Assembly: GCF_014643835.1 (NCBI RefSeq) | Contig: NZ_BMKD01000001.1 | Span: forward strand, 186,001-250,000 | Reading direction: 5' to 3' | DNA from: Mucilaginibacter rubeus | GTDB lineage: Bacteria > Bacteroidota > Bacteroidia > Sphingobacteriales > Sphingobacteriaceae | DNA: 64,000 bases | Shown: one piece after another, positions 1-64,000 of the stretch | Layout: every line of letters begins with the position of its first letter | How positions within the stretch are numbered: the first letter of the stretch is position 1 | Position numbers and translations under genes: made by a program | Notes under the pieces: generated by a model | The model's input: only the letters and a program-made list of their open reading frames with translations | The model's database searches: none | What the model was told of the DNA's origin: nothing

Positions 1-5
1 GGGCC

Positions 6-77
6 TGTCAGTCTGAGCCTGTCGAAGACTCGCGCGCAGAGGCCTGCCCGCCATACTTCGACGGGCTCAGTATGACA
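6..77. repeat. Palindromic intergenic repeat, family A, copy 1
   Basis: Two 22-bp arms (6-27 and 56-77) are inverted copies matching at 19 of 22 positions, starting TGTCAGTCTGAGCC and ending CTCAGTATGACA. The 28-bp centre is GC-rich. A near-identical copy lies at 13622-13693, including the centre and the downstream AAGTTGTCAT. It has no coding content and is best read as a REP- or MITE-like intergenic element. Confidence 0.8.
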
Positions 78-91
78 CCCATTTTTTAAGT

Positions 92-164
92 TGTCATAGG
101 TAGCCAGTCGAAGGGTCGCGCGTGGAGGCCTTGCCCACCATGCTTCGACTGGCTATCCATGACA
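92..164. repeat. Palindromic intergenic repeat, family A-like, diverged
   Basis: Arms at 92-113 and 143-164 are inverted copies matching at 20 of 22 positions (left begins TGTCATAGGTAGCC, right ends GGCTATCCATGACA). The centre (GTCGCGCGTGGAGGCCTTGC) resembles the centre of the 6-77 element. The two elements stand in tandem. Confidence 0.75.
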
Positions 165-187
165 TCTATTTTTTCTGAATAGCGAAG

Positions 188-231
188 GATCTTCTTCAAT
201 ATGCAGAACTGCTATACCGGGCAAGAACATG
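188..231. repeat. Partial palindromic repeat, family B
   Basis: This stretch matches the reverse complement of 13727-13770. Both carry GATCTTCTTC, a central ACTGCTATAC and a GGGC..AAGAA end. Here the right arm is degraded, so the hairpin is incomplete. Confidence 0.6.
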
Positions 232-265
232 TTTTGTTATTACCCATAATAAGCTATAGAACCCA

Positions 266-296
266 GACTTACGAAGTTTTCAAAACTTCGTAAGTC
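266..296. terminator. Perfect inverted repeat, likely terminator
   Basis: A 15-bp perfect inverted repeat (266-280 and 282-296; GACTTACGAAGTTTT and its complement around one C) is followed by TTTC. It could terminate a gene lying left of the window. From 297 to about 500 I see only AT-rich sequence with no gene. Confidence 0.5.
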
Positions 297-511
297 TTTC
301 CCCGTTTCACTTATTCACTTTTCAACCTGCCGAATTCCCAAACCCATGGCGATCATTTTTTTAACTTGTCTGGGGAATGCGCGAAGAAATCCCCTTATGT
401 ATTCGTAACTCAAATTATTTGCAATTAACTGTTAATCGATTAAAAAAATATAACGATTATTGGCGCGTGATAATTGCAGCTTGATATGTGTTTACTGACA
501 TGGCTGTGTCA

Positions 512-676
512 GTGTTCAATTTTTAAAAAGAAAGTGTTCAACGAAATAAGCTGTTAAATGTTATTTTATTGATTATTAGCGTTTTAGTTATTTTGCTGTG
601 ATATTTTGAACACTTAAGTGCTTGATTATCAATATTGGCTTTTTTTGAAGTGTTCAACCTTTCTAAAATTGAACAC
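512..676. promoter_or_regulatory. Cluster of five GTGTTCAA sites upstream of uxuA
   Basis: The octamer GTGTTCAA occurs on the + strand at 512-519, 534-541 and 650-657, and as TTGAACAC at 606-613 and 669-676. The last two copies form a perfect inverted repeat with an 11-bp spacer (650-676). The copy at 606 is the left half of a near-palindrome centred on CACTTAAGTG. The cluster ends 35 bp before the uxuA start codon, which suggests a multi-site operator for an unidentified regulator. Confidence 0.5.
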
Positions 677-711
677 CCTGTTTTTGAATATTAAATCTAC
701 TACTATATAAA

Positions 712-1905
712 ATGAGTGATACCAATACAAGCAATACCTTCAGCATGATCAATACCATGCGCTGGTATGGCCCTAATGACCCTGTAAGTTTGGCCGATAT
801 CAGGCAGGCGGGTTGTACAGGCGTAGTAAGCGCACTGCACCAGGTACCCAACGGCCAGGTATGGACAGTTGAGGCCATTAACGAGCGCAAGGCGATCATT
901 GAAGCTGCCGGGCTTACCTGGGACGTAGTTGAAAGCGTACCCGTGCATGAAGCCATCAAAACCCAAACCGGCGACTACCTGCAATACATCGAAAACTATA
1001 AACAAAGCCTGCAAAACCTGGCCGCCTGCGGGATCCATATCGTTACCTATAACTTTATGCCCGTGCTGGACTGGACACGTACTGATCTGGCTTTTACTGT
1101 TGAAGATGGTTCAAAAGCCCTGCGTTTTGAAAAAGCCGCTTTTATTGCCTTCGATGTATTTATGCTGAAAAGGGAAGGTGCCGAACAGGAATATACTGCC
1201 GATGAGCTTACCCGCGCCAAAGCCCGTTTTGATGGCATGAGCGATGATGACAAGCAACTGCTGCAGCGCAATATCATAGCTGGCTTACCAGGCAGTGAAG
1301 AAAGCTTTACGCTGGATAAATTCAGGGATGCCCTTGCTGCTTATGACGGCATTGATGCGGAAAGGCTGAGGCAAAACCTGATCTTCTTCCTACAGCAGGT
1401 TATCCCGGTTGCCGATGCCAATAATATAAAAATGGTTATCCACCCGGACGATCCGCCGTACGCCATTTTGGGCCTGCCAAGGGTAGTGAGCACCGCCGAA
1501 CATATCAACGCGCTTATTGAGGCTGTGCCTTCATTAAACAATGGTTTATGCTTCTGCACAGGTTCATACGGTGTAAGGCCGGATAATGACCTGCCGGCCA
1601 TGGTAAAACAATTTGGCGACAGGATCAATTTCATTCACCTGCGCAGCACCCGCCGCAATGAGTTTGGCGATTTTTATGAGGATAACCACCTGGAAGGTGA
1701 TGTGGATATGTACGCCGTGGTAAAAGAGTTGGTACAGGTAATGAAGCAACGTAAATTAAGTATCCCTATGCGCCCCGATCATGGTCACCAGATGCTTGAC
1801 GACCTTAAAAAGAAAACTAATCCCGGTTATTCGGCCATTGGCAGGCTTCGCGGTCTTGCCGAATTAAGAGGGCTTGAGCTGGGTATTATCCGCTCAATGG
1901 AATAG
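712..1905 (+). CDS. uxuA: Mannonate dehydratase
   Basis: The 397-residue product matches UxuA in length (E. coli about 394) and in motifs. UxuA dehydrates D-mannonate to 2-keto-3-deoxy-D-gluconate in the cytoplasmic hexuronate pathway (metal-dependent, TIM barrel). Visible family signatures are the N-terminal [10 protein letters not shown] stretch, HPDDPP near residue 245, the cysteine-containing CFCTGS segment near 280, HLRSTRR near 311 and RPDHGHQML near 350. The ATG at 712 fits the family N-terminus (MxxTMRWYG soon after). It is monocistronic here: a terminator follows and no uxuB or hexuronate isomerase lies in the window. The preceding 200 bp carries a repeated regulatory motif, so expression is probably induced by uronates, but the regulator is not visible. 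Confidence 0.96.
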
Positions 1906-1934
1906 TGATCTTTATTGCTCCGAAAATAAAAACA

Positions 1935-1963
1935 AAAGGCCTTTGCGGAGAGCGAAGGCCTTT
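1935..1963. terminator. Bidirectional terminator between uxuA and the SnoaL-like gene
   Basis: A 12-bp stem with one mismatch (AAAGGCCTTTGC and GCGAAGGCCTTT, loop of 5) sits between two convergent genes. Short T/A stretches flank both sides, so it can serve both strands. Confidence 0.75.
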
Positions 1964-1988
1964 GTCATTTATTATTGGTTAGGTGCGC

Positions 1989-2351
1989 TTAGCCCATATT
2001 ATAAAAAAACTGCTCGGCTATAATTTTTCCGTCTTTCACTTCATAAACCGCAATTTCATTCATTGGCATACGGCCGCCTTCTTTATAGGTAACATCCATA
2101 TCCATGGTTACCGCGAAAAAATTACCGGTAACAATCGGGTCAGATACCTCGCCGCTGTGAATCTCCTGAACCGAGGCATACCAATATTCTGTTTTGCCTT
2201 TAACTGCCTCTTTACCTTCAGTAAGCTCCATTGGCGAACCTTTTGGCTCCCGGCTCACAATATTATCTGCATAAAGCTCATCAATAGCCTGGGTATGTTT
2301 GCCTTCACGGCAATACTGAACTAATTTTTCTGCTACTTCGGTGGTGGTCAT
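1989..2351 (-). CDS. SnoaL-like / NTF2-fold protein
   Basis: The 120-residue protein has the shape of the SnoaL/NTF2-like family: an N-terminal helix (VAEKLVQYCREGKHTQAID), the EPKG turn, then strands such as NFFAVTMDMDVTYKEGG and a terminal KDGKIIAEQFFY strand. Small proteins of this fold act as isomerases, hydrolases or ligand binders. The substrate cannot be told from sequence. There is no signal peptide, so it is probably cytoplasmic. It stands alone, convergent with uxuA and divergent from the sigma-factor operon. Confidence 0.75.
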   Translation of the reverse strand: MTTTEVAEKLVQYCREGKHTQAIDELYADNIVSREPKGSPMELTEGKEAVKGKTEYWYASVQEIHSGEVSDPIVTGNFFAVTMDMDVTYKEGGRMPMNEIAVYEVKDGKIIAEQFFYNMG

Positions 2352-2532
2352 GATCTTATGGTTTTAATTGTTTATATAAAGTTAGTTAATAACACTTCAA
2401 ACCAATTGCCTGTTTGGTTTAAATTTCTGTTAAGTTTGATCTGCAATTGCATCTTCCGAAAAAAAATAAAATTTTCTGTAACCATTTTACGCCGCCGAAG
2501 TACTTAAGGTATATTACATAATTACAAACTGA

Positions 2533-3081
2533 TTGAACACGCTTACAGACAATGCCATTATGCTAAAGGTGAAAGCCGGCGACCTTGACAGGATGGGTAT
2601 GCTCTTTGAACGCTACAATCGGCAGTTGTACGGTTTTCTGTTCCACATGACCTACCAGCGCGAACTAAGCGAGGACATGGTACAGCAGGTGTTTTATAAG
2701 ATGCTCAAGTACCGGCACACCTTTACCGGCACCGGCGAATATATCCACTGGATGTACTCTATCGCCCGCAATGTGTTAAAAGATCACTGGCGAAAAAACA
2801 AACAGCAGGTACAGCATGAGGGTGTGGAAGCAGCCGAAACCATAGCCGGGGGCTTGGTACCTGACGAAGCTTTTGAAAAAAAGCAAGCCAAAGCCGAACT
2901 GCACCGGGCCATGGAAAAACTAAGTGAAAGCCAGCGGGAAATTTTGGCCCTGAGCCGTTTCCAGGAACTAAAGTGCCAGGAAATAGCCGAGATACTGGGT
3001 ATGACCGAAGGTACGGTAAAAGTGCGCATCCACCGCGCTATGCAGGAGCTTAAAAGTATTTATGTAAAAATGGAACGATAA
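2533..3081 (+). CDS. ECF RNA polymerase sigma factor (sigma-70 family)
   Basis: The 182-residue protein has sigma region 2 (about residues 10-80, with MGMLFERYNRQLYGFLFHMT and EDMVQQVFYKML) and region 4 (about 120-175, with SESQREILALSRFQELKCQE and a C-terminal helix-turn-helix). It would direct RNA polymerase to envelope or stress promoters. The start used is TTG at 2533; an in-frame ATG at 2557 is possible, but the residues in between look like a normal family N-terminus. It begins a four-gene operon with an anti-sigma factor and two DUF4097 proteins (gaps of 12, 14 and 11 bp), so autoregulation is likely. No STN-type TonB receptor is attached, unlike the other two sigma genes in the window. 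Confidence 0.9.
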   Translation: MNTLTDNAIMLKVKAGDLDRMGMLFERYNRQLYGFLFHMTYQRELSEDMVQQVFYKMLKYRHTFTGTGEYIHWMYSIARNVLKDHWRKNKQQVQHEGVEAAETIAGGLVPDEAFEKKQAKAELHRAMEKLSESQREILALSRFQELKCQEIAEILGMTEGTVKVRIHRAMQELKSIYVKMER

Positions 3082-3093
3082 AACAGTAATAAG

Positions 3094-3909
3094 ATGAAAT
3101 GTGAGTTATATGAGGAGCTGTTTACCGGTTGGATAAACAAAGAATTAAGTCCTGAAGAAAGTGGGGCTTTAGAGCGCCATATTGCAGGCTGCGCCAATTG
3201 TCGCGAAGAGCTGCAGGGACTTCAGCAAATGTGGGATACAATGGGTCAAATCGAAACGCCCGAACCATCGGCCAATATGGGAGTGAAGTTTTATGCCATG
3301 CTGAATACTTACAAGGAATCGGTGAATGAGCAAAGGAGTTTATGGGCTGATATTAAATACCAGGTAAGCCGGATCTGGGAGTGGCAGCCACGCTGGCCCA
3401 TGGCCTATAACCTGGCAATGGTTGTGATTTTAGTGGGTGCAGGGTACCTGTTTTTCGGTAAAAGCAAAAGTGATGACCAGGATAAACAACTGAAAGCCCT
3501 AAGTTCACAGGTGCATGAGCTTAAACAAACCATGATGCTGGCCCTGCTTGAAAATCCATCAGCCTCCGAGAGGATCAGGGGGGTGAGCTATACCAGCGAG
3601 ATCAAGCATGCGGATAAGCAGGTGATAGATGCTTTACTGGCTACATTGAATAATGACCCAAATGTAAATGTACGCCTGAGCACGCTTGATGCGCTGACAC
3701 ACCTTACCGGTTACCCGGAAGTAAGGGAAGGCCTTATCAAATCAATAGTTGAGCAGGATTCGCCGCTGATGCAACTGGCCATTGCTGATGTCATGCTGAA
3801 ACTGCAGGAAAAACGATCAGTAACATCATTTAAAGAACTGCTGAAGCAAAAAGGCCTTGATAACGGCGTTCGCGATAAAATCAAACAAACGATAACCCAA
3901 CTTATTTAA
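3094..3909 (+). CDS. Zinc-finger anti-sigma factor with HEAT-like C-terminus
   Basis: The 271-residue membrane protein starts with a zf-HC2 zinc finger (HIAGCANC, H-x3-C-x2-C near residue 29), which in this family binds and holds the ECF sigma factor. One membrane segment lies near residues 105-125 (YNLAMVVILVGAGYLFF). The outside part carries a coiled-coil stretch (DDQDKQLKALSSQVHELKQ) and helical repeats resembling HEAT units (NVNVRLSTLDALTHLTG, DSPLMQLAIADVMLKL). It sits directly after its likely sigma partner. The HEAT-like sensor domain is my reading of the repeat pattern. Confidence 0.85.
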   Translation: MKCELYEELFTGWINKELSPEESGALERHIAGCANCREELQGLQQMWDTMGQIETPEPSANMGVKFYAMLNTYKESVNEQRSLWADIKYQVSRIWEWQPRWPMAYNLAMVVILVGAGYLFFGKSKSDDQDKQLKALSSQVHELKQTMMLALLENPSASERIRGVSYTSEIKHADKQVIDALLATLNNDPNVNVRLSTLDALTHLTGYPEVREGLIKSIVEQDSPLMQLAIADVMLKLQEKRSVTSFKELLKQKGLDNGVRDKIKQTITQLI

Positions 3910-3923
3910 AAATAAACCAAATC

Positions 3924-4787
3924 ATGAAAAGATCACTATTGCCTGTTTTAGCAGGTCTGGGGCTTTGCCTTGCCCAAATTTCGGCCCATGCCCAGGATTA
4001 TAAAGAGCATATCAGTAAACAATTCACTTTGCAGGGAGCGGCTTCGGGCACTACGCTGGCTATTTACAATATTTGGGGTTCTATAACCGTGCAGGGATAT
4101 TCAGGCAACCAGGTATCAATTGAGGTAGATGAAACCATTCGGGGCAAAAGCGCCGGTGATGTTGAAACCGGTAAAAAAGAAGTAAAACTGGGATTTGATC
4201 AAAAGGCTGATAGTATTATCGCTTACACGGCCGAACCCTATGATACCCGCCCGCGCCGCAACTGGAACCGGGAGGATCGTCATCATATAGACTATACGGT
4301 AAAATTAGAGTATACTGTTAAAGTGCCCTATGGTATGAACCTGTGCGTATCAACCGTAAACGATGGTAATGTTGAAGTTAAAGATGTATATGGGGCATTA
4401 AAAGTAAACAATGTAAACGGCGGCATAACCATTGCCAATGCCAAAGGTACAACCAGTGCACATACCATTAACGGGCCGCTTAATGTAACTTACCTGTCGG
4501 TACCACCGGACGCCTCAAGTTACTATACACTTAATGGTAAACTCGAAGTAACTTACCCCGGTAATCTGGCCGCGGATCTGGAATTTAAAAGCATGAATGG
4601 TCAATTTTATACCGATTTTCCAGATGCTGAGATTTTGCCTACAAGAGTAAGTAAAACCGAATCAAAAAGCGGCAGCAGCACTACTTACAAGCTTAGTAAA
4701 AATAATGGCGTGCGAATAGGGGCGGGCGGAAAGCTATTTAAGTTTGAAACACTTAACGGCAATATTTATATCAAAAAACAACAATAA
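3924..4787 (+). CDS. Secreted DUF4097 beta-helix/adhesin-like protein
   Basis: The 287-residue protein has a clear signal peptide (residues 1-23, ending SAHAQD). The rest is repetitive beta structure with recurring LxVSTVNDGNVEV, LKVNNVNGGITI, AHTINGPLNV and YTLNGKLEV units, the DUF4097/DUF4098 pattern. These proteins lie in the periplasm or at the cell surface. Their function is not established, although they are often co-transcribed with an ECF sigma/anti-sigma pair, as here. A paralogue follows immediately. Confidence 0.82.
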   Translation: MKRSLLPVLAGLGLCLAQISAHAQDYKEHISKQFTLQGAASGTTLAIYNIWGSITVQGYSGNQVSIEVDETIRGKSAGDVETGKKEVKLGFDQKADSIIAYTAEPYDTRPRRNWNREDRHHIDYTVKLEYTVKVPYGMNLCVSTVNDGNVEVKDVYGALKVNNVNGGITIANAKGTTSAHTINGPLNVTYLSVPPDASSYYTLNGKLEVTYPGNLAADLEFKSMNGQFYTDFPDAEILPTRVSKTESKSGSSTTYKLSKNNGVRIGAGGKLFKFETLNGNIYIKKQQ

Positions 4788-4798
4788 AAAATAACAAC

Positions 4799-5623
4799 AT
4801 GAAAACGATAAGATTTACAGGTATATTACTACTAACTGCGCTGTTAAGCACGAGGCTTTGGGCGCAGGATGGAGAAAAAGGGCAGTTGGTTGTGCCGTTA
4901 AGTGATCCGGGAAAGCCATATAAACTGGAAGTAGGACTGATCAATGGTTCTATAACCATAACAGGGTATGAAGGCAAGGATATTATTATTGATGCCCAGG
5001 GCGAAGAAAGAAAACACCATGAAAAGGAAGCGGCCCCGGGCGGAATGAGGCGTTTATCGGCTGGAAGCAACCTGGATGTTCAGGCCCAGGAAAACAATAA
5101 CCAGGTAAACGTTCATGGCAGCCCTAATAAAACTACTAATTTGACTATTAAAGTGCCCATGAATAGTACCAGCGTTAAATTATCCACAGTAAATAATGGT
5201 AACATCAATGCCAGCAATCTGAGCGGTGACCTGGAAATACGGAATGTTAACGGCTATATCAAACTAAACAATATATCAGGATCTGTTGTGGCCAATACGG
5301 TTAACGGCAATGTCGAGGTCACCTTTAAAAGCATTGATGCAAAAGCGGCCATGGCATTTTCAACGCTCAACGGTAAGGTTGATGTTACGTTCCCGGCAAG
5401 CCTTAAGGCCAATGTAAAGTTAAAATCAGACCAGGGTGATATATTTACCGATTTTGATGTGGTAACCGAACAACGCAAACCGGTTGTTACAAAAAATAAC
5501 GGTGAAAAAGGAATGTACAGCCTGAAAATGGAGGATTGGGTTTACGGGAAGATAGCTGGTGGCGGTCCCGAATTATTGATGAAAACCACCTTCGGCAGTC
5601 TTTATATCCGCAAGGCAAAATAA
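4799..5623 (+). CDS. Secreted DUF4097 beta-helix/adhesin-like protein, paralogue
   Basis: The 274-residue protein has a signal peptide (1-22, ending RLWAQD) and the same repeating strand pattern as its upstream neighbour (VKLSTVNNGNINA, LEIRNVNGYIKL, VVANTVNGNVEV, AFSTLNGKVDV). Both end in a SLYIRK or NIYIKK strand. It is the last gene of the sigma/anti-sigma operon. The pair is probably the operon's effector, placed in the envelope; this is inferred from context only. Confidence 0.82.
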   Translation: MKTIRFTGILLLTALLSTRLWAQDGEKGQLVVPLSDPGKPYKLEVGLINGSITITGYEGKDIIIDAQGEERKHHEKEAAPGGMRRLSAGSNLDVQAQENNNQVNVHGSPNKTTNLTIKVPMNSTSVKLSTVNNGNINASNLSGDLEIRNVNGYIKLNNISGSVVANTVNGNVEVTFKSIDAKAAMAFSTLNGKVDVTFPASLKANVKLKSDQGDIFTDFDVVTEQRKPVVTKNNGEKGMYSLKMEDWVYGKIAGGGPELLMKTTFGSLYIRKAK

Positions 5624-5648
5624 TTAAGCGGCGTTTAATAAGTTTTAA

Positions 5649-5721
5649 CCAGGCATTACAATATTGGGGAACTATGGGTAAATTTATCAGCAAATTTCAC
5701 CAGTTAAATGGTAATGCCTGG
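5649..5721 (+). terminator. Long-loop inverted repeat after the sigma operon
   Basis: Perfect 11-bp arms CCAGGCATTAC (5649-5659) and GTAATGCCTGG (5711-5721) enclose 51 bp just after the second DUF4097 gene. It may end the operon transcript or stabilise its 3' end. No strong T-run follows. Confidence 0.45.
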
Positions 5722-6077
5722 CTTTAAGAGCATTGATAAAAGAAAATGAAGCAGTAAATTGTCAAGCGGTACCCCATACTATATCGATTCTTTGAATAGC
5801 ATCGATTCACAGGCATAACACTCGCGTATATGTGAGCAGCTAAATAAAAGTAAGTGATTGATTATGAGTTGAAATAATAATTCGGACGCTAAAGAGGCTT
5901 GAATGGGAGTAATCCAATACAATTGGCTACACAATTAGTGTGAAAAAGCATTCCGGGATAAGATCCGGAACGCTTTTTTTGTAAATAAGCCTTTAACAGA
6001 TGGTTAAGCAATAGGCTAAACCATTTTTGTGCACTATATTTGCTGACTGGTTACCTATTGCAATTACTTGGTAGAGT
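5722..6077 (+). other. Gene-free leader region with internal terminator hairpin
   Basis: No convincing ORF is present in 5722-6077. A strong intrinsic terminator lies at 5943-5979 (AAAAAGC-A-TTCCGG, loop, CCGGAA-C-GCTTTTT, then a T-run). Because the preceding DUF4097 operon already has its own hairpin, this second terminator could end a small RNA from 5722-5942. It also lies upstream of the RRM gene, where it could act as a leader attenuator. Neither role is proven. Confidence 0.45.
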
Positions 6078-6488
6078 ATGATTAAGCTTTTTATCGTGGG
6101 TTTTCCGCGGGACATGGAAGAAATTGAACTTGTTGAACTGTTCAGTGCTTATGGCACGGTAAGTACCGTGCGGATAATTACCGATAAAGACAGCGGCATT
6201 AGTAAAGGTTATGGTTTTTTAGAAATGACTGATGAGGCAGGCGCTCAACGTGCAATTGACGCTATGAATGGTGCTACTATCGATGAGCGTGAGATAAGCG
6301 TGAGGATAGCAGAACAAAAGCACCAGCCGCAACAAAAGCAGCAATTTTCAAAACCTAAGCCGGGTTTTAACAAAGTAAAGCCACAAGGTTACAACAAACC
6401 CCGCTTTCCGCGCGAAAATAACCGCTATGAGCAGCAGGACGCTGCGGCTCCGGTAAGAGCAAAACGCCCGCGCAGGCAGCAGCCATAA
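6078..6488 (+). CDS. RRM-type RNA-binding protein
   Basis: The 136-residue protein is one RRM domain (residues 1-78) plus a basic, low-complexity tail. RNP2 (LFIVGF, residues 4-9) and RNP1 (KGYGFLEM, about 44-51) are intact, with the aromatic residues used for RNA stacking. The tail is rich in Q, K, P and R (QQKQQFSKPKPGF, KRPRRQQP), like glycine/arginine-rich bacterial cold-shock RRM proteins. It probably binds single-stranded RNA in the cytoplasm. The gene is monocistronic and preceded by an unusual leader with a hairpin. Confidence 0.88.
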   Translation: MIKLFIVGFPRDMEEIELVELFSAYGTVSTVRIITDKDSGISKGYGFLEMTDEAGAQRAIDAMNGATIDEREISVRIAEQKHQPQQKQQFSKPKPGFNKVKPQGYNKPRFPRENNRYEQQDAAAPVRAKRPRRQQP

Positions 6489-6576
6489 ACTTTTTCGAAA
6501 AGCTTAAAGCAAAATGCTCGAGGCTAAAGGTTAATAAATTGATTTTTTAATTAGCAGCAGCCTTAGCCCATTGATT

Positions 6577-7920
6577 TCAGGAAGTATAAAGCTCGTTTGC
6601 TAAAAACTGGTTCCTGAATTTCCCATGCGGATCGTATTCGGCTACCAGAACTTTAAAAGCATCCATCTTTTCGTAACGTGCCGCTAATGTTTTAGCAGGA
6701 ATAGTGAAGATTTTACCCCAGTGCGGCCTTGCCTTAAACGGAGAAAGTTCCCGTTCAATTTGTGGGAGCAGTTTCATTACTGCTTCCGTTTCCTGTTTCC
6801 AGGTGAAATGGATAGCCACCGATTTCTGATTGTGCGCAGGGCTCATCCACAGGTCATCAGCGGCAATGGTGCGGATCTCGGTAATAAAAAGGTGCGGGCC
6901 AATCTGCTTCCCTAATCGCGCCACAGCTTCAATAGCTTCAACTGCATGATCAAAAGGCACAAAAAACTCTGATTGCAACTCCTTTCCGCTGCTTGGTGTA
7001 AAGCCCATTTTAAAATGCGGCAACCGCTCATACCATGGCCCCGGAACGCCCATTTGCTCGGTGCAGTTTTCGGCAGAGAGCCCTATGATAGGATGCAGGT
7101 TTTTTGTAGCTGCTTTTGCTCCGTAAAATTCCTTCAGGTTTTCGTCTTTATCTGTACCTATCCGGCTTTTTATCCAAACCTCATTAATATGGTCGCTTTG
7201 CCAGTCGGTAAAAAGGCTAACACTATACCCGGCCGAAACAATCTTTTCAAAATGCTGCTTTAGTTCGCTCATAGGCAAGCCGGTAAATACATATTGCTTC
7301 ATCATATAAGTTGGCTGTATTTGCAGCGTAACTTTAGTAATTACACCCAATGCCCCAAGGCCGACTACAGCAGCGTTTAGCTTAGCTGCATCTTTGGTTT
7401 TCGAAAGATGTACAATATTGCCATCGGCTTTAACAATTTCCAGCCCCACTACTGCGCTTGATAGGTTACCGTTTTTTACGCCCGAGCCATGTGTTGCTGT
7501 TGTAATTGAGCCTGCTACTGATATATGGGGCAACGAGGCAAGGTTATGCAGCGCAAAGCCCTCTTTATCAAGATGCGGGGCAAGCTCGCCGTATTTTATA
7601 CCTCCTTCAACCGTAACCGTATGATTTTGCTTGTCGATGGATACCACTTTGTTCAGGTTGCGCGTGGAGAGCAGGTTATCTTTACTATCGGCAATGGTAT
7701 TAAAGCAATGTCTGGTTCCCAATGCTTTTATTTTATCGTGCTTATTAATGAGCTGCTGTACCTCTTCAACCGATTTTGGGTAAAATACATTGCCTGTGCT
7801 GTAAGTTAAATTACCCGACCAGTTTTGCAGACGGGGTTGTTGCGCGAATGATTCGAATGATGATAATAAGGGAGACGCCATCAAGGTAGTACTTAATTGA
7901 ATGAAAGTTTTTCTTTTCAT
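6577..7920 (-). CDS. FAD-linked alditol/xylitol oxidase-like protein (exported)
   Basis: The 447-residue protein has a VAO-type FAD-binding domain followed by an ALO-type substrate domain. It closely follows the pattern I know from Streptomyces alditol oxidase: NWSGNLTY, GTRHCFN with the probable FAD-linking His71, NLASLPHISVAGSITTATHGSG, NCTEQMGVPGPWYERLPHF, EIRTIAADDLWMSP and ARPHWGKIF. That family oxidises the terminal carbinol of xylitol, sorbitol and similar polyols with O2, giving an aldose and H2O2. An N-terminal signal (KRKTFIQLSTTLMASPLLSS, then FAQ) suggests export. The motif resembles a Tat signal but lacks a clear RR. The gene is alone, divergent from the CBM9/symporter pair. Confidence 0.85.
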   Translation of the reverse strand: MKRKTFIQLSTTLMASPLLSSFESFAQQPRLQNWSGNLTYSTGNVFYPKSVEEVQQLINKHDKIKALGTRHCFNTIADSKDNLLSTRNLNKVVSIDKQNHTVTVEGGIKYGELAPHLDKEGFALHNLASLPHISVAGSITTATHGSGVKNGNLSSAVVGLEIVKADGNIVHLSKTKDAAKLNAAVVGLGALGVITKVTLQIQPTYMMKQYVFTGLPMSELKQHFEKIVSAGYSVSLFTDWQSDHINEVWIKSRIGTDKDENLKEFYGAKAATKNLHPIIGLSAENCTEQMGVPGPWYERLPHFKMGFTPSSGKELQSEFFVPFDHAVEAIEAVARLGKQIGPHLFITEIRTIAADDLWMSPAHNQKSVAIHFTWKQETEAVMKLLPQIERELSPFKARPHWGKIFTIPAKTLAARYEKMDAFKVLVAEYDPHGKFRNQFLANELYTS

Positions 7921-8172
7921 AACAAATTGGTTAGTACAAGGTAGCTAATTATTAAGCAGAACTGAAAGAGAAATTGCAGGTGGTTCTCCGGTAAGTACAA
8001 GGATTGAAAAGTTTTTATATTTTTTTAATAAGTAAATAGAGATTATTAAATAATTTATAAACTTTTTATTTATTTTGGTAGAAAAATTAACATTAGCATA
8101 TTAATTCTGCATGAATCATTGATTTGGGATGCGCTTTTGGTAAATTAAAACTTAACATTTTATAAAATAACA

Positions 8173-8817
8173 GTGAAGGAAGTTTACGCCCCCTTTATTC
8201 CGGGTAGTTACAATGAAAATAACCTTGATGAGCTATCGGTTTTGCTCGAAAAAGGAAAAAAGTACGCTATCGATAATCTTTTATGGAGCGATACCGGATA
8301 TTTTCCATCAGTTAATTTTTCAATAGCTCATGTCGAAAACGGTGTCGCCCTAAAATATTTTGTAGAAGAGCAGTATACACAAGCAACTTATAAAACAGTA
8401 AATGATCCGGTTTATAAAGATAGCTGCGTAGAACTTTTTATAAGTTTTGCTGACGACCAAAATTATTACAACCTGGAATTTAATGCCCTCGGGACTGCAT
8501 TGGTTGGTTTTGGCAAAGACCGCAATGGAAGGCTGGCTGTACCTGATGATACGTTGAGTGGCATAAAAGTATTAAGTAAGATAAATTGGGCTGAAGATTT
8601 AGCCAGTTTTAATAAATGGGAGCTAACGTTGCTGGTTCCTTTTGATGTTTTTATTTATCATGATATTCAAACATTGAATGGCATAACCAGCCGGGCAAAC
8701 TTTTTTAAATGCGGCGATGACCTGCCCGAACCGCATTTTATAAGCTGGAGCAACATAGATAGCTCCGTGCCTGATTTTCATTTGCCGCAGTTTTTTGGTA
8801 CAATAAAGTTCATTTAA
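8173..8817 (+). CDS. CBM9-like carbohydrate-binding protein
   Basis: The 214-residue protein matches the CBM9-like family: a core of LKYFVEEQYTQATY, then VYKDSCVELFISF near residues 80-100 and YYNLEFNALG, which form the sugar-facing strands. The start is GTG at 8173. There is no signal peptide, so unlike CBM9 in xylanases it seems cytoplasmic. It is followed after 31 bp by a sugar symporter, so the two probably form an operon. It may bind a sugar or oligosaccharide brought in by that symporter; the ligand is unknown. Confidence 0.78.
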   Translation: MKEVYAPFIPGSYNENNLDELSVLLEKGKKYAIDNLLWSDTGYFPSVNFSIAHVENGVALKYFVEEQYTQATYKTVNDPVYKDSCVELFISFADDQNYYNLEFNALGTALVGFGKDRNGRLAVPDDTLSGIKVLSKINWAEDLASFNKWELTLLVPFDVFIYHDIQTLNGITSRANFFKCGDDLPEPHFISWSNIDSSVPDFHLPQFFGTIKFI

Positions 8818-8848
8818 AATAAAATACCTCTAAATAAAATAACATACT

Positions 8849-10144
8849 ATGGCCCAGGCAACAAGTTCAGTAATCGAATCGCCGGTAAAAAGATCAGCGA
8901 TAAATCCAATTGTAATTATCGGCGCTTTATTTTTCATTTTTGGTTTTGTAACCTGGATGAACGGAACACTCATTCCCTACTTAAAAATAGCGTGCGAGCT
9001 GACTACCAAGGAAGCGTATTTTGTAACTACAGCTTTTTATATTGCTTACGTTGTTATGGGTATTCCCGCCGGAAAAACCATCAAAAAGTTTGGATTTAAA
9101 AACGGGATGGCCATAGGCTTGTTTGTAATGGCCATAGGTGCATTGATATTTATCCCCGCTGCAATGACCCGTACTTACGGGATATTTTTAATTGGCTTGT
9201 TTGTTCAGGGCACTGGGCTAACCGTGCTGCAAACCGCTTCAAACCCCTATATCACTATTTTGGGGCCTGCCGAAACTGCTGCCCGGCGAATTAGTATCAT
9301 GGGGATCTGTAACAAGATCGCCGGCGCTTTAGCACCTGTTATTTTGGGTACTGTAGTACTCGCCAATATTGATTCGATAACCGAAAAGCTTAAAACTTTA
9401 AGTGCAGCAGAAAAAGCACTGGAGTTAAATGAGCTGGCATCAAGGGTGATTATGCCTTACAGTATCATGGTGGTAGTTTTGATTTTGCTGGCCATCCTTA
9501 TTTATTTTTCATCATTACCCGAAATCAACACCGAGCATGAAGACGAAACCGTAGCTGCCGCAAATACCAATAAAACGAGTATTGTACAGTTTCCGCATTT
9601 GATGCTTGGCGTAGCAACCCTGTTTGTTTATGTAGGTGCCGAAGTTATTGCCGGCGATTCAATTTCACTTTACGGCACTTCTCAACATATCCCATTATCA
9701 ACAGCTAAATTTTTTACATCATGTACTTTGATCTCCATGATCGTTGGTTACCTGGTTGGTGTTTTCTGTATCCCGAAACTGATCACACAACAAAAAGCGT
9801 TGGTAGCTTCGGCAATTTTGGGTATCATTTTAACCATTGCAACATTGTTAACCCATGGCTATGCATCGGTATTTTGTATTGCATTGCTTGGTTTGGCCAA
9901 TTCGTTAATGTGGCCGGCTATATGGCCGCTGGCACTGGCCGGTTTAGGCCGCTTTACTAAAATAGCATCTTCATTATTGGTTATGGGTATTGCAGGCGGC
10001 GCTGTTTTACCCCCGCTCTACGGTTATTTTTCTGAAAAATTTTCGGCGCAGTCTGCTTATATTTTACTCATTCCTATTTATCTGTTTATCCTTTATTATT
10101 CCACAATAGGGCATAAGGTAGGCAGGCAAAACATAAAAGCCTGA
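8849..10144 (+). CDS. FucP-family sugar:H+ symporter (MFS)
   Basis: The 431-residue inner-membrane protein has about 12 hydrophobic segments. It carries FucP-family marks: FGFVTWMNGTLIPYLK near the N-terminus, AGKTIKKFGFKNGM in the first inter-helix loop, and GLTVLQTASNPYITILGP in the middle. FucP relatives import L-fucose, glucose, galactose or other monosaccharides with protons. The exact sugar cannot be told. Co-transcription with a CBM9-like protein fits sugar use, and the fucosidase locus at 52049-61802 could supply fucose. A terminator follows. Confidence 0.88.
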   Translation: MAQATSSVIESPVKRSAINPIVIIGALFFIFGFVTWMNGTLIPYLKIACELTTKEAYFVTTAFYIAYVVMGIPAGKTIKKFGFKNGMAIGLFVMAIGALIFIPAAMTRTYGIFLIGLFVQGTGLTVLQTASNPYITILGPAETAARRISIMGICNKIAGALAPVILGTVVLANIDSITEKLKTLSAAEKALELNELASRVIMPYSIMVVVLILLAILIYFSSLPEINTEHEDETVAAANTNKTSIVQFPHLMLGVATLFVYVGAEVIAGDSISLYGTSQHIPLSTAKFFTSCTLISMIVGYLVGVFCIPKLITQQKALVASAILGIILTIATLLTHGYASVFCIALLGLANSLMWPAIWPLALAGLGRFTKIASSLLVMGIAGGAVLPPLYGYFSEKFSAQSAYILLIPIYLFILYYSTIGHKVGRQNIKA

Positions 10145-10173
10145 TCGTAACATTCCTTTAAGCGTTTTATCTA

Positions 10174-10204
10174 AAAGCCTGAGAAGCGAAACTTCTCAGG
10201 CTTT
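10174..10204 (+). terminator. Intrinsic terminator after the FucP-like symporter
   Basis: Perfect 13-bp arms AAAGCCTGAGAAG and CTTCTCAGGCTTT with a 5-base loop, followed by GTTGTT, lie 30 bp after the stop codon. Confidence 0.8.
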
Positions 10205-10431
10205 GTTGTTTGAAACTGTCCTGAATGCGATTTAAAAACTGTTTATAGCACCAATATAAGGGTTGGTTGCTTGTCACTAATAATCGTTATATAATCGTCG
10301 ATACTCGAAATATGGTCAATTTTAATTCGTGGTATTGGTGTAACTCGTTGGTATTTAAATAGTTGATAAACGGCACGCGGTATGCATAAGTTTTTACAGC
10401 AAACCAAATTAAAACATCTAAAAAAATAACT

Positions 10432-10542
10432 ATGGAAACATTTATATTCTGGGTAACCCGCTTGGTATTGCTTGCCTGCCTTGCCATACTGGTTTATATG
10501 ATGATGCCAAACTACGCTGAACAAAGTGATGAGTGGGAGTAA
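10432..10542 (+). CDS. Small single-span membrane peptide (36 aa)
   Basis: ATG at 10432 opens a 36-codon ORF. It encodes one hydrophobic helix (FWVTRLVLLACLAILVYMMM) followed by an acidic tail (NYAEQSDEWE). An A-rich stretch (ACATCTAAAAAAATAAC) lies before the start codon. It is upstream of, and on the same strand as, the DUF3606 and ligD genes (98-bp gap). I do not recognise a family. Its composition and short clean membrane span support a real small protein, but this is not certain. Confidence 0.5.
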   Translation: METFIFWVTRLVLLACLAILVYMMMPNYAEQSDEWE

Positions 10543-10640
10543 GCAGATGCTGATTAATAAATTTTATTACAATAATTTATTAATTAATAATCAAACCTTT
10601 AATTGGCCGATCTGTTAATATATCAATCATAAAACTAATC

Positions 10641-10817
10641 ATGAACAACAGGAACAAAGCCGCATTGCATGACAACAGCCTCATCAATACCAGCGAAAAT
10701 TATGAGGTTGAGTACTGGGCGAACAAATTTGGTGTTCGCCCGGAAAGGTTAAAAACAGCGGTACGTGCCGTTGGAAATTCAGCCGCCGCGGTAGCCAAAT
10801 TTTTGAATAACAAATAG
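10641..10817 (+). CDS. DUF3606 family small protein
   Basis: The 58-residue ORF contains the DUF3606 signature: YEVEYWANKFGVRPERLKTAV, then AVGNSAAAVAKFL. This is a small two-helix domain resembling a helix-turn-helix. Its function is unknown. It ends 7 bp before the ligD start codon, so the two are almost certainly co-transcribed, which links this family to end-joining or stress repair. Confidence 0.82.
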   Translation: MNNRNKAALHDNSLINTSENYEVEYWANKFGVRPERLKTAVRAVGNSAAAVAKFLNNK

Positions 10818-10824
10818 TATCACT

Positions 10825-13551
10825 ATGAGCCTGGAAAAATATGCGGAAAAACGCGATTTTAGCAAAACCCGTGAACCTAAAGCGGGGAGGAGCAAAGACA
10901 AAGACCACCTGATGTTTGTAATCCAAAAACATGATGCTTCGCGTTTACACTATGATTTCAGGCTTGAAATGGATGGCGTGCTTAAAAGCTGGGCAATACC
11001 CAAAGGCCCCTCAACCGATCCTAAAGTTAAGCGCCTTGCTATGATGGTTGAGGATCATCCATTTGACTACCGGAATTTTGAAGGCCTGATCCCCAAAGGT
11101 GAATATGGCGGCGGTACTGTTATAGTTTGGGATGAGGGTACTTATGAACCCATTGAAGAGATCAAAGGCAAAAAAGCCCAGGAAAAACACCTGCTTAAAC
11201 AACTCGAGGCCGGCTCGGTGAAGATCAAGCTCCATGGCGAAAAGCTGGAGGGTGAATATGCCCTTGTTAAAACCCATGGTATGGGCGAAAACGGCTGGCT
11301 GCTCATTAAGCATAATGATCAATTTGCGTCGGTTAAAGACATTACCAAAAAAGATAAATCCATTCTTTCCGGCAAAACCATCGAAAGTATGGAAAAAACG
11401 AGCGAAAAGGTTTGGCAGCACGGGCATGAAGAAGATGTAGAAAAGCCTGAAAAAACAGGTAAAAAAAAAGTCCTGAACGAACCGGTTGAGCAACTGGAAA
11501 AGAAAGTAGACACTAATGATACGGAGGATTTTGATGTTGAGCAACTTCTGAAAAAAGCCCCTGAATCAAAAGCGCCAGCTAACATAAAGCCAATGAAGGC
11601 CACCCTTGTAGACGAGCCTTTTGATGACCCCGATTGGCTTTACGAGGTTAAATGGGATGGCTACAGAGCCATTGCCATAATCGACAAGAAAGGAGCGGAG
11701 CTGATCTCCCGTAATAATCTTCCTTTTGATAAATATTATCCAATTAATAAATTGCTGAAAGACTGGCAGATCAATGCAGTAATTGATGGCGAGATCCTGG
11801 TATTGAATGATAAAGGTGTTTCCGATTTTGGAGCGCTGCAAAACTGGCGGAGCGAGGCCGACGGCAATTTGGTTTATTACGTTTTCGATATCCTTTGGTA
11901 CGAGGGCAAAAATCTGATGGGATTACCACTTAAACAACGCCAGGCTATCTTAAGTGCGGTTCTGCCCACCAATGATGAGCGCATCCGTCAAAGCAAAGTT
12001 TTTGATACAGGCGGGATCGAATTTTTTAACGCCGCCGAACGGATTGGACTGGAAGGTATTATCGCTAAAAAGGCCAGCAGTGTTTATACTTCTGATCTTC
12101 GCTCAAAAGAGTGGCTTAAAATAAAAGTGCAGCGCAGGCAGGAAGTGATCATTGCCGGCTTTACAAAAAACGCGGGAACTTCCAAATCGTTCAGCGCGTT
12201 GGTGCTTGCTTTATATGATGATAAAGGTAAACTGCAGTATGCCGGTAAAGTAGGTACAGGCTTTTCCGATAAACTGCAGAAAGAAATGATGGAACAGTTT
12301 AAGCCGCTTATTACCGATAAAAGTCCGTTTGAGGTGGAGCCTGATGTGGATAAACCATCAAGGTTCAGGCCGCAGCGCTTAGGGGCTAAGCCCACCTGGC
12401 TTAAACCAGAATTGGTTTGCGAGGTGGCATTTGCTGAGGTAACCGGCGATGGGGTGTTCAGGCAAGCCTCTTTTAAAGGGATGCGTAGCGATAAAAAAAC
12501 AAAAGATGTTGTACTGGAAACTCCGAAACATACAGCCGAAACGGTTGAGGAAGCCGAAGGAGCTGATAATGATACACACGCTAAAGCCATTAAACCCGTG
12601 AAAAATACTGATCGGAAAACCCTGCTTAATCCTAAAGATGAAACCCAGGTACGCAAAATTTGCGGGCATGAGCTCAAATTTACACACCTGAGCAAAGTTT
12701 ACTGGCCCGAAGATGGTGTAACCAAGCGGGATATGTTCAACTACTATTACCAGGTCGCTGAATATATTTTACCTTATTTAAAAGACAGGCCTATGTCGCT
12801 CAACAGGTTTCCTAATGGTATTCATGGGCCAAGTTTTTACCAAAAGGATGTGAAAGGCAAAGCACCCGATTGGATTACTAAAACTTTCCCTTACACCACC
12901 AGCGAAGGAGAACATAAAGAATATTTAGTAGGTTCTGATGAATCTTATTTACTATGGATGGCATCACTGGGATGTATTGAAATGAACCCCTGGTTTAGCC
13001 GGGTACAATCGCCGGATAATCCTGATTACTGTGTGATCGACCTCGATCCGGATAAAAACACGTTCGACCAGGTTATTGCGGCCGCTTTGGAGGTGAAAAA
13101 AGTGCTGGACGCTATAGATGTACCTTCATACTGTAAAACATCGGGTTCAACAGGAATGCATATTTATATCCCGTTGGGCGCGAAGTATGATTATGATCAA
13201 TCGCAGATGTTTGCGCGGCTCGTGGTAGGCATTGTTCACAAGCAAATTCCCGATTATACAAGTTTGGAACGTATGGTAGCCAAGCGAAATGGTAAAATGT
13301 ACCTTGATTTTCTGCAGAACCGTCCAGGAGCTACAATAGCGGGGCCGTATTCCTTGCGACCTAAACCTGGTGCTACTGTTTCTATGCCCCTGCATTGGGA
13401 CGAAGTGAAACCCGGGCTCACCATGAAAGATTTTACCATTTTTAATTCCATCGACCGCCTTAAAGAAACCGGCGACCTTTTTAAAGGTGTACTGGCAAAA
13501 GGCATCGACCTGGAAAAAACTATTAAGAAGGCGAAGAGTGTGTTTGAGTAG
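10825..13551 (+). CDS. ligD: ATP-dependent DNA ligase D (PE-LIG-POL)
   Basis: The 908-residue protein has all three LigD modules. A 3'-phosphoesterase domain occupies about residues 25-190 (HDASRLHYDFRLE, VEDHPFDY, PKGEYGGG). The ATP-dependent ligase lies at about 255-560, with the nucleotidyl-accepting Lys276 in KWDG and EGIIAKK later. The primase/polymerase lies at about 620-900, with metal-binding Asp739 and Asp741 in VIDLDPD and the SGSTGMHIYIP motif. The linkers are lysine-rich. LigD seals double-strand breaks with Ku in bacterial non-homologous end joining. No ku gene is in the window. It is co-transcribed with a DUF3606 gene. Confidence 0.97.
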   Translation: MSLEKYAEKRDFSKTREPKAGRSKDKDHLMFVIQKHDASRLHYDFRLEMDGVLKSWAIPKGPSTDPKVKRLAMMVEDHPFDYRNFEGLIPKGEYGGGTVIVWDEGTYEPIEEIKGKKAQEKHLLKQLEAGSVKIKLHGEKLEGEYALVKTHGMGENGWLLIKHNDQFASVKDITKKDKSILSGKTIESMEKTSEKVWQHGHEEDVEKPEKTGKKKVLNEPVEQLEKKVDTNDTEDFDVEQLLKKAPESKAPANIKPMKATLVDEPFDDPDWLYEVKWDGYRAIAIIDKKGAELISRNNLPFDKYYPINKLLKDWQINAVIDGEILVLNDKGVSDFGALQNWRSEADGNLVYYVFDILWYEGKNLMGLPLKQRQAILSAVLPTNDERIRQSKVFDTGGIEFFNAAERIGLEGIIAKKASSVYTSDLRSKEWLKIKVQRRQEVIIAGFTKNAGTSKSFSALVLALYDDKGKLQYAGKVGTGFSDKLQKEMMEQFKPLITDKSPFEVEPDVDKPSRFRPQRLGAKPTWLKPELVCEVAFAEVTGDGVFRQASFKGMRSDKKTKDVVLETPKHTAETVEEAEGADNDTHAKAIKPVKNTDRKTLLNPKDETQVRKICGHELKFTHLSKVYWPEDGVTKRDMFNYYYQVAEYILPYLKDRPMSLNRFPNGIHGPSFYQKDVKGKAPDWITKTFPYTTSEGEHKEYLVGSDESYLLWMASLGCIEMNPWFSRVQSPDNPDYCVIDLDPDKNTFDQVIAAALEVKKVLDAIDVPSYCKTSGSTGMHIYIPLGAKYDYDQSQMFARLVVGIVHKQIPDYTSLERMVAKRNGKMYLDFLQNRPGATIAGPYSLRPKPGATVSMPLHWDEVKPGLTMKDFTIFNSIDRLKETGDLFKGVLAKGIDLEKTIKKAKSVFE

Positions 13552-13621
13552 AATTTAATAGATTGTGATGCTGAGTGTTTAAACCCGGAGGCCTCTGAAT
13601 GTGAAATGACAAAAGATGGCC

Positions 13622-13693
13622 TGTCAGTCTGAGCCTGTCGAAGACTCGCGCGCAGAGGCCTGCCCGCCATGCTTCGACGGGCTCAGCATGACA
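13622..13693. repeat. Palindromic intergenic repeat, family A, copy 2
   Basis: This is nearly identical to 6-77 across both 22-bp arms (13622-13643 and 13672-13693) and the GC-rich centre, and the match continues through AAGTTGTCAT. Copies about 13.6 kb apart in the same orientation show a dispersed family. An ORF can be read across it, but it has no protein character. Confidence 0.85.
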
Positions 13694-13716
13694 CCCGTTT
13701 TAAGTTGTCATGGGTG

Positions 13717-13775
13717 GGAACGAAGCATCTTCTTCGCCCTGTATAGCAGTTTTGCTTATCGAAGAAGATCTTGTG
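13717..13775. repeat. Palindromic intergenic repeat, family B
   Basis: Perfect 10-bp arms ATCTTCTTCG (13727-13736) and CGAAGAAGAT (13760-13769) enclose TATAGCAGTTTTGCTTAT. The reverse complement is found at 188-231. The outer GGAACGAAGC and the centre also resemble the element at 35032-35125. The rest of 13552-13902 holds no gene. Confidence 0.7.
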
Positions 13776-13902
13776 CTATCGCTGCCATTGACAAGTCGGC
13801 AATATGCTGATTATCAGATACAAAAAATGTCATCTGCAATGCGATCATTTGTGCGCAAATAAACCCTACTCAAGGCGACAATCGGTTAAATTCAATGCTG
13901 TT

Positions 13903-14409
13903 TCACGCCACAGCAGCCGATAGTATTATCCCATTATGCGCATTCACTACACCGTTGGCATAGCCATTATTATCTATGAACATCTTTTCGTTTTCTATCA
14001 GGAAATGCGCTCCGCCAACAAAGAAATTTCCTTTAATGGTTAATACATGGTCAGGATGCTGCGCGTGGATCTCATTCAGCACATGGCTTGATAAACCGCT
14101 GTATTCATGCGGATCGAACTGGTAAACATCCAGCAAAGGCTCCGCGTGTCCGGGTTGAAATATCTTAATACGACCTTTAGTTACATCAAGGTGTATATCA
14201 GCGCCGTTTTCATTGGCATTAGCACTTATCCTGATCGTTTCGCCATTTGGAGCGTTGATATTGGCCTCGATGGTAAGCACTTTGCCCTTTTGTTCATTAT
14301 AAAATGAAAGGATCCTCAAAAACTCAATATTACTAAGCCCATCGCTATAAGTAAGCGTATTTTGCTCGCACAAAAATATGGTAGTCCCAAAAATGAATGC
14401 ATGTTTCAT
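13903..14409 (-). CDS. Hypothetical protein
   Basis: The 168-residue protein belongs to no family I recognise. It is mostly beta-strand by composition, with alternating patterns such as GKVLTIEANINAPNGETIRISANA and HVLTIKGNFFVGGAHFLIE. Few lysines or cysteines are present and there is no signal peptide. The KQKGKVLTIEA/HVLTIKGNFF strands could form a small beta-sandwich. It is divergent from msrA and is flanked on the other side by repeats. Confidence 0.6.
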   Translation of the reverse strand: MKHAFIFGTTIFLCEQNTLTYSDGLSNIEFLRILSFYNEQKGKVLTIEANINAPNGETIRISANANENGADIHLDVTKGRIKIFQPGHAEPLLDVYQFDPHEYSGLSSHVLNEIHAQHPDHVLTIKGNFFVGGAHFLIENEKMFIDNNGYANGVVNAHNGIILSAAVA

Positions 14410-14616
14410 GACGGAAATTTTAATTGGTTAATTGATATTGATACAATTAGCAAAATCTCAAAATGTTTTAAATTTCCATTATTCTTTCGAAGTAAAACAG
14501 CATGTTTTGTCAAACAACTATCACAAAGCATTAATATGATAATTTTGCTCAACGCTATGCATGTTTTTTACGTTAGTTGCTATAGATACGCATCGTATAA
14601 AACCTATATGTTATAC

Positions 14617-15225
14617 ATGAAAAAAATAACTTGTTTCATAGCCGTGCTGTTAACGGCTTGTTTTTCTGTTTTGGCATCTGCACCTAAAAAGGTATTAGAT
14701 ACCGCCACTTTTGCTACGGGGTGCTTCTGGTGTACCGAAGCTAAATTTCAGCAATTAAAAGGGGTTGAAAAAGTGATCTCCGGATTTTCCGGCGGGCATG
14801 TGGCCAACCCATCTTACGAGTTGGTTTGTACTGGTACAACCGGTCATGCGGAAGCCTGCAATATTATCTACGACCCGGCAAAAATTACCTATGACGAGTT
14901 GCTGGCTGCATTTTTTGTGGCGCATGACCCAACGCAATTAAACAGGCAGGGTAATGATGTAGGCACGCAATATCGATCGGCTATATTTTATCATGATGCC
15001 CGGCAAAAGCAAAAGGCCCAATATTACATTACGAAGCTGAATGCCGAAAAAGCTTATAAAGATCCGATAGTGACACAGGTAGTTCCATACAAAGCTTTTT
15101 ACAAGGCCGAAGACTATCACCAGAATTATTTTAACCAGAATGGCAGCCAACCATACTGTAAATATGTGATCCAGCCCGAACTGGAAAAGTTTAAAAAAGT
15201 GTTTAAAGATAAACTGAAGCAATAA
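14617..15225 (+). CDS. msrA: Peptide methionine-(S)-S-oxide reductase, exported
   Basis: The 202-residue protein has the MsrA active site ATGCFWC near residues 35-41 (catalytic Cys in GCFW) and the family motifs EVIYDP-like NIIYDPAKITYDELL, HDPTQLNRQGNDVGTQYRSAI and YHQNYF. It reduces S-methionine sulfoxide in proteins. I chose ATG 14617 because it gives a signal peptide (MKKITCFIAVLLTACFSVLAS) immediately before the mature domain; upstream in-frame codons look non-coding. The protein therefore acts in the envelope. The stop codon overlaps the msrB start (TAATG). Confidence 0.95.
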   Translation: MKKITCFIAVLLTACFSVLASAPKKVLDTATFATGCFWCTEAKFQQLKGVEKVISGFSGGHVANPSYELVCTGTTGHAEACNIIYDPAKITYDELLAAFFVAHDPTQLNRQGNDVGTQYRSAIFYHDARQKQKAQYYITKLNAEKAYKDPIVTQVVPYKAFYKAEDYHQNYFNQNGSQPYCKYVIQPELEKFKKVFKDKLKQ

Positions 15226-15743
15226 TGAAAGCGGTATTTATAATAGCAGCGCTGTTGTTTTTTACAACGGGAGTGTTTGCGCAGCAAGTAAAGACAATAA
15301 AGGGGCACGAAAACAACCCCTATTATTCCAATACCGATACAAAGCATTTGAATATATCAAATGCCGAGTGGAAAAAGATCCTGCCGCCAGCTTTGTACGC
15401 CACCGCGAGAGAACAGGAAACCGAACGCGCATTTACCGGTAAATACTGGAACAAGGATACTAAAGGCACTTATTACTGCGCGGTATGCGGCAATAAACTT
15501 TTTCGCTCGGATGCCAAATTTGCAAGCGACTGCGGCTGGCCGAGTTTTTATGAACCTGTGCGCAAAAACAGTGTAATTTATAAAGAAGATAACTCGTACG
15601 GCATGCAGCGTACGGAGGTGATCTGCGCCCGCTGTGATTCGCACCTGGGGCATATATTTGATGATGGTCCGCCGCCAACACATAAAAGGTTTTGTATGAA
15701 CTCCGTTTCTCTTGATTTTGTACCTGAGGGATTTGGACTGTAA
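15225..15743 (+). CDS. msrB: Peptide methionine-(R)-S-oxide reductase, exported
   Basis: The 172-residue protein has a signal peptide (1-18, ending GVFAQQ) and the MsrB fold: two CxxC zinc motifs (CAVC, CARC), WPSFYEP, EVICARCDSHLGHIFDDGP and the catalytic-Cys region RFCMNS. It reduces R-methionine sulfoxide. It is translationally coupled to msrA by a one-base overlap, giving an exported MsrA/MsrB pair that repairs both diastereomers in envelope proteins. Confidence 0.96.
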   Translation: MKAVFIIAALLFFTTGVFAQQVKTIKGHENNPYYSNTDTKHLNISNAEWKKILPPALYATAREQETERAFTGKYWNKDTKGTYYCAVCGNKLFRSDAKFASDCGWPSFYEPVRKNSVIYKEDNSYGMQRTEVICARCDSHLGHIFDDGPPPTHKRFCMNSVSLDFVPEGFGL

Positions 15744-15888
15744 GCTGGTGTGACAATTATTAACGACCGGTTCGTTACATCAATTTACCTGCTAAAGTCA
15801 TCCACAAGTAAACCTGCAATATTCTCTTTGCCGCTTAAAACAAGTATGAATTAACTTGTGTTATTCAGCAACAATCAAGCAAATTACT

Positions 15889-16920
15889 ATGGAACTGCAA
15901 AGCCTGAAAGATATCGCAAAACAGCTGATGGCCGGTAATAAAGGCCTTTTGGCAATGGACGAAAGCACCGCTACCTGTAACAAACGTTTTAAAGCACTGA
16001 ATATCCCGCAAACGGAAGAATACCGGCGAAAGTACCGCGAGCTGATTGTGACTACGCCGAGGCTTGAGGAAGCCATTAGCGGTGCTATTTTGTTTGATGA
16101 AACCATAAAACAAAGTACTGTGGATGGTAAGCTGTTTATAGATATATTGAAGGAGAAGGGCATTATCCCTGGCATTAAGGTAGATGAAAGCGCGAGGGAT
16201 ATGGATGGCTTTCCCGGCGAAAAAATCACTGAGGGCCTCGATGGCTTGCAGGAACGTTTGGCCGGATATTATGAAGCAGGTGCGCGTTTTGCCAAATGGC
16301 GGGCGGTTATAACCATAGGTGAAAATACCCCGACAAGTGGCAGTATCAAAGCAAACGCGTTTTTATTGGCCCGTTACGCTGCTATATGCCAGGAAGCCGG
16401 GATTGTTCCTATTGTGGAGCCCGAGGTTTTGATGGATGGAGATCACTCGCTTCAAACTTGTGCTGAAGTAACTAATGAGGTTTTGCATGCTGTATTTAAC
16501 CAGTTGTACCAGCAAAGGGTAAATTTTGAGGGTATGATATTAAAGCCCAATATGATAGTGCCTGGTATTAAAGCTACCCAACAGGATAGTGCAGATGTGG
16601 TAGCCGATGCTACTATCAATTGTTTCCTTCGATGTGTGCCTGCTGCTGTGCCCGGTATCGCATTCCTTTCGGGCGGGCAATCGCCCGAACTGGCATCCGA
16701 ACGGTTAAACGCTATGCATGTACGTTTTAAAGATAAAATGCCCTGGGCATTAACTTTTTCATATTCAAGGGCGGTGCAGCAGCCTGCCTTGGAGAAATGG
16801 GGCGGTAAAGATGAAAATATTGAAGAGGCACAAAAGCTGTTATATGAACGGGCCCATATTAATACTGTAGCCCGTGATGGCAAATATACGCCAGAGCTGG
16901 AGAAGCATCCGGTAGCATAA
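15889..16920 (+). CDS. Class I fructose-bisphosphate aldolase
   Basis: The 343-residue protein follows the eukaryote-like class I aldolase: GLLAMDESTATCNKRF near residue 27, RELIVTTP, GIKVDESA, KWRAVITIGENTPTS, PIVEPEVLMDGDH, GMILKPNMIVPG with the Schiff-base lysine in the LKPNM motif, and FLSGGQSPELASERLNAM. It cleaves fructose-1,6-bisphosphate to DHAP and glyceraldehyde-3-phosphate in glycolysis. The start is ATG 15889 rather than the upstream TTG 15856, because the family begins near MELQSLKDIAKQL. It is monocistronic with a strong terminator. Confidence 0.95.
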   Translation: MELQSLKDIAKQLMAGNKGLLAMDESTATCNKRFKALNIPQTEEYRRKYRELIVTTPRLEEAISGAILFDETIKQSTVDGKLFIDILKEKGIIPGIKVDESARDMDGFPGEKITEGLDGLQERLAGYYEAGARFAKWRAVITIGENTPTSGSIKANAFLLARYAAICQEAGIVPIVEPEVLMDGDHSLQTCAEVTNEVLHAVFNQLYQQRVNFEGMILKPNMIVPGIKATQQDSADVVADATINCFLRCVPAAVPGIAFLSGGQSPELASERLNAMHVRFKDKMPWALTFSYSRAVQQPALEKWGGKDENIEEAQKLLYERAHINTVARDGKYTPELEKHPVA

Positions 16921-16925
16921 AACAA

Positions 16926-16957
16926 AAACGCCGCCTTTTTTCGGGCGGCGTTTTTGT
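16926..16957. terminator. Strong intrinsic terminator
   Basis: A GC-rich stem (ACGCCGCC and GGCGGCGT around TTTTTTC) is flanked by AAAAA on one side and TTTTT on the other. It serves the aldolase gene and the convergent alginate-lyase-family gene. Confidence 0.9.
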
Positions 16958-16967
16958 TGGCTTGTTT

Positions 16968-18065
16968 TTATAGCCCCTTAACTTTGTAATGGGTATAGGT
17001 AGTAAAACCTAAAAAGGTATTGTCTATAGGGACGCCAAGCGGTGCTTGTAAATCTCTTAAATATTTTAAGTTACCGGTATTGTAGTAGCCATAGGCAACC
17101 TCAATTCCCGGAAAAATTCGGCTGTTTAAGTTGCAGTAATCGCAGCCGGTTTTCTGCTCATAGGCTTTCCGCATAAAATCATATCCAAGACTGATGTTTT
17201 TATTGCCGATCTCCCATAAACTGCTATCTCCCCTTATTTTGGCGATGGCAGCAGCATACACATAGGCCGTTAGCGAATATTGGTAATGAACGCAATCTTT
17301 ACGAACGCATAGTTCAGGCAGCGTACCGTCTGGCTGAATGATGTTGGGCAATTCTTTTACCAGCAAATCATACCCAGCACGATAAACCGAATCCTGATCT
17401 AAAAATACACCGATAGCCATTTTTGCATATCCTGCCGATGCATCCCAGTTGTTTTTATAGTCGGGGATCTTGCTGATGTAATTATCCTTTACATTGATAA
17501 GATATTTATTAAACTGCTCAATGTCAGCGGCCGTCCATCCCGCTGATTTACCCTTAACTTTATAATACCTGATAATCTCGGCGGCGGCAACAAAACACGG
17601 GGTAGTCCATGAAGCTTCCAAATCGGGTTGGTTTGGATTGGTTTTTCCTTCCAGCAAGCCATACTCCTTGAAAGCATATGCCCAACCGTTAAGTAAGCCT
17701 ATCGCCTTTTTTGCATAATCAGCGTTACCGGTAGCAGCCCAGGCCAATGCAAAGGCGTACACCAGCTCGCAATCTTTTCTGATCTGCGTTTTTGATGGTG
17801 ATGTAGCCCCATTTGAACCTACAACGATGGTGGATGGGAACGACTCCGGGTACTCATGATCTTTAATAAAATCCAGCACCTTTTGGTAGGCCGCGGTGCG
17901 CATTGTATCACCAGCCTTTAGTTGTGTGCTGATGAGGTCCAAACTGCCCCTGGTATTTAAAATACCAGGATGCACAAATTTGGTTTTATTGTTTTCCTGT
18001 GCCTGCAAACTAAAGCTTAAGAGCAGCAACAGGAATGTAAATAAGGCCGTTTTATTATATCTCAT
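16968..18065 (-). CDS. Alginate lyase family protein, secreted
   Basis: The 365-residue protein has a signal peptide (1-22, ending SLQAQE) and the alpha/alpha-barrel pattern of the alginate_lyase (PF05426-type) family. Features are HPGILNTRGSLDLIS near the N-terminus, CELVYAFALAWAATGNADYAKKAI, the KNNWDASAGYAKMAIGVF stretch that contains the likely catalytic Asn, and CVHYQYSLTAYVYAAAIA with His and Tyr. It likely cleaves uronate-containing polysaccharide in the periplasm or outside. The exact polymer is not certain. It is 7 bp downstream of the M28 peptidase gene in the same operon. UxuA at 712 could use the uronates in the cell. Confidence 0.8.
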   Translation of the reverse strand: MRYNKTALFTFLLLLLSFSLQAQENNKTKFVHPGILNTRGSLDLISTQLKAGDTMRTAAYQKVLDFIKDHEYPESFPSTIVVGSNGATSPSKTQIRKDCELVYAFALAWAATGNADYAKKAIGLLNGWAYAFKEYGLLEGKTNPNQPDLEASWTTPCFVAAAEIIRYYKVKGKSAGWTAADIEQFNKYLINVKDNYISKIPDYKNNWDASAGYAKMAIGVFLDQDSVYRAGYDLLVKELPNIIQPDGTLPELCVRKDCVHYQYSLTAYVYAAAIAKIRGDSSLWEIGNKNISLGYDFMRKAYEQKTGCDYCNLNSRIFPGIEVAYGYYNTGNLKYLRDLQAPLGVPIDNTFLGFTTYTHYKVKGL

Positions 18066-18072
18066 CTTCAGC

Positions 18073-19635
18073 CTACTTATCCAATCCGCCGCGGCGCGTT
18101 GCTTTAACCTGCGCCGGCCATTTAATGCCTTCGGTTTTGGTATTAACGGTTTTTTGCGGGTCTTCGCTGGCCATATAAGCCATGATGGCGGCTAAAATGG
18201 CATTGTTTTTCAGGTCGTCAAAAACAACTTTGTCATAAGTGTCGCGGTTGGTGTGCCAGGTGTAAGACCCGTACGACCAGTTAAGCGAACCCAAAGAAAA
18301 GCCGGGTGCACCAACAGCTACAAACGATGCAAAATCAGACCCGCCACCGCCCGGCTGACCAGGAAATACAGTTTTGATCCGGTTTTTGATCGTATCCGGT
18401 ACAGCGGCAAGCCATCTGCTTAAATAATCCTTAGCTTCCACAAAACCTTGCCCGGTAAGGTTTACTACGCGGCCGGTACCATTATCCTGATTAAACAGGG
18501 CTTGCAGATTACTAACAATTTCGGGATGGTCCTCAACAAAAGCACGTGAGCCGTTCAGGCCTTCCTCTTCGCTGCCCCAATGGCCTACTAATATGGTACG
18601 TTTTGGGTGTGGATAGAATTTTTTCAGCAGGCGCATGGCTTCCATCATGGTCAAGGTACCTGTACCATTATCAGTAGCACCCGTGCCGCCATCCCACGAA
18701 TCAAAGTGCGCGCTCAGCATTACATACTCATTAGGTTTTTCGCTTCCTTTGATTTCGGCAATGGTATTAAAGGTTGGCACTACGCCTAATTCTTTTGATT
18801 CGCAATGAATACTGATCACCGGCTTGTTGCCTGATTCGCTCAGGCGGTAAAGCATACCATAATCTTCTAATGCAATATCAACCGTAGGCACAATTTTGGT
18901 ATAAGCAGCAAAGATCTTATCAACCCCAAACCCGGCCGACCAATTATTGGTCAGGATACCTGCTGCGCCCGCATTTTCCAATGCTACAGGCAAAGTTTTA
19001 TTGGTAAACCCGGTTTTGCTGATGCGTTTTTTCCAGGCATCGGTTTGGGCGGTGCGTTCGGCTTTCATTTTGTCAAATGATTCCTTCAGGGCAAACTCCT
19101 GCCAGTTATAATCGGGCCTGCCGGTTGGCTGCAGCATGGAGATCATTACAAATTTACCCTTTACATTGGGGAGCCATTGTTGAAAGGCTGCTGAGTCAGC
19201 CACGTCCGGCAGAATAATTACCTCGGCAGTGGTGGTCTTTTTACCCATGCCCGGGCTCCAGGCCAGTTGGGTGCCTTCTAAGGATTTTACCCTTGGCGAT
19301 ACCATATCAATATGCGAGATCCCTCGTTCCCAGCCGCGCCATTCGCCCCATTTTTCGTTTTTAGCCTGGATGTCCCAGCTTTTGTATTTAGCAACTGCCC
19401 AGTCGTTTGCCTGTTTCATTTGCGGCGTACCAACCAAACGGGGGCCGATACCATCAAACAGCTCATGCGCCAGCTTTTCCAGTTGAGAGTTGGTGGTTTC
19501 TTCGGTCATGATGCTGTTAATAACCGGGTTAGTTGATTGTGCCGAAGCTATGCCGCTGCAAAGCAGCATGCCCAAAACAAAAGGCCTTGCCTTGTTCCAA
19601 AGGTTGTTGCAGGTATAATGGTAAATATGTTTCAT
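18073..19635 (-). CDS. Secreted M28 family zinc aminopeptidase
   Basis: The 520-residue protein has a signal peptide (about 1-32, ending GIASAQ), a PA-like insert (about 150-250) and an M28 catalytic domain. The zinc ligands can be traced: His in LSAHFDSWDGGTGA, Asp in ATDNGTG, Glu-Glu in SEEEGLNGSRAF, Asp in FNQDNGTG and His in YTWHTNRDTYDK. It probably trims amino acids from peptides in the periplasm. It is the first gene of a two-gene operon with the alginate-lyase-family gene. The start is at 19635; the region to 19842 is a divergent promoter. Confidence 0.9.
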   Translation of the reverse strand: MKHIYHYTCNNLWNKARPFVLGMLLCSGIASAQSTNPVINSIMTEETTNSQLEKLAHELFDGIGPRLVGTPQMKQANDWAVAKYKSWDIQAKNEKWGEWRGWERGISHIDMVSPRVKSLEGTQLAWSPGMGKKTTTAEVIILPDVADSAAFQQWLPNVKGKFVMISMLQPTGRPDYNWQEFALKESFDKMKAERTAQTDAWKKRISKTGFTNKTLPVALENAGAAGILTNNWSAGFGVDKIFAAYTKIVPTVDIALEDYGMLYRLSESGNKPVISIHCESKELGVVPTFNTIAEIKGSEKPNEYVMLSAHFDSWDGGTGATDNGTGTLTMMEAMRLLKKFYPHPKRTILVGHWGSEEEGLNGSRAFVEDHPEIVSNLQALFNQDNGTGRVVNLTGQGFVEAKDYLSRWLAAVPDTIKNRIKTVFPGQPGGGGSDFASFVAVGAPGFSLGSLNWSYGSYTWHTNRDTYDKVVFDDLKNNAILAAIMAYMASEDPQKTVNTKTEGIKWPAQVKATRRGGLDK

Positions 19636-19670
19636 AAGGTTAAAAATATGAAAAAGCGGATGAGGTAATA

Positions 19671-19686
19671 CGTTTTATCTTAAACG
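19671..19686. promoter_or_regulatory. Inverted repeat in the divergent M28/phytase-like promoter
   Basis: CGTTT-6 bp-AAACG forms a perfect inverted repeat between the two divergent genes. ACGTTTTATC inside it is also part of the palindrome at 53313-53328. It may be an operator, but the evidence is weak. Confidence 0.3.
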
Positions 19687-19841
19687 ATATTGGTAAGTAA
19701 CATAAATATTGCAAAATGTTGAGTTGTTGACATGTTAAGATTTAATAGAATTTGTACCTGTAGGTTAAATTATTGTTATAGAATTAACAATAGGTTTACA
19801 TATGGCCGATTCCTTTGTAAAACTAATCGATCACTTATCAA

Positions 19842-21128
19842 ATGAAAAAACAATTCCTTAGCGTCATCGCGTTATCCGCGGCGATCCTTTCTTCCTGCCA
19901 CGATGATAATAAGATAAACCCATTCAGCTATCCTGATATGGCCGAGGCGCAAAATCCGGCTATCCTTTTCACCACTGCCGACGGTGTAAAGGTTTATAAT
20001 GGCGGCTTTGGATCGGCAGTGGCAGCAGATCCTAACCAGAAAGATGTGTTTTACCTGCTTACCGACCGTGGTTCAAACGTTGCCGGGCAGACAGCCAATT
20101 CCATCATCATCGGTAAACCAGACTTTGATCCGCAGATAGGTAAGTTCAGGTTAAAGGATGATAAACTGGTATTGGAACAAACCATAGAGTTAAAAAATGC
20201 CAACGGCGGGAAATTAAATGGTTTACCAAACCCCGCCGGAATGGGAGCTTCGGGCGAAATTCCGTTTGATCTGAGCGGAAATCAGTTATCACCAAGTGCC
20301 GATGGTATTGATTCGGAAGGTTTGGTTTTGGCAGCCGACGGTACTTTTTGGGTAAGCGATGAATACGGTCCGCATATTGTTCACTTTGATGCCAGCGGCA
20401 AAACCATCGAACGCATTAACCCTTACGGATCAGGAACCGGTGGCCGTAAAATCCCGGCTGTATTTGCTACCCGCAGGGCTAACCGCGGTATGGAAGGGTT
20501 GGCTATCACACCCGATGGCAAAACACTGGTTGGCATGATGCAATCGCCAATGTATAACCCATCTAAAGCAAAGGTTGCTAACTCAACTGTATTGCGCATC
20601 CTTACCTTTGATATTGCAACGGGCAATACAAAACAGTATGCTTACCTTATGGATAATACTTCATTAACAGGCGTTAGCGATATAACCGCTGTTAATGCCA
20701 CTACATTTTTAACTATTGAACGCGATGGTAAGTTCGGAGGTGCGCCTACCGATCCAGCTACGTTTAAAAAAGTATTTAAAATAGATATCAGCAATGCTAC
20801 CGATATCTCCGACCCCGCGAACGGTGCTAACGGCAAATTATATAACACCAAAACTGTTGAAGAGCTTAATGATGCCGCCGGTTTACAGGCAGCCGGTATT
20901 ACCCCGGTTACCAAAACACTGGTGCTCGATTTACTTAAAGACTTGCCAAAGGTATACCCTCATGATAAAGCCGAAGGTTTGGCTTTGTTGCCCGGTAATA
21001 TCCTCGCTATATCAAATGACGACGATTTTGGTGTTGTTGATAACGGTAAAAATGGCTTTGCAGCTAAAATTCTGCCTGCTACAAATTCGGTTGACAGGAA
21101 CAGGATCTATTTTGTGAAGCTAAAATAG
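19842..21128 (+). CDS. Esterase-like/phytase-like lipoprotein (PF13449 type)
   Basis: The 428-residue protein starts with a lipoprotein signal (MKKQFLSVIALSAAILSSC, Cys at residue 19). It contains the 'esterase-like activity of phytase' fold: DSEGLVLAADGTFWVSDEYGPHIVHFD, NRGMEGLAITPDGKTLVGMMQS, then SDITAVNATTFLTIERDGKF and HDKAEGLALLPGNILAISNDDDFG. This is a six-bladed propeller with an acidic, metal-ready face. It likely removes phosphate or another ester from small organic compounds at the cell surface. It is monocistronic, with a terminator after it. Confidence 0.85.
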   Translation: MKKQFLSVIALSAAILSSCHDDNKINPFSYPDMAEAQNPAILFTTADGVKVYNGGFGSAVAADPNQKDVFYLLTDRGSNVAGQTANSIIIGKPDFDPQIGKFRLKDDKLVLEQTIELKNANGGKLNGLPNPAGMGASGEIPFDLSGNQLSPSADGIDSEGLVLAADGTFWVSDEYGPHIVHFDASGKTIERINPYGSGTGGRKIPAVFATRRANRGMEGLAITPDGKTLVGMMQSPMYNPSKAKVANSTVLRILTFDIATGNTKQYAYLMDNTSLTGVSDITAVNATTFLTIERDGKFGGAPTDPATFKKVFKIDISNATDISDPANGANGKLYNTKTVEELNDAAGLQAAGITPVTKTLVLDLLKDLPKVYPHDKAEGLALLPGNILAISNDDDFGVVDNGKNGFAAKILPATNSVDRNRIYFVKLK

Positions 21129-21153
21129 GGGATTTAAAAAGTTAAAAATGATC

Positions 21154-21188
21154 AATGCCTTCCGGTGTTAACTGGTAGGCATTTTTGT
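21154..21188 (+). terminator. Terminator after the phytase-like gene
   Basis: AATGCCT (21154-21160) and AGGCATT (21177-21183) pair around a 16-base loop. TTTTT lies right after the stem. Confidence 0.7.
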
Positions 21189-21545
21189 TTATACAACCTG
21201 CACAACGTTAGGGTAATGTTTTAAAATTAAAATCAATTTTATTGTTAAAATAACATTTATTCGGTGATTTAATTTTAACATTGACATGTATTATTTTATC
21301 ACGATGGCGATAATATATTGGCTTTTGGTTTTGCTTTGAAGTTTTAACTAATTGATAGTTAGTTATTTGAAATTTTAAATTTATATTTTTAGGTTATGTT
21401 AAAATAATACAAAAAACCACTCATATCGTATTATAATCGATTGTTACCTCTGGCTACTTTTACTTAGCATATAATCTCTTTGGCGACAACTGTTAAGAAG
21501 TGATCATGTGCTTTAAACCAATTTTAACAAATTAAAGTAAAACGT
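21189..21545. promoter_or_regulatory. Gene-free AT-rich promoter region of susC-1
   Basis: This is about 360 bp with no ORF. It holds TAATCGATTG at 21434-21443, shared exactly with the LacI-type palindrome at 30228-30241. Long AT stretches follow to the ATG. I do not find a clean TAnnTTTG -7 box. There are no sigma or anti-sigma genes next to this susC, so control by such a site is plausible. Confidence 0.4.
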
Positions 21546-24500
21546 ATGAGAGGAAAACTACGTATCAAAAAAGTTGTGGCCTTATTCTGTACAAGTTTAT
21601 CATTTGTGTTGATAAGCCTGTCGGGGCAAGCCCAAAGTAAATTGATTACCGGTAAGATCACCGGTTCGGACAACGGACTACCTTTGCCGGGTGTTACCGT
21701 TAAGATAAAAGGGAGCACGCAGGCTGCGGGCTCAAAGGCCGATGGTACCTACTCAATAACCGCCGGTAACAATGAAACACTTGTTTTTAGCTTTGTTGGC
21801 TTCTTAAACCAGGAAGTTGCCATAAACGGCAGATCGGTTATTAACGTATCGTTAGTGCCTGATAATAAAACACTAACCGAGGTAGTTGTTGTGGGTTATG
21901 GTACTACTAAGCGTAAAGATTTAACCGGGGCTATTAGTTCAATCAACGCCGATCAGGTAGGTAAAGTACCTGTGACCAGCGTTGATCAGGCTTTGCAAGG
22001 CCGGGCAGCGGGTGTACAGGTTACTAATAATGATGGCGCACCCGGTAGCAGCGTGAGTGTATTGATCAGGGGGGTAGGTAGTTTGGCTACAAATGGTAAT
22101 GAGCCTCTATATGTGGTTGATGGTTACCCGATCAGCGGAGGCTTAAATAACGTTAATCCTAATGATATAGCTAATATTGATGTGTTGAAAGATGCTTCGG
22201 CAACAGCTATTTATGGTGTTAGGGCAGCAAACGGCGTTGTCATCATTACTACAAAAAAAGGTCGGAAGGATGGTGGGGTGCAGGTATCGTTAGATGCCTA
22301 TGGTTCATTGCAATCAAAACCAAAAAAGTATAAAGTTCTTAACGCTCAGCAATGGGCAACCCTGGCCAATGAAGATCACGCATCTGAAGGTAATTTTACA
22401 GAATTGCCTGAATGGGCAAATCCTTCGGCATTAACCAGTGTTGACTGGCAGGATGCAATTTATCGCCAGGGGGCAAAACAGAGCTACAACCTTGGTATAC
22501 GCGGAGGCAACGAAAAAATTCAATCTGCCTTTTCAGCTGGTTATTATGACCAAAAGGGGATTGTTTTAGGTTCATATTTTAAGCGGTTAAACCTGGGTAT
22601 GAATATTGATTATACCGTAAGTAAATGGCTTAAATCATCTACCAGTGCTAAGTATTCAAGGCAGGATCAAAATAATCCATTTGGTTCAGGATCATTGCAG
22701 CAATTAACAGAGCTTATCCCTACGCTTGATGGTGGTAATAAGTTAACCAACCAGATAAAAGACAAAAATGGGAACTATGGTTTTTATAACCCGATCAATA
22801 TTTACACAAAAAGCTGGAACAATCCATTATATACTATTGAAAAAAACGATTATAAAAACCTAAATAATTACCTTTTGGCAAGTAGCTCATTAGAGGCGAC
22901 TATTATAGACGGGCTTAAGATCAAAACCAATGCGGGCCTAAACGTAAGCGACTATTCGGGTTACTTCTTTCAACCGGAAGACCTTCGCTGGCAGGAGCAA
23001 TATGGTTTAAGCGGTGCTAATCAAAATTCTGTTTATTCGCAAAGCGCAAATAACACTTTTGAGTGGTTATGGGAAAATACCATATCGTATGATAAAACCT
23101 TCGGAAAGCATGCTATTAACTTTGTTGGTGGTGTTTCAGCACAATCAAATACCTACCGGTATATGACAGGTACCGGAGATAAATTGATCAATAATGCCCT
23201 TCGGGATCTGGCGCAGGTTAACGATCTTGTTGTTACAGGCAGCCAATATACAACAACTTTTGCTTCACAATTTGGACGGTTAATCTATAAATACAATGAC
23301 AAATATATTGTAACAGGTACCGTTAGGCGCGATGGTTCGTCGAAATTTGCTAACGGGCATCAATATGGTGTATTCCCTTCGGGTTCCGTAGCCTGGAAAG
23401 CTAAAGAAGAATCATTCCTGAAAAACGTTGCATGGCTGTCTGATCTGAAGTTCAGAGGAGGGTATGGCGAAGTTGGTAATCAGGGCTCTATTCCATTATT
23501 TCAATATAATGCCTTATATTCATCAGGTGGTGCAGCTACTACCGGCACAAACGTGGGCTATCCATTTGGTAAAAATGGTTCGTCAGGAGAGGTCTATCAA
23601 CCCGGTTTGGCACCAACACAACCTGCCAACCCAGACCTGCGATGGGAAACTGATTACCAAACTGACATTGGTATGGATGCTGCCTTCCTGAATGGCGCGC
23701 TTACTTTTACAGTTGATTATTATAACAGGAGATCGAAAGACTTTTTGTTAAACCTTCCTGTATCGTCACAAACTGGCTTTAGCCAAAACCTGGCCCAAAA
23801 TGTTGGTGAAATCAATAACAAAGGTTTTGAATTTGCCGTAAACTATAACCATACTGTAAATGATTTCAGGTATGGTTTGGGTTTAACCTTTACCACAGTT
23901 AAGAATAAATTAGTTAGCATTAACAAAAGCTTAACCTTTATTGATAACCTTACCACGGTTACCGGTCTTAACGGTAATGGCTGGGGCCAATTCAGCGAAA
24001 CCAATATCGGGCAGGCTGTAGGTGAATTTTTTGGTTATAAATCGCTGGGGATTTTTCAGTCGCAGGCGCAAATTAATGCTTTAAACGCCGCGGCTGCAGC
24101 TAAATTCCCAAGTAACCCATATTACTGGAAAAGCGTTACCCAACCCGGAGACCGTTACTATGCGGACACTAATGGCGACGGACAGGTTACCCCTTCAGAC
24201 AGGACAAGCCTCGGTAGTCCGATCCCTAAATTTTATGGCGGTTTAAACCTCGATTTTGCCTATAAGGCATTTGATCTTAACGCATACTTCTACGGCTCTT
24301 ACGGAAATAAGATCCTGAATTATCAGCAAAGGACGCTTGAAAGCTTTCAGGCCCCGGGTTTTGTTGGTGTTGAAAACGTAGGTTACGATTATTATGTTAA
24401 TCACTGGACTCCAAGTAATCCATCAAATCGTTACGCAAGGCTTACATATAATGATGATACCAGCGCAAATAATGTACCATCAAGTGTGTATGTTGAAGAT

Positions 24501-24746
24501 GGTAGCTATCTCCGTTTAAGGAACCTTACCCTGGGTTATACATTACCGTCTGACGTCACCAAAAGGTTAACCCTATCAAAGGTGAGAATTTACTTTTCTA
24601 CCCAGAATTTGTTTACTATAACCGGGTATAAAGGTCTGGATCCTGAAATTGGCACAGCTAATGGAAGTGCAACAGCATCTGGTATTGATGCGGGTAATTA
24701 CCCTTCATCTAAGTTTTATACACTTGGTTTAAATGTAACTTTCTAA
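21546..24746 (+). CDS. SusC/RagA TonB-dependent outer-membrane transporter
   Basis: The 1066-residue protein has a signal peptide (ending SGQAQS, about residue 30) and a CarboxypepD-like beta domain (about 31-115). A TonB plug follows (LTEVVVVGYGTTKRKDLTGAISSI, GRAAGVQVTNNDGAPGSSVSVLIRGVGSL, PLYVVDGYPI), then a C-terminal 22-strand barrel ending LGLNVTF. There is no STN domain, so it does not signal to a sigma factor. With its SusD partner 26 bp downstream it takes up an oligomer across the outer membrane. The downstream genes suggest a glycoside, but the substrate is unknown. Confidence 0.96.
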   Translation: MRGKLRIKKVVALFCTSLSFVLISLSGQAQSKLITGKITGSDNGLPLPGVTVKIKGSTQAAGSKADGTYSITAGNNETLVFSFVGFLNQEVAINGRSVINVSLVPDNKTLTEVVVVGYGTTKRKDLTGAISSINADQVGKVPVTSVDQALQGRAAGVQVTNNDGAPGSSVSVLIRGVGSLATNGNEPLYVVDGYPISGGLNNVNPNDIANIDVLKDASATAIYGVRAANGVVIITTKKGRKDGGVQVSLDAYGSLQSKPKKYKVLNAQQWATLANEDHASEGNFTELPEWANPSALTSVDWQDAIYRQGAKQSYNLGIRGGNEKIQSAFSAGYYDQKGIVLGSYFKRLNLGMNIDYTVSKWLKSSTSAKYSRQDQNNPFGSGSLQQLTELIPTLDGGNKLTNQIKDKNGNYGFYNPINIYTKSWNNPLYTIEKNDYKNLNNYLLASSSLEATIIDGLKIKTNAGLNVSDYSGYFFQPEDLRWQEQYGLSGANQNSVYSQSANNTFEWLWENTISYDKTFGKHAINFVGGVSAQSNTYRYMTGTGDKLINNALRDLAQVNDLVVTGSQYTTTFASQFGRLIYKYNDKYIVTGTVRRDGSSKFANGHQYGVFPSGSVAWKAKEESFLKNVAWLSDLKFRGGYGEVGNQGSIPLFQYNALYSSGGAATTGTNVGYPFGKNGSSGEVYQPGLAPTQPANPDLRWETDYQTDIGMDAAFLNGALTFTVDYYNRRSKDFLLNLPVSSQTGFSQNLAQNVGEINNKGFEFAVNYNHTVNDFRYGLGLTFTTVKNKLVSINKSLTFIDNLTTVTGLNGNGWGQFSETNIGQAVGEFFGYKSLGIFQSQAQINALNAAAAAKFPSNPYYWKSVTQPGDRYYADTNGDGQVTPSDRTSLGSPIPKFYGGLNLDFAYKAFDLNAYFYGSYGNKILNYQQRTLESFQAPGFVGVENVGYDYYVNHWTPSNPSNRYARLTYNDDTSANNVPSSVYVEDGSYLRLRNLTLGYTLPSDVTKRLTLSKVRIYFSTQNLFTITGYKGLDPEIGTANGSATASGIDAGNYPSSKFYTLGLNVTF

Positions 24747-24772
24747 TTGGGCAGCGATAAAACAGTAAAGAA

Positions 24773-26512
24773 ATGAAAATCAATAAAAAATATATCACAC
24801 TAATTGCTCTCGGTGCCACACTTATGGTTCCATTGAGCTGTAAAAAGAATTTTCTTGACCAAACAAGCTATACACAGCTCACTAAAGATGCTTATTTTAA
24901 TAAAGCATCTGACGGTATAGCGCTTGTAAACTCAATTTATGATACCTATCAAAATGCCGACTTGCTAAAAAAGTCGATCTGGTATTATGCTAACTTTCAA
25001 ACCCATGATTTTTTTAACTGGGGAAATGACCGTTTTTATAATTACTACGCAATAACTACAGATTTTGGCCCGATCAGGACTTTTTGGCAACGTGCTTATG
25101 TGGGTATATCTCGGGCTAACTCTGCAATTGAAATCATTCCCGAAATGAAAGCCAAAGGGATTCTTGACGAAAGTTTAGCTAACCGATTGCTTGGTGAAGC
25201 CTACTTTTTACGCGGAATGACCTATTACTACCTGGCGGGTAGTTTTGGCGGTGTGCCACTGGAGCTTAAATCGGTAACTGATGGTTTAACCGCAAGAAGT
25301 ACACAAGAACAAGTATTTGCACAGGTAATTGCCGACACCAAGCAGGCTGCAACTTTATTACCATGGAGGGAAGATTTGCCGGCTTCTGAACTTGGAAGGG
25401 CAACAAAAGGTGCTGCTTTAGCTTATGAAGGTGCCGCGCAAATGTGGAATAAAGATTACGCCGGTGCATTGGCAAACTTTAACCAGTTGGATGGGCATTT
25501 TTCACTGATGCCTAATTTTATAGATGTAAATGAGTACAATCATCAAAATAATGCTGAGTCGATATTTGAGGTGCAGTTTACAGTAGCAGGTACCCAAAGT
25601 TGGGGTGCAGGTAATGAAGTAGCCTGGATTTCGGATTTTAGCTGGCCGGAGGAGGTTTCAAACTTCGGTTATGATTATGCCAATCCGGGATTATATTATT
25701 CATATCAGGCTGGTGACAAACGTAAACTGGCAACAGTGATTGGCCCCGGCGATGAGAACATTAGTCCGGGAATTATAGGTCGGGGTGGCATTAAAGTTTA
25801 TCCTTTAGTAGTAGCAGGTTTTGCGAGCTCCGATCCTAAGGTAAAAGCTAAATACACCGGGGATGACGGTAAAATCATCAATACCTGTGGTACCCATGCC
25901 AATCCATGGTATGGTTCTGACGGTGATGGCTTACGTACCGGTTTCTACTGTGCTAAAATGTGGCGTGACCCCAACCTTGATGCTAACTCCGGTAATTCAA
26001 CAATTTTTGGCGCTCAAAATCAAATACTGTTACGTTATGCCGAAGTATTGCTTGATAAAGCCGAGTGCCAGATCCGTACAGGTGACGCAGCAGGTGGCCT
26101 GGCCACGATTAAAAAGGTAAGGGACCGCGCGTGGGGCGGCACTGCTCCGGCTGTAATGCAGGATGGTGCAAATTATGACGGTTCGGCTTCAAGCCCAATC
26201 ACAGACCCACTACAAATGGTTTACAGCGAGTACAGGCATGAACTTTCGGGTGAGTATTCTGTGTTTTATAACCTGCGCAGGGCTGGTGTAGCTGCCGAAT
26301 TCATTAAAAAAGCTTACGGTACAGTCGACAACAATACAAACATGATCCCTAACCCTAACACTGCAGATGCAAAGCTTGATGCAGATAACGGTTTAAAGCT
26401 TCATGGCTTGTATAATACATCACTTCCGGTAGGTCGTGATCTTTATCCTATTCCGCAGCTTGAGCGTGGGCTAAACCCTAACTTAACTCAAAATCCGGCA
26501 TACGGTAATTAG
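24773..26512 (+). CDS. SusD/RagB nutrient-binding lipoprotein
   Basis: The 579-residue protein has a lipoprotein signal (VPLSC, Cys23) and SusD architecture: helical TPR-like N-terminal part (RANSAIEIIPEMKAKGILDESLANRLLGEAYFLRGMTYYYLAG) and a C-terminal SusD domain ending LYPIPQLERGLNPNLTQNPAYGN, the classical family end. It caps the SusC barrel at the cell surface and binds the substrate. It directly follows susC. A terminator follows it before the next gene. Confidence 0.95.
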   Translation: MKINKKYITLIALGATLMVPLSCKKNFLDQTSYTQLTKDAYFNKASDGIALVNSIYDTYQNADLLKKSIWYYANFQTHDFFNWGNDRFYNYYAITTDFGPIRTFWQRAYVGISRANSAIEIIPEMKAKGILDESLANRLLGEAYFLRGMTYYYLAGSFGGVPLELKSVTDGLTARSTQEQVFAQVIADTKQAATLLPWREDLPASELGRATKGAALAYEGAAQMWNKDYAGALANFNQLDGHFSLMPNFIDVNEYNHQNNAESIFEVQFTVAGTQSWGAGNEVAWISDFSWPEEVSNFGYDYANPGLYYSYQAGDKRKLATVIGPGDENISPGIIGRGGIKVYPLVVAGFASSDPKVKAKYTGDDGKIINTCGTHANPWYGSDGDGLRTGFYCAKMWRDPNLDANSGNSTIFGAQNQILLRYAEVLLDKAECQIRTGDAAGGLATIKKVRDRAWGGTAPAVMQDGANYDGSASSPITDPLQMVYSEYRHELSGEYSVFYNLRRAGVAAEFIKKAYGTVDNNTNMIPNPNTADAKLDADNGLKLHGLYNTSLPVGRDLYPIPQLERGLNPNLTQNPAYGN

Positions 26513-26533
26513 CATATTGTTATCATTTAACAG

Positions 26534-26566
26534 AAAAGGCTTCTCCCGCAGGGAGAAAGCCTTTTT
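26534..26566 (+). terminator. Hairpin between susD-1 and the FG-GAP gene
   Basis: AAAAGGCTTCTCCC and GGGAGAAAGCCTTTT pair with one bulged A and a GCA loop, then TT. A -7-like TATCTTTA lies at 26578-26585 before the next ATG, so the next gene may have its own promoter. Confidence 0.75.
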
Positions 26567-26609
26567 GTGTTAATTATTATCTTTAAAGAATAAACCAATC
26601 CCCTAATCG

Positions 26610-29600
26610 ATGAAGAAAATTTTATCCATCGTTATACTATGTTCATCTGTCTTATTCTCCTGTAAAAAAACTTCACTTTTTCAGCAGGTTTCATCATCTC
26701 ATTCGGGCATTCATTTTAAAAATGAGATCATCGAAAACGATTCTATAAACCCGTTAGACCTGGTGAATATTTATAATGGAGGGGGCGTAGGGGTTGGTGA
26801 TTTTAATGGCGATGGCCTGCCCGATTTATACTTTACGGGTAATATGGTGGCAAGTAAGCTATATCTTAATAAAGGTGATTTTAAGTTTGATGATATTACC
26901 GATGCCGCGGGTGTAAATGGCGCGGGCCGATGGGGAAGGGGTGTTGCGGTAGTTGATATCAACAATGATGGTTTACCAGACCTTTACATTTGCAATACCA
27001 TTACCAAAGACTCGCTGAAAAGGCGGAATATACTATACGTTAACCAGGGGAAAGGCAACGATGGTATTCCTCATTTTAAAGATGAGGCTTCAGAATATGG
27101 TCTGGAAGCAGGCGCACAATCAACCATGGCAAGCTTTTTTGACTATGACAACGATGGCGACCTGGATATGTACCTTACTGTGAACAGCGCCACGGCAAGT
27201 TACAACCCTAATTTATTCGGTAACTCAAATTATACGGCAAATCATAGCCGGGGCAGGTTGTACCGTAACGATTGGGATGAAAAATTACATCATGGCGTGT
27301 TTCATGATGTATCCGCACAGGCAGGTATTAACCTGGATGGTTACGGCCATGCAGCCACGACGGTCGATTTTAACAACGACGGGTGGAAAGACATTTACGT
27401 ATCGGATGATTTTATATCAAACAACATCCTTTACATCAACAACCATGATGGTACCTTTACCAATCGTACCAAAGAATATTTTAAACACACATCCTACAAC
27501 GCTATGGGGCAGGATGTTATCGATATCAATAACGATGGCTTGCCCGATGTTGTTGAACTGGACATGAATCCGGAGGATAACTATCGCAAAAAGATGATCC
27601 TCGGTCCCAATAGTTACCAAACTTATCAAAACTTTGATATTTATGGTACACAATATCAATATGTACGCAATACCCTGCAATTAAACCAGGGGCCGCGTTT
27701 AGGACAGAATGGTGCTATTGGCGCCCCTGCTTTTAGCGAAATAGGCTTTTTAAGTGGCATTGCTCAAACCGACTGGAGCTGGACACCGCTGATCACCGAT
27801 TTTAATAATGACGGCTATCGGGACATGATCATAACCAACGGCTTCCCTAAGGATGTGTCTGACCATGATTTTATGACTTACCGTGAGCAGGCCTATGCCG
27901 TTACTTCCAAACAAAAAGTTTTGGATCAAATCCCCGAAATTAAGCTGCATAACTATGCTTTTGCGAATAACGGCAACCTCACCTTTACCGATGTGAGTAA
28001 GGATTGGGGCTTAAGCCTGCCTACTTTTTCAAACGGTGCAGTGTACGTGGACCTGGATAATGACGGGGCTATGGATATGGTGGTTAACAATATCAACGAT
28101 GAAGCTTTAGTTTATCGCAACACATCTCGCGATGATAAAAATAACCTCGATAAAACGCACTACCTGCAAATCAGCTTTAAAGGTGATAGGCAAAATATTA
28201 ACGGCTTAGGTGCTACGGCCGAGATATTTTACGATAAGGATAAGACACAGGTATATGAAAATGATCCCTACCGGGGATATATTTCATCGGTACAAAGTAT
28301 AGCGCATTTCGGTTTGGGTAAAGTTACCGCAATAGATTCGGTTTTGATCAAATGGCCCAATGGCAAAAGAGAAAAGCTGACAAAGCTAAAAGCAGATCAG
28401 TTAATAAAGGTTGATATAAAAAATGCTCAAGACCCTTATTCCTTTGTTCAGCCGCAAATAGCCGCGAACGCTTTATTTAAAGAAATAACAGATTCCATAG
28501 GGATCCATTATACCAACAAGGGAAGCGGTTTTCTTGATTTTAATATCCAGAAACTACTCCCGCACAAACTTTCGGAGTATAATCCGGCTTTAGCCGCGGG
28601 TGATATCGACGGCAATGGCTTTGATGATTTGATCATTGGCGGCACCGCTTACGATCAGGCGCAGGTTTTTTTCCAGATGCCCGATGGCAAATTTAACCGC
28701 CGCAACCTGTTAACAGGTAATATTAATCCTGTCCATAATTTTCAAGATGAAGGTTTGTTGCTTTTTGATGCTAATGGTGATGGCAAGCTCGATTTATATG
28801 CGGCCAGTGGAGGTTACGAATTTGCAGCAAATGGTCCAGAATACCAGGGCAGGCTTTATATCAATGATGGCAAAGGCAATTTTACGCTTACTGCTGATGC
28901 TTTGCCTCCAAATCTCACCAGCAAACTTTGCGTACGGGCTTGTGATTATAATAAAGATGGCAAGCCCGACCTGTTTGTATCAGGAAGAGTTGAGCCATGG
29001 AAATACCCCAACCCTGTTTCGAGTTTTATTTTGCGGAACGATAGTGAAAATGGTCACGCAAAATTTACGGATGTTACAGCACAGGTAGCCCCGGCTTTGA
29101 AAAACATAGGCATGATTTGTGATGCCCTGTTTACCGATTATGATAACGACGGCTGGCCCGACCTGGTCATGGCCGGCGAGTGGATGCCGGTAACATTCCT
29201 TAAAAATGAACATGGTAAGTTTGTTAATACCACAGTTCAATCCGGCCTGGGCAATAAGCTGGGTTGGTGGAACTCATTGGTAGCCGGAGATTTCAGGCAT
29301 ACCGGCCGTACGGATTATATTGTCGGGAATTTGGGCGAGAATAGCCTGATCAAAGCCAGTGACCAATATCCTGTTTACATTACAGCTAAAGAATTTGATA
29401 AGAGCGGCATCTACAGCGCGATTCCGTCTATTTTCCTACCCGATCAAAACGGGGACAAAAAAGAGTACCCAATGTACGGTCGCGATGATATGCTGAAGCA
29501 AATGATCAGCATGAGAAAAAAGTTTACCAATTATCGCTCGTACGCTTTGGCAACTATGGATGAGGTGCTTTCATCCGAACAGAGGAGCGGGGCGTTGAAG

Positions 29601-30179
29601 CTGAAAGCTAATACCTTACAATCATGTTTTTTAAGGAATGATGGCAATGGTAAATTTACAGCTATCCCGCTGCCGGTTGAAGCCCAGGTATCGGTATTAA
29701 ACGGTATGGAAACCGGAGATTTTGACGGGGATGGAAACCTCGATGTAGTTATCAATGGCAACGATTATGGCAGTGATGCTACTATCGGGCGTTATGATGC
29801 GCTTAACGGTTTAATGCTGAAAGGTGACGGCAAAGGCAACTTTAAGCCATTAAGTATTATGCAAAGCGGTATTTATATTCCGGGGGATGGTAAGGCTCTG
29901 GTTAAGTTCCGTGATAAAAATGGGCAGGTAATATTGGCCGCCAGTCAGCATAAAGATGTTTTAAAAGTTTTCAGATCAGAAAATAAAACAAAAGCTATCC
30001 CGGTTAAGGACAATGATGTTTATGCACTGATTAAATATAAGAACGGCAATACCTCAAGGCAGGAATTTTATTTTGGCTCATCTTTTTTGTCGCAATCAGC
30101 AAGGTTTATACAGCTTAATGACAAAATATTAAGCGTTACCGTTTTTGATGACAAGGGTAATCAAAGGCTTGTAAATTAG
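26610..30179 (+). CDS. Giant FG-GAP/VCBS repeat lipoprotein with UnbV/ASPIC domain
   Basis: The 1189-residue protein has a lipoprotein signal (SSVLFSC, Cys18) and at least twelve FG-GAP calcium-binding repeats: GDFNGDGLPDLYFTGN, VDINNDGLPDLYIC, FDYDNDGDLDMYLT, TDFNNDGYRDMIITNG, CDYNKDGKPDLFVSG, GDFDGDGNLDVVINGND and others. A UnbV/ASPIC-type domain lies near 520-610 (QNINGLGATAEIFY, IKWPNGKREKLTKLKADQLIKVD). It is a surface protein, commonly found next to SusCD and DUF1080 genes in Bacteroidota. Its function is not established; it may bind polysaccharide or act as a scaffold. Confidence 0.88.
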   Translation: MKKILSIVILCSSVLFSCKKTSLFQQVSSSHSGIHFKNEIIENDSINPLDLVNIYNGGGVGVGDFNGDGLPDLYFTGNMVASKLYLNKGDFKFDDITDAAGVNGAGRWGRGVAVVDINNDGLPDLYICNTITKDSLKRRNILYVNQGKGNDGIPHFKDEASEYGLEAGAQSTMASFFDYDNDGDLDMYLTVNSATASYNPNLFGNSNYTANHSRGRLYRNDWDEKLHHGVFHDVSAQAGINLDGYGHAATTVDFNNDGWKDIYVSDDFISNNILYINNHDGTFTNRTKEYFKHTSYNAMGQDVIDINNDGLPDVVELDMNPEDNYRKKMILGPNSYQTYQNFDIYGTQYQYVRNTLQLNQGPRLGQNGAIGAPAFSEIGFLSGIAQTDWSWTPLITDFNNDGYRDMIITNGFPKDVSDHDFMTYREQAYAVTSKQKVLDQIPEIKLHNYAFANNGNLTFTDVSKDWGLSLPTFSNGAVYVDLDNDGAMDMVVNNINDEALVYRNTSRDDKNNLDKTHYLQISFKGDRQNINGLGATAEIFYDKDKTQVYENDPYRGYISSVQSIAHFGLGKVTAIDSVLIKWPNGKREKLTKLKADQLIKVDIKNAQDPYSFVQPQIAANALFKEITDSIGIHYTNKGSGFLDFNIQKLLPHKLSEYNPALAAGDIDGNGFDDLIIGGTAYDQAQVFFQMPDGKFNRRNLLTGNINPVHNFQDEGLLLFDANGDGKLDLYAASGGYEFAANGPEYQGRLYINDGKGNFTLTADALPPNLTSKLCVRACDYNKDGKPDLFVSGRVEPWKYPNPVSSFILRNDSENGHAKFTDVTAQVAPALKNIGMICDALFTDYDNDGWPDLVMAGEWMPVTFLKNEHGKFVNTTVQSGLGNKLGWWNSLVAGDFRHTGRTDYIVGNLGENSLIKASDQYPVYITAKEFDKSGIYSAIPSIFLPDQNGDKKEYPMYGRDDMLKQMISMRKKFTNYRSYALATMDEVLSSEQRSGALKLKANTLQSCFLRNDGNGKFTAIPLPVEAQVSVLNGMETGDFDGDGNLDVVINGNDYGSDATIGRYDALNGLMLKGDGKGNFKPLSIMQSGIYIPGDGKALVKFRDKNGQVILAASQHKDVLKVFRSENKTKAIPVKDNDVYALIKYKNGNTSRQEFYFGSSFLSQSARFIQLNDKILSVTVFDDKGNQRLVN

Positions 30180-30227
30180 GTGTTTTACCATCGGGTGAAA
30201 TTACACCGGAAATTGATTAAAATATTT

Positions 30228-30241
30228 CGTAATCGATTGCG
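30228..30241. promoter_or_regulatory. LacI-type operator palindrome
   Basis: The sequence CGTAATCGATTGCG fits the LacI/GalR half-site pattern CGnAAnCGnTTnCG at every fixed position. It lies 83-96 bp before the DUF1080 gene, with a -7-like TATCTTGC at 30251-30258 just after it, so a bound repressor would block transcription. The core TAATCGATTG also appears at 21434 upstream of susC-1. Confidence 0.6.
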
Positions 30242-30323
30242 TAAATTAATTATCTTGCGTCGCTAATATAAGGCCGCATTGTTATGCGCTTTAGCCAATA
30301 AACCATATTATAATTAAAAATCA

Positions 30324-32159
30324 ATGCATTGCTTTAATCAATCTCCTAAGCTCTTCGGCAGAAAAAAGTTTTGGATAGCGTGTGTTTGCCTGTTGGGTTG
30401 CCAGCAACTCAGGGCGCAAAACACGGTATCACTTAATGATCTTTCTTTTTTTGATAATCCATCACCTAACTGGAAAGTAGCGGCCGGCGTACAGGCTGAT
30501 ATTGCGCAGAATGAAGTTTTAACCCTTAAAGACGGTAACGGGATTTTGGTAAATCTGCCCGGCAAAAAGGACGCGAAAGACCTGTTTACCAAAACCACTT
30601 ATGGCGATGCCGATCTGGAGCTTGATTATATGATGGCCAAAGGTTCCAATTCGGGTATTTATTTGCAGGGCCGTTACGAGATCCAGTTGTTGGATAGCTG
30701 GGGAACGGTAAACCCAAAATCGGGCGATAATGGCGGTATTTATGAGCGCTGGGACGATAGCAAGCCCGAAGGTCAGCAAGGTTATGATGGCCATGCGCCG
30801 AGGCAAAATGCCAGCCGTGCGCCGGGTTTGTGGCAGCACATGAAAATTTCGTTCCAGGCGCCGCGCTTTGATGGCAACGGCCAAAAGATTAGTAACGCCA
30901 AGGTTCTTTACATCTGGCTCAATGGTGTTTTGATCCAGGATAATGTGGAGCTTGCCGGACCAACCCGCGGAGCTTTTGATACTAAGGAGGCCGCCACCGG
31001 TCCGCTGCGTTTACAGGGTGATCATGGTCCGGTAGCTTTCAGGAATATCAGGATAACCAGTTTTGACAAGCCTCACCCTGCACTTTCAAACCTGAAATAC
31101 GGGGTTTATAAAGATGGGATTATTGAGGGAGATAGTTATAAGAAACTAAAACCCGAATCAGAAGGAACTTCGCCTGTATTATCATCAAACCAAGGTAAGC
31201 TTTCCAATGATTTCCTAATCCGTTATACTGGCAATATTCAAATTAAAGAAGCTGGTGAATACGTTTTTAAACTAAATGTACCGGGTGGTAAAGGCAAGTT
31301 GCGTATTGACGGAGTTGATGCGGTTATGTTAGCCGAAAACAGGGGAGAGGGCAAGGCCCAGTTACAGCCCGGCGATCATCCGTTTGAATTACTCTACTCA
31401 AAAACTGTCGAATGGGCCAGGCCGGCTTTAGGGCTTACGGTGTCAGGCCCGGGCATCCGCGAGTATTTATTGAGCGATGCCAATGTAAGCAACAATGATC
31501 CTGTTGATCCTATTTTGATTAATGCAACTTCAAATACTGTATTACGGAGCTTTTCTGATTTACCGGGAGGTATCAGGGTTACCCATGGTGTAAATGTAGG
31601 CAGCCCTGAACTGTTGCATTACACTTACGATTTGGATAAAGGAATGATTGTTGAGATTTGGCGTGGTGGTTTCTTAGATGCCACACCCATGTGGCATGAC
31701 AGGGGCGATGGCTCATCGCGCCCGGCTGGTTCTGTACAATACCTTGGCAAACCTGTACCCGCTATCGAAAAGCTGAGCGATGCAAATGCCGCCTGGGCTT
31801 TGGATACTGCAGGCACAGGATACAGGCCAAAAGGCTATGTTTTGAATGCCGACGATGTTCCGGCATTTAAGTACAATATTTATGGCACTTCGGTAAATGA
31901 TGCCAGCAGTGTGATGGATAAAGGGCAAGGTATTCACCGGGAAGTAACGCTTGCCAATGCAGTAGACGGCCTGTTTTATCACCTGGCATCCGGCAATATC
32001 GAAACGCTGGGCAATGGATTATATGTCATTGATGATAAATCCTATTATATCCGTATTGATGATGCGGCAGGCGCCAAACCTATTGTTCGGGATGCGGGAG
32101 GGAAGCAGGAGCTTATCATCCCCATTCAAAAGAAATTAACCTATTCTATCATTTTTTAA
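30324..32159 (+). CDS. DUF1080 (3-keto-disaccharide hydrolase-type) plus PA14-like multidomain protein
   Basis: The 611-residue exported protein has a signal peptide (ending LRAQN, about residue 32). Residues about 40-250 form a DUF1080/3-keto-disaccharide hydrolase-like beta-sandwich: GDADLELDYMMAKGSNSGIYLQGRYEIQLLDSWG, ASRAPGLWQHMKISFQAPRF, TGPLRLQGDHGPVAFRNIRI. Residues about 255-380 resemble PA14 (GEYVFKLNVPGGKGKLRIDG). A further domain (390-611) carries VEIWRGGFLDATPMWHDRGDG, a pattern I associate with heme-propeller proteins of Planctomycetes. DUF1080 enzymes act on 3-keto-glycosides. The next gene, an oxidising propeller-cytochrome, supports that role. Confidence 0.8.
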   Translation: MHCFNQSPKLFGRKKFWIACVCLLGCQQLRAQNTVSLNDLSFFDNPSPNWKVAAGVQADIAQNEVLTLKDGNGILVNLPGKKDAKDLFTKTTYGDADLELDYMMAKGSNSGIYLQGRYEIQLLDSWGTVNPKSGDNGGIYERWDDSKPEGQQGYDGHAPRQNASRAPGLWQHMKISFQAPRFDGNGQKISNAKVLYIWLNGVLIQDNVELAGPTRGAFDTKEAATGPLRLQGDHGPVAFRNIRITSFDKPHPALSNLKYGVYKDGIIEGDSYKKLKPESEGTSPVLSSNQGKLSNDFLIRYTGNIQIKEAGEYVFKLNVPGGKGKLRIDGVDAVMLAENRGEGKAQLQPGDHPFELLYSKTVEWARPALGLTVSGPGIREYLLSDANVSNNDPVDPILINATSNTVLRSFSDLPGGIRVTHGVNVGSPELLHYTYDLDKGMIVEIWRGGFLDATPMWHDRGDGSSRPAGSVQYLGKPVPAIEKLSDANAAWALDTAGTGYRPKGYVLNADDVPAFKYNIYGTSVNDASSVMDKGQGIHREVTLANAVDGLFYHLASGNIETLGNGLYVIDDKSYYIRIDDAAGAKPIVRDAGGKQELIIPIQKKLTYSIIF

Positions 32160-32171
32160 GCTGCCTTGATC

Positions 32172-34136
32172 ATGAACAATACTTTAAAACAAATGATAAA
32201 CAAGGGCACGTTTTTATTTACGCTTATAATTATCGCGCTGTTGAGCGATATCAAAAATACTTTTGCCCAGGCCGAATCGCCTAAAGAAGATGACTTTTTT
32301 AAGATCATGAAAGTGCCCGCGCCTGAGGGTACTATCCTGGAAGTTGGCGGTTTGTGTACGCTGCCTAATGGCACCCTGGCGGTAACTACCCGTCGTGGAG
32401 ATATATTTATGGTCGAAAATCCAACCGGTCAGCATCCTTTTTTCCGCAAGTTTGCTTCGGGCTTGCATGAGGTGCTGGGTGCCGCCTGGAAAGATGGTGC
32501 GTTGTACGTTGTTCAGCGCGGCGAATTGACCAAGCTGGTTGATACCAATATGGATGGTAAGGCCGATGTTTTTGAAACTATTTATGCATGGCCATTATCT
32601 GGTAACTATCATGAGTATAGCTTCGGGCCTAAAATAGCGCCCGATGGCTCATTCTTTGTGACTTTGAACCTCGGCTTCCCGCCCGATTGGTGGCACCCGA
32701 AAAGCTTTGTGCCTTACCGGGGCTGGGCTTTAAATATTAAGGAAGATGGCACTGTTACGCCATGGGCGGCGGGCTTGCGTTCGCCTTGCGGTATCAGCAT
32801 GATTGATGGCGAACTTTGGTATTCAGATAACCAGGGCGACTGGGTTGGTTCAGGTAGTATCATGCCAATCAAAAAAGGAGCTTTTATGGGGCATCCTTCA
32901 AGCCTGGTTTGGACGGGTTTGCCTAACTCGCCGCTAAAACTCACTTCCGAGCAATTCTTTGCCAAAAACAACCCGAGGATAGAATTTGATAAAAACGGCC
33001 AACCAGTAAAGCCGCAGGATATTGTTAATGAAAAATTTAAAACGGAGTTTGAGGCTAAAAAGGAAATCCCTGAATTACAACTGCCCGCGGTTTGGTTACC
33101 GCATGGGATCTTAGGAATCTCCAACTCCGAAATTGTTAAAATCCCGGAAGGCGCATTCGGTCCTTTTGCCGGGCAATTACTGATCTGCGACCAGGGCCAA
33201 AGTATGGTCGACAGGGTGTTTTTAGAGAAGGTTAACGGCGAATACCAGGGCGCGGCCTGGGCTTTCAGAAGCGGTTTCCAGTCGGGCATAGTAAGGCTGG
33301 CCTGGTTACCTGATGGTTCATTGGCTGCAGGCGAAACTAACCGTGGCTGGGGATCTGCAGGGGAGGCCACTATGGGCTTGCAGCGATTGGTATGGAACAA
33401 TAAAGTTCCGTTTGAGATGCGTGCTATCCGTGCAATGCCCGATGGTTTTGAGATAGAGTTTACCAAGCCGGTTGATAAGAAAGTAGCTGAAGATATTGCT
33501 TCATACTCTGTAGAAAGCTATATCTATAAATACCATGGCGTATATGGCAGTCCGCCGGTAAATACCGAAAAATGCCCGATAGTAGGTGTTAAGGTATCAG
33601 CAGATGGTTTAAAAGCGCGATTGATTGTGAATAACCTGCGTAAATATTATATCCACACCATTACGCTTGCAGGCATCCGCGATAAGGAAAACTATTTCAA
33701 TTTAGTTCACCCAACGGCTTATTATACGTTGAATAATATCCCCGAAGGGCAAAAACTTTCCATGACGGAGGTAAGTACGATTAATTCCGCCAAAGCCGCA
33801 GCTGCGGCCGATCTGAAAAAGGGCGTTGCCGGTAAAAAAGCTGCGGCAGTAAAATCTGCAGTTGGGTTAAGCGCGGTTCCTACTTATGCAGAGGTGCAGC
33901 CGATCCTGCTGAAAAATACCTGTCTTTCGTGCCATAACGCTACAAAAAGACAGGTTGGTCCGGCTTACGTGGATGTAGCTAAACGCAAATATAGCGTGGC
34001 CGAATTGATCCAGCTGATCCGTAGTCCGAAGCCCGAGCACTGGCCAGATTATTCAACGCCTATGCCACCTATGCCGCAGGTTCCTAAGGAAGAGGCCCGT
34101 AAGATAGCTTTATGGATCAAATCGCTTGCGAAATAA
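32172..34136 (+). CDS. Beta-propeller/cytochrome c protein (sorbosone-dehydrogenase-like)
   Basis: The 654-residue exported protein has a signal sequence (ending NTFAQA, about residue 34) and a glucose/sorbosone-dehydrogenase-like propeller (about 50-440: VGGLCTLPNGTLAVTTRRGDIFMVEN, YSDNQGDWVGSG, GFQSGIVRLAWLPDGSLAAGETNRGWG). A C-terminal cytochrome c domain has one heme site CLSCH (about residue 580) and a Met-rich ligand loop (YSTPMPPMPQVP). I use ATG 32172 over TTG 32166. It starts 12 bp after the upstream DUF1080 gene. It probably oxidises a sugar in the periplasm and passes electrons through its heme. Confidence 0.83.
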   Translation: MNNTLKQMINKGTFLFTLIIIALLSDIKNTFAQAESPKEDDFFKIMKVPAPEGTILEVGGLCTLPNGTLAVTTRRGDIFMVENPTGQHPFFRKFASGLHEVLGAAWKDGALYVVQRGELTKLVDTNMDGKADVFETIYAWPLSGNYHEYSFGPKIAPDGSFFVTLNLGFPPDWWHPKSFVPYRGWALNIKEDGTVTPWAAGLRSPCGISMIDGELWYSDNQGDWVGSGSIMPIKKGAFMGHPSSLVWTGLPNSPLKLTSEQFFAKNNPRIEFDKNGQPVKPQDIVNEKFKTEFEAKKEIPELQLPAVWLPHGILGISNSEIVKIPEGAFGPFAGQLLICDQGQSMVDRVFLEKVNGEYQGAAWAFRSGFQSGIVRLAWLPDGSLAAGETNRGWGSAGEATMGLQRLVWNNKVPFEMRAIRAMPDGFEIEFTKPVDKKVAEDIASYSVESYIYKYHGVYGSPPVNTEKCPIVGVKVSADGLKARLIVNNLRKYYIHTITLAGIRDKENYFNLVHPTAYYTLNNIPEGQKLSMTEVSTINSAKAAAAADLKKGVAGKKAAAVKSAVGLSAVPTYAEVQPILLKNTCLSCHNATKRQVGPAYVDVAKRKYSVAELIQLIRSPKPEHWPDYSTPMPPMPQVPKEEARKIALWIKSLAK

Positions 34137-34204
34137 AGCTGAAAGCCGAAGGCTTAAAGCAAAAAGCTAAAGGCCCTGCCTTAAAAGCTTTTAGGCTTTC
34201 AGCT
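34137..34204 (+). terminator. Repeat-type hairpin after the propeller-cytochrome gene
   Basis: Perfect 11-bp arms AGCTGAAAGCC and GGCTTTCAGCT enclose a repetitive core (AAGGCTTAAAGCAAAAAGCT). The core resembles 6506-6532 (GCTTAAAGCAAAATGCT), so this may be a dispersed repeat used as a terminator. Confidence 0.5.
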
Positions 34205-34254
34205 AAACATGAATTAGTTATCTGATTATTTAACCCTGATCAATTGTTTTAAAA

Positions 34255-35025
34255 ATGAAACGCAAACTTATTTTCACTGCTTTATTAGCAAGCAGTTCTT
34301 TAACAATATTCGCGCAGCAAAATGCTAAGCCGGAGGATACCGAGATCTGGTCGCCGGTGCCGGCTGTAGTTACCCCTGGTAAAACTCTGGGAGATGCACC
34401 TTCTGATGCCATCATTTTGTTTGATGGCAAAAACCTCGACGAATGGGTAGCCACCAACGATAGTACATCAAACCATAAATGGAAAGTTGATAATAAAATT
34501 ATTACGGTAGATAAAACCGCAGGCGATATCCAAACCAAACGTAAATTCATGGATTTTCAGTTGCATATCGAATATCGCATCCCATCAAACATAACCGGCA
34601 GCGGACAAGCACGCGGTAACAGCGGCATTTTCCTGGCAGCCCTGCCATGGGGAGCCGGTGGTTATGAGTTGCAGGTGCTTGATAACTATAATAATAAAAC
34701 CTATGTGAACGGGCAGGTGGGCAGTTTATATAAACAAGCCATCCCCTTGGCAAACGCTTGCCGCAAACCCGGCGAGTGGCAAACTTATGATGTGATCTGG
34801 ACAGCTCCCCGTTTTAATGAGGATGGTTCGTTAAAATCGGCCGCCCGCGCTACCGTAATTCACAATGGTGTGCTGGTTCAAAACAATACCTCATTAATAG
34901 GAGATACCCCTTACATTGGTAAGCCTGAATACCGTAAACATGGTGCTGCTCCCATAAAGCTGCAGGCGCACGGTGATAAAAGTGAACCGATCAGTTATCG
35001 TAATGTTTGGGTAAGAGAGTTGTAA
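34255..35025 (+). CDS. DUF1080 domain protein, exported
   Basis: The 256-residue protein has a signal peptide (ending TIFAQQ, about residue 22). The rest is a DUF1080 domain: AIILFDGKNLDEWVATND, DIQTKRKFMDFQLHIEYRIPSNITGSGQARGNSGIFL, YELQVLDNYNNKTYVNGQVGSLYK, CRKPGEWQTYDVIWTAPRF, APIKLQAHGDKSEPISYRNVWVREL. This family contains 3-keto-disaccharide hydrolases and lyases. It closes the SusCD/propeller cluster and is the second DUF1080 gene in it. Confidence 0.88.
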   Translation: MKRKLIFTALLASSSLTIFAQQNAKPEDTEIWSPVPAVVTPGKTLGDAPSDAIILFDGKNLDEWVATNDSTSNHKWKVDNKIITVDKTAGDIQTKRKFMDFQLHIEYRIPSNITGSGQARGNSGIFLAALPWGAGGYELQVLDNYNNKTYVNGQVGSLYKQAIPLANACRKPGEWQTYDVIWTAPRFNEDGSLKSAARATVIHNGVLVQNNTSLIGDTPYIGKPEYRKHGAAPIKLQAHGDKSEPISYRNVWVREL

Positions 35026-35031
35026 AAAAAA

Positions 35032-35125
35032 CGTCGTTGCGAGGAACGAAGCAATCGCAAACTGTACAGAGAGACTTGTATAGCTGCTTTGCTAATAGGG
35101 GATTGCTTCGTTCCTCGCAATGACG
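35032..35125. repeat. Palindromic intergenic repeat, family C
   Basis: Two 25-bp arms (35032-35056 and 35101-35125) match at 24 of 25 positions, beginning CGTCGTTGCGAGG and ending CCTCGCAATGACG. The centre has TATAGCTGCTTTGCTAAT, similar to the centre of 13717-13775. The element resembles widespread Bacteroidota palindromic repeats. Confidence 0.85.
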
Positions 35126-35164
35126 GTTTTAATAAATTGATGCCGTTTTTAAGGCGATCATCTT

Positions 35165-35261
35165 GCGCTCGTTTATAACGAGCGCTTAATATGGTTCGGC
35201 GATTGTATCGCCATTGCGTTATAAACGCAAACCCACGTTACGCACTCGTTGAAAACGAGCG
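35165..35261. repeat. Four consecutive palindromic hairpins
   Basis: GCGCTCGTT-TAT-AACGAGCGC (35165-35185), GGCGAT-TGT-ATCGCC (35198-35212), TTGCGTT-ATA-AACGCAA (35214-35230) and CTCGTT-GAA-AACGAG (35245-35259) follow one another. All have 3-base loops, and the first and last share a stem sequence. It looks like a REP-type cluster between two convergent genes. Confidence 0.85.
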
Positions 35262-35286
35262 CGAGATATTAAGGGCATTTAAAATC

Positions 35287-36516
35287 TTAACTCACTGCCT
35301 TCTTCCCTTCAATATTAGGCAATAAGCCGGTGAAGATACCTATCAGCGGCAAGTACGCGCAAACCTTAAATACATAGTTGATACTGGTCATATCAGCAAC
35401 TTTACCCAATATAGCCGATCCTAAACCGCCCATACCAAAAGCCAGGCCGAAGAATAAGCCCGCTATTAAACCTACCTTTCCTGGTACAAGTTCGGTAGCG
35501 TAAACTAAAATTGCCGAAAATGCCGATGAAAGGATTAGGCCGATAAACACAGATAAAACGCCCGTCCAAAATAGCGATACGTAGGGCAGGAGCATGGTAA
35601 AGGGCGCTACACCCAATATCGAAATCCAGATGATGTATTTACGGCCAAAACGATCACCTAACGGCCCGCCGAAAAGCGTTCCCGCAGCTACTGATCCTAA
35701 AAACATAAACAGATAAATTTGTGATTGCTGAATGCTTAAATGGAACTTATTGATCAGGAAGAAAGTATAATAGCTGGTGATGCTGGCCAGGTAAAAATAT
35801 TTGGAGAATATAAGCACCAGCAAAATGCCCAGGGAGAATATCACCCTTCTTTTGGAGATGTTCAACTGAACGGTTTCTTTAGCATTTTTGTTTTTTGCAT
35901 TAAAACTGAGGCGTTCGGCATACCATTTAGCTATGCGGAGCAATACCAAAATTCCGGCGAAGGCGATAAGGCAAAACCAGATCACGTTTGATTGTCCGTA
36001 AGGGATCACGATAAGAGCTGCAAGCAGCGGTCCAATTGCGCTGCCGGCATTACCACCCAGCTGAAAAATAGATTGAGCCAGTCCTTTTTTTCCTCCCGAT
36101 GCTAAATGTGCCACCCGGGATGACTCCGGGTGAAATATGGATGAGCCAATACCAATAAGGCTTACGGCCATCAGCATAATATAAAAGTTACCGGCAAAAG
36201 AGGCAAGCATCAGTCCGGATAGAGTGAAGCCCATGCCAATTGCCAATGAATATGGTTTGGGTTTTTTATCGGTATAAAGCCCTACAAAGGGTTGCAAAAT
36301 AGAGGCTGTAATTTGATAAGTAAACGTAATAAGCCCTATTTGGGTAAAATTAAGACTAAACCGTTGCTTGATAAGCGGGTATATAGACGGGATAACCGAT
36401 TGCAGCATATCATTAATAAAATGGGCCAAACTGATTGTGAACAAAATTGAATACACAGTTTGCTGAACTAATTTTTTAGGGTCCGTGGCAGAGATTGTTG
36501 GGGATGTAGATTCCAT
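35287..36516 (-). CDS. MFS transporter, Fsr (fosmidomycin-resistance) type
   Basis: The 409-residue protein has about 12 membrane segments and Fsr/MFS hallmarks: LAHFINDMLQSVIPSIYPLIKQRFSLNFTQIGLITFTYQ, LQPFVGLYTDKKPKPYS, and FGGPLGDRFGRKYIIW in the central loop. Fsr-like proteins export fosmidomycin or other small molecules with protons. The physiological substrate here is unknown. It is downstream of a FadR-type regulator in the same orientation, with a repeated operator between them. Confidence 0.82.
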   Translation of the reverse strand: MESTSPTISATDPKKLVQQTVYSILFTISLAHFINDMLQSVIPSIYPLIKQRFSLNFTQIGLITFTYQITASILQPFVGLYTDKKPKPYSLAIGMGFTLSGLMLASFAGNFYIMLMAVSLIGIGSSIFHPESSRVAHLASGGKKGLAQSIFQLGGNAGSAIGPLLAALIVIPYGQSNVIWFCLIAFAGILVLLRIAKWYAERLSFNAKNKNAKETVQLNISKRRVIFSLGILLVLIFSKYFYLASITSYYTFFLINKFHLSIQQSQIYLFMFLGSVAAGTLFGGPLGDRFGRKYIIWISILGVAPFTMLLPYVSLFWTGVLSVFIGLILSSAFSAILVYATELVPGKVGLIAGLFFGLAFGMGGLGSAILGKVADMTSINYVFKVCAYLPLIGIFTGLLPNIEGKKAVS

Positions 36517-36547
36517 TGGTGACAGATTAAATTATAAAACATTATAA

Positions 36548-36556
36548 CATCAGATG
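36548..36556. promoter_or_regulatory. Candidate FadR-type operator before the MFS gene
   Basis: CATCAGATG (palindromic around the central A) sits within ATCAGATGAATT at 36549-36560, 33 bp before the MFS start. The same 12-mer occurs at 37238-37249 in front of the regulator gene. Confidence 0.5.
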
Positions 36557-36572
36557 AATTTGATGAAATTTT

Positions 36573-37226
36573 TTAATATTGATGAATTTCGATAACGGTA
36601 TTCCAGGCCTGTTTTGAATCGCAATCGAGAATGTTTTTCAGGAGCTTTTCGTGCAGGTGCTGAGTTTCGATAAAAATGCGCGTATCAGGGTGGATTTCAG
36701 TGAACCAGTTTTTTAAATGTACGGCTGCCGTTTTATATAGATCGCTCAGGATCTCGTTTTTTGATGCTTCGGCAATAGCGATGTGAAACTTAACATCAGC
36801 GTCAATGCACTCTTCCAATAGCCCGGCTTCGGCAGTTCTGTTCCTGGTTTCTAAATGGCTTTTCATGTTGAAAATATCTTTTTGCGAGCGGTTTATAGCA
36901 GCTTTCTCGGCTATTTTCATCTCCAGTAATTGTCTTACCTCATCAAGGTCCTGTGACCGGGCGCGTTTAATACGGGCTTCCATTGGCTCCGGATTAACAG
37001 TACTGCGCTCTACAAAAGTACCCGCACCCTGCTGGATCCTAAGCAGGCCTGATTGTACCAGGCTTTTTGTTGCTTCGCGAATGCTTGAGCGGCCAACACC
37101 AAACTCGGTCATAAGCTCCGGTTCGGTTGGTAGTTTATCATTTATTTGATACCTTCCTCCGGCAATCTGCTCCTTCAGTTTCTCAGCAATCTCTTCAGCC
37201 AGCGACCTTTTAATAATTTTACTCAT
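36573..37226 (-). CDS. GntR/FadR-family transcriptional regulator
   Basis: The 217-residue protein has an N-terminal winged helix (residues 8-75: YQINDKLPTEPELMTEFGVGRSSIREATKSLVQSGLLRIQQGAGTFV) and a C-terminal all-helical FCD ligand domain (about 85-215) that normally binds a carboxylic-acid effector. The FCD metal-binding residues are only partly traceable (DADVKFHIAIAEAS). It probably represses itself and the MFS gene 56 bp downstream through the shared CATCAGATG palindromes. Confidence 0.88.
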   Translation of the reverse strand: MSKIIKRSLAEEIAEKLKEQIAGGRYQINDKLPTEPELMTEFGVGRSSIREATKSLVQSGLLRIQQGAGTFVERSTVNPEPMEARIKRARSQDLDEVRQLLEMKIAEKAAINRSQKDIFNMKSHLETRNRTAEAGLLEECIDADVKFHIAIAEASKNEILSDLYKTAAVHLKNWFTEIHPDTRIFIETQHLHEKLLKNILDCDSKQAWNTVIEIHQY

Positions 37227-37235
37227 TTGTGTAAA

Positions 37236-37246
37236 TCATCAGATGA
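37236..37246. promoter_or_regulatory. Candidate FadR-type operator before the regulator gene
   Basis: TCATCAGATGA is a perfect 11-bp palindrome around the central A, 10 bp before the regulator's start codon, fitting autoregulation. Confidence 0.55.
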
Positions 37247-37412
37247 ATTGCAAAGGTATAGGTTTGTTTGAGAAATAAAAGTTATTTTGGGGCAAAATCT
37301 ATTTTAAAAAAAATAGTGCCAATTATTAGCCGGTGTTTTCTAAAGCATTAATATATATTTAAATTTAGCTTAACATTTGTGCCGTTACTTTGATGCCATA
37401 AAAATACCCCTT

Positions 37413-38021
37413 GTGAAACAATATTCGGATGCACAACTTTTACTTGAACTGCAGAGCGGTAACGACGGGGCATTCAGGGAAATTTATGAGCGCTACGCCG
37501 ATAGGTTAATTGCCTTCGCGTTAAAGAAAACGCAAAACGAGGATGAAGCGATGGATATGGTACAGGAGCTGTTCCTCTCCATATGGAAAAATCGTAATAC
37601 CATCCAGGTAAATGGTGCGCTTGAAGCCTACCTCATGGTTTCTGTTAATTACATGAGCTATAAGTGGTACAAAAAGCAAAGCATCAAGCCGCGACCGTTA
37701 GATGATGTTTCCAAATTACAGGAAACTTATGAACACAGCACCGACCAAAAACTTTCCCTTGCCGAATTGCACCTGTTAATCAATCAGGAAATAGCGGATA
37801 TGCCCGAGAAAATGCGACAGGTTTATTTGTGTAGCCGCGAGCAGGATATGACCGGCCCGCAAATAGCCGAATTTTTAGGCTTATCGCACCAAACCGTGCG
37901 CAACCAAATTAGTAATGCTTTAAGCAGGTTGAAGAAATCTGTTCAGAAGTATTATGATGTCATCCCCTTTGATAATTACAGCAGATTTTTGCTGTTGATA
38001 ATTTTTTTCAAAAAGTTATAG
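37413..38021 (+). CDS. ECF sigma factor of a FecR/SusC relay
   Basis: The 202-residue protein has region 2 (about 15-85: AFREIYERYADRLIAFALKKTQ, DMVQELFLSIWKNR) and region 4 (about 125-185: MPEKMRQVYLCSREQDMTGPQIAEFLGLSHQTVRNQI). I use GTG 37413 because the sequence then begins VKQYSDAQLLLELQSG, the usual family N-terminus, and because a -7-like TTACTTTG sits at 37384-37391. It precedes fecR and an STN-containing susC, so it should activate that operon when the SusC substrate arrives. Confidence 0.9.
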   Translation: MKQYSDAQLLLELQSGNDGAFREIYERYADRLIAFALKKTQNEDEAMDMVQELFLSIWKNRNTIQVNGALEAYLMVSVNYMSYKWYKKQSIKPRPLDDVSKLQETYEHSTDQKLSLAELHLLINQEIADMPEKMRQVYLCSREQDMTGPQIAEFLGLSHQTVRNQISNALSRLKKSVQKYYDVIPFDNYSRFLLLIIFFKKL

Positions 38022-38069
38022 TACACTCCTCCGTCTCGGGTCACTTATCAGGTATAAAGCCCCTGTTAG

Positions 38070-39008
38070 GTGAATCAAAGAGAAATAAAAAAACTACTAA
38101 ATAAGTTTAACGCCGGCAAATGTACCGACGAGGAATTGCAGCTTTTACAACAACTGATGCATAACATTGACACGGACGCCAAAACCGGCGACAATGTTAA
38201 AGCCCTTAAGCAACCGCTGTGGGAACGGATAGAAAAACAAACTATAGATAAAGGTAAAGTCCGCAGGCTAAATACCAGATGGTTAAGAGTTGCCGCCGCT
38301 GTTTTGGTAGCTGTATGTGCCGGACTGTTCTACTCCAAATTAGCTACCCACAAAAATGAGCAAATAGCTTACCAGGTAATCACCGCTCCTAAAGGCTGCA
38401 TGAAACAGATAATGCTGCCAGATAGCTCAACTGTTCAGTTAAACGCAGGCACATCGTTAAAGTTCCCGGTTAGTTTTGGCGATACGAAAAGAGAAGTAAC
38501 GCTGATAAATGGCGAGGCGTTTTTTGACGTGAAACATGATGTGAAGCGGCCATTTATGGTGCATGCCGCAAAAGTTATTACTCAAGTACTTGGTACATCG
38601 TTCAATATCAAATTTTATAAGGAGCTGCCCGACATACAGGTGTATGTGAACAGCGGGAAGGTAGAGGTGCATGATCAGCGCCATACATTGGGTTTTTACA
38701 CACCCAGGCAGCAGTTAACCTATAACAAACAACATGAAAGCTTTACGCGCCAGGAACTAACGGCTGATCATTCGCTGAGCTGGATGCATGAGGAGTTGAT
38801 ACTGGATAATGTGTCATTTAAGGAAATTACCGTTTATCTGCGAAACCGCTATAACGTGAATTTTAAATACAATGAAAAACGATTGGCGCAGCAGCATTAT
38901 TCGGTAAGGTTTTCAAATAACTTGAATATCAGGCAAGTGCTGGATATACTTCAGTTTATTGATGGCCGAAAGTATAAGTTAAACGGAGATACAGTAAATA
39001 TTAAATAA
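38070..39008 (+). CDS. FecR-type anti-sigma factor
   Basis: The 312-residue inner-membrane protein has a cytoplasmic N-terminus (about 1-75), one membrane helix (LRVAAAVLVAVCAGLFYSK, about 77-97) and a periplasmic FecR domain (LPDSSTVQLNAGTSLKFP, GEAFFDVKHDVKRPFMVHA, VLGTSFNIKFY). A C-terminal STN-like domain follows (NVSFKEITVYLRNRYNVNFKYNEKR). It relays signal from the SusC STN domain to the ECF sigma. The start is GTG 38070. Order sigma-fecR-susC-susD is the standard Bacteroidota arrangement. Confidence 0.93.
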   Translation: MNQREIKKLLNKFNAGKCTDEELQLLQQLMHNIDTDAKTGDNVKALKQPLWERIEKQTIDKGKVRRLNTRWLRVAAAVLVAVCAGLFYSKLATHKNEQIAYQVITAPKGCMKQIMLPDSSTVQLNAGTSLKFPVSFGDTKREVTLINGEAFFDVKHDVKRPFMVHAAKVITQVLGTSFNIKFYKELPDIQVYVNSGKVEVHDQRHTLGFYTPRQQLTYNKQHESFTRQELTADHSLSWMHEELILDNVSFKEITVYLRNRYNVNFKYNEKRLAQQHYSVRFSNNLNIRQVLDILQFIDGRKYKLNGDTVNIK

Positions 39009-39118
39009 CAATATGAAAGGAAAACCAATGCCTGCTCCAACAGGCACTGGCTCAATTAAGTGTAGCTGCCAAAACTAAAAGCCAACAGGCAGTTACTAAT
39101 CACTTTAAAAACAAATGT

Positions 39119-42100
39119 ATGGAAAAATCTTTAACCCGGATTTCAAGAAGATTAATCTCAGCAATTTTGTTGCTGGTAACAACCCTGACGGCAGTATTGC
39201 CCTCACGCGCCTTCGCCGAGCGTAGTGTATCGCTGATGGATCAGCCGGTAACCGTAAAGTTTGCCGATGAAACCATGGACGCCTCGCTCGAGAAACTCAA
39301 AAAAGCGGTAAATACCGTCGCATTTAACTACAAGATGGATGATGTGGCTGTGGTAAAAGTAAAGGCAAATTCATTTGTTAACAAACCATTAAAAGATGTG
39401 CTTAACGCTTTAACTGCCAATACGCAATTGGAGTACCGCGAAAAGTACGGCACTATCATCATCTCGCACAAAAAGGTGGTACGTGCACCCGAAAAAATTA
39501 CGGTGACCGGAACAGTGACCGATAAAGACGGTCCGCTGGCCGGCGTGGCTGTACGCAGCAAAACTTCAACTGCTGCCACTTCAACCGATGTTAATGGTAA
39601 TTTTAAAATTACTGTTGAAAAGGGCGAGGTGCTGGTTTTTAGCTTTATCGGCTACAAAAGCCGCGAAGTTGCCGCCGGTCAATCGCCGCTTAGCATTACT
39701 TTGGAGGCCGACGTTACGGGTTTAAACGCCGTAGTAGTGGTAGGTTACGGTACTCAAAAAAATACCGATGTAACCGGTTCGGTAGGTTCATTAAAAGTTA
39801 GTAATGTTAAAGATCGTTCGGTGGGTTCGGTGACCGAAATGCTGCAGGGACAAATTGCAGGTGTTACAGTTTTGAACGAAGGTGGTGACCCAACTTCGGG
39901 CCCAAGCATCAGGTTACGCGGTCAAAGCTCTTTCAATAATGAAGGTCCGTTGATGGTTGTTGACGGTACCATTTATAACGGCGGCCCCATCGATCCTTCG
40001 GACATCGAATCTATCGACGTATTGAAAGATTCATATGCTGCCATCTATGGTGCCAAGGCTGCCGGTGGTGTAATTTTGATCACTACCAAACGCGGTAAAC
40101 AAGGTAAAACCAATCTTGACATTACTGCAAAAGGCGGCGTACAAAACGCCTTGAAAATATTACAGGCCTTAAACGCTGCCGATTATGCAGATGCTATAAA
40201 TACTGCTTATGATAACGCAGGCAAAACCCGTTTGCCAGCTTTTGACGCCACTGTAAACCCTGATTCGCGTGTAACCCGTACCAACTGGACAGATGCCTTG
40301 TTCAGAACAGGCTACATACAGGATTATAATCTGAATATCAGCGGCGGTAGCGAAAAATCTACTTTTTATATTTCGGGAGGGTATCGTAAAAATGATGCTA
40401 TCCTGTTAAATACCAATGCTATCCGCTATAACTTTCGGGTAAACTCCGATCATCAGATCAATAACTGGTTAAAGATTGGCGAAAGTTTCTCTTATTCATA
40501 TAACAACGGTCAGGGTGCTAATACTACAAGCGCTTACACTGGTGCTATCTTATCGGCTATATTTTATCCGCCAAACGCTTCTATTTACAATGCCGATGGC
40601 AGCTTTGGTGGCGTACCCGCCCAATATGCAGGTTCATATGGCGACGTTATCAACCCGGTTGCTTACTTAAAGCGCCTGGATAACAGTGATGCTGTAAACA
40701 GCTTTAACGTGAACCCCTATGTAGAAGTAAGCCTGATCAAAGGTTTGAAATTTCGCTCAAATCTGGGCATAACCAAAAATTCTGAAACTATCAAAAACTT
40801 CAGCACACGAGTGCTGGAGCCCGGTAAAAAGTTTTTTGATAACTTCCTTTTCCAGGAGCAAAACAATACACGCACTATCCTGGCCGAGCAGACTTTAAAC
40901 TTCGACAGGACCTTTGGTAATCACCACGTAAGTGCTTTGGCAGGTTATACTTATCAGAATGATACCCAGGAGTTTTTTAGCGTTAACACAGATAACTACC
41001 TGAGCGAAGATCCTGCTTACCGTTATATCATCAACGGTAGTCTTAACCCAACAGGCGTACCGCTACAAGGCAACAAAAACGAATCTGCTTTGATCTCATA
41101 CCTGGGCAGGATCGGTTATGATTATGCAAGTAAATACTTTATCAACGGTATCATCCGTCGTGATGCTACTTCATTGTTAACAAGTAAAAACCGCACCGAG
41201 GTTTATCCTGGTGTATCTGCAGGCTGGTTAATCAGTAAAGAATCATTTTTTCCTACCGATGCATTGGTGTCGTTTGCTAAGTTAAGGGCAAGTTATGGCC
41301 AGTCAGGTAACCTTGCAGGTTTGCCAAGCTTCCCTACTTCAGTTTCTTTAAGTAAAACCGCAGGTTATTTAGGCAATCCGGCTACAGCTATTACTGGTTC
41401 GGCTGTTGATGGTTTGGCCAACCTTAATCTTAAATGGGAAAAAGCTACGCAAACCGATATCGGTGTTGATTTAGGCCTCATGAACGGTAAGATCAATGTT
41501 ACTGCCGATGTGTTTCAGAAAAGAAATACCCGCTTCCTCTTCCAGCCACCGGTTGCAGCTGTTTATGGCGTGTCAAACCCTCCGTTTGTTAATGGTGGTC
41601 AGATCACAAACAGAGGTATTGAGTTGGCGGTTAAATACCAGGGAAGCGTTGGTGAATTCCATTATAATTTAGCAGCTAACGGATCATACATCAAAAACAA
41701 AATTGATAACATACTTCCAGGTCAGCAAACCATCCTTTCTGGTCCAACAGTAAGGGATAACCTGGTACCTGTATGGTTACAACAGGGGTATTCTTTGTAT
41801 TCGTTCTTTGGATACAAAACCGCGGGCTTATTCCAATCGCAGGATGAGGTAAATAATTATAAAGGATCTTCGGGTACGCTTATTCAACCAAATGCAAAAC
41901 CAGGCGATATCAAATTCCAGGACCTTAATAATGACGGTAAAATAACCGAAGCTGATAAAACTTACCTCGGCACACCGTTTCCTAAATTTAGCTATGGTTT
42001 TACCGCAAACTTTAGCTATGGCCCGTTTGATATGAGCGTGTTTTTGCAGGGTGTAGCAGGCAACAAACTTTTCAATGCTGTTAAATACACTGGTTTAAAT

Positions 42101-42472
42101 GCATCTATCCAAAACTATAACCTGCTGGCCGATGCTAAAAACGCCTGGACACCAACGCATACCAACACCAATATCCCGCGCTTATCTGCAAGTGATGCAA
42201 ACGGCAACTTTGGTAACGTATCTGACTTTTACGTTGAGAACGGTTCATACATGCGTATCAAAAATGTAACGCTTGGTTACACGCTGCCAAAAGCGCTGAT
42301 GACTAAAATTGGCGTACGCAGCGCTCGCGTTTTTGCCAACGCGCAAAACCTGGCCACATTTACCAAATATACAGGTCTCGACCCCGAAGTTGGTATTAAC
42401 CAAAACGGTGTTGATTTAGGCTTGTACCCACAGGCAAGGATCATTTTAATAGGTGTTAACGTAGGCTTATAA
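39119..42472 (+). CDS. SusC/RagA transporter with STN signalling domain
   Basis: The 1117-residue protein has a signal peptide (ending SRAFAE, about 33) and an STN domain (about 45-115: ETMDASLEKLKKAVNTVAFNYKMDD). A CarboxypepD-like domain, a plug (LNAVVVVGYGTQKNTDVTGSVGSL, PLMVVDGTIYNGG) and a barrel ending ILIGVNVGL follow. The STN domain lets it signal through FecR to the ECF sigma. With SusD and the downstream glycerophosphodiesterase/phosphatase, its cargo may be a glycerophosphate-containing compound; this is inference from neighbours. Confidence 0.95.
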   Translation: MEKSLTRISRRLISAILLLVTTLTAVLPSRAFAERSVSLMDQPVTVKFADETMDASLEKLKKAVNTVAFNYKMDDVAVVKVKANSFVNKPLKDVLNALTANTQLEYREKYGTIIISHKKVVRAPEKITVTGTVTDKDGPLAGVAVRSKTSTAATSTDVNGNFKITVEKGEVLVFSFIGYKSREVAAGQSPLSITLEADVTGLNAVVVVGYGTQKNTDVTGSVGSLKVSNVKDRSVGSVTEMLQGQIAGVTVLNEGGDPTSGPSIRLRGQSSFNNEGPLMVVDGTIYNGGPIDPSDIESIDVLKDSYAAIYGAKAAGGVILITTKRGKQGKTNLDITAKGGVQNALKILQALNAADYADAINTAYDNAGKTRLPAFDATVNPDSRVTRTNWTDALFRTGYIQDYNLNISGGSEKSTFYISGGYRKNDAILLNTNAIRYNFRVNSDHQINNWLKIGESFSYSYNNGQGANTTSAYTGAILSAIFYPPNASIYNADGSFGGVPAQYAGSYGDVINPVAYLKRLDNSDAVNSFNVNPYVEVSLIKGLKFRSNLGITKNSETIKNFSTRVLEPGKKFFDNFLFQEQNNTRTILAEQTLNFDRTFGNHHVSALAGYTYQNDTQEFFSVNTDNYLSEDPAYRYIINGSLNPTGVPLQGNKNESALISYLGRIGYDYASKYFINGIIRRDATSLLTSKNRTEVYPGVSAGWLISKESFFPTDALVSFAKLRASYGQSGNLAGLPSFPTSVSLSKTAGYLGNPATAITGSAVDGLANLNLKWEKATQTDIGVDLGLMNGKINVTADVFQKRNTRFLFQPPVAAVYGVSNPPFVNGGQITNRGIELAVKYQGSVGEFHYNLAANGSYIKNKIDNILPGQQTILSGPTVRDNLVPVWLQQGYSLYSFFGYKTAGLFQSQDEVNNYKGSSGTLIQPNAKPGDIKFQDLNNDGKITEADKTYLGTPFPKFSYGFTANFSYGPFDMSVFLQGVAGNKLFNAVKYTGLNASIQNYNLLADAKNAWTPTHTNTNIPRLSASDANGNFGNVSDFYVENGSYMRIKNVTLGYTLPKALMTKIGVRSARVFANAQNLATFTKYTGLDPEVGINQNGVDLGLYPQARIILIGVNVGL

Positions 42473-42505
42473 TCAATCAGGAACCACAATTAAGAAGATA
42501 CAGAG

Positions 42506-44020
42506 ATGAAACTTAAAAATATAATTAGCAAAGGCTTAATGGGTGTAATGATTATTGCACTGGCCGAAAGCTGTAAAAAAGGCACTTTAGATAATATTAA
42601 ACCAACAGGTACGCCAACAAGCACCAACTTTTGGAAAACAGCTGCTGATGCCCAGGCCGCAGCTAATGGTTTGTATGAGAAACAAAGTAACAGCGAAGAC
42701 CTTTACGGTCGTGGTTTCTTTTGGTTCATTAACGCCAGTGATGATATGGTTGTAGGCCGTACATCAGCCGATAGGGAAAATATCAAAAACTTTGTGTGTA
42801 CCGGTAACGAGAGTAGTATTTACGCTCCATGGCAGTTGCACTTTGTTGTGATGAAACGTGCTAATGACGTGATCAACAACGTGCCGAACATTAACATGGA
42901 TGCGGCTACCAAAAACTTTATTTTGGGCCAGGCTTACTTTATTCATGCTGTAATGCACCTGGAAATTGCCGATCTATACGGATCGGACAAACAAGGCGCT
43001 CCTTTGCAAAATCGCGCCAATCCATTAGCGTTCCCGGCGCAATTGCCTTCAGTTAAAGATAACTACGCTTATATCGAGGCTGATTTGAAAAAGGCAGCTT
43101 CTTTACTGCCTTACTTTGATAAGCTTGCCGCTGCCGATAAAGGCCGCGCTCATAAAACTGCTGCTTATGCTTATTTGGCTAAAACTTACCTGCATGCTAA
43201 GGATTACGCTAACGCCGAAAAATATGCCGACTCGGTTATCCTCAGCGGAAAACATGCTTTGCTAAGTAATTATGCGGATGTGTTCAAGATCGCTAATAAC
43301 TATAGCTCTGAGTATATCTGGTCGGTTGCAAGTAACCTGAATGGCCAGAGTATTTTGCCTGGTGCAATGCTGGAGAACAAAGGCTGGGGTTTATATAACG
43401 GCTTCGGTTATTATCAGCCGACCAAAGAGCTTGTTGATGAGTTTGAAGCAGGCGATAAAAGGCTTCCGGCTACTATCCTGCAAAAAGGCGATAGCTTCCA
43501 GTATTTCGGTCAAACTTATACTTACCCAATTGGTGGTAAAAGCAACAGCTTAACCGGCTACCAGTTTAATAAATATATGGAACCGTTTAGCTATGCAGGT
43601 GGTATTCACGTAAGCCCTAACGGCGATGAGCCATCTACAGATTTAAACGTACCATTGTTGCGTTATGCCGAGATCCTGCTGATTAAAGCCGAAGCGCAGA
43701 TCATGCAGGGCAAAAACGGTGATGCCGCGCTTAACCAGGTGCGTGTACGTGCAGGATTGCCCCCGATTACTAATGCCACAATGGCAAACCTCAAACACGA
43801 ACGCCGCGTTGAATTGGCGGGAGAGTGGAGCGATCGCAATTTTGACCTGGTACGCTGGGGCGATGCACAGGCAATTTACGCAAAACCGTTACACGGTTCA
43901 GATGGCTCAGTTGTGTGGAAAGCTCGTAACTTTGACCCGGCGAGGGATAACGTTTGGCCAATTCCGCCAAAAGATATCCAGATAAGCCAGGGCCAGCTGA
44001 AACAGAATGCCGGCTGGTAA
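42506..44020 (+). CDS. SusD/RagB nutrient-binding lipoprotein
   Basis: The 504-residue protein has a lipoprotein signal (ALAESC, Cys23) and SusD architecture: N-terminal DNIKPTGTPTSTNFWKTAADAQAAANGLY, helical TPR-like regions (HKTAAYAYLAKTYLHAKDYANAEKYADSVILSGKH) and the family end VWPIPPKDIQISQGQLKQNAGW. It is the surface partner of the upstream SusC. A strong hairpin follows it, before the phosphatase fusion gene. Confidence 0.94.
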   Translation: MKLKNIISKGLMGVMIIALAESCKKGTLDNIKPTGTPTSTNFWKTAADAQAAANGLYEKQSNSEDLYGRGFFWFINASDDMVVGRTSADRENIKNFVCTGNESSIYAPWQLHFVVMKRANDVINNVPNINMDAATKNFILGQAYFIHAVMHLEIADLYGSDKQGAPLQNRANPLAFPAQLPSVKDNYAYIEADLKKAASLLPYFDKLAAADKGRAHKTAAYAYLAKTYLHAKDYANAEKYADSVILSGKHALLSNYADVFKIANNYSSEYIWSVASNLNGQSILPGAMLENKGWGLYNGFGYYQPTKELVDEFEAGDKRLPATILQKGDSFQYFGQTYTYPIGGKSNSLTGYQFNKYMEPFSYAGGIHVSPNGDEPSTDLNVPLLRYAEILLIKAEAQIMQGKNGDAALNQVRVRAGLPPITNATMANLKHERRVELAGEWSDRNFDLVRWGDAQAIYAKPLHGSDGSVVWKARNFDPARDNVWPIPPKDIQISQGQLKQNAGW

Positions 44021-44038
44021 TTGACATATTGAAACTTA

Positions 44039-44063
44039 CAAAACCGGGCACAGCCCGGTTTTG
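44039..44063 (+). terminator. Hairpin between susD-2 and the phosphodiesterase-phosphatase gene
   Basis: CAAAACCGGGC and GCCCGGTTTTG form a perfect 11-bp stem with loop ACA, ending 15 bp before the next ATG. Only four T residues follow, so it may reduce rather than stop transcription. Confidence 0.65.
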
Positions 44064-44078
44064 CTATATCTATACCAA

Positions 44079-45914
44079 ATGAAAAAAAGTACTACCCTAA
44101 TTACGCTGGCAGCGCTGCTGGCAAACGCCGGCCTCACGGCCAATGCGCAGGTTAAAAACTACACCGTAGCCGACGCGCACTCCCATAACGATTACAAAAA
44201 CAACATCCCTTTTTACCGGGCCTATGAAAAAGGTTTCGGTTCTATCGAGGCCGACTGTTATGCGGTTAATGGGCAGCTGATGGTGGCTCATGATAAAAAG
44301 GAGATTGACGCTAAAAGGTCGTTAAAAATCTTGTACATCGATCCGCTGATTGAAAAATTTAAACGCGACCCACAGCGCCATTTAAGGCTGCTTATCGAAA
44401 TTAAGGAAGATCATAAGGCGGTATTGCCCTTGGTGATCAAAGAACTGAAACCGTTAGAACAGTATTTTAATTATGAAGGTCACCCGGGACGGCTATCTAT
44501 AGTTATGACAGGAGCAGTGCCCCCTGCGGCAGAGATGACCAATTATCCGGCCTGGATCTCGTTTGATGTTGACCATATGAACGGCTTTACACCGGCGCAA
44601 TGGAAAAAGATTGGCATGGTAAGCTTTCCGTTTGGTAAATATATGCACTGGAATGGTAAAGGTGTATTGAATAACGAAGAGATTGCGAGGATAAAAGCGG
44701 GGATCGATAGCGTACATAACTCCGGTAAAAAGGTGCGTTTTTGGGAGACTCCCGATACTAAAAGCAGTTGGCTGGCGCTAATCCGTTTAGGCGTTGATGT
44801 AATTGGCACCGATAAAATAGAAGAGCTTGGCGATTTTCTGAACAAGAAGCCAGCAGGTGAATATACCGCGCCACAAGGGTATGGCATTTATAAGCCAACT
44901 TATAAATCGGACGGTGCGGTTAAGAAAGTTAAAAACATCATTTTGTGTATCGGCGATGGCATGGGCTTATCGCAGATTTATTCGACCTATACCGCCAACC
45001 GAGGCCAGTTGAATATTTTCCAGATACTCAACATTGGCTTTTCAGTAACTAATTCTGCCGATGCTTATATCACTGATTCGGCGGCCGGCGCCACCGCTTT
45101 TGCATCGGGCCAAAAAACTAACGACAGGGCAGTAGGTGTTGATCCGTCAGGCAAACCATTGAAATCATTGGCTGATTACAGCGCCGAAGCAGGCAAAAAG
45201 ACTGCCGATATTGTGGCCTGTGAATTGACAGACGCTACCCCCGCGGCCTTTTATGCGCACGACTCGGAGCGGAGCCATTCTACAGCTATCGCCAGTCAAA
45301 TTACTTCATCGCCAATTGATATTTTCTTAGGTTCATCTTATAAAGATTTCATCTGGCCGGTAAATGGCGAAAGTACTGTCGATAAAATGAAAAAGAGGGG
45401 ATACTTGGTGATCCGCAACTTTGATGAGTTTTTGAATAGTTCGGCCCCAAAAATCCTTGCTTTGATGGATGACAGCGTAACTCGCCCGAAAATGGAAGGC
45501 AGGGGGAATTATCTGTCGCTGGCATTTAATAAAGTAACCCAAACGTTCAAAAATGCCCCTAATGGTTTCTTTATGATGATTGAGGGTTCGCAGATTGACC
45601 ATGGCGGTCACGCTAACAACTTAAAACAGGTGATCACCGAAAATAGCGACTTTGACCGTGTTGTTGGCGATGCTCTGAAATTTGCCGACGAAGATGGCGA
45701 AACCCTGGTAATTGTAACTGCCGATCATGAAACAGGCGGCTTAACCCTGCTTGACGGCAGTATCAACGATGGTTACGTATGGGGCGATTTTAGCACCAAT
45801 GATCATACCGGTACCCCTGTTCCGGTATTTAGCTACGGCCCGCATTCCCTGGATTTCAGAGGGGTTTATAGTAATACCGAGATCTTTAACAAGATTAAGT
45901 CGTTGTTACAGTAG
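44079..45914 (+). CDS. Fused GDPD-like phosphodiesterase and alkaline phosphatase, exported
   Basis: The 611-residue exported protein (signal peptide ending TANAQV, about 24) joins two enzymes. Residues about 25-280 are a GDPD-like TIM barrel with AHSHNDY (His34, His36), SIEADCY (Glu57, Asp59) and VAHD (His71), plus LLIEIK. Residues about 285-611 are an alkaline phosphatase with CIGDGMGLSQ (Asp293), nucleophile Ser334 in ITDSAAGATA, EGSQIDHGGHANN, VTADHETGG. I use ATG 44079 rather than the upstream TTG. The first domain should split glycerophosphodiesters to glycerol-3-phosphate, the second dephosphorylate it to glycerol. The substrate is inferred; the fusion itself is plain. Confidence 0.9.
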   Translation: MKKSTTLITLAALLANAGLTANAQVKNYTVADAHSHNDYKNNIPFYRAYEKGFGSIEADCYAVNGQLMVAHDKKEIDAKRSLKILYIDPLIEKFKRDPQRHLRLLIEIKEDHKAVLPLVIKELKPLEQYFNYEGHPGRLSIVMTGAVPPAAEMTNYPAWISFDVDHMNGFTPAQWKKIGMVSFPFGKYMHWNGKGVLNNEEIARIKAGIDSVHNSGKKVRFWETPDTKSSWLALIRLGVDVIGTDKIEELGDFLNKKPAGEYTAPQGYGIYKPTYKSDGAVKKVKNIILCIGDGMGLSQIYSTYTANRGQLNIFQILNIGFSVTNSADAYITDSAAGATAFASGQKTNDRAVGVDPSGKPLKSLADYSAEAGKKTADIVACELTDATPAAFYAHDSERSHSTAIASQITSSPIDIFLGSSYKDFIWPVNGESTVDKMKKRGYLVIRNFDEFLNSSAPKILALMDDSVTRPKMEGRGNYLSLAFNKVTQTFKNAPNGFFMMIEGSQIDHGGHANNLKQVITENSDFDRVVGDALKFADEDGETLVIVTADHETGGLTLLDGSINDGYVWGDFSTNDHTGTPVPVFSYGPHSLDFRGVYSNTEIFNKIKSLLQ

Positions 45915-45940
45915 CTGCCGTAGCTTAATGGAGCGTTTAA

Positions 45941-45973
45941 AGCCTAACGATGCCTTTAAAACTTCGTTAGGCT
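45941..45973. terminator. Terminator between convergent phosphatase and glpF genes
   Basis: AGCCTAACGA and TCGTTAGGCT form a perfect 10-bp stem with a 13-base loop. The flanks hold only short T/A runs. Confidence 0.65.
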
Positions 45974-45992
45974 AATGCTGTTTTGACGAGAT

Positions 45993-46724
45993 TTATAGCT
46001 TAATTGAAAGATACAATACAGCGGCAATGGAAGCCCCAACCAATGGGCCGATAATCGGGATCCATGCATAAGCCCAATCGCTCGTTCCTTTGCCTTTTAT
46101 CGGTAATAGCATATGCATAAAGCGCGGCCCAAGATCACGGGCCGGGTTGATAGCATAGCCGGTAGTGCCTCCTAATGACAAACCGATCACCCAAACCAGT
46201 AATGCTACCGGGATAGCGCCTACTGAGCCCAGACCAATAGGGGTTTTAGCAGGCGTGATTTCGGCACCGGCTATGTAGAAAATGGTGAAGAGCAATACAA
46301 AAGCACCTATTACCTCGCTGGCGATGTTTGATATGTAATTGCGTACGGCGGGACCAGTGCAAAATACAGCCAATATAGAAGCCGGATCATTTGTGCGTTT
46401 AAAATGATCGTAATACATTACCCAAACTAAAAAGGCGCCGATACAAGCGCCCGCAAACTGAGCGATAATGTAAGGAACAACGTTGGTCCATGCAAACTTA
46501 CCTGCAATAGCAAGTGCTATGGTTACGGCAGGGTTGAGGTGCGCACCGCTATACGGCCCGGCAACAACAACCCCAACAAAAACGGCTAATCCCCAGGCGG
46601 TGGTGATCACTATCCATCCGCTGTTATTTCCCTTGGTATCTTTTAAAACTACGTTGGCTACTACACCATCACCTAATAATATCAAGAGCATGGTGCCTAT
46701 CAGCTCAGCTACAAATGGAGACAT
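45993..46724 (-). CDS. glpF: Glycerol facilitator (aquaglyceroporin)
   Basis: The 243-residue protein has six membrane spans and two half-helices with the NPA signatures: SGAHLNPAVTIALAI and TGYAINPARDLGPR. The GLSLGGTTGYAINPARDLGP form, with Asp after the second NPAR, is typical of the glycerol-conducting (GlpF) branch, consistent with co-transcription with glpK and glpD. It allows glycerol to pass the inner membrane. It is the last gene of the glpD-glpK-glpF operon (24 bp after glpK). Confidence 0.95.
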   Translation of the reverse strand: MSPFVAELIGTMLLILLGDGVVANVVLKDTKGNNSGWIVITTAWGLAVFVGVVVAGPYSGAHLNPAVTIALAIAGKFAWTNVVPYIIAQFAGACIGAFLVWVMYYDHFKRTNDPASILAVFCTGPAVRNYISNIASEVIGAFVLLFTIFYIAGAEITPAKTPIGLGSVGAIPVALLVWVIGLSLGGTTGYAINPARDLGPRFMHMLLPIKGKGTSDWAYAWIPIIGPLVGASIAAVLYLSIKL

Positions 46725-46748
46725 GTTAAAATATTTTAAAGATGGATA

Positions 46749-48263
46749 TTAAATAACTGTTACAGGATGCCCGGAATTTGACCAGCATTGAGCAGTGCTT
46801 ACCGCACGTTTCCAACCCGCAATGCCCGATTTTACTTCATCAAGATCGTCAGCCGGAGTAAATTCCGCTTCGGCGGCCCACAAGTGCTGAATTTCGGCTA
46901 TATCTTTCCAATAGCCTACAGCCAGCCCGGCCATATAGGCTACACCAAGTGCTGTAGTTTCGGTAACTTCGGGCCGGATCACTTTGCAGTTTAATACGTC
47001 TGACTGAAACTGCATCAGCAGGTTATTGGCAGTCGCCCCGCCATCCACACGCAGTTCTTTTATCTCCATGCCTGCATCAGCTTCCATCGCTTTAAGCACA
47101 TCCATGGTTTGGTAGGCTATTGATGATAATGCGGCCCTTGAAATGTGGGCTGCTGTAGCACCCCTGGTTAAACCAACTATAGCCCCCCGGACTTCCGGGT
47201 CCCAGTAGGGAGCACCCAAACCTGCAAACGCGGGTACAAAGTAAACGCCCGCGGTATCTTTTACTGAGGTAGCCAGCTTTTCAACATCTGCCGACGTTTT
47301 GATAATGCCCAGCCCGTCGCGCAGCCACTGCACTACCGCACCGCCTATAAAAATACTGCCCTCAAAGGCGTAGGTGATCTCGCCGTTTATTTTCCAGGCG
47401 ATGGTGGTAAGCAGGTTGTTTTTTGATTTGATAAACTCATGTCCGATATTCATCAGCATAAAACAGCCTGTGCCATAAGTGTTTTTAACCATCGCTTTAT
47501 CAATGCACATCTGCCCGAACAATGCTGCATGCTGATCGCCGGCTATACCTGCAATCGGGATCCTTTGCGCAAACAAATTATTGGCTGTTTGTCCATATAG
47601 CTCGCTTGATTGTTTTACTTCGGGCAAGATACTTTTTGGGATATTGAACAGTTGTAGCAACTCCTCGTCCCATTGTTGTGTGCGGATATTGAACAGCATG
47701 GTACGGGCGGCATTGGTTACATCGGTAGCGTGAACTTCGCTGCGGGTTAACTGCCAGATGAGCCAGCTGTCAACCGTGCCAAAAGCCAGTTCACCGGCTT
47801 CGGCCTGTGCCCTGGCACCCTCAACATTGTCCAGGAGCCATTTTATTTTTGAGCCGGAAAAGTAAGCATCTATTACCAGGCCGGTTTTATCGCGGATCAT
47901 TTCGCTATGACCGTTTTGCTTTAGTTCATCGCAAAAGGCGGCGGTACGCCTGTCCTGCCAAACAATGGCGTTATGAATTGGTTCGCCGGTTTTGCGGTTC
48001 CAAACTATGGTGGTTTCGCGCTGATTAGTTATACCTATGGCTTTAATATTGCCGCCACCCAAGCCTGCTTTTGCAATAGCTTCTGCGGCAACCCCAATCT
48101 GGCCTGCCCAAATCTCATTAGGGTCGTGTTCAACCCAGCCGGGCTTAGGAAAGTATTGCTTAAATTCTTTTTGTGCCGAAGCAATAATTTTACCTGTATG
48201 ATCAAAAACTATTGCCCGCGAACTGGTAGTGCCCTGGTCGAGCGCTAAAATATATTCCTGCAT
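46749..48263 (-). CDS. glpK: Glycerol kinase
   Basis: The 504-residue FGGY kinase matches GlpK in length (E. coli 502) and in motifs: [93 protein letters not shown] and [17 protein letters not shown]. It phosphorylates glycerol to sn-glycerol-3-phosphate with ATP. The gene lies 57 bp after glpD. Confidence 0.97.
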
Positions 48264-48320
48264 AATTTGGTTTGGTTTACCTTGGTTTATTTATTGAATA
48301 TCACATTAAATTTGCTCATT

Positions 48321-49901
48321 TTAATGTAGTGTTAGTATATAATTTTTTGCTGTTTCGTTAAATGCATTAATTTGTGCGGCTTCCCATGCTGCATCTTTTC
48401 CCAACTCAGCGGCCATAAGGTGTGCTACTTCGGCAGTCATTTCGGTAGCTAAGCGGGCATCTAAAAATAGTACACGGGTACGGCGCGCCAGGATATCCTC
48501 AACAGTACGCGCCATTTCATTCCTTACCGACCAGATTACCTCAGCCTTAGTATACCTATCTTTAGGGTGAACCGGGTTTCCCCAATCCGGGTTTTCATTT
48601 TGCAGTGCTACAATCTTTTCAATGTCGGCACCATAAACAAACATAGGGTTGGTACGGTCGGGGTTAGGGCGACTGCCATGGATAGATAATGAAGCGGTTT
48701 TACAGGGCTCGTTTTTAAGCCCGCCAAACTCAATGGCCTTATCAACAATATCTTCGGCCATTTTGCGATAGGTAGTCCACTTACCGCCGGTTATGGTAAT
48801 TAAGCCGGACGCGGAAACGATTAATTTATGGCTTCGGGAAATTTCCTTTGTTTTTGATGATCCATCTTGTGGGGCGGCAAGCGGTCGTAAACCCGCAAAT
48901 ACACTTAATACATCGGCACGGGTAGGGGCTTTGGTGAGGTATTTGCCCGCGGTTCGTAGTATAAATTCCACTTCTTCGTCCAGTGCCACCGGCTCAAGGC
49001 TGTGCGAGTTGATTGGGGTATCTGTAGTGCCTATCAATAATTTCTCATGCCAGGGAACTGCAAAAAGTACGCGCCCATCTTCCGTTTTTGGGATCATCAG
49101 CGCATCGTCGGCCGGTAAAAATGAACGGTCGAGTACAAGGTGTACGCCCTGGCTTGGCCTAACCATGGGCTTCTTTTCGGGGGTATCCATTTTTAGTACA
49201 TCATCAACAAAAACGCCGGTGGCATTGATCACTGTTTTTGCCTTTAATTGATACCCGGCGCCTGTCTCTGTATCAGTGGCTTTTACGCCTATGATTTTAT
49301 TAGTAGTATCTTTGATTAATCCGGTTACTTTAAAGTAATTGAGCAAGGTTGCACTCTGTTCAACGGCGGTTTGCGCCAGGTTAATTGCCAGCCGAGAATC
49401 GTCAAATTGCCCGTCGTGATAAACCACCCCGCCATGAAGCCCTTTTTCCTGGATGCCGGGCAGTCGTTTAATGGTGTCTTTTTTTGAAATATGTTTTGCA
49501 CGGCCAAAGCTTAGCTTGCCAGCTAATAAATCATAAATGCTGAGACCTATCGTATAAAAAACACCATCCCACCAGCTATAATTGGGAATAATGAAGCTTT
49601 CGTTTTTTACAAGGTGTGGTGCGTTTTGTAATAATAATCCCCGTTCACGCAAGGCCTCGCGCACCAGGCCGATATCGCCCTGTGCTAAATAGCGCACCCC
49701 ACCATGAACCAGTTTGGTAGCACGGCTCGACGTTCCTTTGGCAAAATCGGCCTGCTCCAGTAATAATGCAGAGAAGCCGCGCGAAGCTGCGTCGACTGCA
49801 GCGCCAAGTCCGGTAGCTCCGCCGCCTATGATGATCAGGTCCCAGATCTTTTCGATATCGTTGAGGTGGCTAAGGTTCGCTTCTCTTGTAAATGAGTTCA
49901 T
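48321..49901 (-). CDS. glpD: FAD-dependent glycerol-3-phosphate dehydrogenase
   Basis: The 526-residue enzyme has the FAD-binding IIIGGGATGLGAAVDAASRG near residue 24, then FAKGTSSRATKLVHGGVRYLAQGD, VINATGVFVDD and ITGGKWTTYRKMAED. It oxidises glycerol-3-phosphate to DHAP and passes electrons to quinones at the membrane. I choose ATG 49901; an upstream TTG at 49922 would put the start inside the operator. It is the first gene of glpD-glpK-glpF, divergent from the DeoR-type regulator. Confidence 0.95.
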   Translation of the reverse strand: MNSFTREANLSHLNDIEKIWDLIIIGGGATGLGAAVDAASRGFSALLLEQADFAKGTSSRATKLVHGGVRYLAQGDIGLVREALRERGLLLQNAPHLVKNESFIIPNYSWWDGVFYTIGLSIYDLLAGKLSFGRAKHISKKDTIKRLPGIQEKGLHGGVVYHDGQFDDSRLAINLAQTAVEQSATLLNYFKVTGLIKDTTNKIIGVKATDTETGAGYQLKAKTVINATGVFVDDVLKMDTPEKKPMVRPSQGVHLVLDRSFLPADDALMIPKTEDGRVLFAVPWHEKLLIGTTDTPINSHSLEPVALDEEVEFILRTAGKYLTKAPTRADVLSVFAGLRPLAAPQDGSSKTKEISRSHKLIVSASGLITITGGKWTTYRKMAEDIVDKAIEFGGLKNEPCKTASLSIHGSRPNPDRTNPMFVYGADIEKIVALQNENPDWGNPVHPKDRYTKAEVIWSVRNEMARTVEDILARRTRVLFLDARLATEMTAEVAHLMAAELGKDAAWEAAQINAFNETAKNYILTLH

Positions 49902-49943
49902 TTTATTTCGATATTTATTCAAATATATAAAATCGAAATAAAA
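49901..49943. promoter_or_regulatory. Perfect palindromic operator at the glpD start
   Basis: Arms TTTTATTTCGAT (49901-49912) and ATCGAAATAAAA (49932-49943) are perfectly complementary around a 19-bp spacer. TTTCG...CGAAA is the pattern used by several DeoR-family repressors. The left arm reaches the glpD start codon, so binding would block the glp operon. Confidence 0.65.
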
Positions 49944-49980
49944 ACAAAACTAAATGAAATTAAAAATAATTTTATTTGGT

Positions 49981-49988
49981 TACATTTG
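49981..49988 (+). promoter_or_regulatory. Bacteroidota -7 box for the glp regulator gene
   Basis: TACATTTG matches the TAnnTTTG consensus, about 67 bp before the regulator ATG. The -33 TTTG partner is not clean. Confidence 0.4.
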
Positions 49989-50054
49989 ACTAACACGGAG
50001 CACAGTAAGCTTTGCAAAACATTACAGTTAATTTTTCTGTTTAATTTAGCGATT

Positions 50055-50819
50055 ATGAGTAAAAACACCGACCGGCATAAGTTTATCCTGCAAAAGGTTG
50101 AGACAGATGGTTTTGTGAATGTGCAGGATCTGAGCAACCTGTTAAGTGTTTCGGAAGTTACCATCCGAAAGGACCTGAAACTTTTGGAAGATAAAAACCT
50201 ACTTTTCAGAACGCATGGTGGTGCAAGCCAAACTAACCCTTATGCTAATGACAGGCCGGTAGCCGAAAAGGAGAAACTGAACGGCCCCGAAAAAAGAAAA
50301 ATTGCCGCAGAAGCAGCGATAAGGATAGATACCAATGATTCGGTTATTATAGCCTCAGGTACCACAATGCTCGCCCTTGCCCGTGCCATGCAGCCTAATA
50401 AGCATCTTACGGTAGTCACCGCAGCTTTGCCGGTAGCGCTTGAACTTTTGCAGCATCCGCAGGTTGATATTGTTCAATTGGGGGGACAAATGCGAAACAC
50501 ATCCTCATCGGTAACCGGTAATTATGCCGAACTGATGCTGGACGATATGTTATGCGGCGTGTTGTTTTTAGGAGTAGATGGCATTGATCCTGAAATAGGC
50601 TTGACTACTACTAATTTATCCGAAGCCCGCCTTAACCAAAAAATGATCAATGCGGCCCAAACTACCATTGTATTGGCCGATAGTACCAAATTTGGTAAGC
50701 GGGGCCTGGCAAAAATTTGCGCGCTTGATCAAATCAACGAAATTATTACCGATAGCGGTATTAGCCCGGCAATGCTCAATATGCTGGAAGAAAAAGGGGT
50801 GAAGGTAACGGTGGTTTAA
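50055..50819 (+). CDS. DeoR-family regulator of the glp operon (GlpR-like)
   Basis: The 254-residue protein has a DeoR helix-turn-helix at the start (HKFILQKVETDGFVNVQDLSNLLSVSEVTIRKDLKLLEDKNLLFRTHGGA) and a DeoR C-terminal phosphosugar-sensing domain (SVIIASGTTMLALARAM, ADSTKFGKRGLAKICALDQINEIITD). I use ATG 50055; the region upstream (49986-50054) is the divergent promoter, not coding. Divergence from glpD and the palindrome between them suggest it represses the glp operon, with glycerol-3-phosphate as probable inducer. Confidence 0.88.
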   Translation: MSKNTDRHKFILQKVETDGFVNVQDLSNLLSVSEVTIRKDLKLLEDKNLLFRTHGGASQTNPYANDRPVAEKEKLNGPEKRKIAAEAAIRIDTNDSVIIASGTTMLALARAMQPNKHLTVVTAALPVALELLQHPQVDIVQLGGQMRNTSSSVTGNYAELMLDDMLCGVLFLGVDGIDPEIGLTTTNLSEARLNQKMINAAQTTIVLADSTKFGKRGLAKICALDQINEIITDSGISPAMLNMLEEKGVKVTVV

Positions 50820-50836
50820 TGGTATATAGTTAGAAG

Positions 50837-52021
50837 TCAATTAATCTGCTTTATTAATTGCAGTACTTCGTCTCCATATTTTTCTGTATAACCAAATTTT
50901 AATGCAAGGTCAAAGTTTTGTAAGGCATCTTCATTGTTGCCTTGTTCCATTAAAATGATCCCTTTGTTTTTATAAGCGTAAGCATTACCCTTATGTAATG
51001 CTAAGGATTTATCGATGAGTGCCATGGCACCGTTTACATCCCCAAGTTTAAATTTTGAAAAGCCAAGGTTATTCAACGTAAAAGAAGCAGTTGCATCCAT
51101 GGCGATGGCTTTTTCAAAGAAAGGAATAGATTCTGTGTATTGTTCTTGTTTTGAAAGATTGAAACCCTTATGGTTTAAAAGTTCCTTGTCGTCGGGATTC
51201 ATGGCGAGCAGTTTATCAAGGATAACTGCAGATTTATCATGGTTGCCAATTATATCATAGATATAGGCCTTTGTAACTTCATAATTAATATTATCCGAAT
51301 CAGGTCTGTTTTCAATTAGTTCGTCTATTAACTTTATTGCCGATTGGTAATCACCTGATTTGTATTTGCCACAGGCTATCAAGTTTTTAAAACTCAAGTC
51401 ACCCGGGGATAGGCTTAAACCGGTCTCGCAAATTTTAGTCACATCTTCAAACTGATAATAGTAATAGAGAGCGACCGCAGTTTCATAAATCTGCTGTATT
51501 TTTTTATTCTTTTTTCCCGTTATTTCGAGTAAGAAAATCTCAACCTTGTTATATGTTTTGGCTCGAATGACATCGAAAGGGGCAGAGAATTTTTTAATTT
51601 TCTTTTTGAAATAGTCTTCGGTTATATCTTCAATTAAAATGCCAGCCCTCTCAATAGGCCCTGTTATTGTTTTATCTTCAAAACTGAGGATAGCCAGCAG
51701 CAAATGGATACTGTTTATTGACCGCTGTTCATTTATTCTGGCAATAGTGTACGCGTGCTTTACTGTACGTTCAGCCCAAACCGTTAACGCGAAGTCGTCT
51801 TTTATTGTTTGAGTGCCATTAGCCGGATATAAGTCTCTTATCTGTTTATCTAAAACCTCTGCATCAATGGCCTGTAAGTATTTACCCGCTAAACATGTCT
51901 CTTTCAACATCGCCAAAAACAAATGGACACAATCAATAAAGCCGTGTTTCATCTCCAAGGCTAAAAGTCTGGATCTTGCTGTTATTATGGTAAAATCATC
52001 TTTGGGCTTTGAATATGGCAT
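50837..52021 (-). CDS. Clp N-domain repeats fused to TPR repeats
   Basis: The 394-residue cytoplasmic protein begins with two Clp_N-type helical repeats (about residues 12-65, TARSRLLALEMKHGFIDCVHLFLAMLKE; about 85-145, AERTVKHAYTIARINEQRSINSIHLLLAILSFEDKTITG). TPR repeats follow from about 175 to the end (NHKGFNLSKQEQYTESIPFFEKAIAMD, LNNLGFSKFKLGDVNGAMALIDKSLAL, YKNKGIILMEQGNNEDALQNFDLAL). There is no AAA+ ATPase motif. The Clp_N part normally binds adaptors or substrates for ClpA/ClpC/ClpB; here it may act as an adaptor itself. It stands alone, convergent with the glp regulator gene. Confidence 0.75.
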   Translation of the reverse strand: MPYSKPKDDFTIITARSRLLALEMKHGFIDCVHLFLAMLKETCLAGKYLQAIDAEVLDKQIRDLYPANGTQTIKDDFALTVWAERTVKHAYTIARINEQRSINSIHLLLAILSFEDKTITGPIERAGILIEDITEDYFKKKIKKFSAPFDVIRAKTYNKVEIFLLEITGKKNKKIQQIYETAVALYYYYQFEDVTKICETGLSLSPGDLSFKNLIACGKYKSGDYQSAIKLIDELIENRPDSDNINYEVTKAYIYDIIGNHDKSAVILDKLLAMNPDDKELLNHKGFNLSKQEQYTESIPFFEKAIAMDATASFTLNNLGFSKFKLGDVNGAMALIDKSLALHKGNAYAYKNKGIILMEQGNNEDALQNFDLALKFGYTEKYGDEVLQLIKQIN

Positions 52022-52048
52022 TATTGGGTGTGTTAACCGAAGCTAATT

Positions 52049-53083
52049 TTAAACTATACCTTTCGCTGAAGATGACCTCACAATCAATTGCGTATCCACT
52101 TTCTCAGTCGTAAACTCTTCAATAGGCCATTTGCTTTCTATTGTTTTAATAAGCATTTCTGTAGCGATTTGTCCAATCTGGAAGGCAGGCTGGCGAACCA
52201 CAGTTAACGGCGGATCAAACAGGTCAACAACATCTGAGTTGGTAAAGCCGGCTATCGCGATATCTCCCGGAACTTTTAAGCCCCATTTTTTTAATATCGA
52301 TATACTGCTGATGGTAAGCCTGTCGCTGCCGCTAAAAATAGCCTCCGGCTTGTCATCCAATGCCAGCAATTCTTTCAGCACAAGCTCCACTTCGTCGTGG
52401 ATCATGCCGCCATGGTTGCAATGTTTAAGGTATTCGGGCCTGAACTCGATGCCATGTTTATCAAGTGCCGCCTTGTAGCCTTCAAAGCGCTCGTGGCTGA
52501 TAAGCAGGTTATTTGAATTGGTGAGGTGTGCTATTTTGGTAAAACCCGAATTGATCAAAGCTTCGGTGCCGTTAAATGAGCCCTGAAAATTATTGGCTAT
52601 CACTTTGTGAGTATTCAGGTCAGGCGCTGCCCTGTCAAAAAATACGATAGGGAAACCTTTATCCAGCAGGTATTTATATTGAGATGTATCGGTTGTTTGC
52701 GCTGATAGCGATACCAACAAACCATCCACATGCCGCGATAATAAATGTTTTACATTGGCACTTTCCCTGTCAAATGATTCGTGCGTTTGGGTGATGATAA
52801 CGTGATACCCGCGGTTATAAGCTATAGATTCAATGCCGTTAATAGCCTGCGAAAAATAATCGTTAGCCACTTCGCAAACCACTACGCCTATGGAGTGGCT
52901 TTTTTGTTCTTTAAGACTTAAAGCAATAGGGTTAGGCCGGTAGTTGATTTTTTCAGCGTACTCAAGGACAAGCTTTTTGGTTTCGGTGCCTATTTCGTAG
53001 CTTCCGTTCAGCGCCCTTGATACCGTTGATGTTGACACACCCAAAGCCTTGGCAATATCCTTAATAGTAACTGATTCAAACAT
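52049..53083 (-). CDS. LacI/GalR-family transcriptional regulator
   Basis: The 344-residue protein has a LacI helix-turn-helix (TIKDIAKALGVSTSTVSRALNGSYEIG) and hinge helix (NPIALSLKEQKSHSIGVVV), then a periplasmic-binding-protein-like sensor (about 62-340). It is divergent from the ECF/FecR/SusCD/fucosidase operon, and a palindrome lies in the promoter. It probably represses that locus until a sugar is present; the inducer is unknown, fucose being an attractive guess. Confidence 0.93.
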   Translation of the reverse strand: MFESVTIKDIAKALGVSTSTVSRALNGSYEIGTETKKLVLEYAEKINYRPNPIALSLKEQKSHSIGVVVCEVANDYFSQAINGIESIAYNRGYHVIITQTHESFDRESANVKHLLSRHVDGLLVSLSAQTTDTSQYKYLLDKGFPIVFFDRAAPDLNTHKVIANNFQGSFNGTEALINSGFTKIAHLTNSNNLLISHERFEGYKAALDKHGIEFRPEYLKHCNHGGMIHDEVELVLKELLALDDKPEAIFSGSDRLTISSISILKKWGLKVPGDIAIAGFTNSDVVDLFDPPLTVVRQPAFQIGQIATEMLIKTIESKWPIEEFTTEKVDTQLIVRSSSAKGIV

Positions 53084-53312
53084 AATTTAGCGTGGCGATC
53101 GGTTTTTAAATATCAGGAAATATTTGATACGGGCTAAGTTATTTTAAAAATTGAAATATCTGAGTGTTTTCCATTGTCAAAAGGGTGTGGCTTTTTGGCG
53201 ATAACTTCTTCAATTCCGGCAAAAGCAATTTTATATCAATTTAATTGTATTATTGATTTTTAATTAGGTGTAAAATTATTGTTATAATTATTACATTGTA
53301 CCTGATTTCAAT

Positions 53313-53328
53313 TGTAAAACGTTTTATC
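53313..53328. promoter_or_regulatory. LacI-type operator upstream of the ECF sigma gene
   Basis: TAAAACGTTTTA (53315-53326) is a perfect 12-bp palindrome in TGTAAAACGTTTTATC, close to the LacI/CcpA-type core AAACGTTT. It ends 15 bp before the sigma ATG. The rest of 53084-53312 is AT-rich and gene-free. Confidence 0.6.
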
Positions 53329-53341
53329 CCCTGGTTAAGCT

Positions 53342-53962
53342 ATGTCTCACGAACAAATTGTTCATGACGATCATAATACTGCTGTCTGGCTTGCTTTTAA
53401 AGAAGGCAATTGGGATGCTTACACGCAATTATATAACCAATATTTTAAGGTACTCAACAACTACGGGCACAAATTTACCAGGGATGTTAATGTAATTGAG
53501 GATGCCATACATGATCTTTTTATTAGGCTTTGGACAAACAGGGCGGGGCTTGGCAATCCTGTATCGGTAAAAAACTATCTTTTCAAATCGTTGCGCAGCA
53601 TTATTTTCCGTAAGCTGCAGTCGAAATCGCGCTTTGTTGATATTGAGGATGAAGCGGAGCATAACTTTCCCTTTGAAATTTCATTCGATCAGCAGCTCAT
53701 GGCCGATGAGGAAGAACAGGAATTGCAGAAGAAGATTAAGTTTCATGTTAAAGCTTTGCCGGCACGGCAGCAGGAAATTATATACCTGCGTTTTTATGAG
53801 GGTTTAGGTTATGATGAAATTGCCGATATCATGGAAATAAACATTAGTTCGGCCTATAAACTGATCTATAAAGCATTCGATAACCTCCAGGATGTGCTAA
53901 AAACTTCAAAATTGGCTATTGTTTTAGCCCTGTATTCGTGCTTCTGCATAAATAATCATTAA
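53342..53962 (+). CDS. ECF sigma factor of the fucosidase SusCD locus
   Basis: The 206-residue protein has region 2 (about 22-95: WDAYTQLYNQYFKVLNNYGHKFTRD, DAIHDLFIRLWTNR) and region 4 (about 135-190: ALPARQQEIIYLRFYEGLGYDEIADIMEINISSAYKLI). It is followed by fecR and an STN-containing susC. The LacI-type palindrome just before it suggests dual control, by LacI and by the FecR relay. Confidence 0.92.
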   Translation: MSHEQIVHDDHNTAVWLAFKEGNWDAYTQLYNQYFKVLNNYGHKFTRDVNVIEDAIHDLFIRLWTNRAGLGNPVSVKNYLFKSLRSIIFRKLQSKSRFVDIEDEAEHNFPFEISFDQQLMADEEEQELQKKIKFHVKALPARQQEIIYLRFYEGLGYDEIADIMEINISSAYKLIYKAFDNLQDVLKTSKLAIVLALYSCFCINNH

Positions 53963-54041
53963 AAAATAAATTTTTTTTCAGTTTGTAGGGATAATTGGGG
54001 TAGGGTGCTGTCTATAAGGAGTAAATAACACCTTATAAACA

Positions 54042-55076
54042 ATGCAGATAGCCAAATACAGTAATTATACCCTGCCGGATTTTTTAGAGGACGATGATTT
54101 TCTCCGTTTTGTGATCAATCCCACACATAACGACACTGTTTTTTGGCAGCAGGTCACAGCAGAATATTCGCAACAGAAAGAAATAATTGCCGAAGCTTCA
54201 AAAATTATTAAAGCATACCGTAAACAGGATGTTTTTACCAACGAAGAAAATCAATCGAAAGTTTGGCAGAGGATTGAATCAACGTTGCAAAAAGATCGGG
54301 TTAAGCCAAAGATCTTCACATTAAACGGGTTCCTCCGTGTTGCTGCGATGTTGTTGCTTGTATCCTCCATAGGTATCGCTTTATGGCTGATAAAAGGCAG
54401 GCAAAATGAAATTGATACTACTTATGGAGAGTTGAGCACTGTCACCTTGCCCGATGGCTCAACCGTGGTGCTCAATGGTAACTCGAAATTAACTTACTCC
54501 GATAACTGGGATAAAAATTCAAGAGAGGTTTGGATAAATGGAGAAGGATTGTTCAATGTAACGCATATCAATAAAGACCCAGCCCATATTAAGCCTTCTG
54601 AAAGATTTATTGTGCATTGCCCTGATATGGATATTGAGGTGTTGGGCACAACTTTTAATGTCAGAAGCAGGCATAATAAAACCAACGTAGGTTTAGTTCA
54701 GGGAAAGATCAGGCTTGATTACGTTGATGCCGTAACGGGGAAACAATCGCTTATTATGAAACCGGGCGATTACGTGCAGCATACTTATAAAAAAGCACTT
54801 ACCCGCATTACTCTTCCCGCTCCTGAAAAAATCACCAAATGGACAAAACACCAGCTTTTATTTAATGATGCCAGCCTGGCGCAGATCAGCGAGATCATGA
54901 CCGATGATTACGGCTATCAGGTTGATTTTTCAAGCCCCGACTTAACCAATTTCAAAATAGAAGGTGAGATCAACGTGCCTAATGTTGAGGAATTAATTGA
55001 AACTATATCCACCACACTTCCGGTGAAAATTACCCGAACAGACAAAAATATCACTATAACAAAATTAAACCCCTAA
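54042..55076 (+). CDS. FecR-type anti-sigma factor
   Basis: The 344-residue protein has a cytoplasmic N-terminus (about 1-100), one membrane helix (LRVAAMLLLVSSIGIALWLI, about 98-118) and a periplasmic FecR domain (LPDGSTVVLNGNSKLTYSD, INGEGLFNVTHI, IEVLGTTFNVRSR). A C-terminal STN-like domain follows (LAQISEIMTDDYGYQVDFS). It links the downstream SusC to the upstream sigma. It ends 11 bp before the susC ATG. Confidence 0.93.
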   Translation: MQIAKYSNYTLPDFLEDDDFLRFVINPTHNDTVFWQQVTAEYSQQKEIIAEASKIIKAYRKQDVFTNEENQSKVWQRIESTLQKDRVKPKIFTLNGFLRVAAMLLLVSSIGIALWLIKGRQNEIDTTYGELSTVTLPDGSTVVLNGNSKLTYSDNWDKNSREVWINGEGLFNVTHINKDPAHIKPSERFIVHCPDMDIEVLGTTFNVRSRHNKTNVGLVQGKIRLDYVDAVTGKQSLIMKPGDYVQHTYKKALTRITLPAPEKITKWTKHQLLFNDASLAQISEIMTDDYGYQVDFSSPDLTNFKIEGEINVPNVEELIETISTTLPVKITRTDKNITITKLNP

Positions 55077-55087
55077 ACGAATAACTT

Positions 55088-58000
55088 ATGAGAAAACTCG
55101 ACTCATTCATTTTTTTAAGATGTTGCTGTTTCCTGATGGTATTGCTTGGCCGGTCGGCATACGGCTATGCCCAAATGGCATTAACCAGTAACAACAGGAT
55201 CCACGCAAAAAGTTACGGTTATACAGCTCCGCAGGCTGTTGAAAACAAGGTACTCCTAAAAGATGCGCTGGATAACCTGAAAAAACAATTCAATGTTCAG
55301 ATAGCTTACCAGGAAGGTTTGCTTGATAACAAGTTTGTACCGGCAAATTTAACAAGCAATATAAGCCAGTTAACGCTTGACGATAATTTGAAACAATTGT
55401 TATCTGCATTTCAGTTAACATATCGCAAAATAAATGATAACCAGATCTCGATTTTTACGATAAAGGACTTTATTTCTTCAACCAATGCAGCTGTTGCAGC
55501 AGTTACATTAACAGGTAAGGTAGTGGATGCAGGCGATGGTCAGCCGGTTGTTGGCGCATCGGTTTATTTAAAAATGGATAATAAGGTGGGGGCAATTACC
55601 GATATTACAGGCAGCTTCAGATTGATAGTGCCAGATAAGTACACGGGTAAGCCATTGACGCTGGTGGTAGCCTATGTAGGATACAACCAGGAAGAAGTTT
55701 CCGTAACTGACCCTGCATCACCTTTGCAAATTAAACTGATGCAAAATAACAAAGCCCTTAATGAGGTTGTGGTTACTGCTCTTGGTATCAGCAAGCAAAA
55801 AAAATCATTGGGCTATTCGGTGACTGAGGTTAAGGGTACCGAATTTACTCAGGCCCGTGAAAATAACGTGGCTAATGCGCTTACCGGTAAAGTAGCCGGT
55901 GTTAACGCGGCGGGCTTATCAACCGGTCCGGGCGGTTCAAGCCGCGTGGTGATCAGGGGTAACGGCGGTCTTGCCGGTGATAACCAGCCATTATATGTGG
56001 TGAACGGTATGCCGATTGATAACAGCGTACCCGGTGGCCCTGCTACGGTTAATGGTATTACCAATAATGTTGACCGCGGTGATGGTATAGCAGCTATAAA
56101 CCCTGATGATATTGAGTCGATAAGCGTACTTAAAGGTGGTACAGCTGCGGCCCTTTACGGCTCACGCGCAGCAAATGGCGTTATTTTAATCACCACCAAA
56201 AAAGGCCGCATTCAAAAAGGTGTGGGAGTAGAATTTAACTCGACGGCCACCTACGATAATGTGGCTGTATTCCCAGATTACCAGTACGAATACGGGCAGG
56301 GAGACGGCGGTGTAAAGCCAACTACCCTGGCTGCAGCACAGGCAAGCGGAAGACGCTCGTGGGGGGCGAAAATTGACGGCTCAACCGATTACGTTGCTGT
56401 CGACGGGCTTACTCATCCTTATGTTGCACAGAAAAATAACCTTAGAAATTACTATCAAACAGGAAGCACTTATACCAACAGCCTTGCATTTTTAGGCGGT
56501 AACGAGGCTTTTACCTACAGATTTTCGGCTGCCGATTTGAACAGTAAAGGTATTTTGCCGGGTACTACCTATGATCGTAAAACTTTTAATCTCGCCCTGA
56601 ACGGCAAACTGAGCGATAAGCTATCGATAGAGGCTTTAGCACAATACAACGTTGAAACCGGCCATAACCGTACAGGCGCAGGCGATGCTTTGGGTAACCC
56701 AAACTGGACCCCGCTTGAGGTTGCTAATACCGTTGATGTTCGCTGGTTAAAGCCGGGTTATGATGCTTTGGGCAATGAACAGATCTGGAACGATGCATCC
56801 ATCGCGTCAAACGGATATTTTGTGATCAATAAATACAAGGAAGATGATGTGAAGAACCGTTTTATTGGCCAGGGATCGGTTATTTATTCGCCTATAAAAA
56901 ACCTTACTTTCAAAGCCACCATCAGCCGCGATTTTTTTAATTACAACTATACCAATATACTACCAACCGGTACATTGTACATACCTAATGGCCAGTATGC
57001 AGGCATTAAATCGGATGTTTCTGAAACCAACGAGTTAGCTACCGTTAGTTATAAAACAAAGATCATCAGCGATTTAAATGTAAATGTTTTGGGCGGCGTA
57101 AACAGCCGTAAATACGCAACCAATCAGCTAACATTTAGTGGTTCGCAATTTATTATCCCGTATTTTTACAGCTTTACCAATCTTGCGGTTTCATCAACTA
57201 CACCTTACAATGCCAAAATCGTGACCAACTCGGTTTTTGATTCGGCCGATTTTGATTACAAAAGTTTGTTCTTCTTATCATTCACGGGCAGGAAAGATTG
57301 GTTTTCAACACTGAGCCCTAAAAGCAACAGTATATTTTATCCAAGCGTAGGCGGTAGCTTTATCCTGTCTGACGCGGTTAAACTTCCTGAGTTTTTTAAC
57401 CTTGCTAAATTGCGCGGTTCATGGGCACAGGTAGGCGGCGGTGCTCCTGATCCGTATGTTATTAACCTTACGTACAGCAACGTGCCAAGCGCAGGGCAGC
57501 CATTGCAAAATGTAACCAGCAATAACATTACTAATAGCAATCTTAAACCATACACCTCAACAACGTTTGAAGGCGGCTTTGAGTTGCAGATGCTCAAGAG
57601 CCGTTTAGGTTTAGACGTTACCTTGTATGATCGTAAAACAACTAACGATATCGTAAATACAGCTATTTCTTCAACATCGGGCTATAATAATGTGATCCTG
57701 AACGTTGGTGAGGTGAGCAACAAAGGTATTGAGGTATTATTGAACGGTACACCTGTAAAAACAAGCAGCTTTACCTGGACTGCAAGCTACAACGTAGCTT
57801 ATAACGATAACAAGGTAGTTAAACTGGCACCCGGCCTTAACACTATTCAGCTGGCTACTTCGGTAGGTAACTGGGGGATTTTAGATAATATTGAAGGTAA
57901 ACCCTTTGGTATGATTGTGGGTACACGTATGCAAAAGGACGCTCAGGGCAACGTGGTATTTAACGCTACCACCGGCTTGCCTGTACAAACACCTTTACAG

Positions 58001-58540
58001 CAACTGGGCAAAAGCGTTGCACCGCTTACCATGGGTTTAACCAATGAATTCAGGTATAAACGGTTCTCGTTAAACTTCCTGGTTGATGGCAAATTTGGTA
58101 ATAAGGTGTTTTCGGTTATGGAGGTTTACGCCACCCGTTTGGGCTTGATGAAATCAACGTTGCCGGGTCGCGAAAACGGCTTAGTATTGAACGGTGTTGA
58201 TCAAACCGGCGCGCCTTATACCCGTACGGTGCCGGTGAGCGGGTTAAGGTCATACTATGATAATTATAAAACGTATTCCGACTTGTTTTTACACGATGGC
58301 AGCTTTGTTAAACTTCGCCAGGTTATCCTGTCGTACGCGCTTCCAACAAACCTTTTAAACAAAGTTAAGATCCAGTCGGCCAGTATCTCTTTTGTGGCCC
58401 GGAACCTTTGGACTATTTATAAGCAAACAGACAATTTTGATCCGGAGCAAAGTTTTACCAACAGTAATGCACAGGGCTTCGAGTCTATCGGTTTACCACG
58501 TACCCGCTCACTTGGCGTAAACCTGGCTGTTAAGTTTTAA
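55088..58540 (+). CDS. SusC/RagA transporter with STN signalling domain
   Basis: The 1150-residue protein has an N-terminal signal (ending YGYAQM), an STN domain (about 50-120: LKDALDNLKKQFNVQIAYQEG), a CarboxypepD-like domain (TGKVVDAGDGQPVVGASVYL), a plug (LNEVVVTALGISKQKKSLGYSV, QPLYVVNGMPIDNS) and a barrel ending RSLGVNLAVKF. The STN lets it induce its own operon. Its partner is of the SusD-like_2 type. The fucosidase downstream suggests a fucosylated glycan as substrate. Confidence 0.95.
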   Translation: MRKLDSFIFLRCCCFLMVLLGRSAYGYAQMALTSNNRIHAKSYGYTAPQAVENKVLLKDALDNLKKQFNVQIAYQEGLLDNKFVPANLTSNISQLTLDDNLKQLLSAFQLTYRKINDNQISIFTIKDFISSTNAAVAAVTLTGKVVDAGDGQPVVGASVYLKMDNKVGAITDITGSFRLIVPDKYTGKPLTLVVAYVGYNQEEVSVTDPASPLQIKLMQNNKALNEVVVTALGISKQKKSLGYSVTEVKGTEFTQARENNVANALTGKVAGVNAAGLSTGPGGSSRVVIRGNGGLAGDNQPLYVVNGMPIDNSVPGGPATVNGITNNVDRGDGIAAINPDDIESISVLKGGTAAALYGSRAANGVILITTKKGRIQKGVGVEFNSTATYDNVAVFPDYQYEYGQGDGGVKPTTLAAAQASGRRSWGAKIDGSTDYVAVDGLTHPYVAQKNNLRNYYQTGSTYTNSLAFLGGNEAFTYRFSAADLNSKGILPGTTYDRKTFNLALNGKLSDKLSIEALAQYNVETGHNRTGAGDALGNPNWTPLEVANTVDVRWLKPGYDALGNEQIWNDASIASNGYFVINKYKEDDVKNRFIGQGSVIYSPIKNLTFKATISRDFFNYNYTNILPTGTLYIPNGQYAGIKSDVSETNELATVSYKTKIISDLNVNVLGGVNSRKYATNQLTFSGSQFIIPYFYSFTNLAVSSTTPYNAKIVTNSVFDSADFDYKSLFFLSFTGRKDWFSTLSPKSNSIFYPSVGGSFILSDAVKLPEFFNLAKLRGSWAQVGGGAPDPYVINLTYSNVPSAGQPLQNVTSNNITNSNLKPYTSTTFEGGFELQMLKSRLGLDVTLYDRKTTNDIVNTAISSTSGYNNVILNVGEVSNKGIEVLLNGTPVKTSSFTWTASYNVAYNDNKVVKLAPGLNTIQLATSVGNWGILDNIEGKPFGMIVGTRMQKDAQGNVVFNATTGLPVQTPLQQLGKSVAPLTMGLTNEFRYKRFSLNFLVDGKFGNKVFSVMEVYATRLGLMKSTLPGRENGLVLNGVDQTGAPYTRTVPVSGLRSYYDNYKTYSDLFLHDGSFVKLRQVILSYALPTNLLNKVKIQSASISFVARNLWTIYKQTDNFDPEQSFTNSNAQGFESIGLPRTRSLGVNLAVKF

Positions 58541-58557
58541 CAATTAAATTGAATACG

Positions 58558-60090
58558 ATGAAAAGACATTTAACCAAATATATTTATTGTTCCCTGGTAA
58601 TGCTCGGCATTATCGCCACGCAATCGTGTACCAAAAATTTTGATACGCTTAATGTTAACCCGGATGCATCTTCAAAAGCGGTACCACAATACATTTTTAC
58701 CAAAGCCCAGTATGATGGTACGGCCCGCATACTTGATTTGTTGCTGGGCACCATGCAGTACACCACCAGTTTTAATGACGTGGCCGGTTTCGGGTCAAAA
58801 TATGTATTGAGCCAGGGCCCGCAGTCGGCGGCAGCTTTCACCAATGCTTATCCTAATGAGATCAACGAATTAGGTGAGGTTTTAAAAGCGGTTGGCACCG
58901 ATGCTTCACAGGTAAACCTGCAGGCCGAAGCGAGGATCTGGAAAGTATATTGCTTCAGCAGGCTTACCGACTTGTATGGCGATATCCCATATTCGCAGGC
59001 TGCACAGGGTTATAATCAGGCTATATATAAGCCGGCTTACGATGCACAAAAAGATATCTATGCCGATTTGTTGAAGGAGCTTGACCAGGCGGCCCAAAGC
59101 CTTGATGCTGCCAAGACAACTTTCGGTTCGGCCGATTTAATTTATGGCGGCAATACCGTAAAGTGGAAAAAGTTTGCTTACTCGCTTATGCTCAGGTGTG
59201 CCATGCGCATGACCAAAGTTGATATCGCTCAAGCGCAAACATGGGCAACAAAGGCTATAGCAGGCGGTGTTATTTTAGATGATGCCGATGTGGCCAAAGT
59301 AGCTTACGTTGGTGCCGGCCAGGACATCAACAAAAACCCTTTAGCGCTTGATCTTTATAACAACGATTATATTGCAGGTAACGGCAGTACCAATACCGAA
59401 GGAGGCAAGTACCAGGATGTGTTTATTAATTATCTGAAAGCCAATAAAGATCCGCGCCTGGCCGTAGTATCTGTAGTGTGGAACGGCGGCGTAGCTGATA
59501 CTACTTCAGCTATTCAAAAAGGTATGTCAGCAGGATTAAATGCCAAACCTGCCGATTTTGTAACCTATTCAGAGCCAAATCCTAAAACGATATTGCTGTT
59601 AAATTCTCCGCGATTGGTTTTTACCGCTGCCGAAAGTTATTTCCTGTTATCTGAAGCTGCCGCAAGGGGATGGTATACCGCTGCTACCGCCGAGTCATTA
59701 TACCAAAATGGCATTGCCGCATCCATGCGTCAATGGAGCATTATTGCCGGTAGCGCAGGTACTATTACAACGGCCCAGATCAACTCATACATTAACGCGC
59801 ATCCTTTTAATACAGGTGGCACGCTTGATCAAAAAATGGAGCAGATATATACCCAGTTTTGGGTTGGCATATTCCCTGATGCGCAGGAGGTTTTTGCAAG
59901 CTACAGGCGTACAGGTTATCCTGCTCTGGTGCCTAATAATTATGTTGGTAATGCTACAGGCGGTAAAATATTCAGACGGATGTTATACCCTGTTGGCGAG
60001 CAAAACCTTAACGCAGCATCATATGCCGCTGCTATCTCCCGTCAGGGGCCGGATGATTTTTTAACCCGGATGTGGTGGGATAAACAATAA
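58558..60090 (+). CDS. SusD-like_2 type nutrient-binding lipoprotein
   Basis: The 510-residue protein has a lipoprotein signal (IIATQSC, Cys24) followed by TKNFDTLNVNPDASSKAVP, the typical SusD-like_2 (PF12771-type) start. Later family stretches include AEARIWKVYCFSRLTDLYGDIPYSQAAQG, ESYFLLSEAAARGW and a terminal RRMLYPVGEQNLNAASYAAA and WWDK. I use ATG 58558 rather than the TTG at 58549. It is 17 bp after susC. Confidence 0.93.
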   Translation: MKRHLTKYIYCSLVMLGIIATQSCTKNFDTLNVNPDASSKAVPQYIFTKAQYDGTARILDLLLGTMQYTTSFNDVAGFGSKYVLSQGPQSAAAFTNAYPNEINELGEVLKAVGTDASQVNLQAEARIWKVYCFSRLTDLYGDIPYSQAAQGYNQAIYKPAYDAQKDIYADLLKELDQAAQSLDAAKTTFGSADLIYGGNTVKWKKFAYSLMLRCAMRMTKVDIAQAQTWATKAIAGGVILDDADVAKVAYVGAGQDINKNPLALDLYNNDYIAGNGSTNTEGGKYQDVFINYLKANKDPRLAVVSVVWNGGVADTTSAIQKGMSAGLNAKPADFVTYSEPNPKTILLLNSPRLVFTAAESYFLLSEAAARGWYTAATAESLYQNGIAASMRQWSIIAGSAGTITTAQINSYINAHPFNTGGTLDQKMEQIYTQFWVGIFPDAQEVFASYRRTGYPALVPNNYVGNATGGKIFRRMLYPVGEQNLNAASYAAAISRQGPDDFLTRMWWDKQ

Positions 60091-60130
60091 TGTTAAAGTT
60101 TGATTTGTTAAATTAGTTGATGTTGTTTCG

Positions 60131-60160
60131 GGGAGGGCGTGGGGCCTTCCCTGATTTTTT
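60131..60160 (+). terminator. Hairpin between susD-3 and the fucosidase gene
   Basis: GGGAGGG and CCTTCCC pair (one G-T wobble) around GCGTGGGG-type loop sequence, then TGATTTTTTT. It ends 13 bp before the fucosidase ATG. Confidence 0.65.
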
Positions 60161-60173
60161 TAACCTTTTTTTG

Positions 60174-61802
60174 ATGTATAAGAAATACTTTTTTTTCCTG
60201 CTGCTGCTTTGTTGTATTCAGCGCGTATCGGCACAAAATGATTTGGTTAAGGATGATAATGCAAGTAATTATAACCTGAACAAACCCGAGCGCGAACTGT
60301 GGCTTAAAAATACCGGCTTGGGCTTGTTTATTCATTTTAGTATGGATAGCCAGCTGGGTGTGGTGATCAGTCACTCGCTGGTTGGGGCAAGTGACGATTA
60401 CGTAAACCGTTATTTTAATGAGCTACCTAAAACCTTTGATCCCTCCAAGTTTGATCCGCGCCAGATAGCGACGCTGGCAAAACTGGCGGGGATGAAATAC
60501 ATCGTTTTTACCACCAAGCATCACTCGGGTTTTTGTATGTGGGATACCAAAACAACCGATTTTAATATAACCCATACACCATACAAGAAAGACCTGTTAA
60601 AAGAGTTTGTGGATGCCACACGCGAAGCAGGATTGCAGGTGGGTTTTTATTTTTCGCCCGAGGATTTTAATTTTCTTCACGATCATCATATACCTATTAG
60701 TCGTACCGATGTGAAGATGGATACCCAAACCCGCCATGAATATGACGAATACACCCGGAAGCAATGCGAGGAACTGATGACCAATTATGGTAAAATAGAT
60801 ATACTTTTTATAGATGGCGATCCTAAGGAAGTGGTAAAGCAAACCTGCTGGAAGTTACAGCCGGACTTGCTGATAACCCGCGGCGCCATCAAAACGCCTG
60901 AGCAGATCATGCCGGGTGCCATGATCAATGAGCCATGGCTGTCATGCATTACGATGGGAACTGCCTGGGGATATCAGCCAACTAACGAGCGCTATAAATC
61001 GGGCACCCAGTTAATTGGTTTATTGATAGAGGCGAGGGCCAAAGGTGGCTCCCTGTTGTTAAACGTTGGCCCGAAGCCTGATGGCGCCTTGCCCATTGAA
61101 CAGGAAGAGCGGTTACGGGAAGTGTCGACCTGGTATTTTGTTAACCGCGAATGTATTGACAGTGTGCGAAGCTGGGTGATCAGCAAGGAGGGCGATACCT
61201 GGTTTACCGCTAAAAACGGGCATACACTTTATGCCATTGTTACCAATGCGGCTGATTGGAAGGAGGGGAGCCGCAAAACTTTTCTGATCCGTTCGGCCAT
61301 CGCCACTAATCAAACTCAGGTTAGTGTATTAGGGCAAAATAGTAAGGTTATTGAATATAAAACCGATGATGTAAGCTGCCGGTATAAGCAAACCGATAAG
61401 GGGCTTGAAGTATCTGTTGTAAAGGCGCAGCGTATTTATGATGATCACCGCTGGCCTAATCCGGTAGTGATCAAACTGGAAAATGTTGACCCCGTTTTTA
61501 AAGAAGCCGCCATTGTTGAAACAGGTGCGGGTTCAAAAATAAAGACCGGTGCAGTTTTAAAAGGTAAAATCCTGAATTACAAAAGTATTTCGGCAAAAAG
61601 GGCCCGGTTTGATTATCGCCCTTACCATGGACAGGTAGAAACTTTATATGCAGGTAAGTGGACAGCCGGCACCTGGGTAAATATTAAGACTGATGGCACT
61701 TTTGAAGCGACCATTCCACTAAAAGCCGATTACGAATACAAGGCTATAGTTGAACAGGCTAATGTTGAAATAGAAGGGGAGAACAAATTATTTAAGCCGT
61801 AA
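60174..61802 (+). CDS. GH29 alpha-L-fucosidase, exported
   Basis: The 542-residue exported enzyme has a signal peptide (MYKKYFFFLLLLCCIQRVSAQ, to about residue 21). The catalytic TIM barrel shows WLKNTGLGLFIHFS, FDPRQIATLAKLAGMKYIVFTTKHHSGFCMWDT, GLQVGFYFSPEDFNF and the nucleophile Asp214 in LFIDGDP. GSLLLNVGPKPDGALP and a C-terminal beta domain follow. GH29 enzymes release alpha-L-fucose with retention. ATG 60174 is chosen because upstream starts would precede the signal peptide and cross the hairpin. The FucP-like symporter at 8849 could import the fucose. Confidence 0.92.
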   Translation: MYKKYFFFLLLLCCIQRVSAQNDLVKDDNASNYNLNKPERELWLKNTGLGLFIHFSMDSQLGVVISHSLVGASDDYVNRYFNELPKTFDPSKFDPRQIATLAKLAGMKYIVFTTKHHSGFCMWDTKTTDFNITHTPYKKDLLKEFVDATREAGLQVGFYFSPEDFNFLHDHHIPISRTDVKMDTQTRHEYDEYTRKQCEELMTNYGKIDILFIDGDPKEVVKQTCWKLQPDLLITRGAIKTPEQIMPGAMINEPWLSCITMGTAWGYQPTNERYKSGTQLIGLLIEARAKGGSLLLNVGPKPDGALPIEQEERLREVSTWYFVNRECIDSVRSWVISKEGDTWFTAKNGHTLYAIVTNAADWKEGSRKTFLIRSAIATNQTQVSVLGQNSKVIEYKTDDVSCRYKQTDKGLEVSVVKAQRIYDDHRWPNPVVIKLENVDPVFKEAAIVETGAGSKIKTGAVLKGKILNYKSISAKRARFDYRPYHGQVETLYAGKWTAGTWVNIKTDGTFEATIPLKADYEYKAIVEQANVEIEGENKLFKP

Positions 61803-61859
61803 AATTTGGTGAGATTATGAAAAACGGGGGTACGTTTTGCGCAACCCCGTTTTTTGCTT

Positions 61860-64000
61860 TTAAAGGTCTTTGATATTATCGTTAGGATTTCTGTCAATGA
61901 GTTTACTGAACGGATCGATGCCTACAGAGGCGGGCTGGCCTTTAACAATAACACTGATTTGCTGTACCCCGCGTTTAAGCTTATACTTTTTGATGTACAG
62001 GGTATTACTCACCATCCGGTTACCGGCACCTTGAACCTGCTTACCGAAAATCCCGATATCAATATAATCGTTCATGTTTACAGCCGGGATATCGTTGTTT
62101 TTGGCATCCTTCCAAACTTTGCCAACATCAAGCTTAAAAGTAATTTTATATTCATTTTTATTACCTGTCGGTTTGCTGCTGGCTTCAACCACCCTGTTAT
62201 CATATAGTGTGATCTTTTGCCAGGTATCGGTAAGGTAATACTGCAGCGAATCGGGCACATGCTTTTGAAGGCATTGATAAAGATTGTTGGCGCCGGCAAA
62301 CGGGCCGTCTGTTTTAAAAGTATAGGCCTTTTTAAATTCGCGCAGTGCCACGTTCAGACTGTCTTCGCCAATCAGGTCGCGCAAACCATACAGTGCCACG
62401 CTTGCTTTTCCACCCCATAAAAACCATTGATTGGCCTTGATCAAGGGATGCTCGTTTTCATTAAGGTGCCGCCTGATAAACAGGTAATACCATAACTGGT
62501 CTAAAACGATATAACGCATGTTGTCCTTACCGTATTTATGTTCGGACATTACCAGTTGATCATAGTTTGAAAGGCCCTCGGGGATCACTAAACTTCCTAC
62601 AGTGCTGTTTGGGGCTGTCTGGAAACGCCACCATTGTTGCGACAGCAGCCTTGTTGTATTGGCATAGCAATAATCAAAGCTATTGGGATCCCTGAAATCG
62701 GCATTCCAGCCAAAGTATTCTGCGTAAGTGTCCAGCGTTGTCATGGAGGCATCCTGCGGACCGTAAACAGACGTTTCCACCAGTCGGATATCATTAAACG
62801 GATAGGCACCATAAACCTTGCTGTAATAATTTAAACCATCTTTATAAGCCGCGATATACCTGTCGATATTGGTGCTGTGCTCAGGATTATAATAAACCTC
62901 GATATTTACGTTGTGGTCCAGTTGAACAGCGGCTTTTTTTACGGCCAGTCTTTCTGATATAATACCCATTGGCATATACATACCGGGCTTATCCTGCACA
63001 TAATGGAAGTAGTTACGGCCATTCTGCTGCCAGTTTTTTACGAGCTGCCCCGGAGCAATAGCTGTTTGACCGGCGAGTGTGCCAACTGTAACATCAAGTT
63101 TCAAAAGATCGGCGGCCCTACCTGCTTTAAGTGTATTGATGCCTTCGGGGTTATTTTGCTGTATTTCCTCCTCCTTTTTTTCGGGCAAACCAGCTTTTTT
63201 GCGTTCATAAGGGCTGTTTAGCTCATCATCTTCATCATACCCAAGGCCAGGCAATCCACCGTTAAAAAATGTGCCGTTGTTAATGAGAGCTGCAGCATAC
63301 ATGCCATTGGTAAACCCTTTATGCACTATTTCTGAGTTGATCTCTAATGTTAATGAATCGCCCGGCATTAGCGGTTTTATGAACTTGTATAACCGGAAGT
63401 CAGCAGTATCTGTCTTCGGCCTGAACCAGTTGAAAAATCCGCGGGGATAAAGCAGCGGGGTAGTAAACGGAACCAATACGCCATTGGTTTTAAGCGAATA
63501 ATTGGTGAGCTCATCGCCGTCGAGCAGCATTTGTGATATGGCAACTTTGTTTTTATTGATGATGGTTACCAATGCGTGTGTGGCTACCTGTTGTTTATCC
63601 GGGTAAAGCTCTACCTGCATTTTTATGCTGGTTACTTTAGGCAGGGGAAGGTGCTCATATTTTTTGAGCGATTTTTCATACTGCACGGCCCTTGCGGTAT
63701 TTTCATACTTGATGAGATAGTTGTTTAAAAAGCTCACATTGTAGTAATTCCATGCGCCTACAGCCAAAAATGCTATGGCTACTATTACAGTGATCAAGGC
63801 TGTACTGCGATTGAAGCGCTGAGGTAGCAGGCGTAATCGTTCTTTAAAGGACGATGTTACGCCCCGGTAATAAAATAATCCCGAAACAACGATCAGCAAA
63901 CCAGCAAACAACATCCAGTACAGGTTGAACCAGCTAATGGGCGCTGCCATATGCCCTATGCCGGTCATATCAGATATTCCCGACGATGGCGTATAGGAAT
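61860..64000 (-). CDS. ABC permease/M1 aminopeptidase-like membrane protein (partial)
   Basis: The reading frame stays open to the window end, with residues SYTPSSGISDMTGIGHM before the first in-window ATG at 63968, so the true start is outside; full-length relatives run to about 1200 residues. At least two membrane spans near the N-terminal side (WFNLYWMLFAGLLIVVSGLFYY, ALITVIVAIAFLAVGAWNYY) precede an M1-type peptidase domain (IEVYYNPEHSTNIDRYIAAYKDGLNYYSKVYGAYPF). The zinc motif HExxH is replaced by RLLSQQWW (62628-62652), though the later PEGLSNY remains. The peptidase is therefore probably inactive. Confidence 0.85.
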   Translation of the reverse strand, partial: SYTPSSGISDMTGIGHMAAPISWFNLYWMLFAGLLIVVSGLFYYRGVTSSFKERLRLLPQRFNRSTALITVIVAIAFLAVGAWNYYNVSFLNNYLIKYENTARAVQYEKSLKKYEHLPLPKVTSIKMQVELYPDKQQVATHALVTIINKNKVAISQMLLDGDELTNYSLKTNGVLVPFTTPLLYPRGFFNWFRPKTDTADFRLYKFIKPLMPGDSLTLEINSEIVHKGFTNGMYAAALINNGTFFNGGLPGLGYDEDDELNSPYERKKAGLPEKKEEEIQQNNPEGINTLKAGRAADLLKLDVTVGTLAGQTAIAPGQLVKNWQQNGRNYFHYVQDKPGMYMPMGIISERLAVKKAAVQLDHNVNIEVYYNPEHSTNIDRYIAAYKDGLNYYSKVYGAYPFNDIRLVETSVYGPQDASMTTLDTYAEYFGWNADFRDPNSFDYCYANTTRLLSQQWWRFQTAPNSTVGSLVIPEGLSNYDQLVMSEHKYGKDNMRYIVLDQLWYYLFIRRHLNENEHPLIKANQWFLWGGKASVALYGLRDLIGEDSLNVALREFKKAYTFKTDGPFAGANNLYQCLQKHVPDSLQYYLTDTWQKITLYDNRVVEASSKPTGNKNEYKITFKLDVGKVWKDAKNNDIPAVNMNDYIDIGIFGKQVQGAGNRMVSNTLYIKKYKLKRGVQQISVIVKGQPASVGIDPFSKLIDRNPNDNIKDL

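Follow-up and report, generated by a model that had tools for sequence, protein, structure and literature searches.

A PUSII-type locus of Mucilaginibacter, probably for organic-phosphorus acquisition, with a Pho-box-like composite promoter

Comparison with described systems

The closest described system is PUSII of Flavobacterium johnsoniae, which comprises FecR-PusC2-PusD2-PhoA1 and is induced at low phosphate (Lidbury et al., PMC8115612). Its genes run in the order Fjoh_3252-3249, with Fjoh_3252 as the FecR-like protein, and PhoA1 carries pf13653. SusC-SusD pairs followed by an alkaline phosphatase also occur in Bacteroides, Phocaeicola and Prevotella (L046, L047, L049, L050, L052-L054, L067 and L068). 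The phosphatase there is 42-46% identical to the C-terminal domain of the fusion protein described below, but tblastn found no GDPD-like domain in these loci. A literature search combining SusCD with teichoic acid and 'polysaccharide utilization locus' found no paper, and the available text of the ElpS paper (PMC2996285) gives no sequence for comparison.

The DNA analysed here (the window) is a 64,000-nt stretch from Mucilaginibacter rubeus, in which the locus occupies 37413..50819 and contains nine genes:

37413..38021, + strand: ECF sigma factor (PF04542, PF08281; TIGR02985 just below its cut-off)
38070..39008, + strand: FecR anti-sigma factor (PF04773, PF16344)
39119..42472, + strand: SusC (PusC2-like) TonB-dependent transporter (TIGR04056, 843 bits)
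42506..44020, + strand: SusD (PusD2-like) lipoprotein (PF07980, PF14322)
44079..45914, + strand: secreted (predicted) GDPD-like/alkaline phosphatase fusion with the PhoA1 domain make-up (PF13653 and PF00245)
45993..46724, - strand: glpF-like MIP channel (PF00230), a neighbour judged to lie outside the system
46749..48263, - strand: glycerol kinase glpK (TIGR01311, 747 bits), a neighbour
48321..49922, - strand: glpD-like glycerol-3-phosphate dehydrogenase (PF01266, PF16901), a neighbour
49986..50819, + strand: DeoR-family regulator (PF08220, PF00455), a neighbour assigned to glp by position

Profile scans of ten proteins, these nine and that of the adjoining GntR gene, show that all nine genes are present and match their families, as an earlier sequence-only reading had placed them. 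The GlpD and DeoR proteins fall below the NCBIfam equivalog cut-offs, so that the name GlpR is given to the latter by position only, and the STN match at the SusC N-terminus is likewise under its cut-off. The ECF gene starts at an in-frame GTG at 37413 that is kept in relatives; the TTG at 37377 proposed by the ORF caller falls within the promoter.

The window and PUSII share the FecR-SusC-SusD-PhoA order on one strand (from the locus tags in PMC8115612), a SusD with PF07980 and PF14322, and a phosphatase with pf13653; the likeness is one of gene order and domains, not of alignment with Fjoh_3249-3252. They differ in that an ECF gene leads the operon here, whereas none is named for PUSII in the available text of PMC8115612; that text likewise mentions no glp neighbours, and 'Pho box' is absent from its main text. 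Chryseobacterium relatives (L032-L037) have the same layout, with SusC and SusD 44-54% identical to those of the window. We conclude that the core ECF-FecR-SusC-SusD-fusion unit is of a described kind, the PUSII type; the statement in the sequence-only reading that no locus of this layout was known does not hold.

The association of SusCD with the fusion, which that reading had also proposed, is borne out across several Bacteroidota groups. SusCD lies upstream of the fusion in 20/23 loci from other Sphingobacteriaceae (three, plus the best-scoring 20 of 95 places outside Mucilaginibacter), in 15/46 loci of family f36 (all 46 examined), in 8/17 of family f54 (17 loci from 29 genomes) and in all six from Chryseobacterium, although these are not independent events because the loci share ancestry.

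The fusion protein

The fusion is a 617-residue ORF in which PF00245 (alkaline phosphatase) covers residues 291-563 (6.9e-57, 193.7 bits) and PF13653 (GDPD_2) residues 224-252 (1.5e-6; 28.9 bits, and 30.6 bits on the N-terminal domain, against a cut-off of 27). A signal peptide read by eye predicts that it is secreted. The C-terminal domain resembles the TAB5 alkaline phosphatase (2w5v, 2iuc) in fold and sequence (40-41% identity); the TAB5 chains have 375 residues, and their match is limited to this domain. A plasmid tblastn search with the fusion gave no record reaching 80% coverage.

The N-terminal domain was modelled with a pLDDT of 90. In its fold search the two best matches are a spike domain from a phage and a glucanase with several domains; the barrels of GDPD, spider sphingomyelinase D and phospholipase D enzymes also match, at a modest TM of ~0.5-0.6. 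The TIM-barrel fold is common to 3no3, 1xx1 and 3qvq, but identity to these is 10-18%, remote from known GDPDs, and the full-length GDPD profile (PF03009) scores 16.3 bits, below its cut-off of 23.6. Catalytic-type residues are conserved in the fusion; in the N-terminal domain a His, a Glu-x-Asp, a second His and a Glu/Asp-x-Lys are kept, which we take to be the catalytic residues of the GDPD/sphingomyelinase D-like family. The predicted fold makes 'phosphodiesterase-like' a fair description. That much of the enzyme identity first proposed stands, whereas its glycerophosphodiester specificity is not established, because the fold matches are modest and PF03009 is below cut-off.

A composite promoter before the ECF gene

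Immediately upstream of the ECF gene lies a two-part element, which recurs at a second gene in the window:

37348..37375, + strand: Pho-box-like operator of three TTAA-type direct repeats with an 11-bp period (TTAATA-N5-TTAAAT-N5-TTAACA), conserved in relatives
37385..37392, + strand: -7 element TTACTTTG, exactly 9 bp past the operator, kept in relatives
19773..19817, + strand: second-best composite promoter of the window (score 19.5, rank 1, counted from 0, of 127,912)
19842..21128, + strand: phytase-like lipoprotein gene (PF13449, 1e-57), putatively co-regulated

The general form is three TTAA-type repeats 11 bp apart, a spacing of exactly 9 bp, and TAnnTTTG or TTnnTTTG, the former being what we take as the Bacteroidota -7 consensus. 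The site before the ECF gene is the top of 127,912 window positions, and none of 100 mononucleotide shuffles reached its score. PhoB boxes consist of direct repeats at an 11-bp period overlapping the -35 region. The operator has this layout, and the resemblance suggests putative control by phosphate starvation.

The element sits before the ECF gene or, where SusCD is absent, before the fusion itself. It ranks first among ~24,000-44,000 positions per locus in 13/13 close Mucilaginibacter loci with SusCD and in 10/10 scanned without SusCD, and is thus the best site in 23/23; the twenty-fourth, L005, has no box and was left out. In a Mucilaginibacter group that has diverged it comes first in 8/10 loci, and among other Sphingobacteriaceae it takes first or second place in 19/23; in period and gap controls a period of 11 with a gap of 9 gave the highest mean in all four locus sets. 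These scans left out copies or near-copies (L001, L003, L182-L184, L189), several f36 loci without SusCD (22 f36 loci were scanned), f54 loci without SusCD, and L174, L173 and L033. The signal is absent from the f54 and Chryseobacterium loci and weak at most in f36; low-phosphate induction in Flavobacterium is therefore not explained by this box. An initial motif scan of two genomes, lacking the -7 element, was discarded because its matches lay mostly at unrelated genes.

The phytase-like genes lie outside the set from which the motif was built. Homologues 79-81% identical occur in fusion loci L171, L272 and L275, and all four promoters, two of them near-identical, carry the composite site at rank 0 or 1 (counted from 0); the lipoprotein and receptor genes of L282 lack it. 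All 11 exact matches in 18 fusion-bearing genomes adjoin the SusCD operon or the fusion, as expected from the motif's origin, and three of the 18 have no match beside the fusion. Box matches total 81, with 15 beside the fusion and 66 away. Near matches elsewhere lie upstream of genes for lipoproteins that hit no Pfam family, for outer membrane proteins of the TonB-receptor type, and for ECF factors and PhnX-like hydrolases, the next gene having been read at 15 of the 66 away sites, a non-random sample (eight mostly picked by eye, six picked later, one other).

What is new here is this composite promoter of three 11-bp-spaced repeats, 9 bp and a -7 element. We lean towards regarding it as a sequence-defined Pho promoter of the Sphingobacteriaceae that accompanies the fusion both within an ECF-SusCD operon and where the fusion stands alone; it would govern phytase-like genes too, along with genes for surface lipoproteins, TonB-dependent receptors and ECF factors. 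If so, ECF-SusCD uptake would answer to PhoB, with a switch for starvation superimposed on one for substrate, and this DNA signature would allow the phosphate regulons of Sphingobacteriaceae to be read straight from genomes.

Proposed function and alternatives

The locus is probably a PUSII-type operon by which Mucilaginibacter, a soil bacterium, acquires organic phosphorus when phosphate is short, and would extend the described phosphate-utilisation system to this genus. The promoter architecture suggests that under phosphate starvation a PhoB-type regulator would bind the three repeats and direct RNA polymerase to TTACTTTG, so that the ECF factor and FecR are made; by analogy with their families, substrate binding to SusCD would relieve FecR and the ECF factor would raise susCD expression. 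A phosphorylated compound may then be bound by SusD and imported across the outer membrane by SusC. In the periplasm the GDPD-like domain would cut the phosphodiester and the phosphatase domain of the same protein would dephosphorylate the monoester, giving alcohol and phosphate, presumably the main prize. Were the substrate a glycerophosphodiester, glycerol would be a by-product usable by the neighbouring glp genes, a separate convergent unit that may have arrived or been retained beside the operon in one clade.

An ordinary polysaccharide utilisation locus, in which the fusion trims phosphate groups from a phosphorylated glycan, would fit the typical ECF/FecR/SusCD layout and the carbohydrate-type SusCD loci on both sides, but we give it very little credence: the ten proteins scanned include no glycoside hydrolase or lyase, and the fusion also occurs alone under the same promoter. 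That last observation bears equally on whether the repeats instead mark a promoter through which the ECF factor, or another regulator, controls its own gene. Their position before the ECF gene would suit this, as would the pst-porin promoters, a weak control of three genomes only, where the box ranks 2, 9 and 0 (counted from 0) of ~7,500 and period 11 is highest in two by small margins, with the -7 gap unscored. The element nevertheless stands before fusion genes lacking ECF and SusCD and before the phytase-like genes, and the window scan found no composite site before susC; autoregulation thus seems unlikely.

The reading that joined all nine genes into one 'complete' locus, in which SusCD and the fusion free glycerol and the DeoR-controlled glp genes form its dedicated carbon pathway, we consider quite improbable. 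Its chemistry is sensible, and the fusion and glp are linked in 9 of the 26 Mucilaginibacter genomes having both genes. These nine are all close kin, however; glpF, glpK and glpD lie on the minus strand, convergent with the fusion operon, and in six of the nine the gap from fusion to glpK is ~2.6-3.4 kb longer than in the window, with a type IX cargo gene between fusion and glp in both loci read (L002, L005). Outside Mucilaginibacter none of 63 genomes with both genes is linked among the matches listed, the nearest pair being 53 kb apart, which is a lower bound on family-level linkage since glpK places were listed for 149/204 genomes. Co-occurrence gave p = 0.85 with all glpK matches, a test that counted remote kinases (39-45% identity) as glpK; with these dropped, glpK at >=60% identity is somewhat commoner with the fusion (26/44 genomes against 35/76 without), not significantly (p = 0.19). 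Neither conserved linkage nor significant co-occurrence with the fusion was thus found for glp, and a glycerol-coupled unit was rejected on both counts; the linkage check proposed with the original claim came out in favour of SusCD-fusion and against glp. The glp genes are probably recent neighbours of the phosphorus locus, a warning against reading metabolic units from adjacency, where meaningful-looking neighbours can fail tests of linkage and co-occurrence.

Minor observations

One distant genome does combine SusCD, the fusion and glpDKF as the sequence-only reading would have it: L173 has an independent arrangement with further phosphoesterases in another order (SusCD, phosphatase, fusion, phosphodiesterase, DeoR, glpDKF, phosphoesterase), and the probability of meeting one or more neighbourhoods of this kind among 86 loci outside Mucilaginibacter is roughly 0.27. 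Two further hints of glp proximity were dismissed: in L199 the 47% SusD match spans little sequence and belongs to a SusCD locus whose next gene, read by eye, encodes an unrelated enzyme, and in L221 genes read by eye as unrelated fill the ~7.5 kb between glpD and the fusion. A glp operator common to the operon was also rejected: AWCGAAAY occurs 12 times in the window against 10.5 expected, twice at the glpD-deoR region, and is missing upstream of the ECF gene. That region also contains the composite site ranking fifth in the window (17.6), which has a good -7 element but weak repeats, and weak Pho control of glp is therefore possible.

Two candidate RNA-level elements lie within the operon, and an Rfam search gave no matches:

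39017..39118, + strand: conserved structured leader before susC, with two hairpins (fold and covariation-type changes)
44040..44062, + strand: GC hairpin resembling a terminator, in the gap from susD to the fusion

The fold of 39009-39130 has a z of -2.67; helix 2 of the leader is paired in 98% of cells, with both-side changes at two pairs, and its model matches strongly only in Mucilaginibacter operons (window and 61 loci searched). The GC hairpin was not called by the terminator scan and is found in 15/15 aligned Mucilaginibacter loci.

Gene organisation and the fusion enzyme

Gene calls and family searches bear out the sequence-only reading of the genes at 37413–50819. The plus-strand block runs in the order ECF sigma factor, FecR, SusC, SusD and two-domain enzyme (the fusion), and faces convergent glpF, glpK and glpD genes on the minus strand. 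The nearest named relative of the window is M. gossypii, in which the fusion is 98% identical.

37348–37392: composite promoter (the box), before the ECF gene
39017–39118: conserved structured leader with two hairpins, between fecR and susC
44040–44062: GC-rich terminator-like hairpin, between susD and the fusion gene
44079–45914, plus strand: fusion gene (617 aa; GDPD-like N-terminal domain, alkaline phosphatase C-terminal domain)

The C-terminal domain of the fusion is a genuine alkaline phosphatase, with 40–41% identity to the TAB5 enzyme in a fold search. Asp293, Ser334, Asp385, Thr387, Arg398, Glu502, Asp507, His511, Asp549, His550 and His576 are invariant in 27 aligned sequences, including that of the window, and we take these 11 residues to correspond to the catalytic residues and metal ligands of the E. 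coli enzyme. The N-terminal domain exceeds the profile-search cut-off only for a 30-residue GDPD_2 motif. Its predicted structure (pLDDT 90) matches the barrels of GDPD, sphingomyelinase D and phospholipase D with TM scores of ∼0.5–0.6, in a fold-search list where a phage spike domain and a glucanase rank above them. His34, Glu57, Asp59, His71, Glu107 and Lys109 are compatible with a phosphodiesterase site; across the 27 sequences His34, Glu57, Asp59 and Lys109 are invariant, His71 almost always occurs, and either Glu or Asp occupies position 107. The fusion could in principle convert a phosphodiester to an alcohol and Pi.

The hairpin preceding the fusion gene is present in every one of the 15 Mucilaginibacter loci aligned, and attenuation of the enzyme gene is possible. 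The leader between fecR and susC shows compensatory changes in its second hairpin and has no Rfam match; among the window and the 61 loci searched, strong matches to it occur only in Mucilaginibacter operons.

A conserved composite promoter

The regions upstream of the ECF gene diverge across Mucilaginibacter save for one block, in which three TTAA-type hexamers with an 11-bp period are followed, after exactly 9 bp, by a −7-like element. In the window this site scores best of 127,912 positions, a score reached by none of 100 mononucleotide shuffles. The promoter ranks first in its locus in all close Mucilaginibacter loci scanned (13/13 of SusCD-type and 10/10 without SusCD, leaving out L005, where the box is absent). 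Within a diverged group of Mucilaginibacter it comes first in 8 of 10 loci and second in a further one; among 23 loci from other Sphingobacteriaceae it is first in 12 and second in 7. All four locus sets have their highest mean scores at a period of 11 and a gap of 9; loci of Chryseobacterium and of another family, f54, show no such peak, and those of a further family, f36, at most a weak one. Where SusCD is missing, the box lies directly upstream of the fusion.

The second-best composite site of the window (19773–19817) is 24 bp upstream of a phytase-like PF13449 lipoprotein gene, the two spanning 19773–21128; the gene shares the promoter type of the operon. Three other loci (L171, L272 and L275) carry homologues with 79–81% identity no more than a few kb away from the fusion, and the promoter is found at 4/4 of these genes, with rank 0 or 1, L272 and L275 being near-identical. 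The phytase-like genes were not used in defining the motif.

Across 18 genomes, the composite pattern with at most two mismatches gives 81 matches, compared with 16 for a reversed control. All 11 exact matches adjoin this operon or the fusion, as expected since the motif was derived there, and 15 of the 18 genomes have a match at that place. At 15 other sites, a non-random choice, the next gene encodes a TonB-receptor- or SusC-type outer membrane protein (5), a lipoprotein without Pfam match (3), an ECF factor (2), a PhnX-like hydrolase (2) or an outer-membrane efflux protein (1), or is unclear (2). For F. johnsoniae, Lidbury (PMC8115612) reports low-phosphate induction of an ECF factor, of TonB-dependent receptors and of lipoproteins, gene classes also seen at these box sites; the lipoproteins at the sites might belong to that study's FI–FIII family.

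The composite signal is not clearly present at pst-porin promoters in three genomes, and is absent from the lipoprotein and receptor genes of L282, one of the family loci. The glpD-deoR region holds the fifth-best site of the window, with a good −7 element and weak repeats. Near matches stand upstream of PhnX-like (phosphonatase-like) hydrolase genes in loci L364 and L365 and recur in several of the 18 genomes; the TTTAGT/CTAAAC repeats at such sites may belong to another regulator.

The composite promoter, which hints at regulation by phosphate, may be new. Among the papers listed, titles and abstract openings yielded none defining a Bacteroidota Pho box; the term is absent from the main text of PMC8115612, and a B. 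fragilis PhoB paper (PMC3547664) names it once, with no sequence in the passages covered.

Relation to a known locus

The sequence-only reading knew of no described locus with this layout. The F. johnsoniae PUSII locus, as reported in PMC8115612, has the same gene order and domain pair, comprising FecR-like Fjoh_3252, PusC2 (Fjoh_3251), PusD2 (Fjoh_3250) and PhoA1 (Fjoh_3249), and is induced on phosphate depletion (Lidbury and co-workers). The window locus is of a described kind. The most plausible reading of the operon is a system for organic phosphorus uptake under the control of phosphate starvation, on which ECF/FecR would place a second, substrate-sensing layer of control.

Conservation of SusCD and of the glp linkage

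Conservation of a joint SusCD-fusion-glp linkage had been proposed as a check: the SusCD-fusion part is kept across groups, whereas the glp part is seen, among the genomes and loci covered, only in Mucilaginibacter kin and in L173, a locus from another family. By gene labels, 20 of the 23 other loci from the window's family, Sphingobacteriaceae (L170–L172 and L270–L289, the latter being the best-scoring 20 of 95 outside Mucilaginibacter), have SusC and SusD upstream of the fusion. SusCD precedes the fusion in 15/46 loci of f36 (one of them, L173, having an intervening gene), 8/17 of f54 and 6/6 of Chryseobacterium; 11 of 23 close Mucilaginibacter loci (L001–L023) have the fusion without it. 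In L005 (Mucilaginibacter sp. SMC90, 7492–17553) the GntR, fusion and glp genes are kept, without ECF-FecR-SusCD and box between.

Linkage and co-occurrence do not bear out glp as a member of the system. Among 120 Mucilaginibacter genomes the full fusion occurs in 44, a glpK match in 69 and both in 26; the two are at most 20 kb apart in 9 of these 26, all close kin (fusion identity at least 92%). Co-occurrence is not significant, either with all glpK matches (p = 0.85) or with the 61 of at least 60% identity (26/44 versus 35/76, p = 0.19). Of 301 genomes sampled across the family, at least 75 of those listed have both genes, at least 63 of them outside Mucilaginibacter; among those listed only two, both Mucilaginibacter, are linked, the next nearest distance being 53 kb. 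Fusion and glpK are separated by 835 bp in the window, 841–1253 bp in three linked genomes and 3443–4212 bp in six. In L002, Pfam identifies the extra gene between them as a CHU_C type IX cargo gene; its counterpart in L005 is, judging by sequence, of the same 631-aa type.

A glycerol link finds its strongest support in L173, where a second, differently built neighbourhood (3249–13130) comprises the fusion, a type I phosphodiesterase, DeoR, glpDKF and a metallophosphoesterase, with SusD and then a calcineurin-type phosphatase just upstream of the fusion. Yet in 86 loci outside Mucilaginibacter, one or more glp neighbourhoods would be expected by chance with a probability of roughly 0.27. Glycerol may be among the fusion's products, and help from the adjoining glp operon is plausible, yet evolution does not treat glp as a member of the system.

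Other loci in the window

A separate ECF-FecR-SusC-SusD locus (ECF and FecR assigned by sequence) lies at 53342–61802, with an α-L-fucosidase just downstream. The stretch 21546–35025 encodes a SusC-SusD pair, an FG-GAP/ASPIC protein, two 3-keto-disaccharide hydrolases and a cytochrome-c domain protein.
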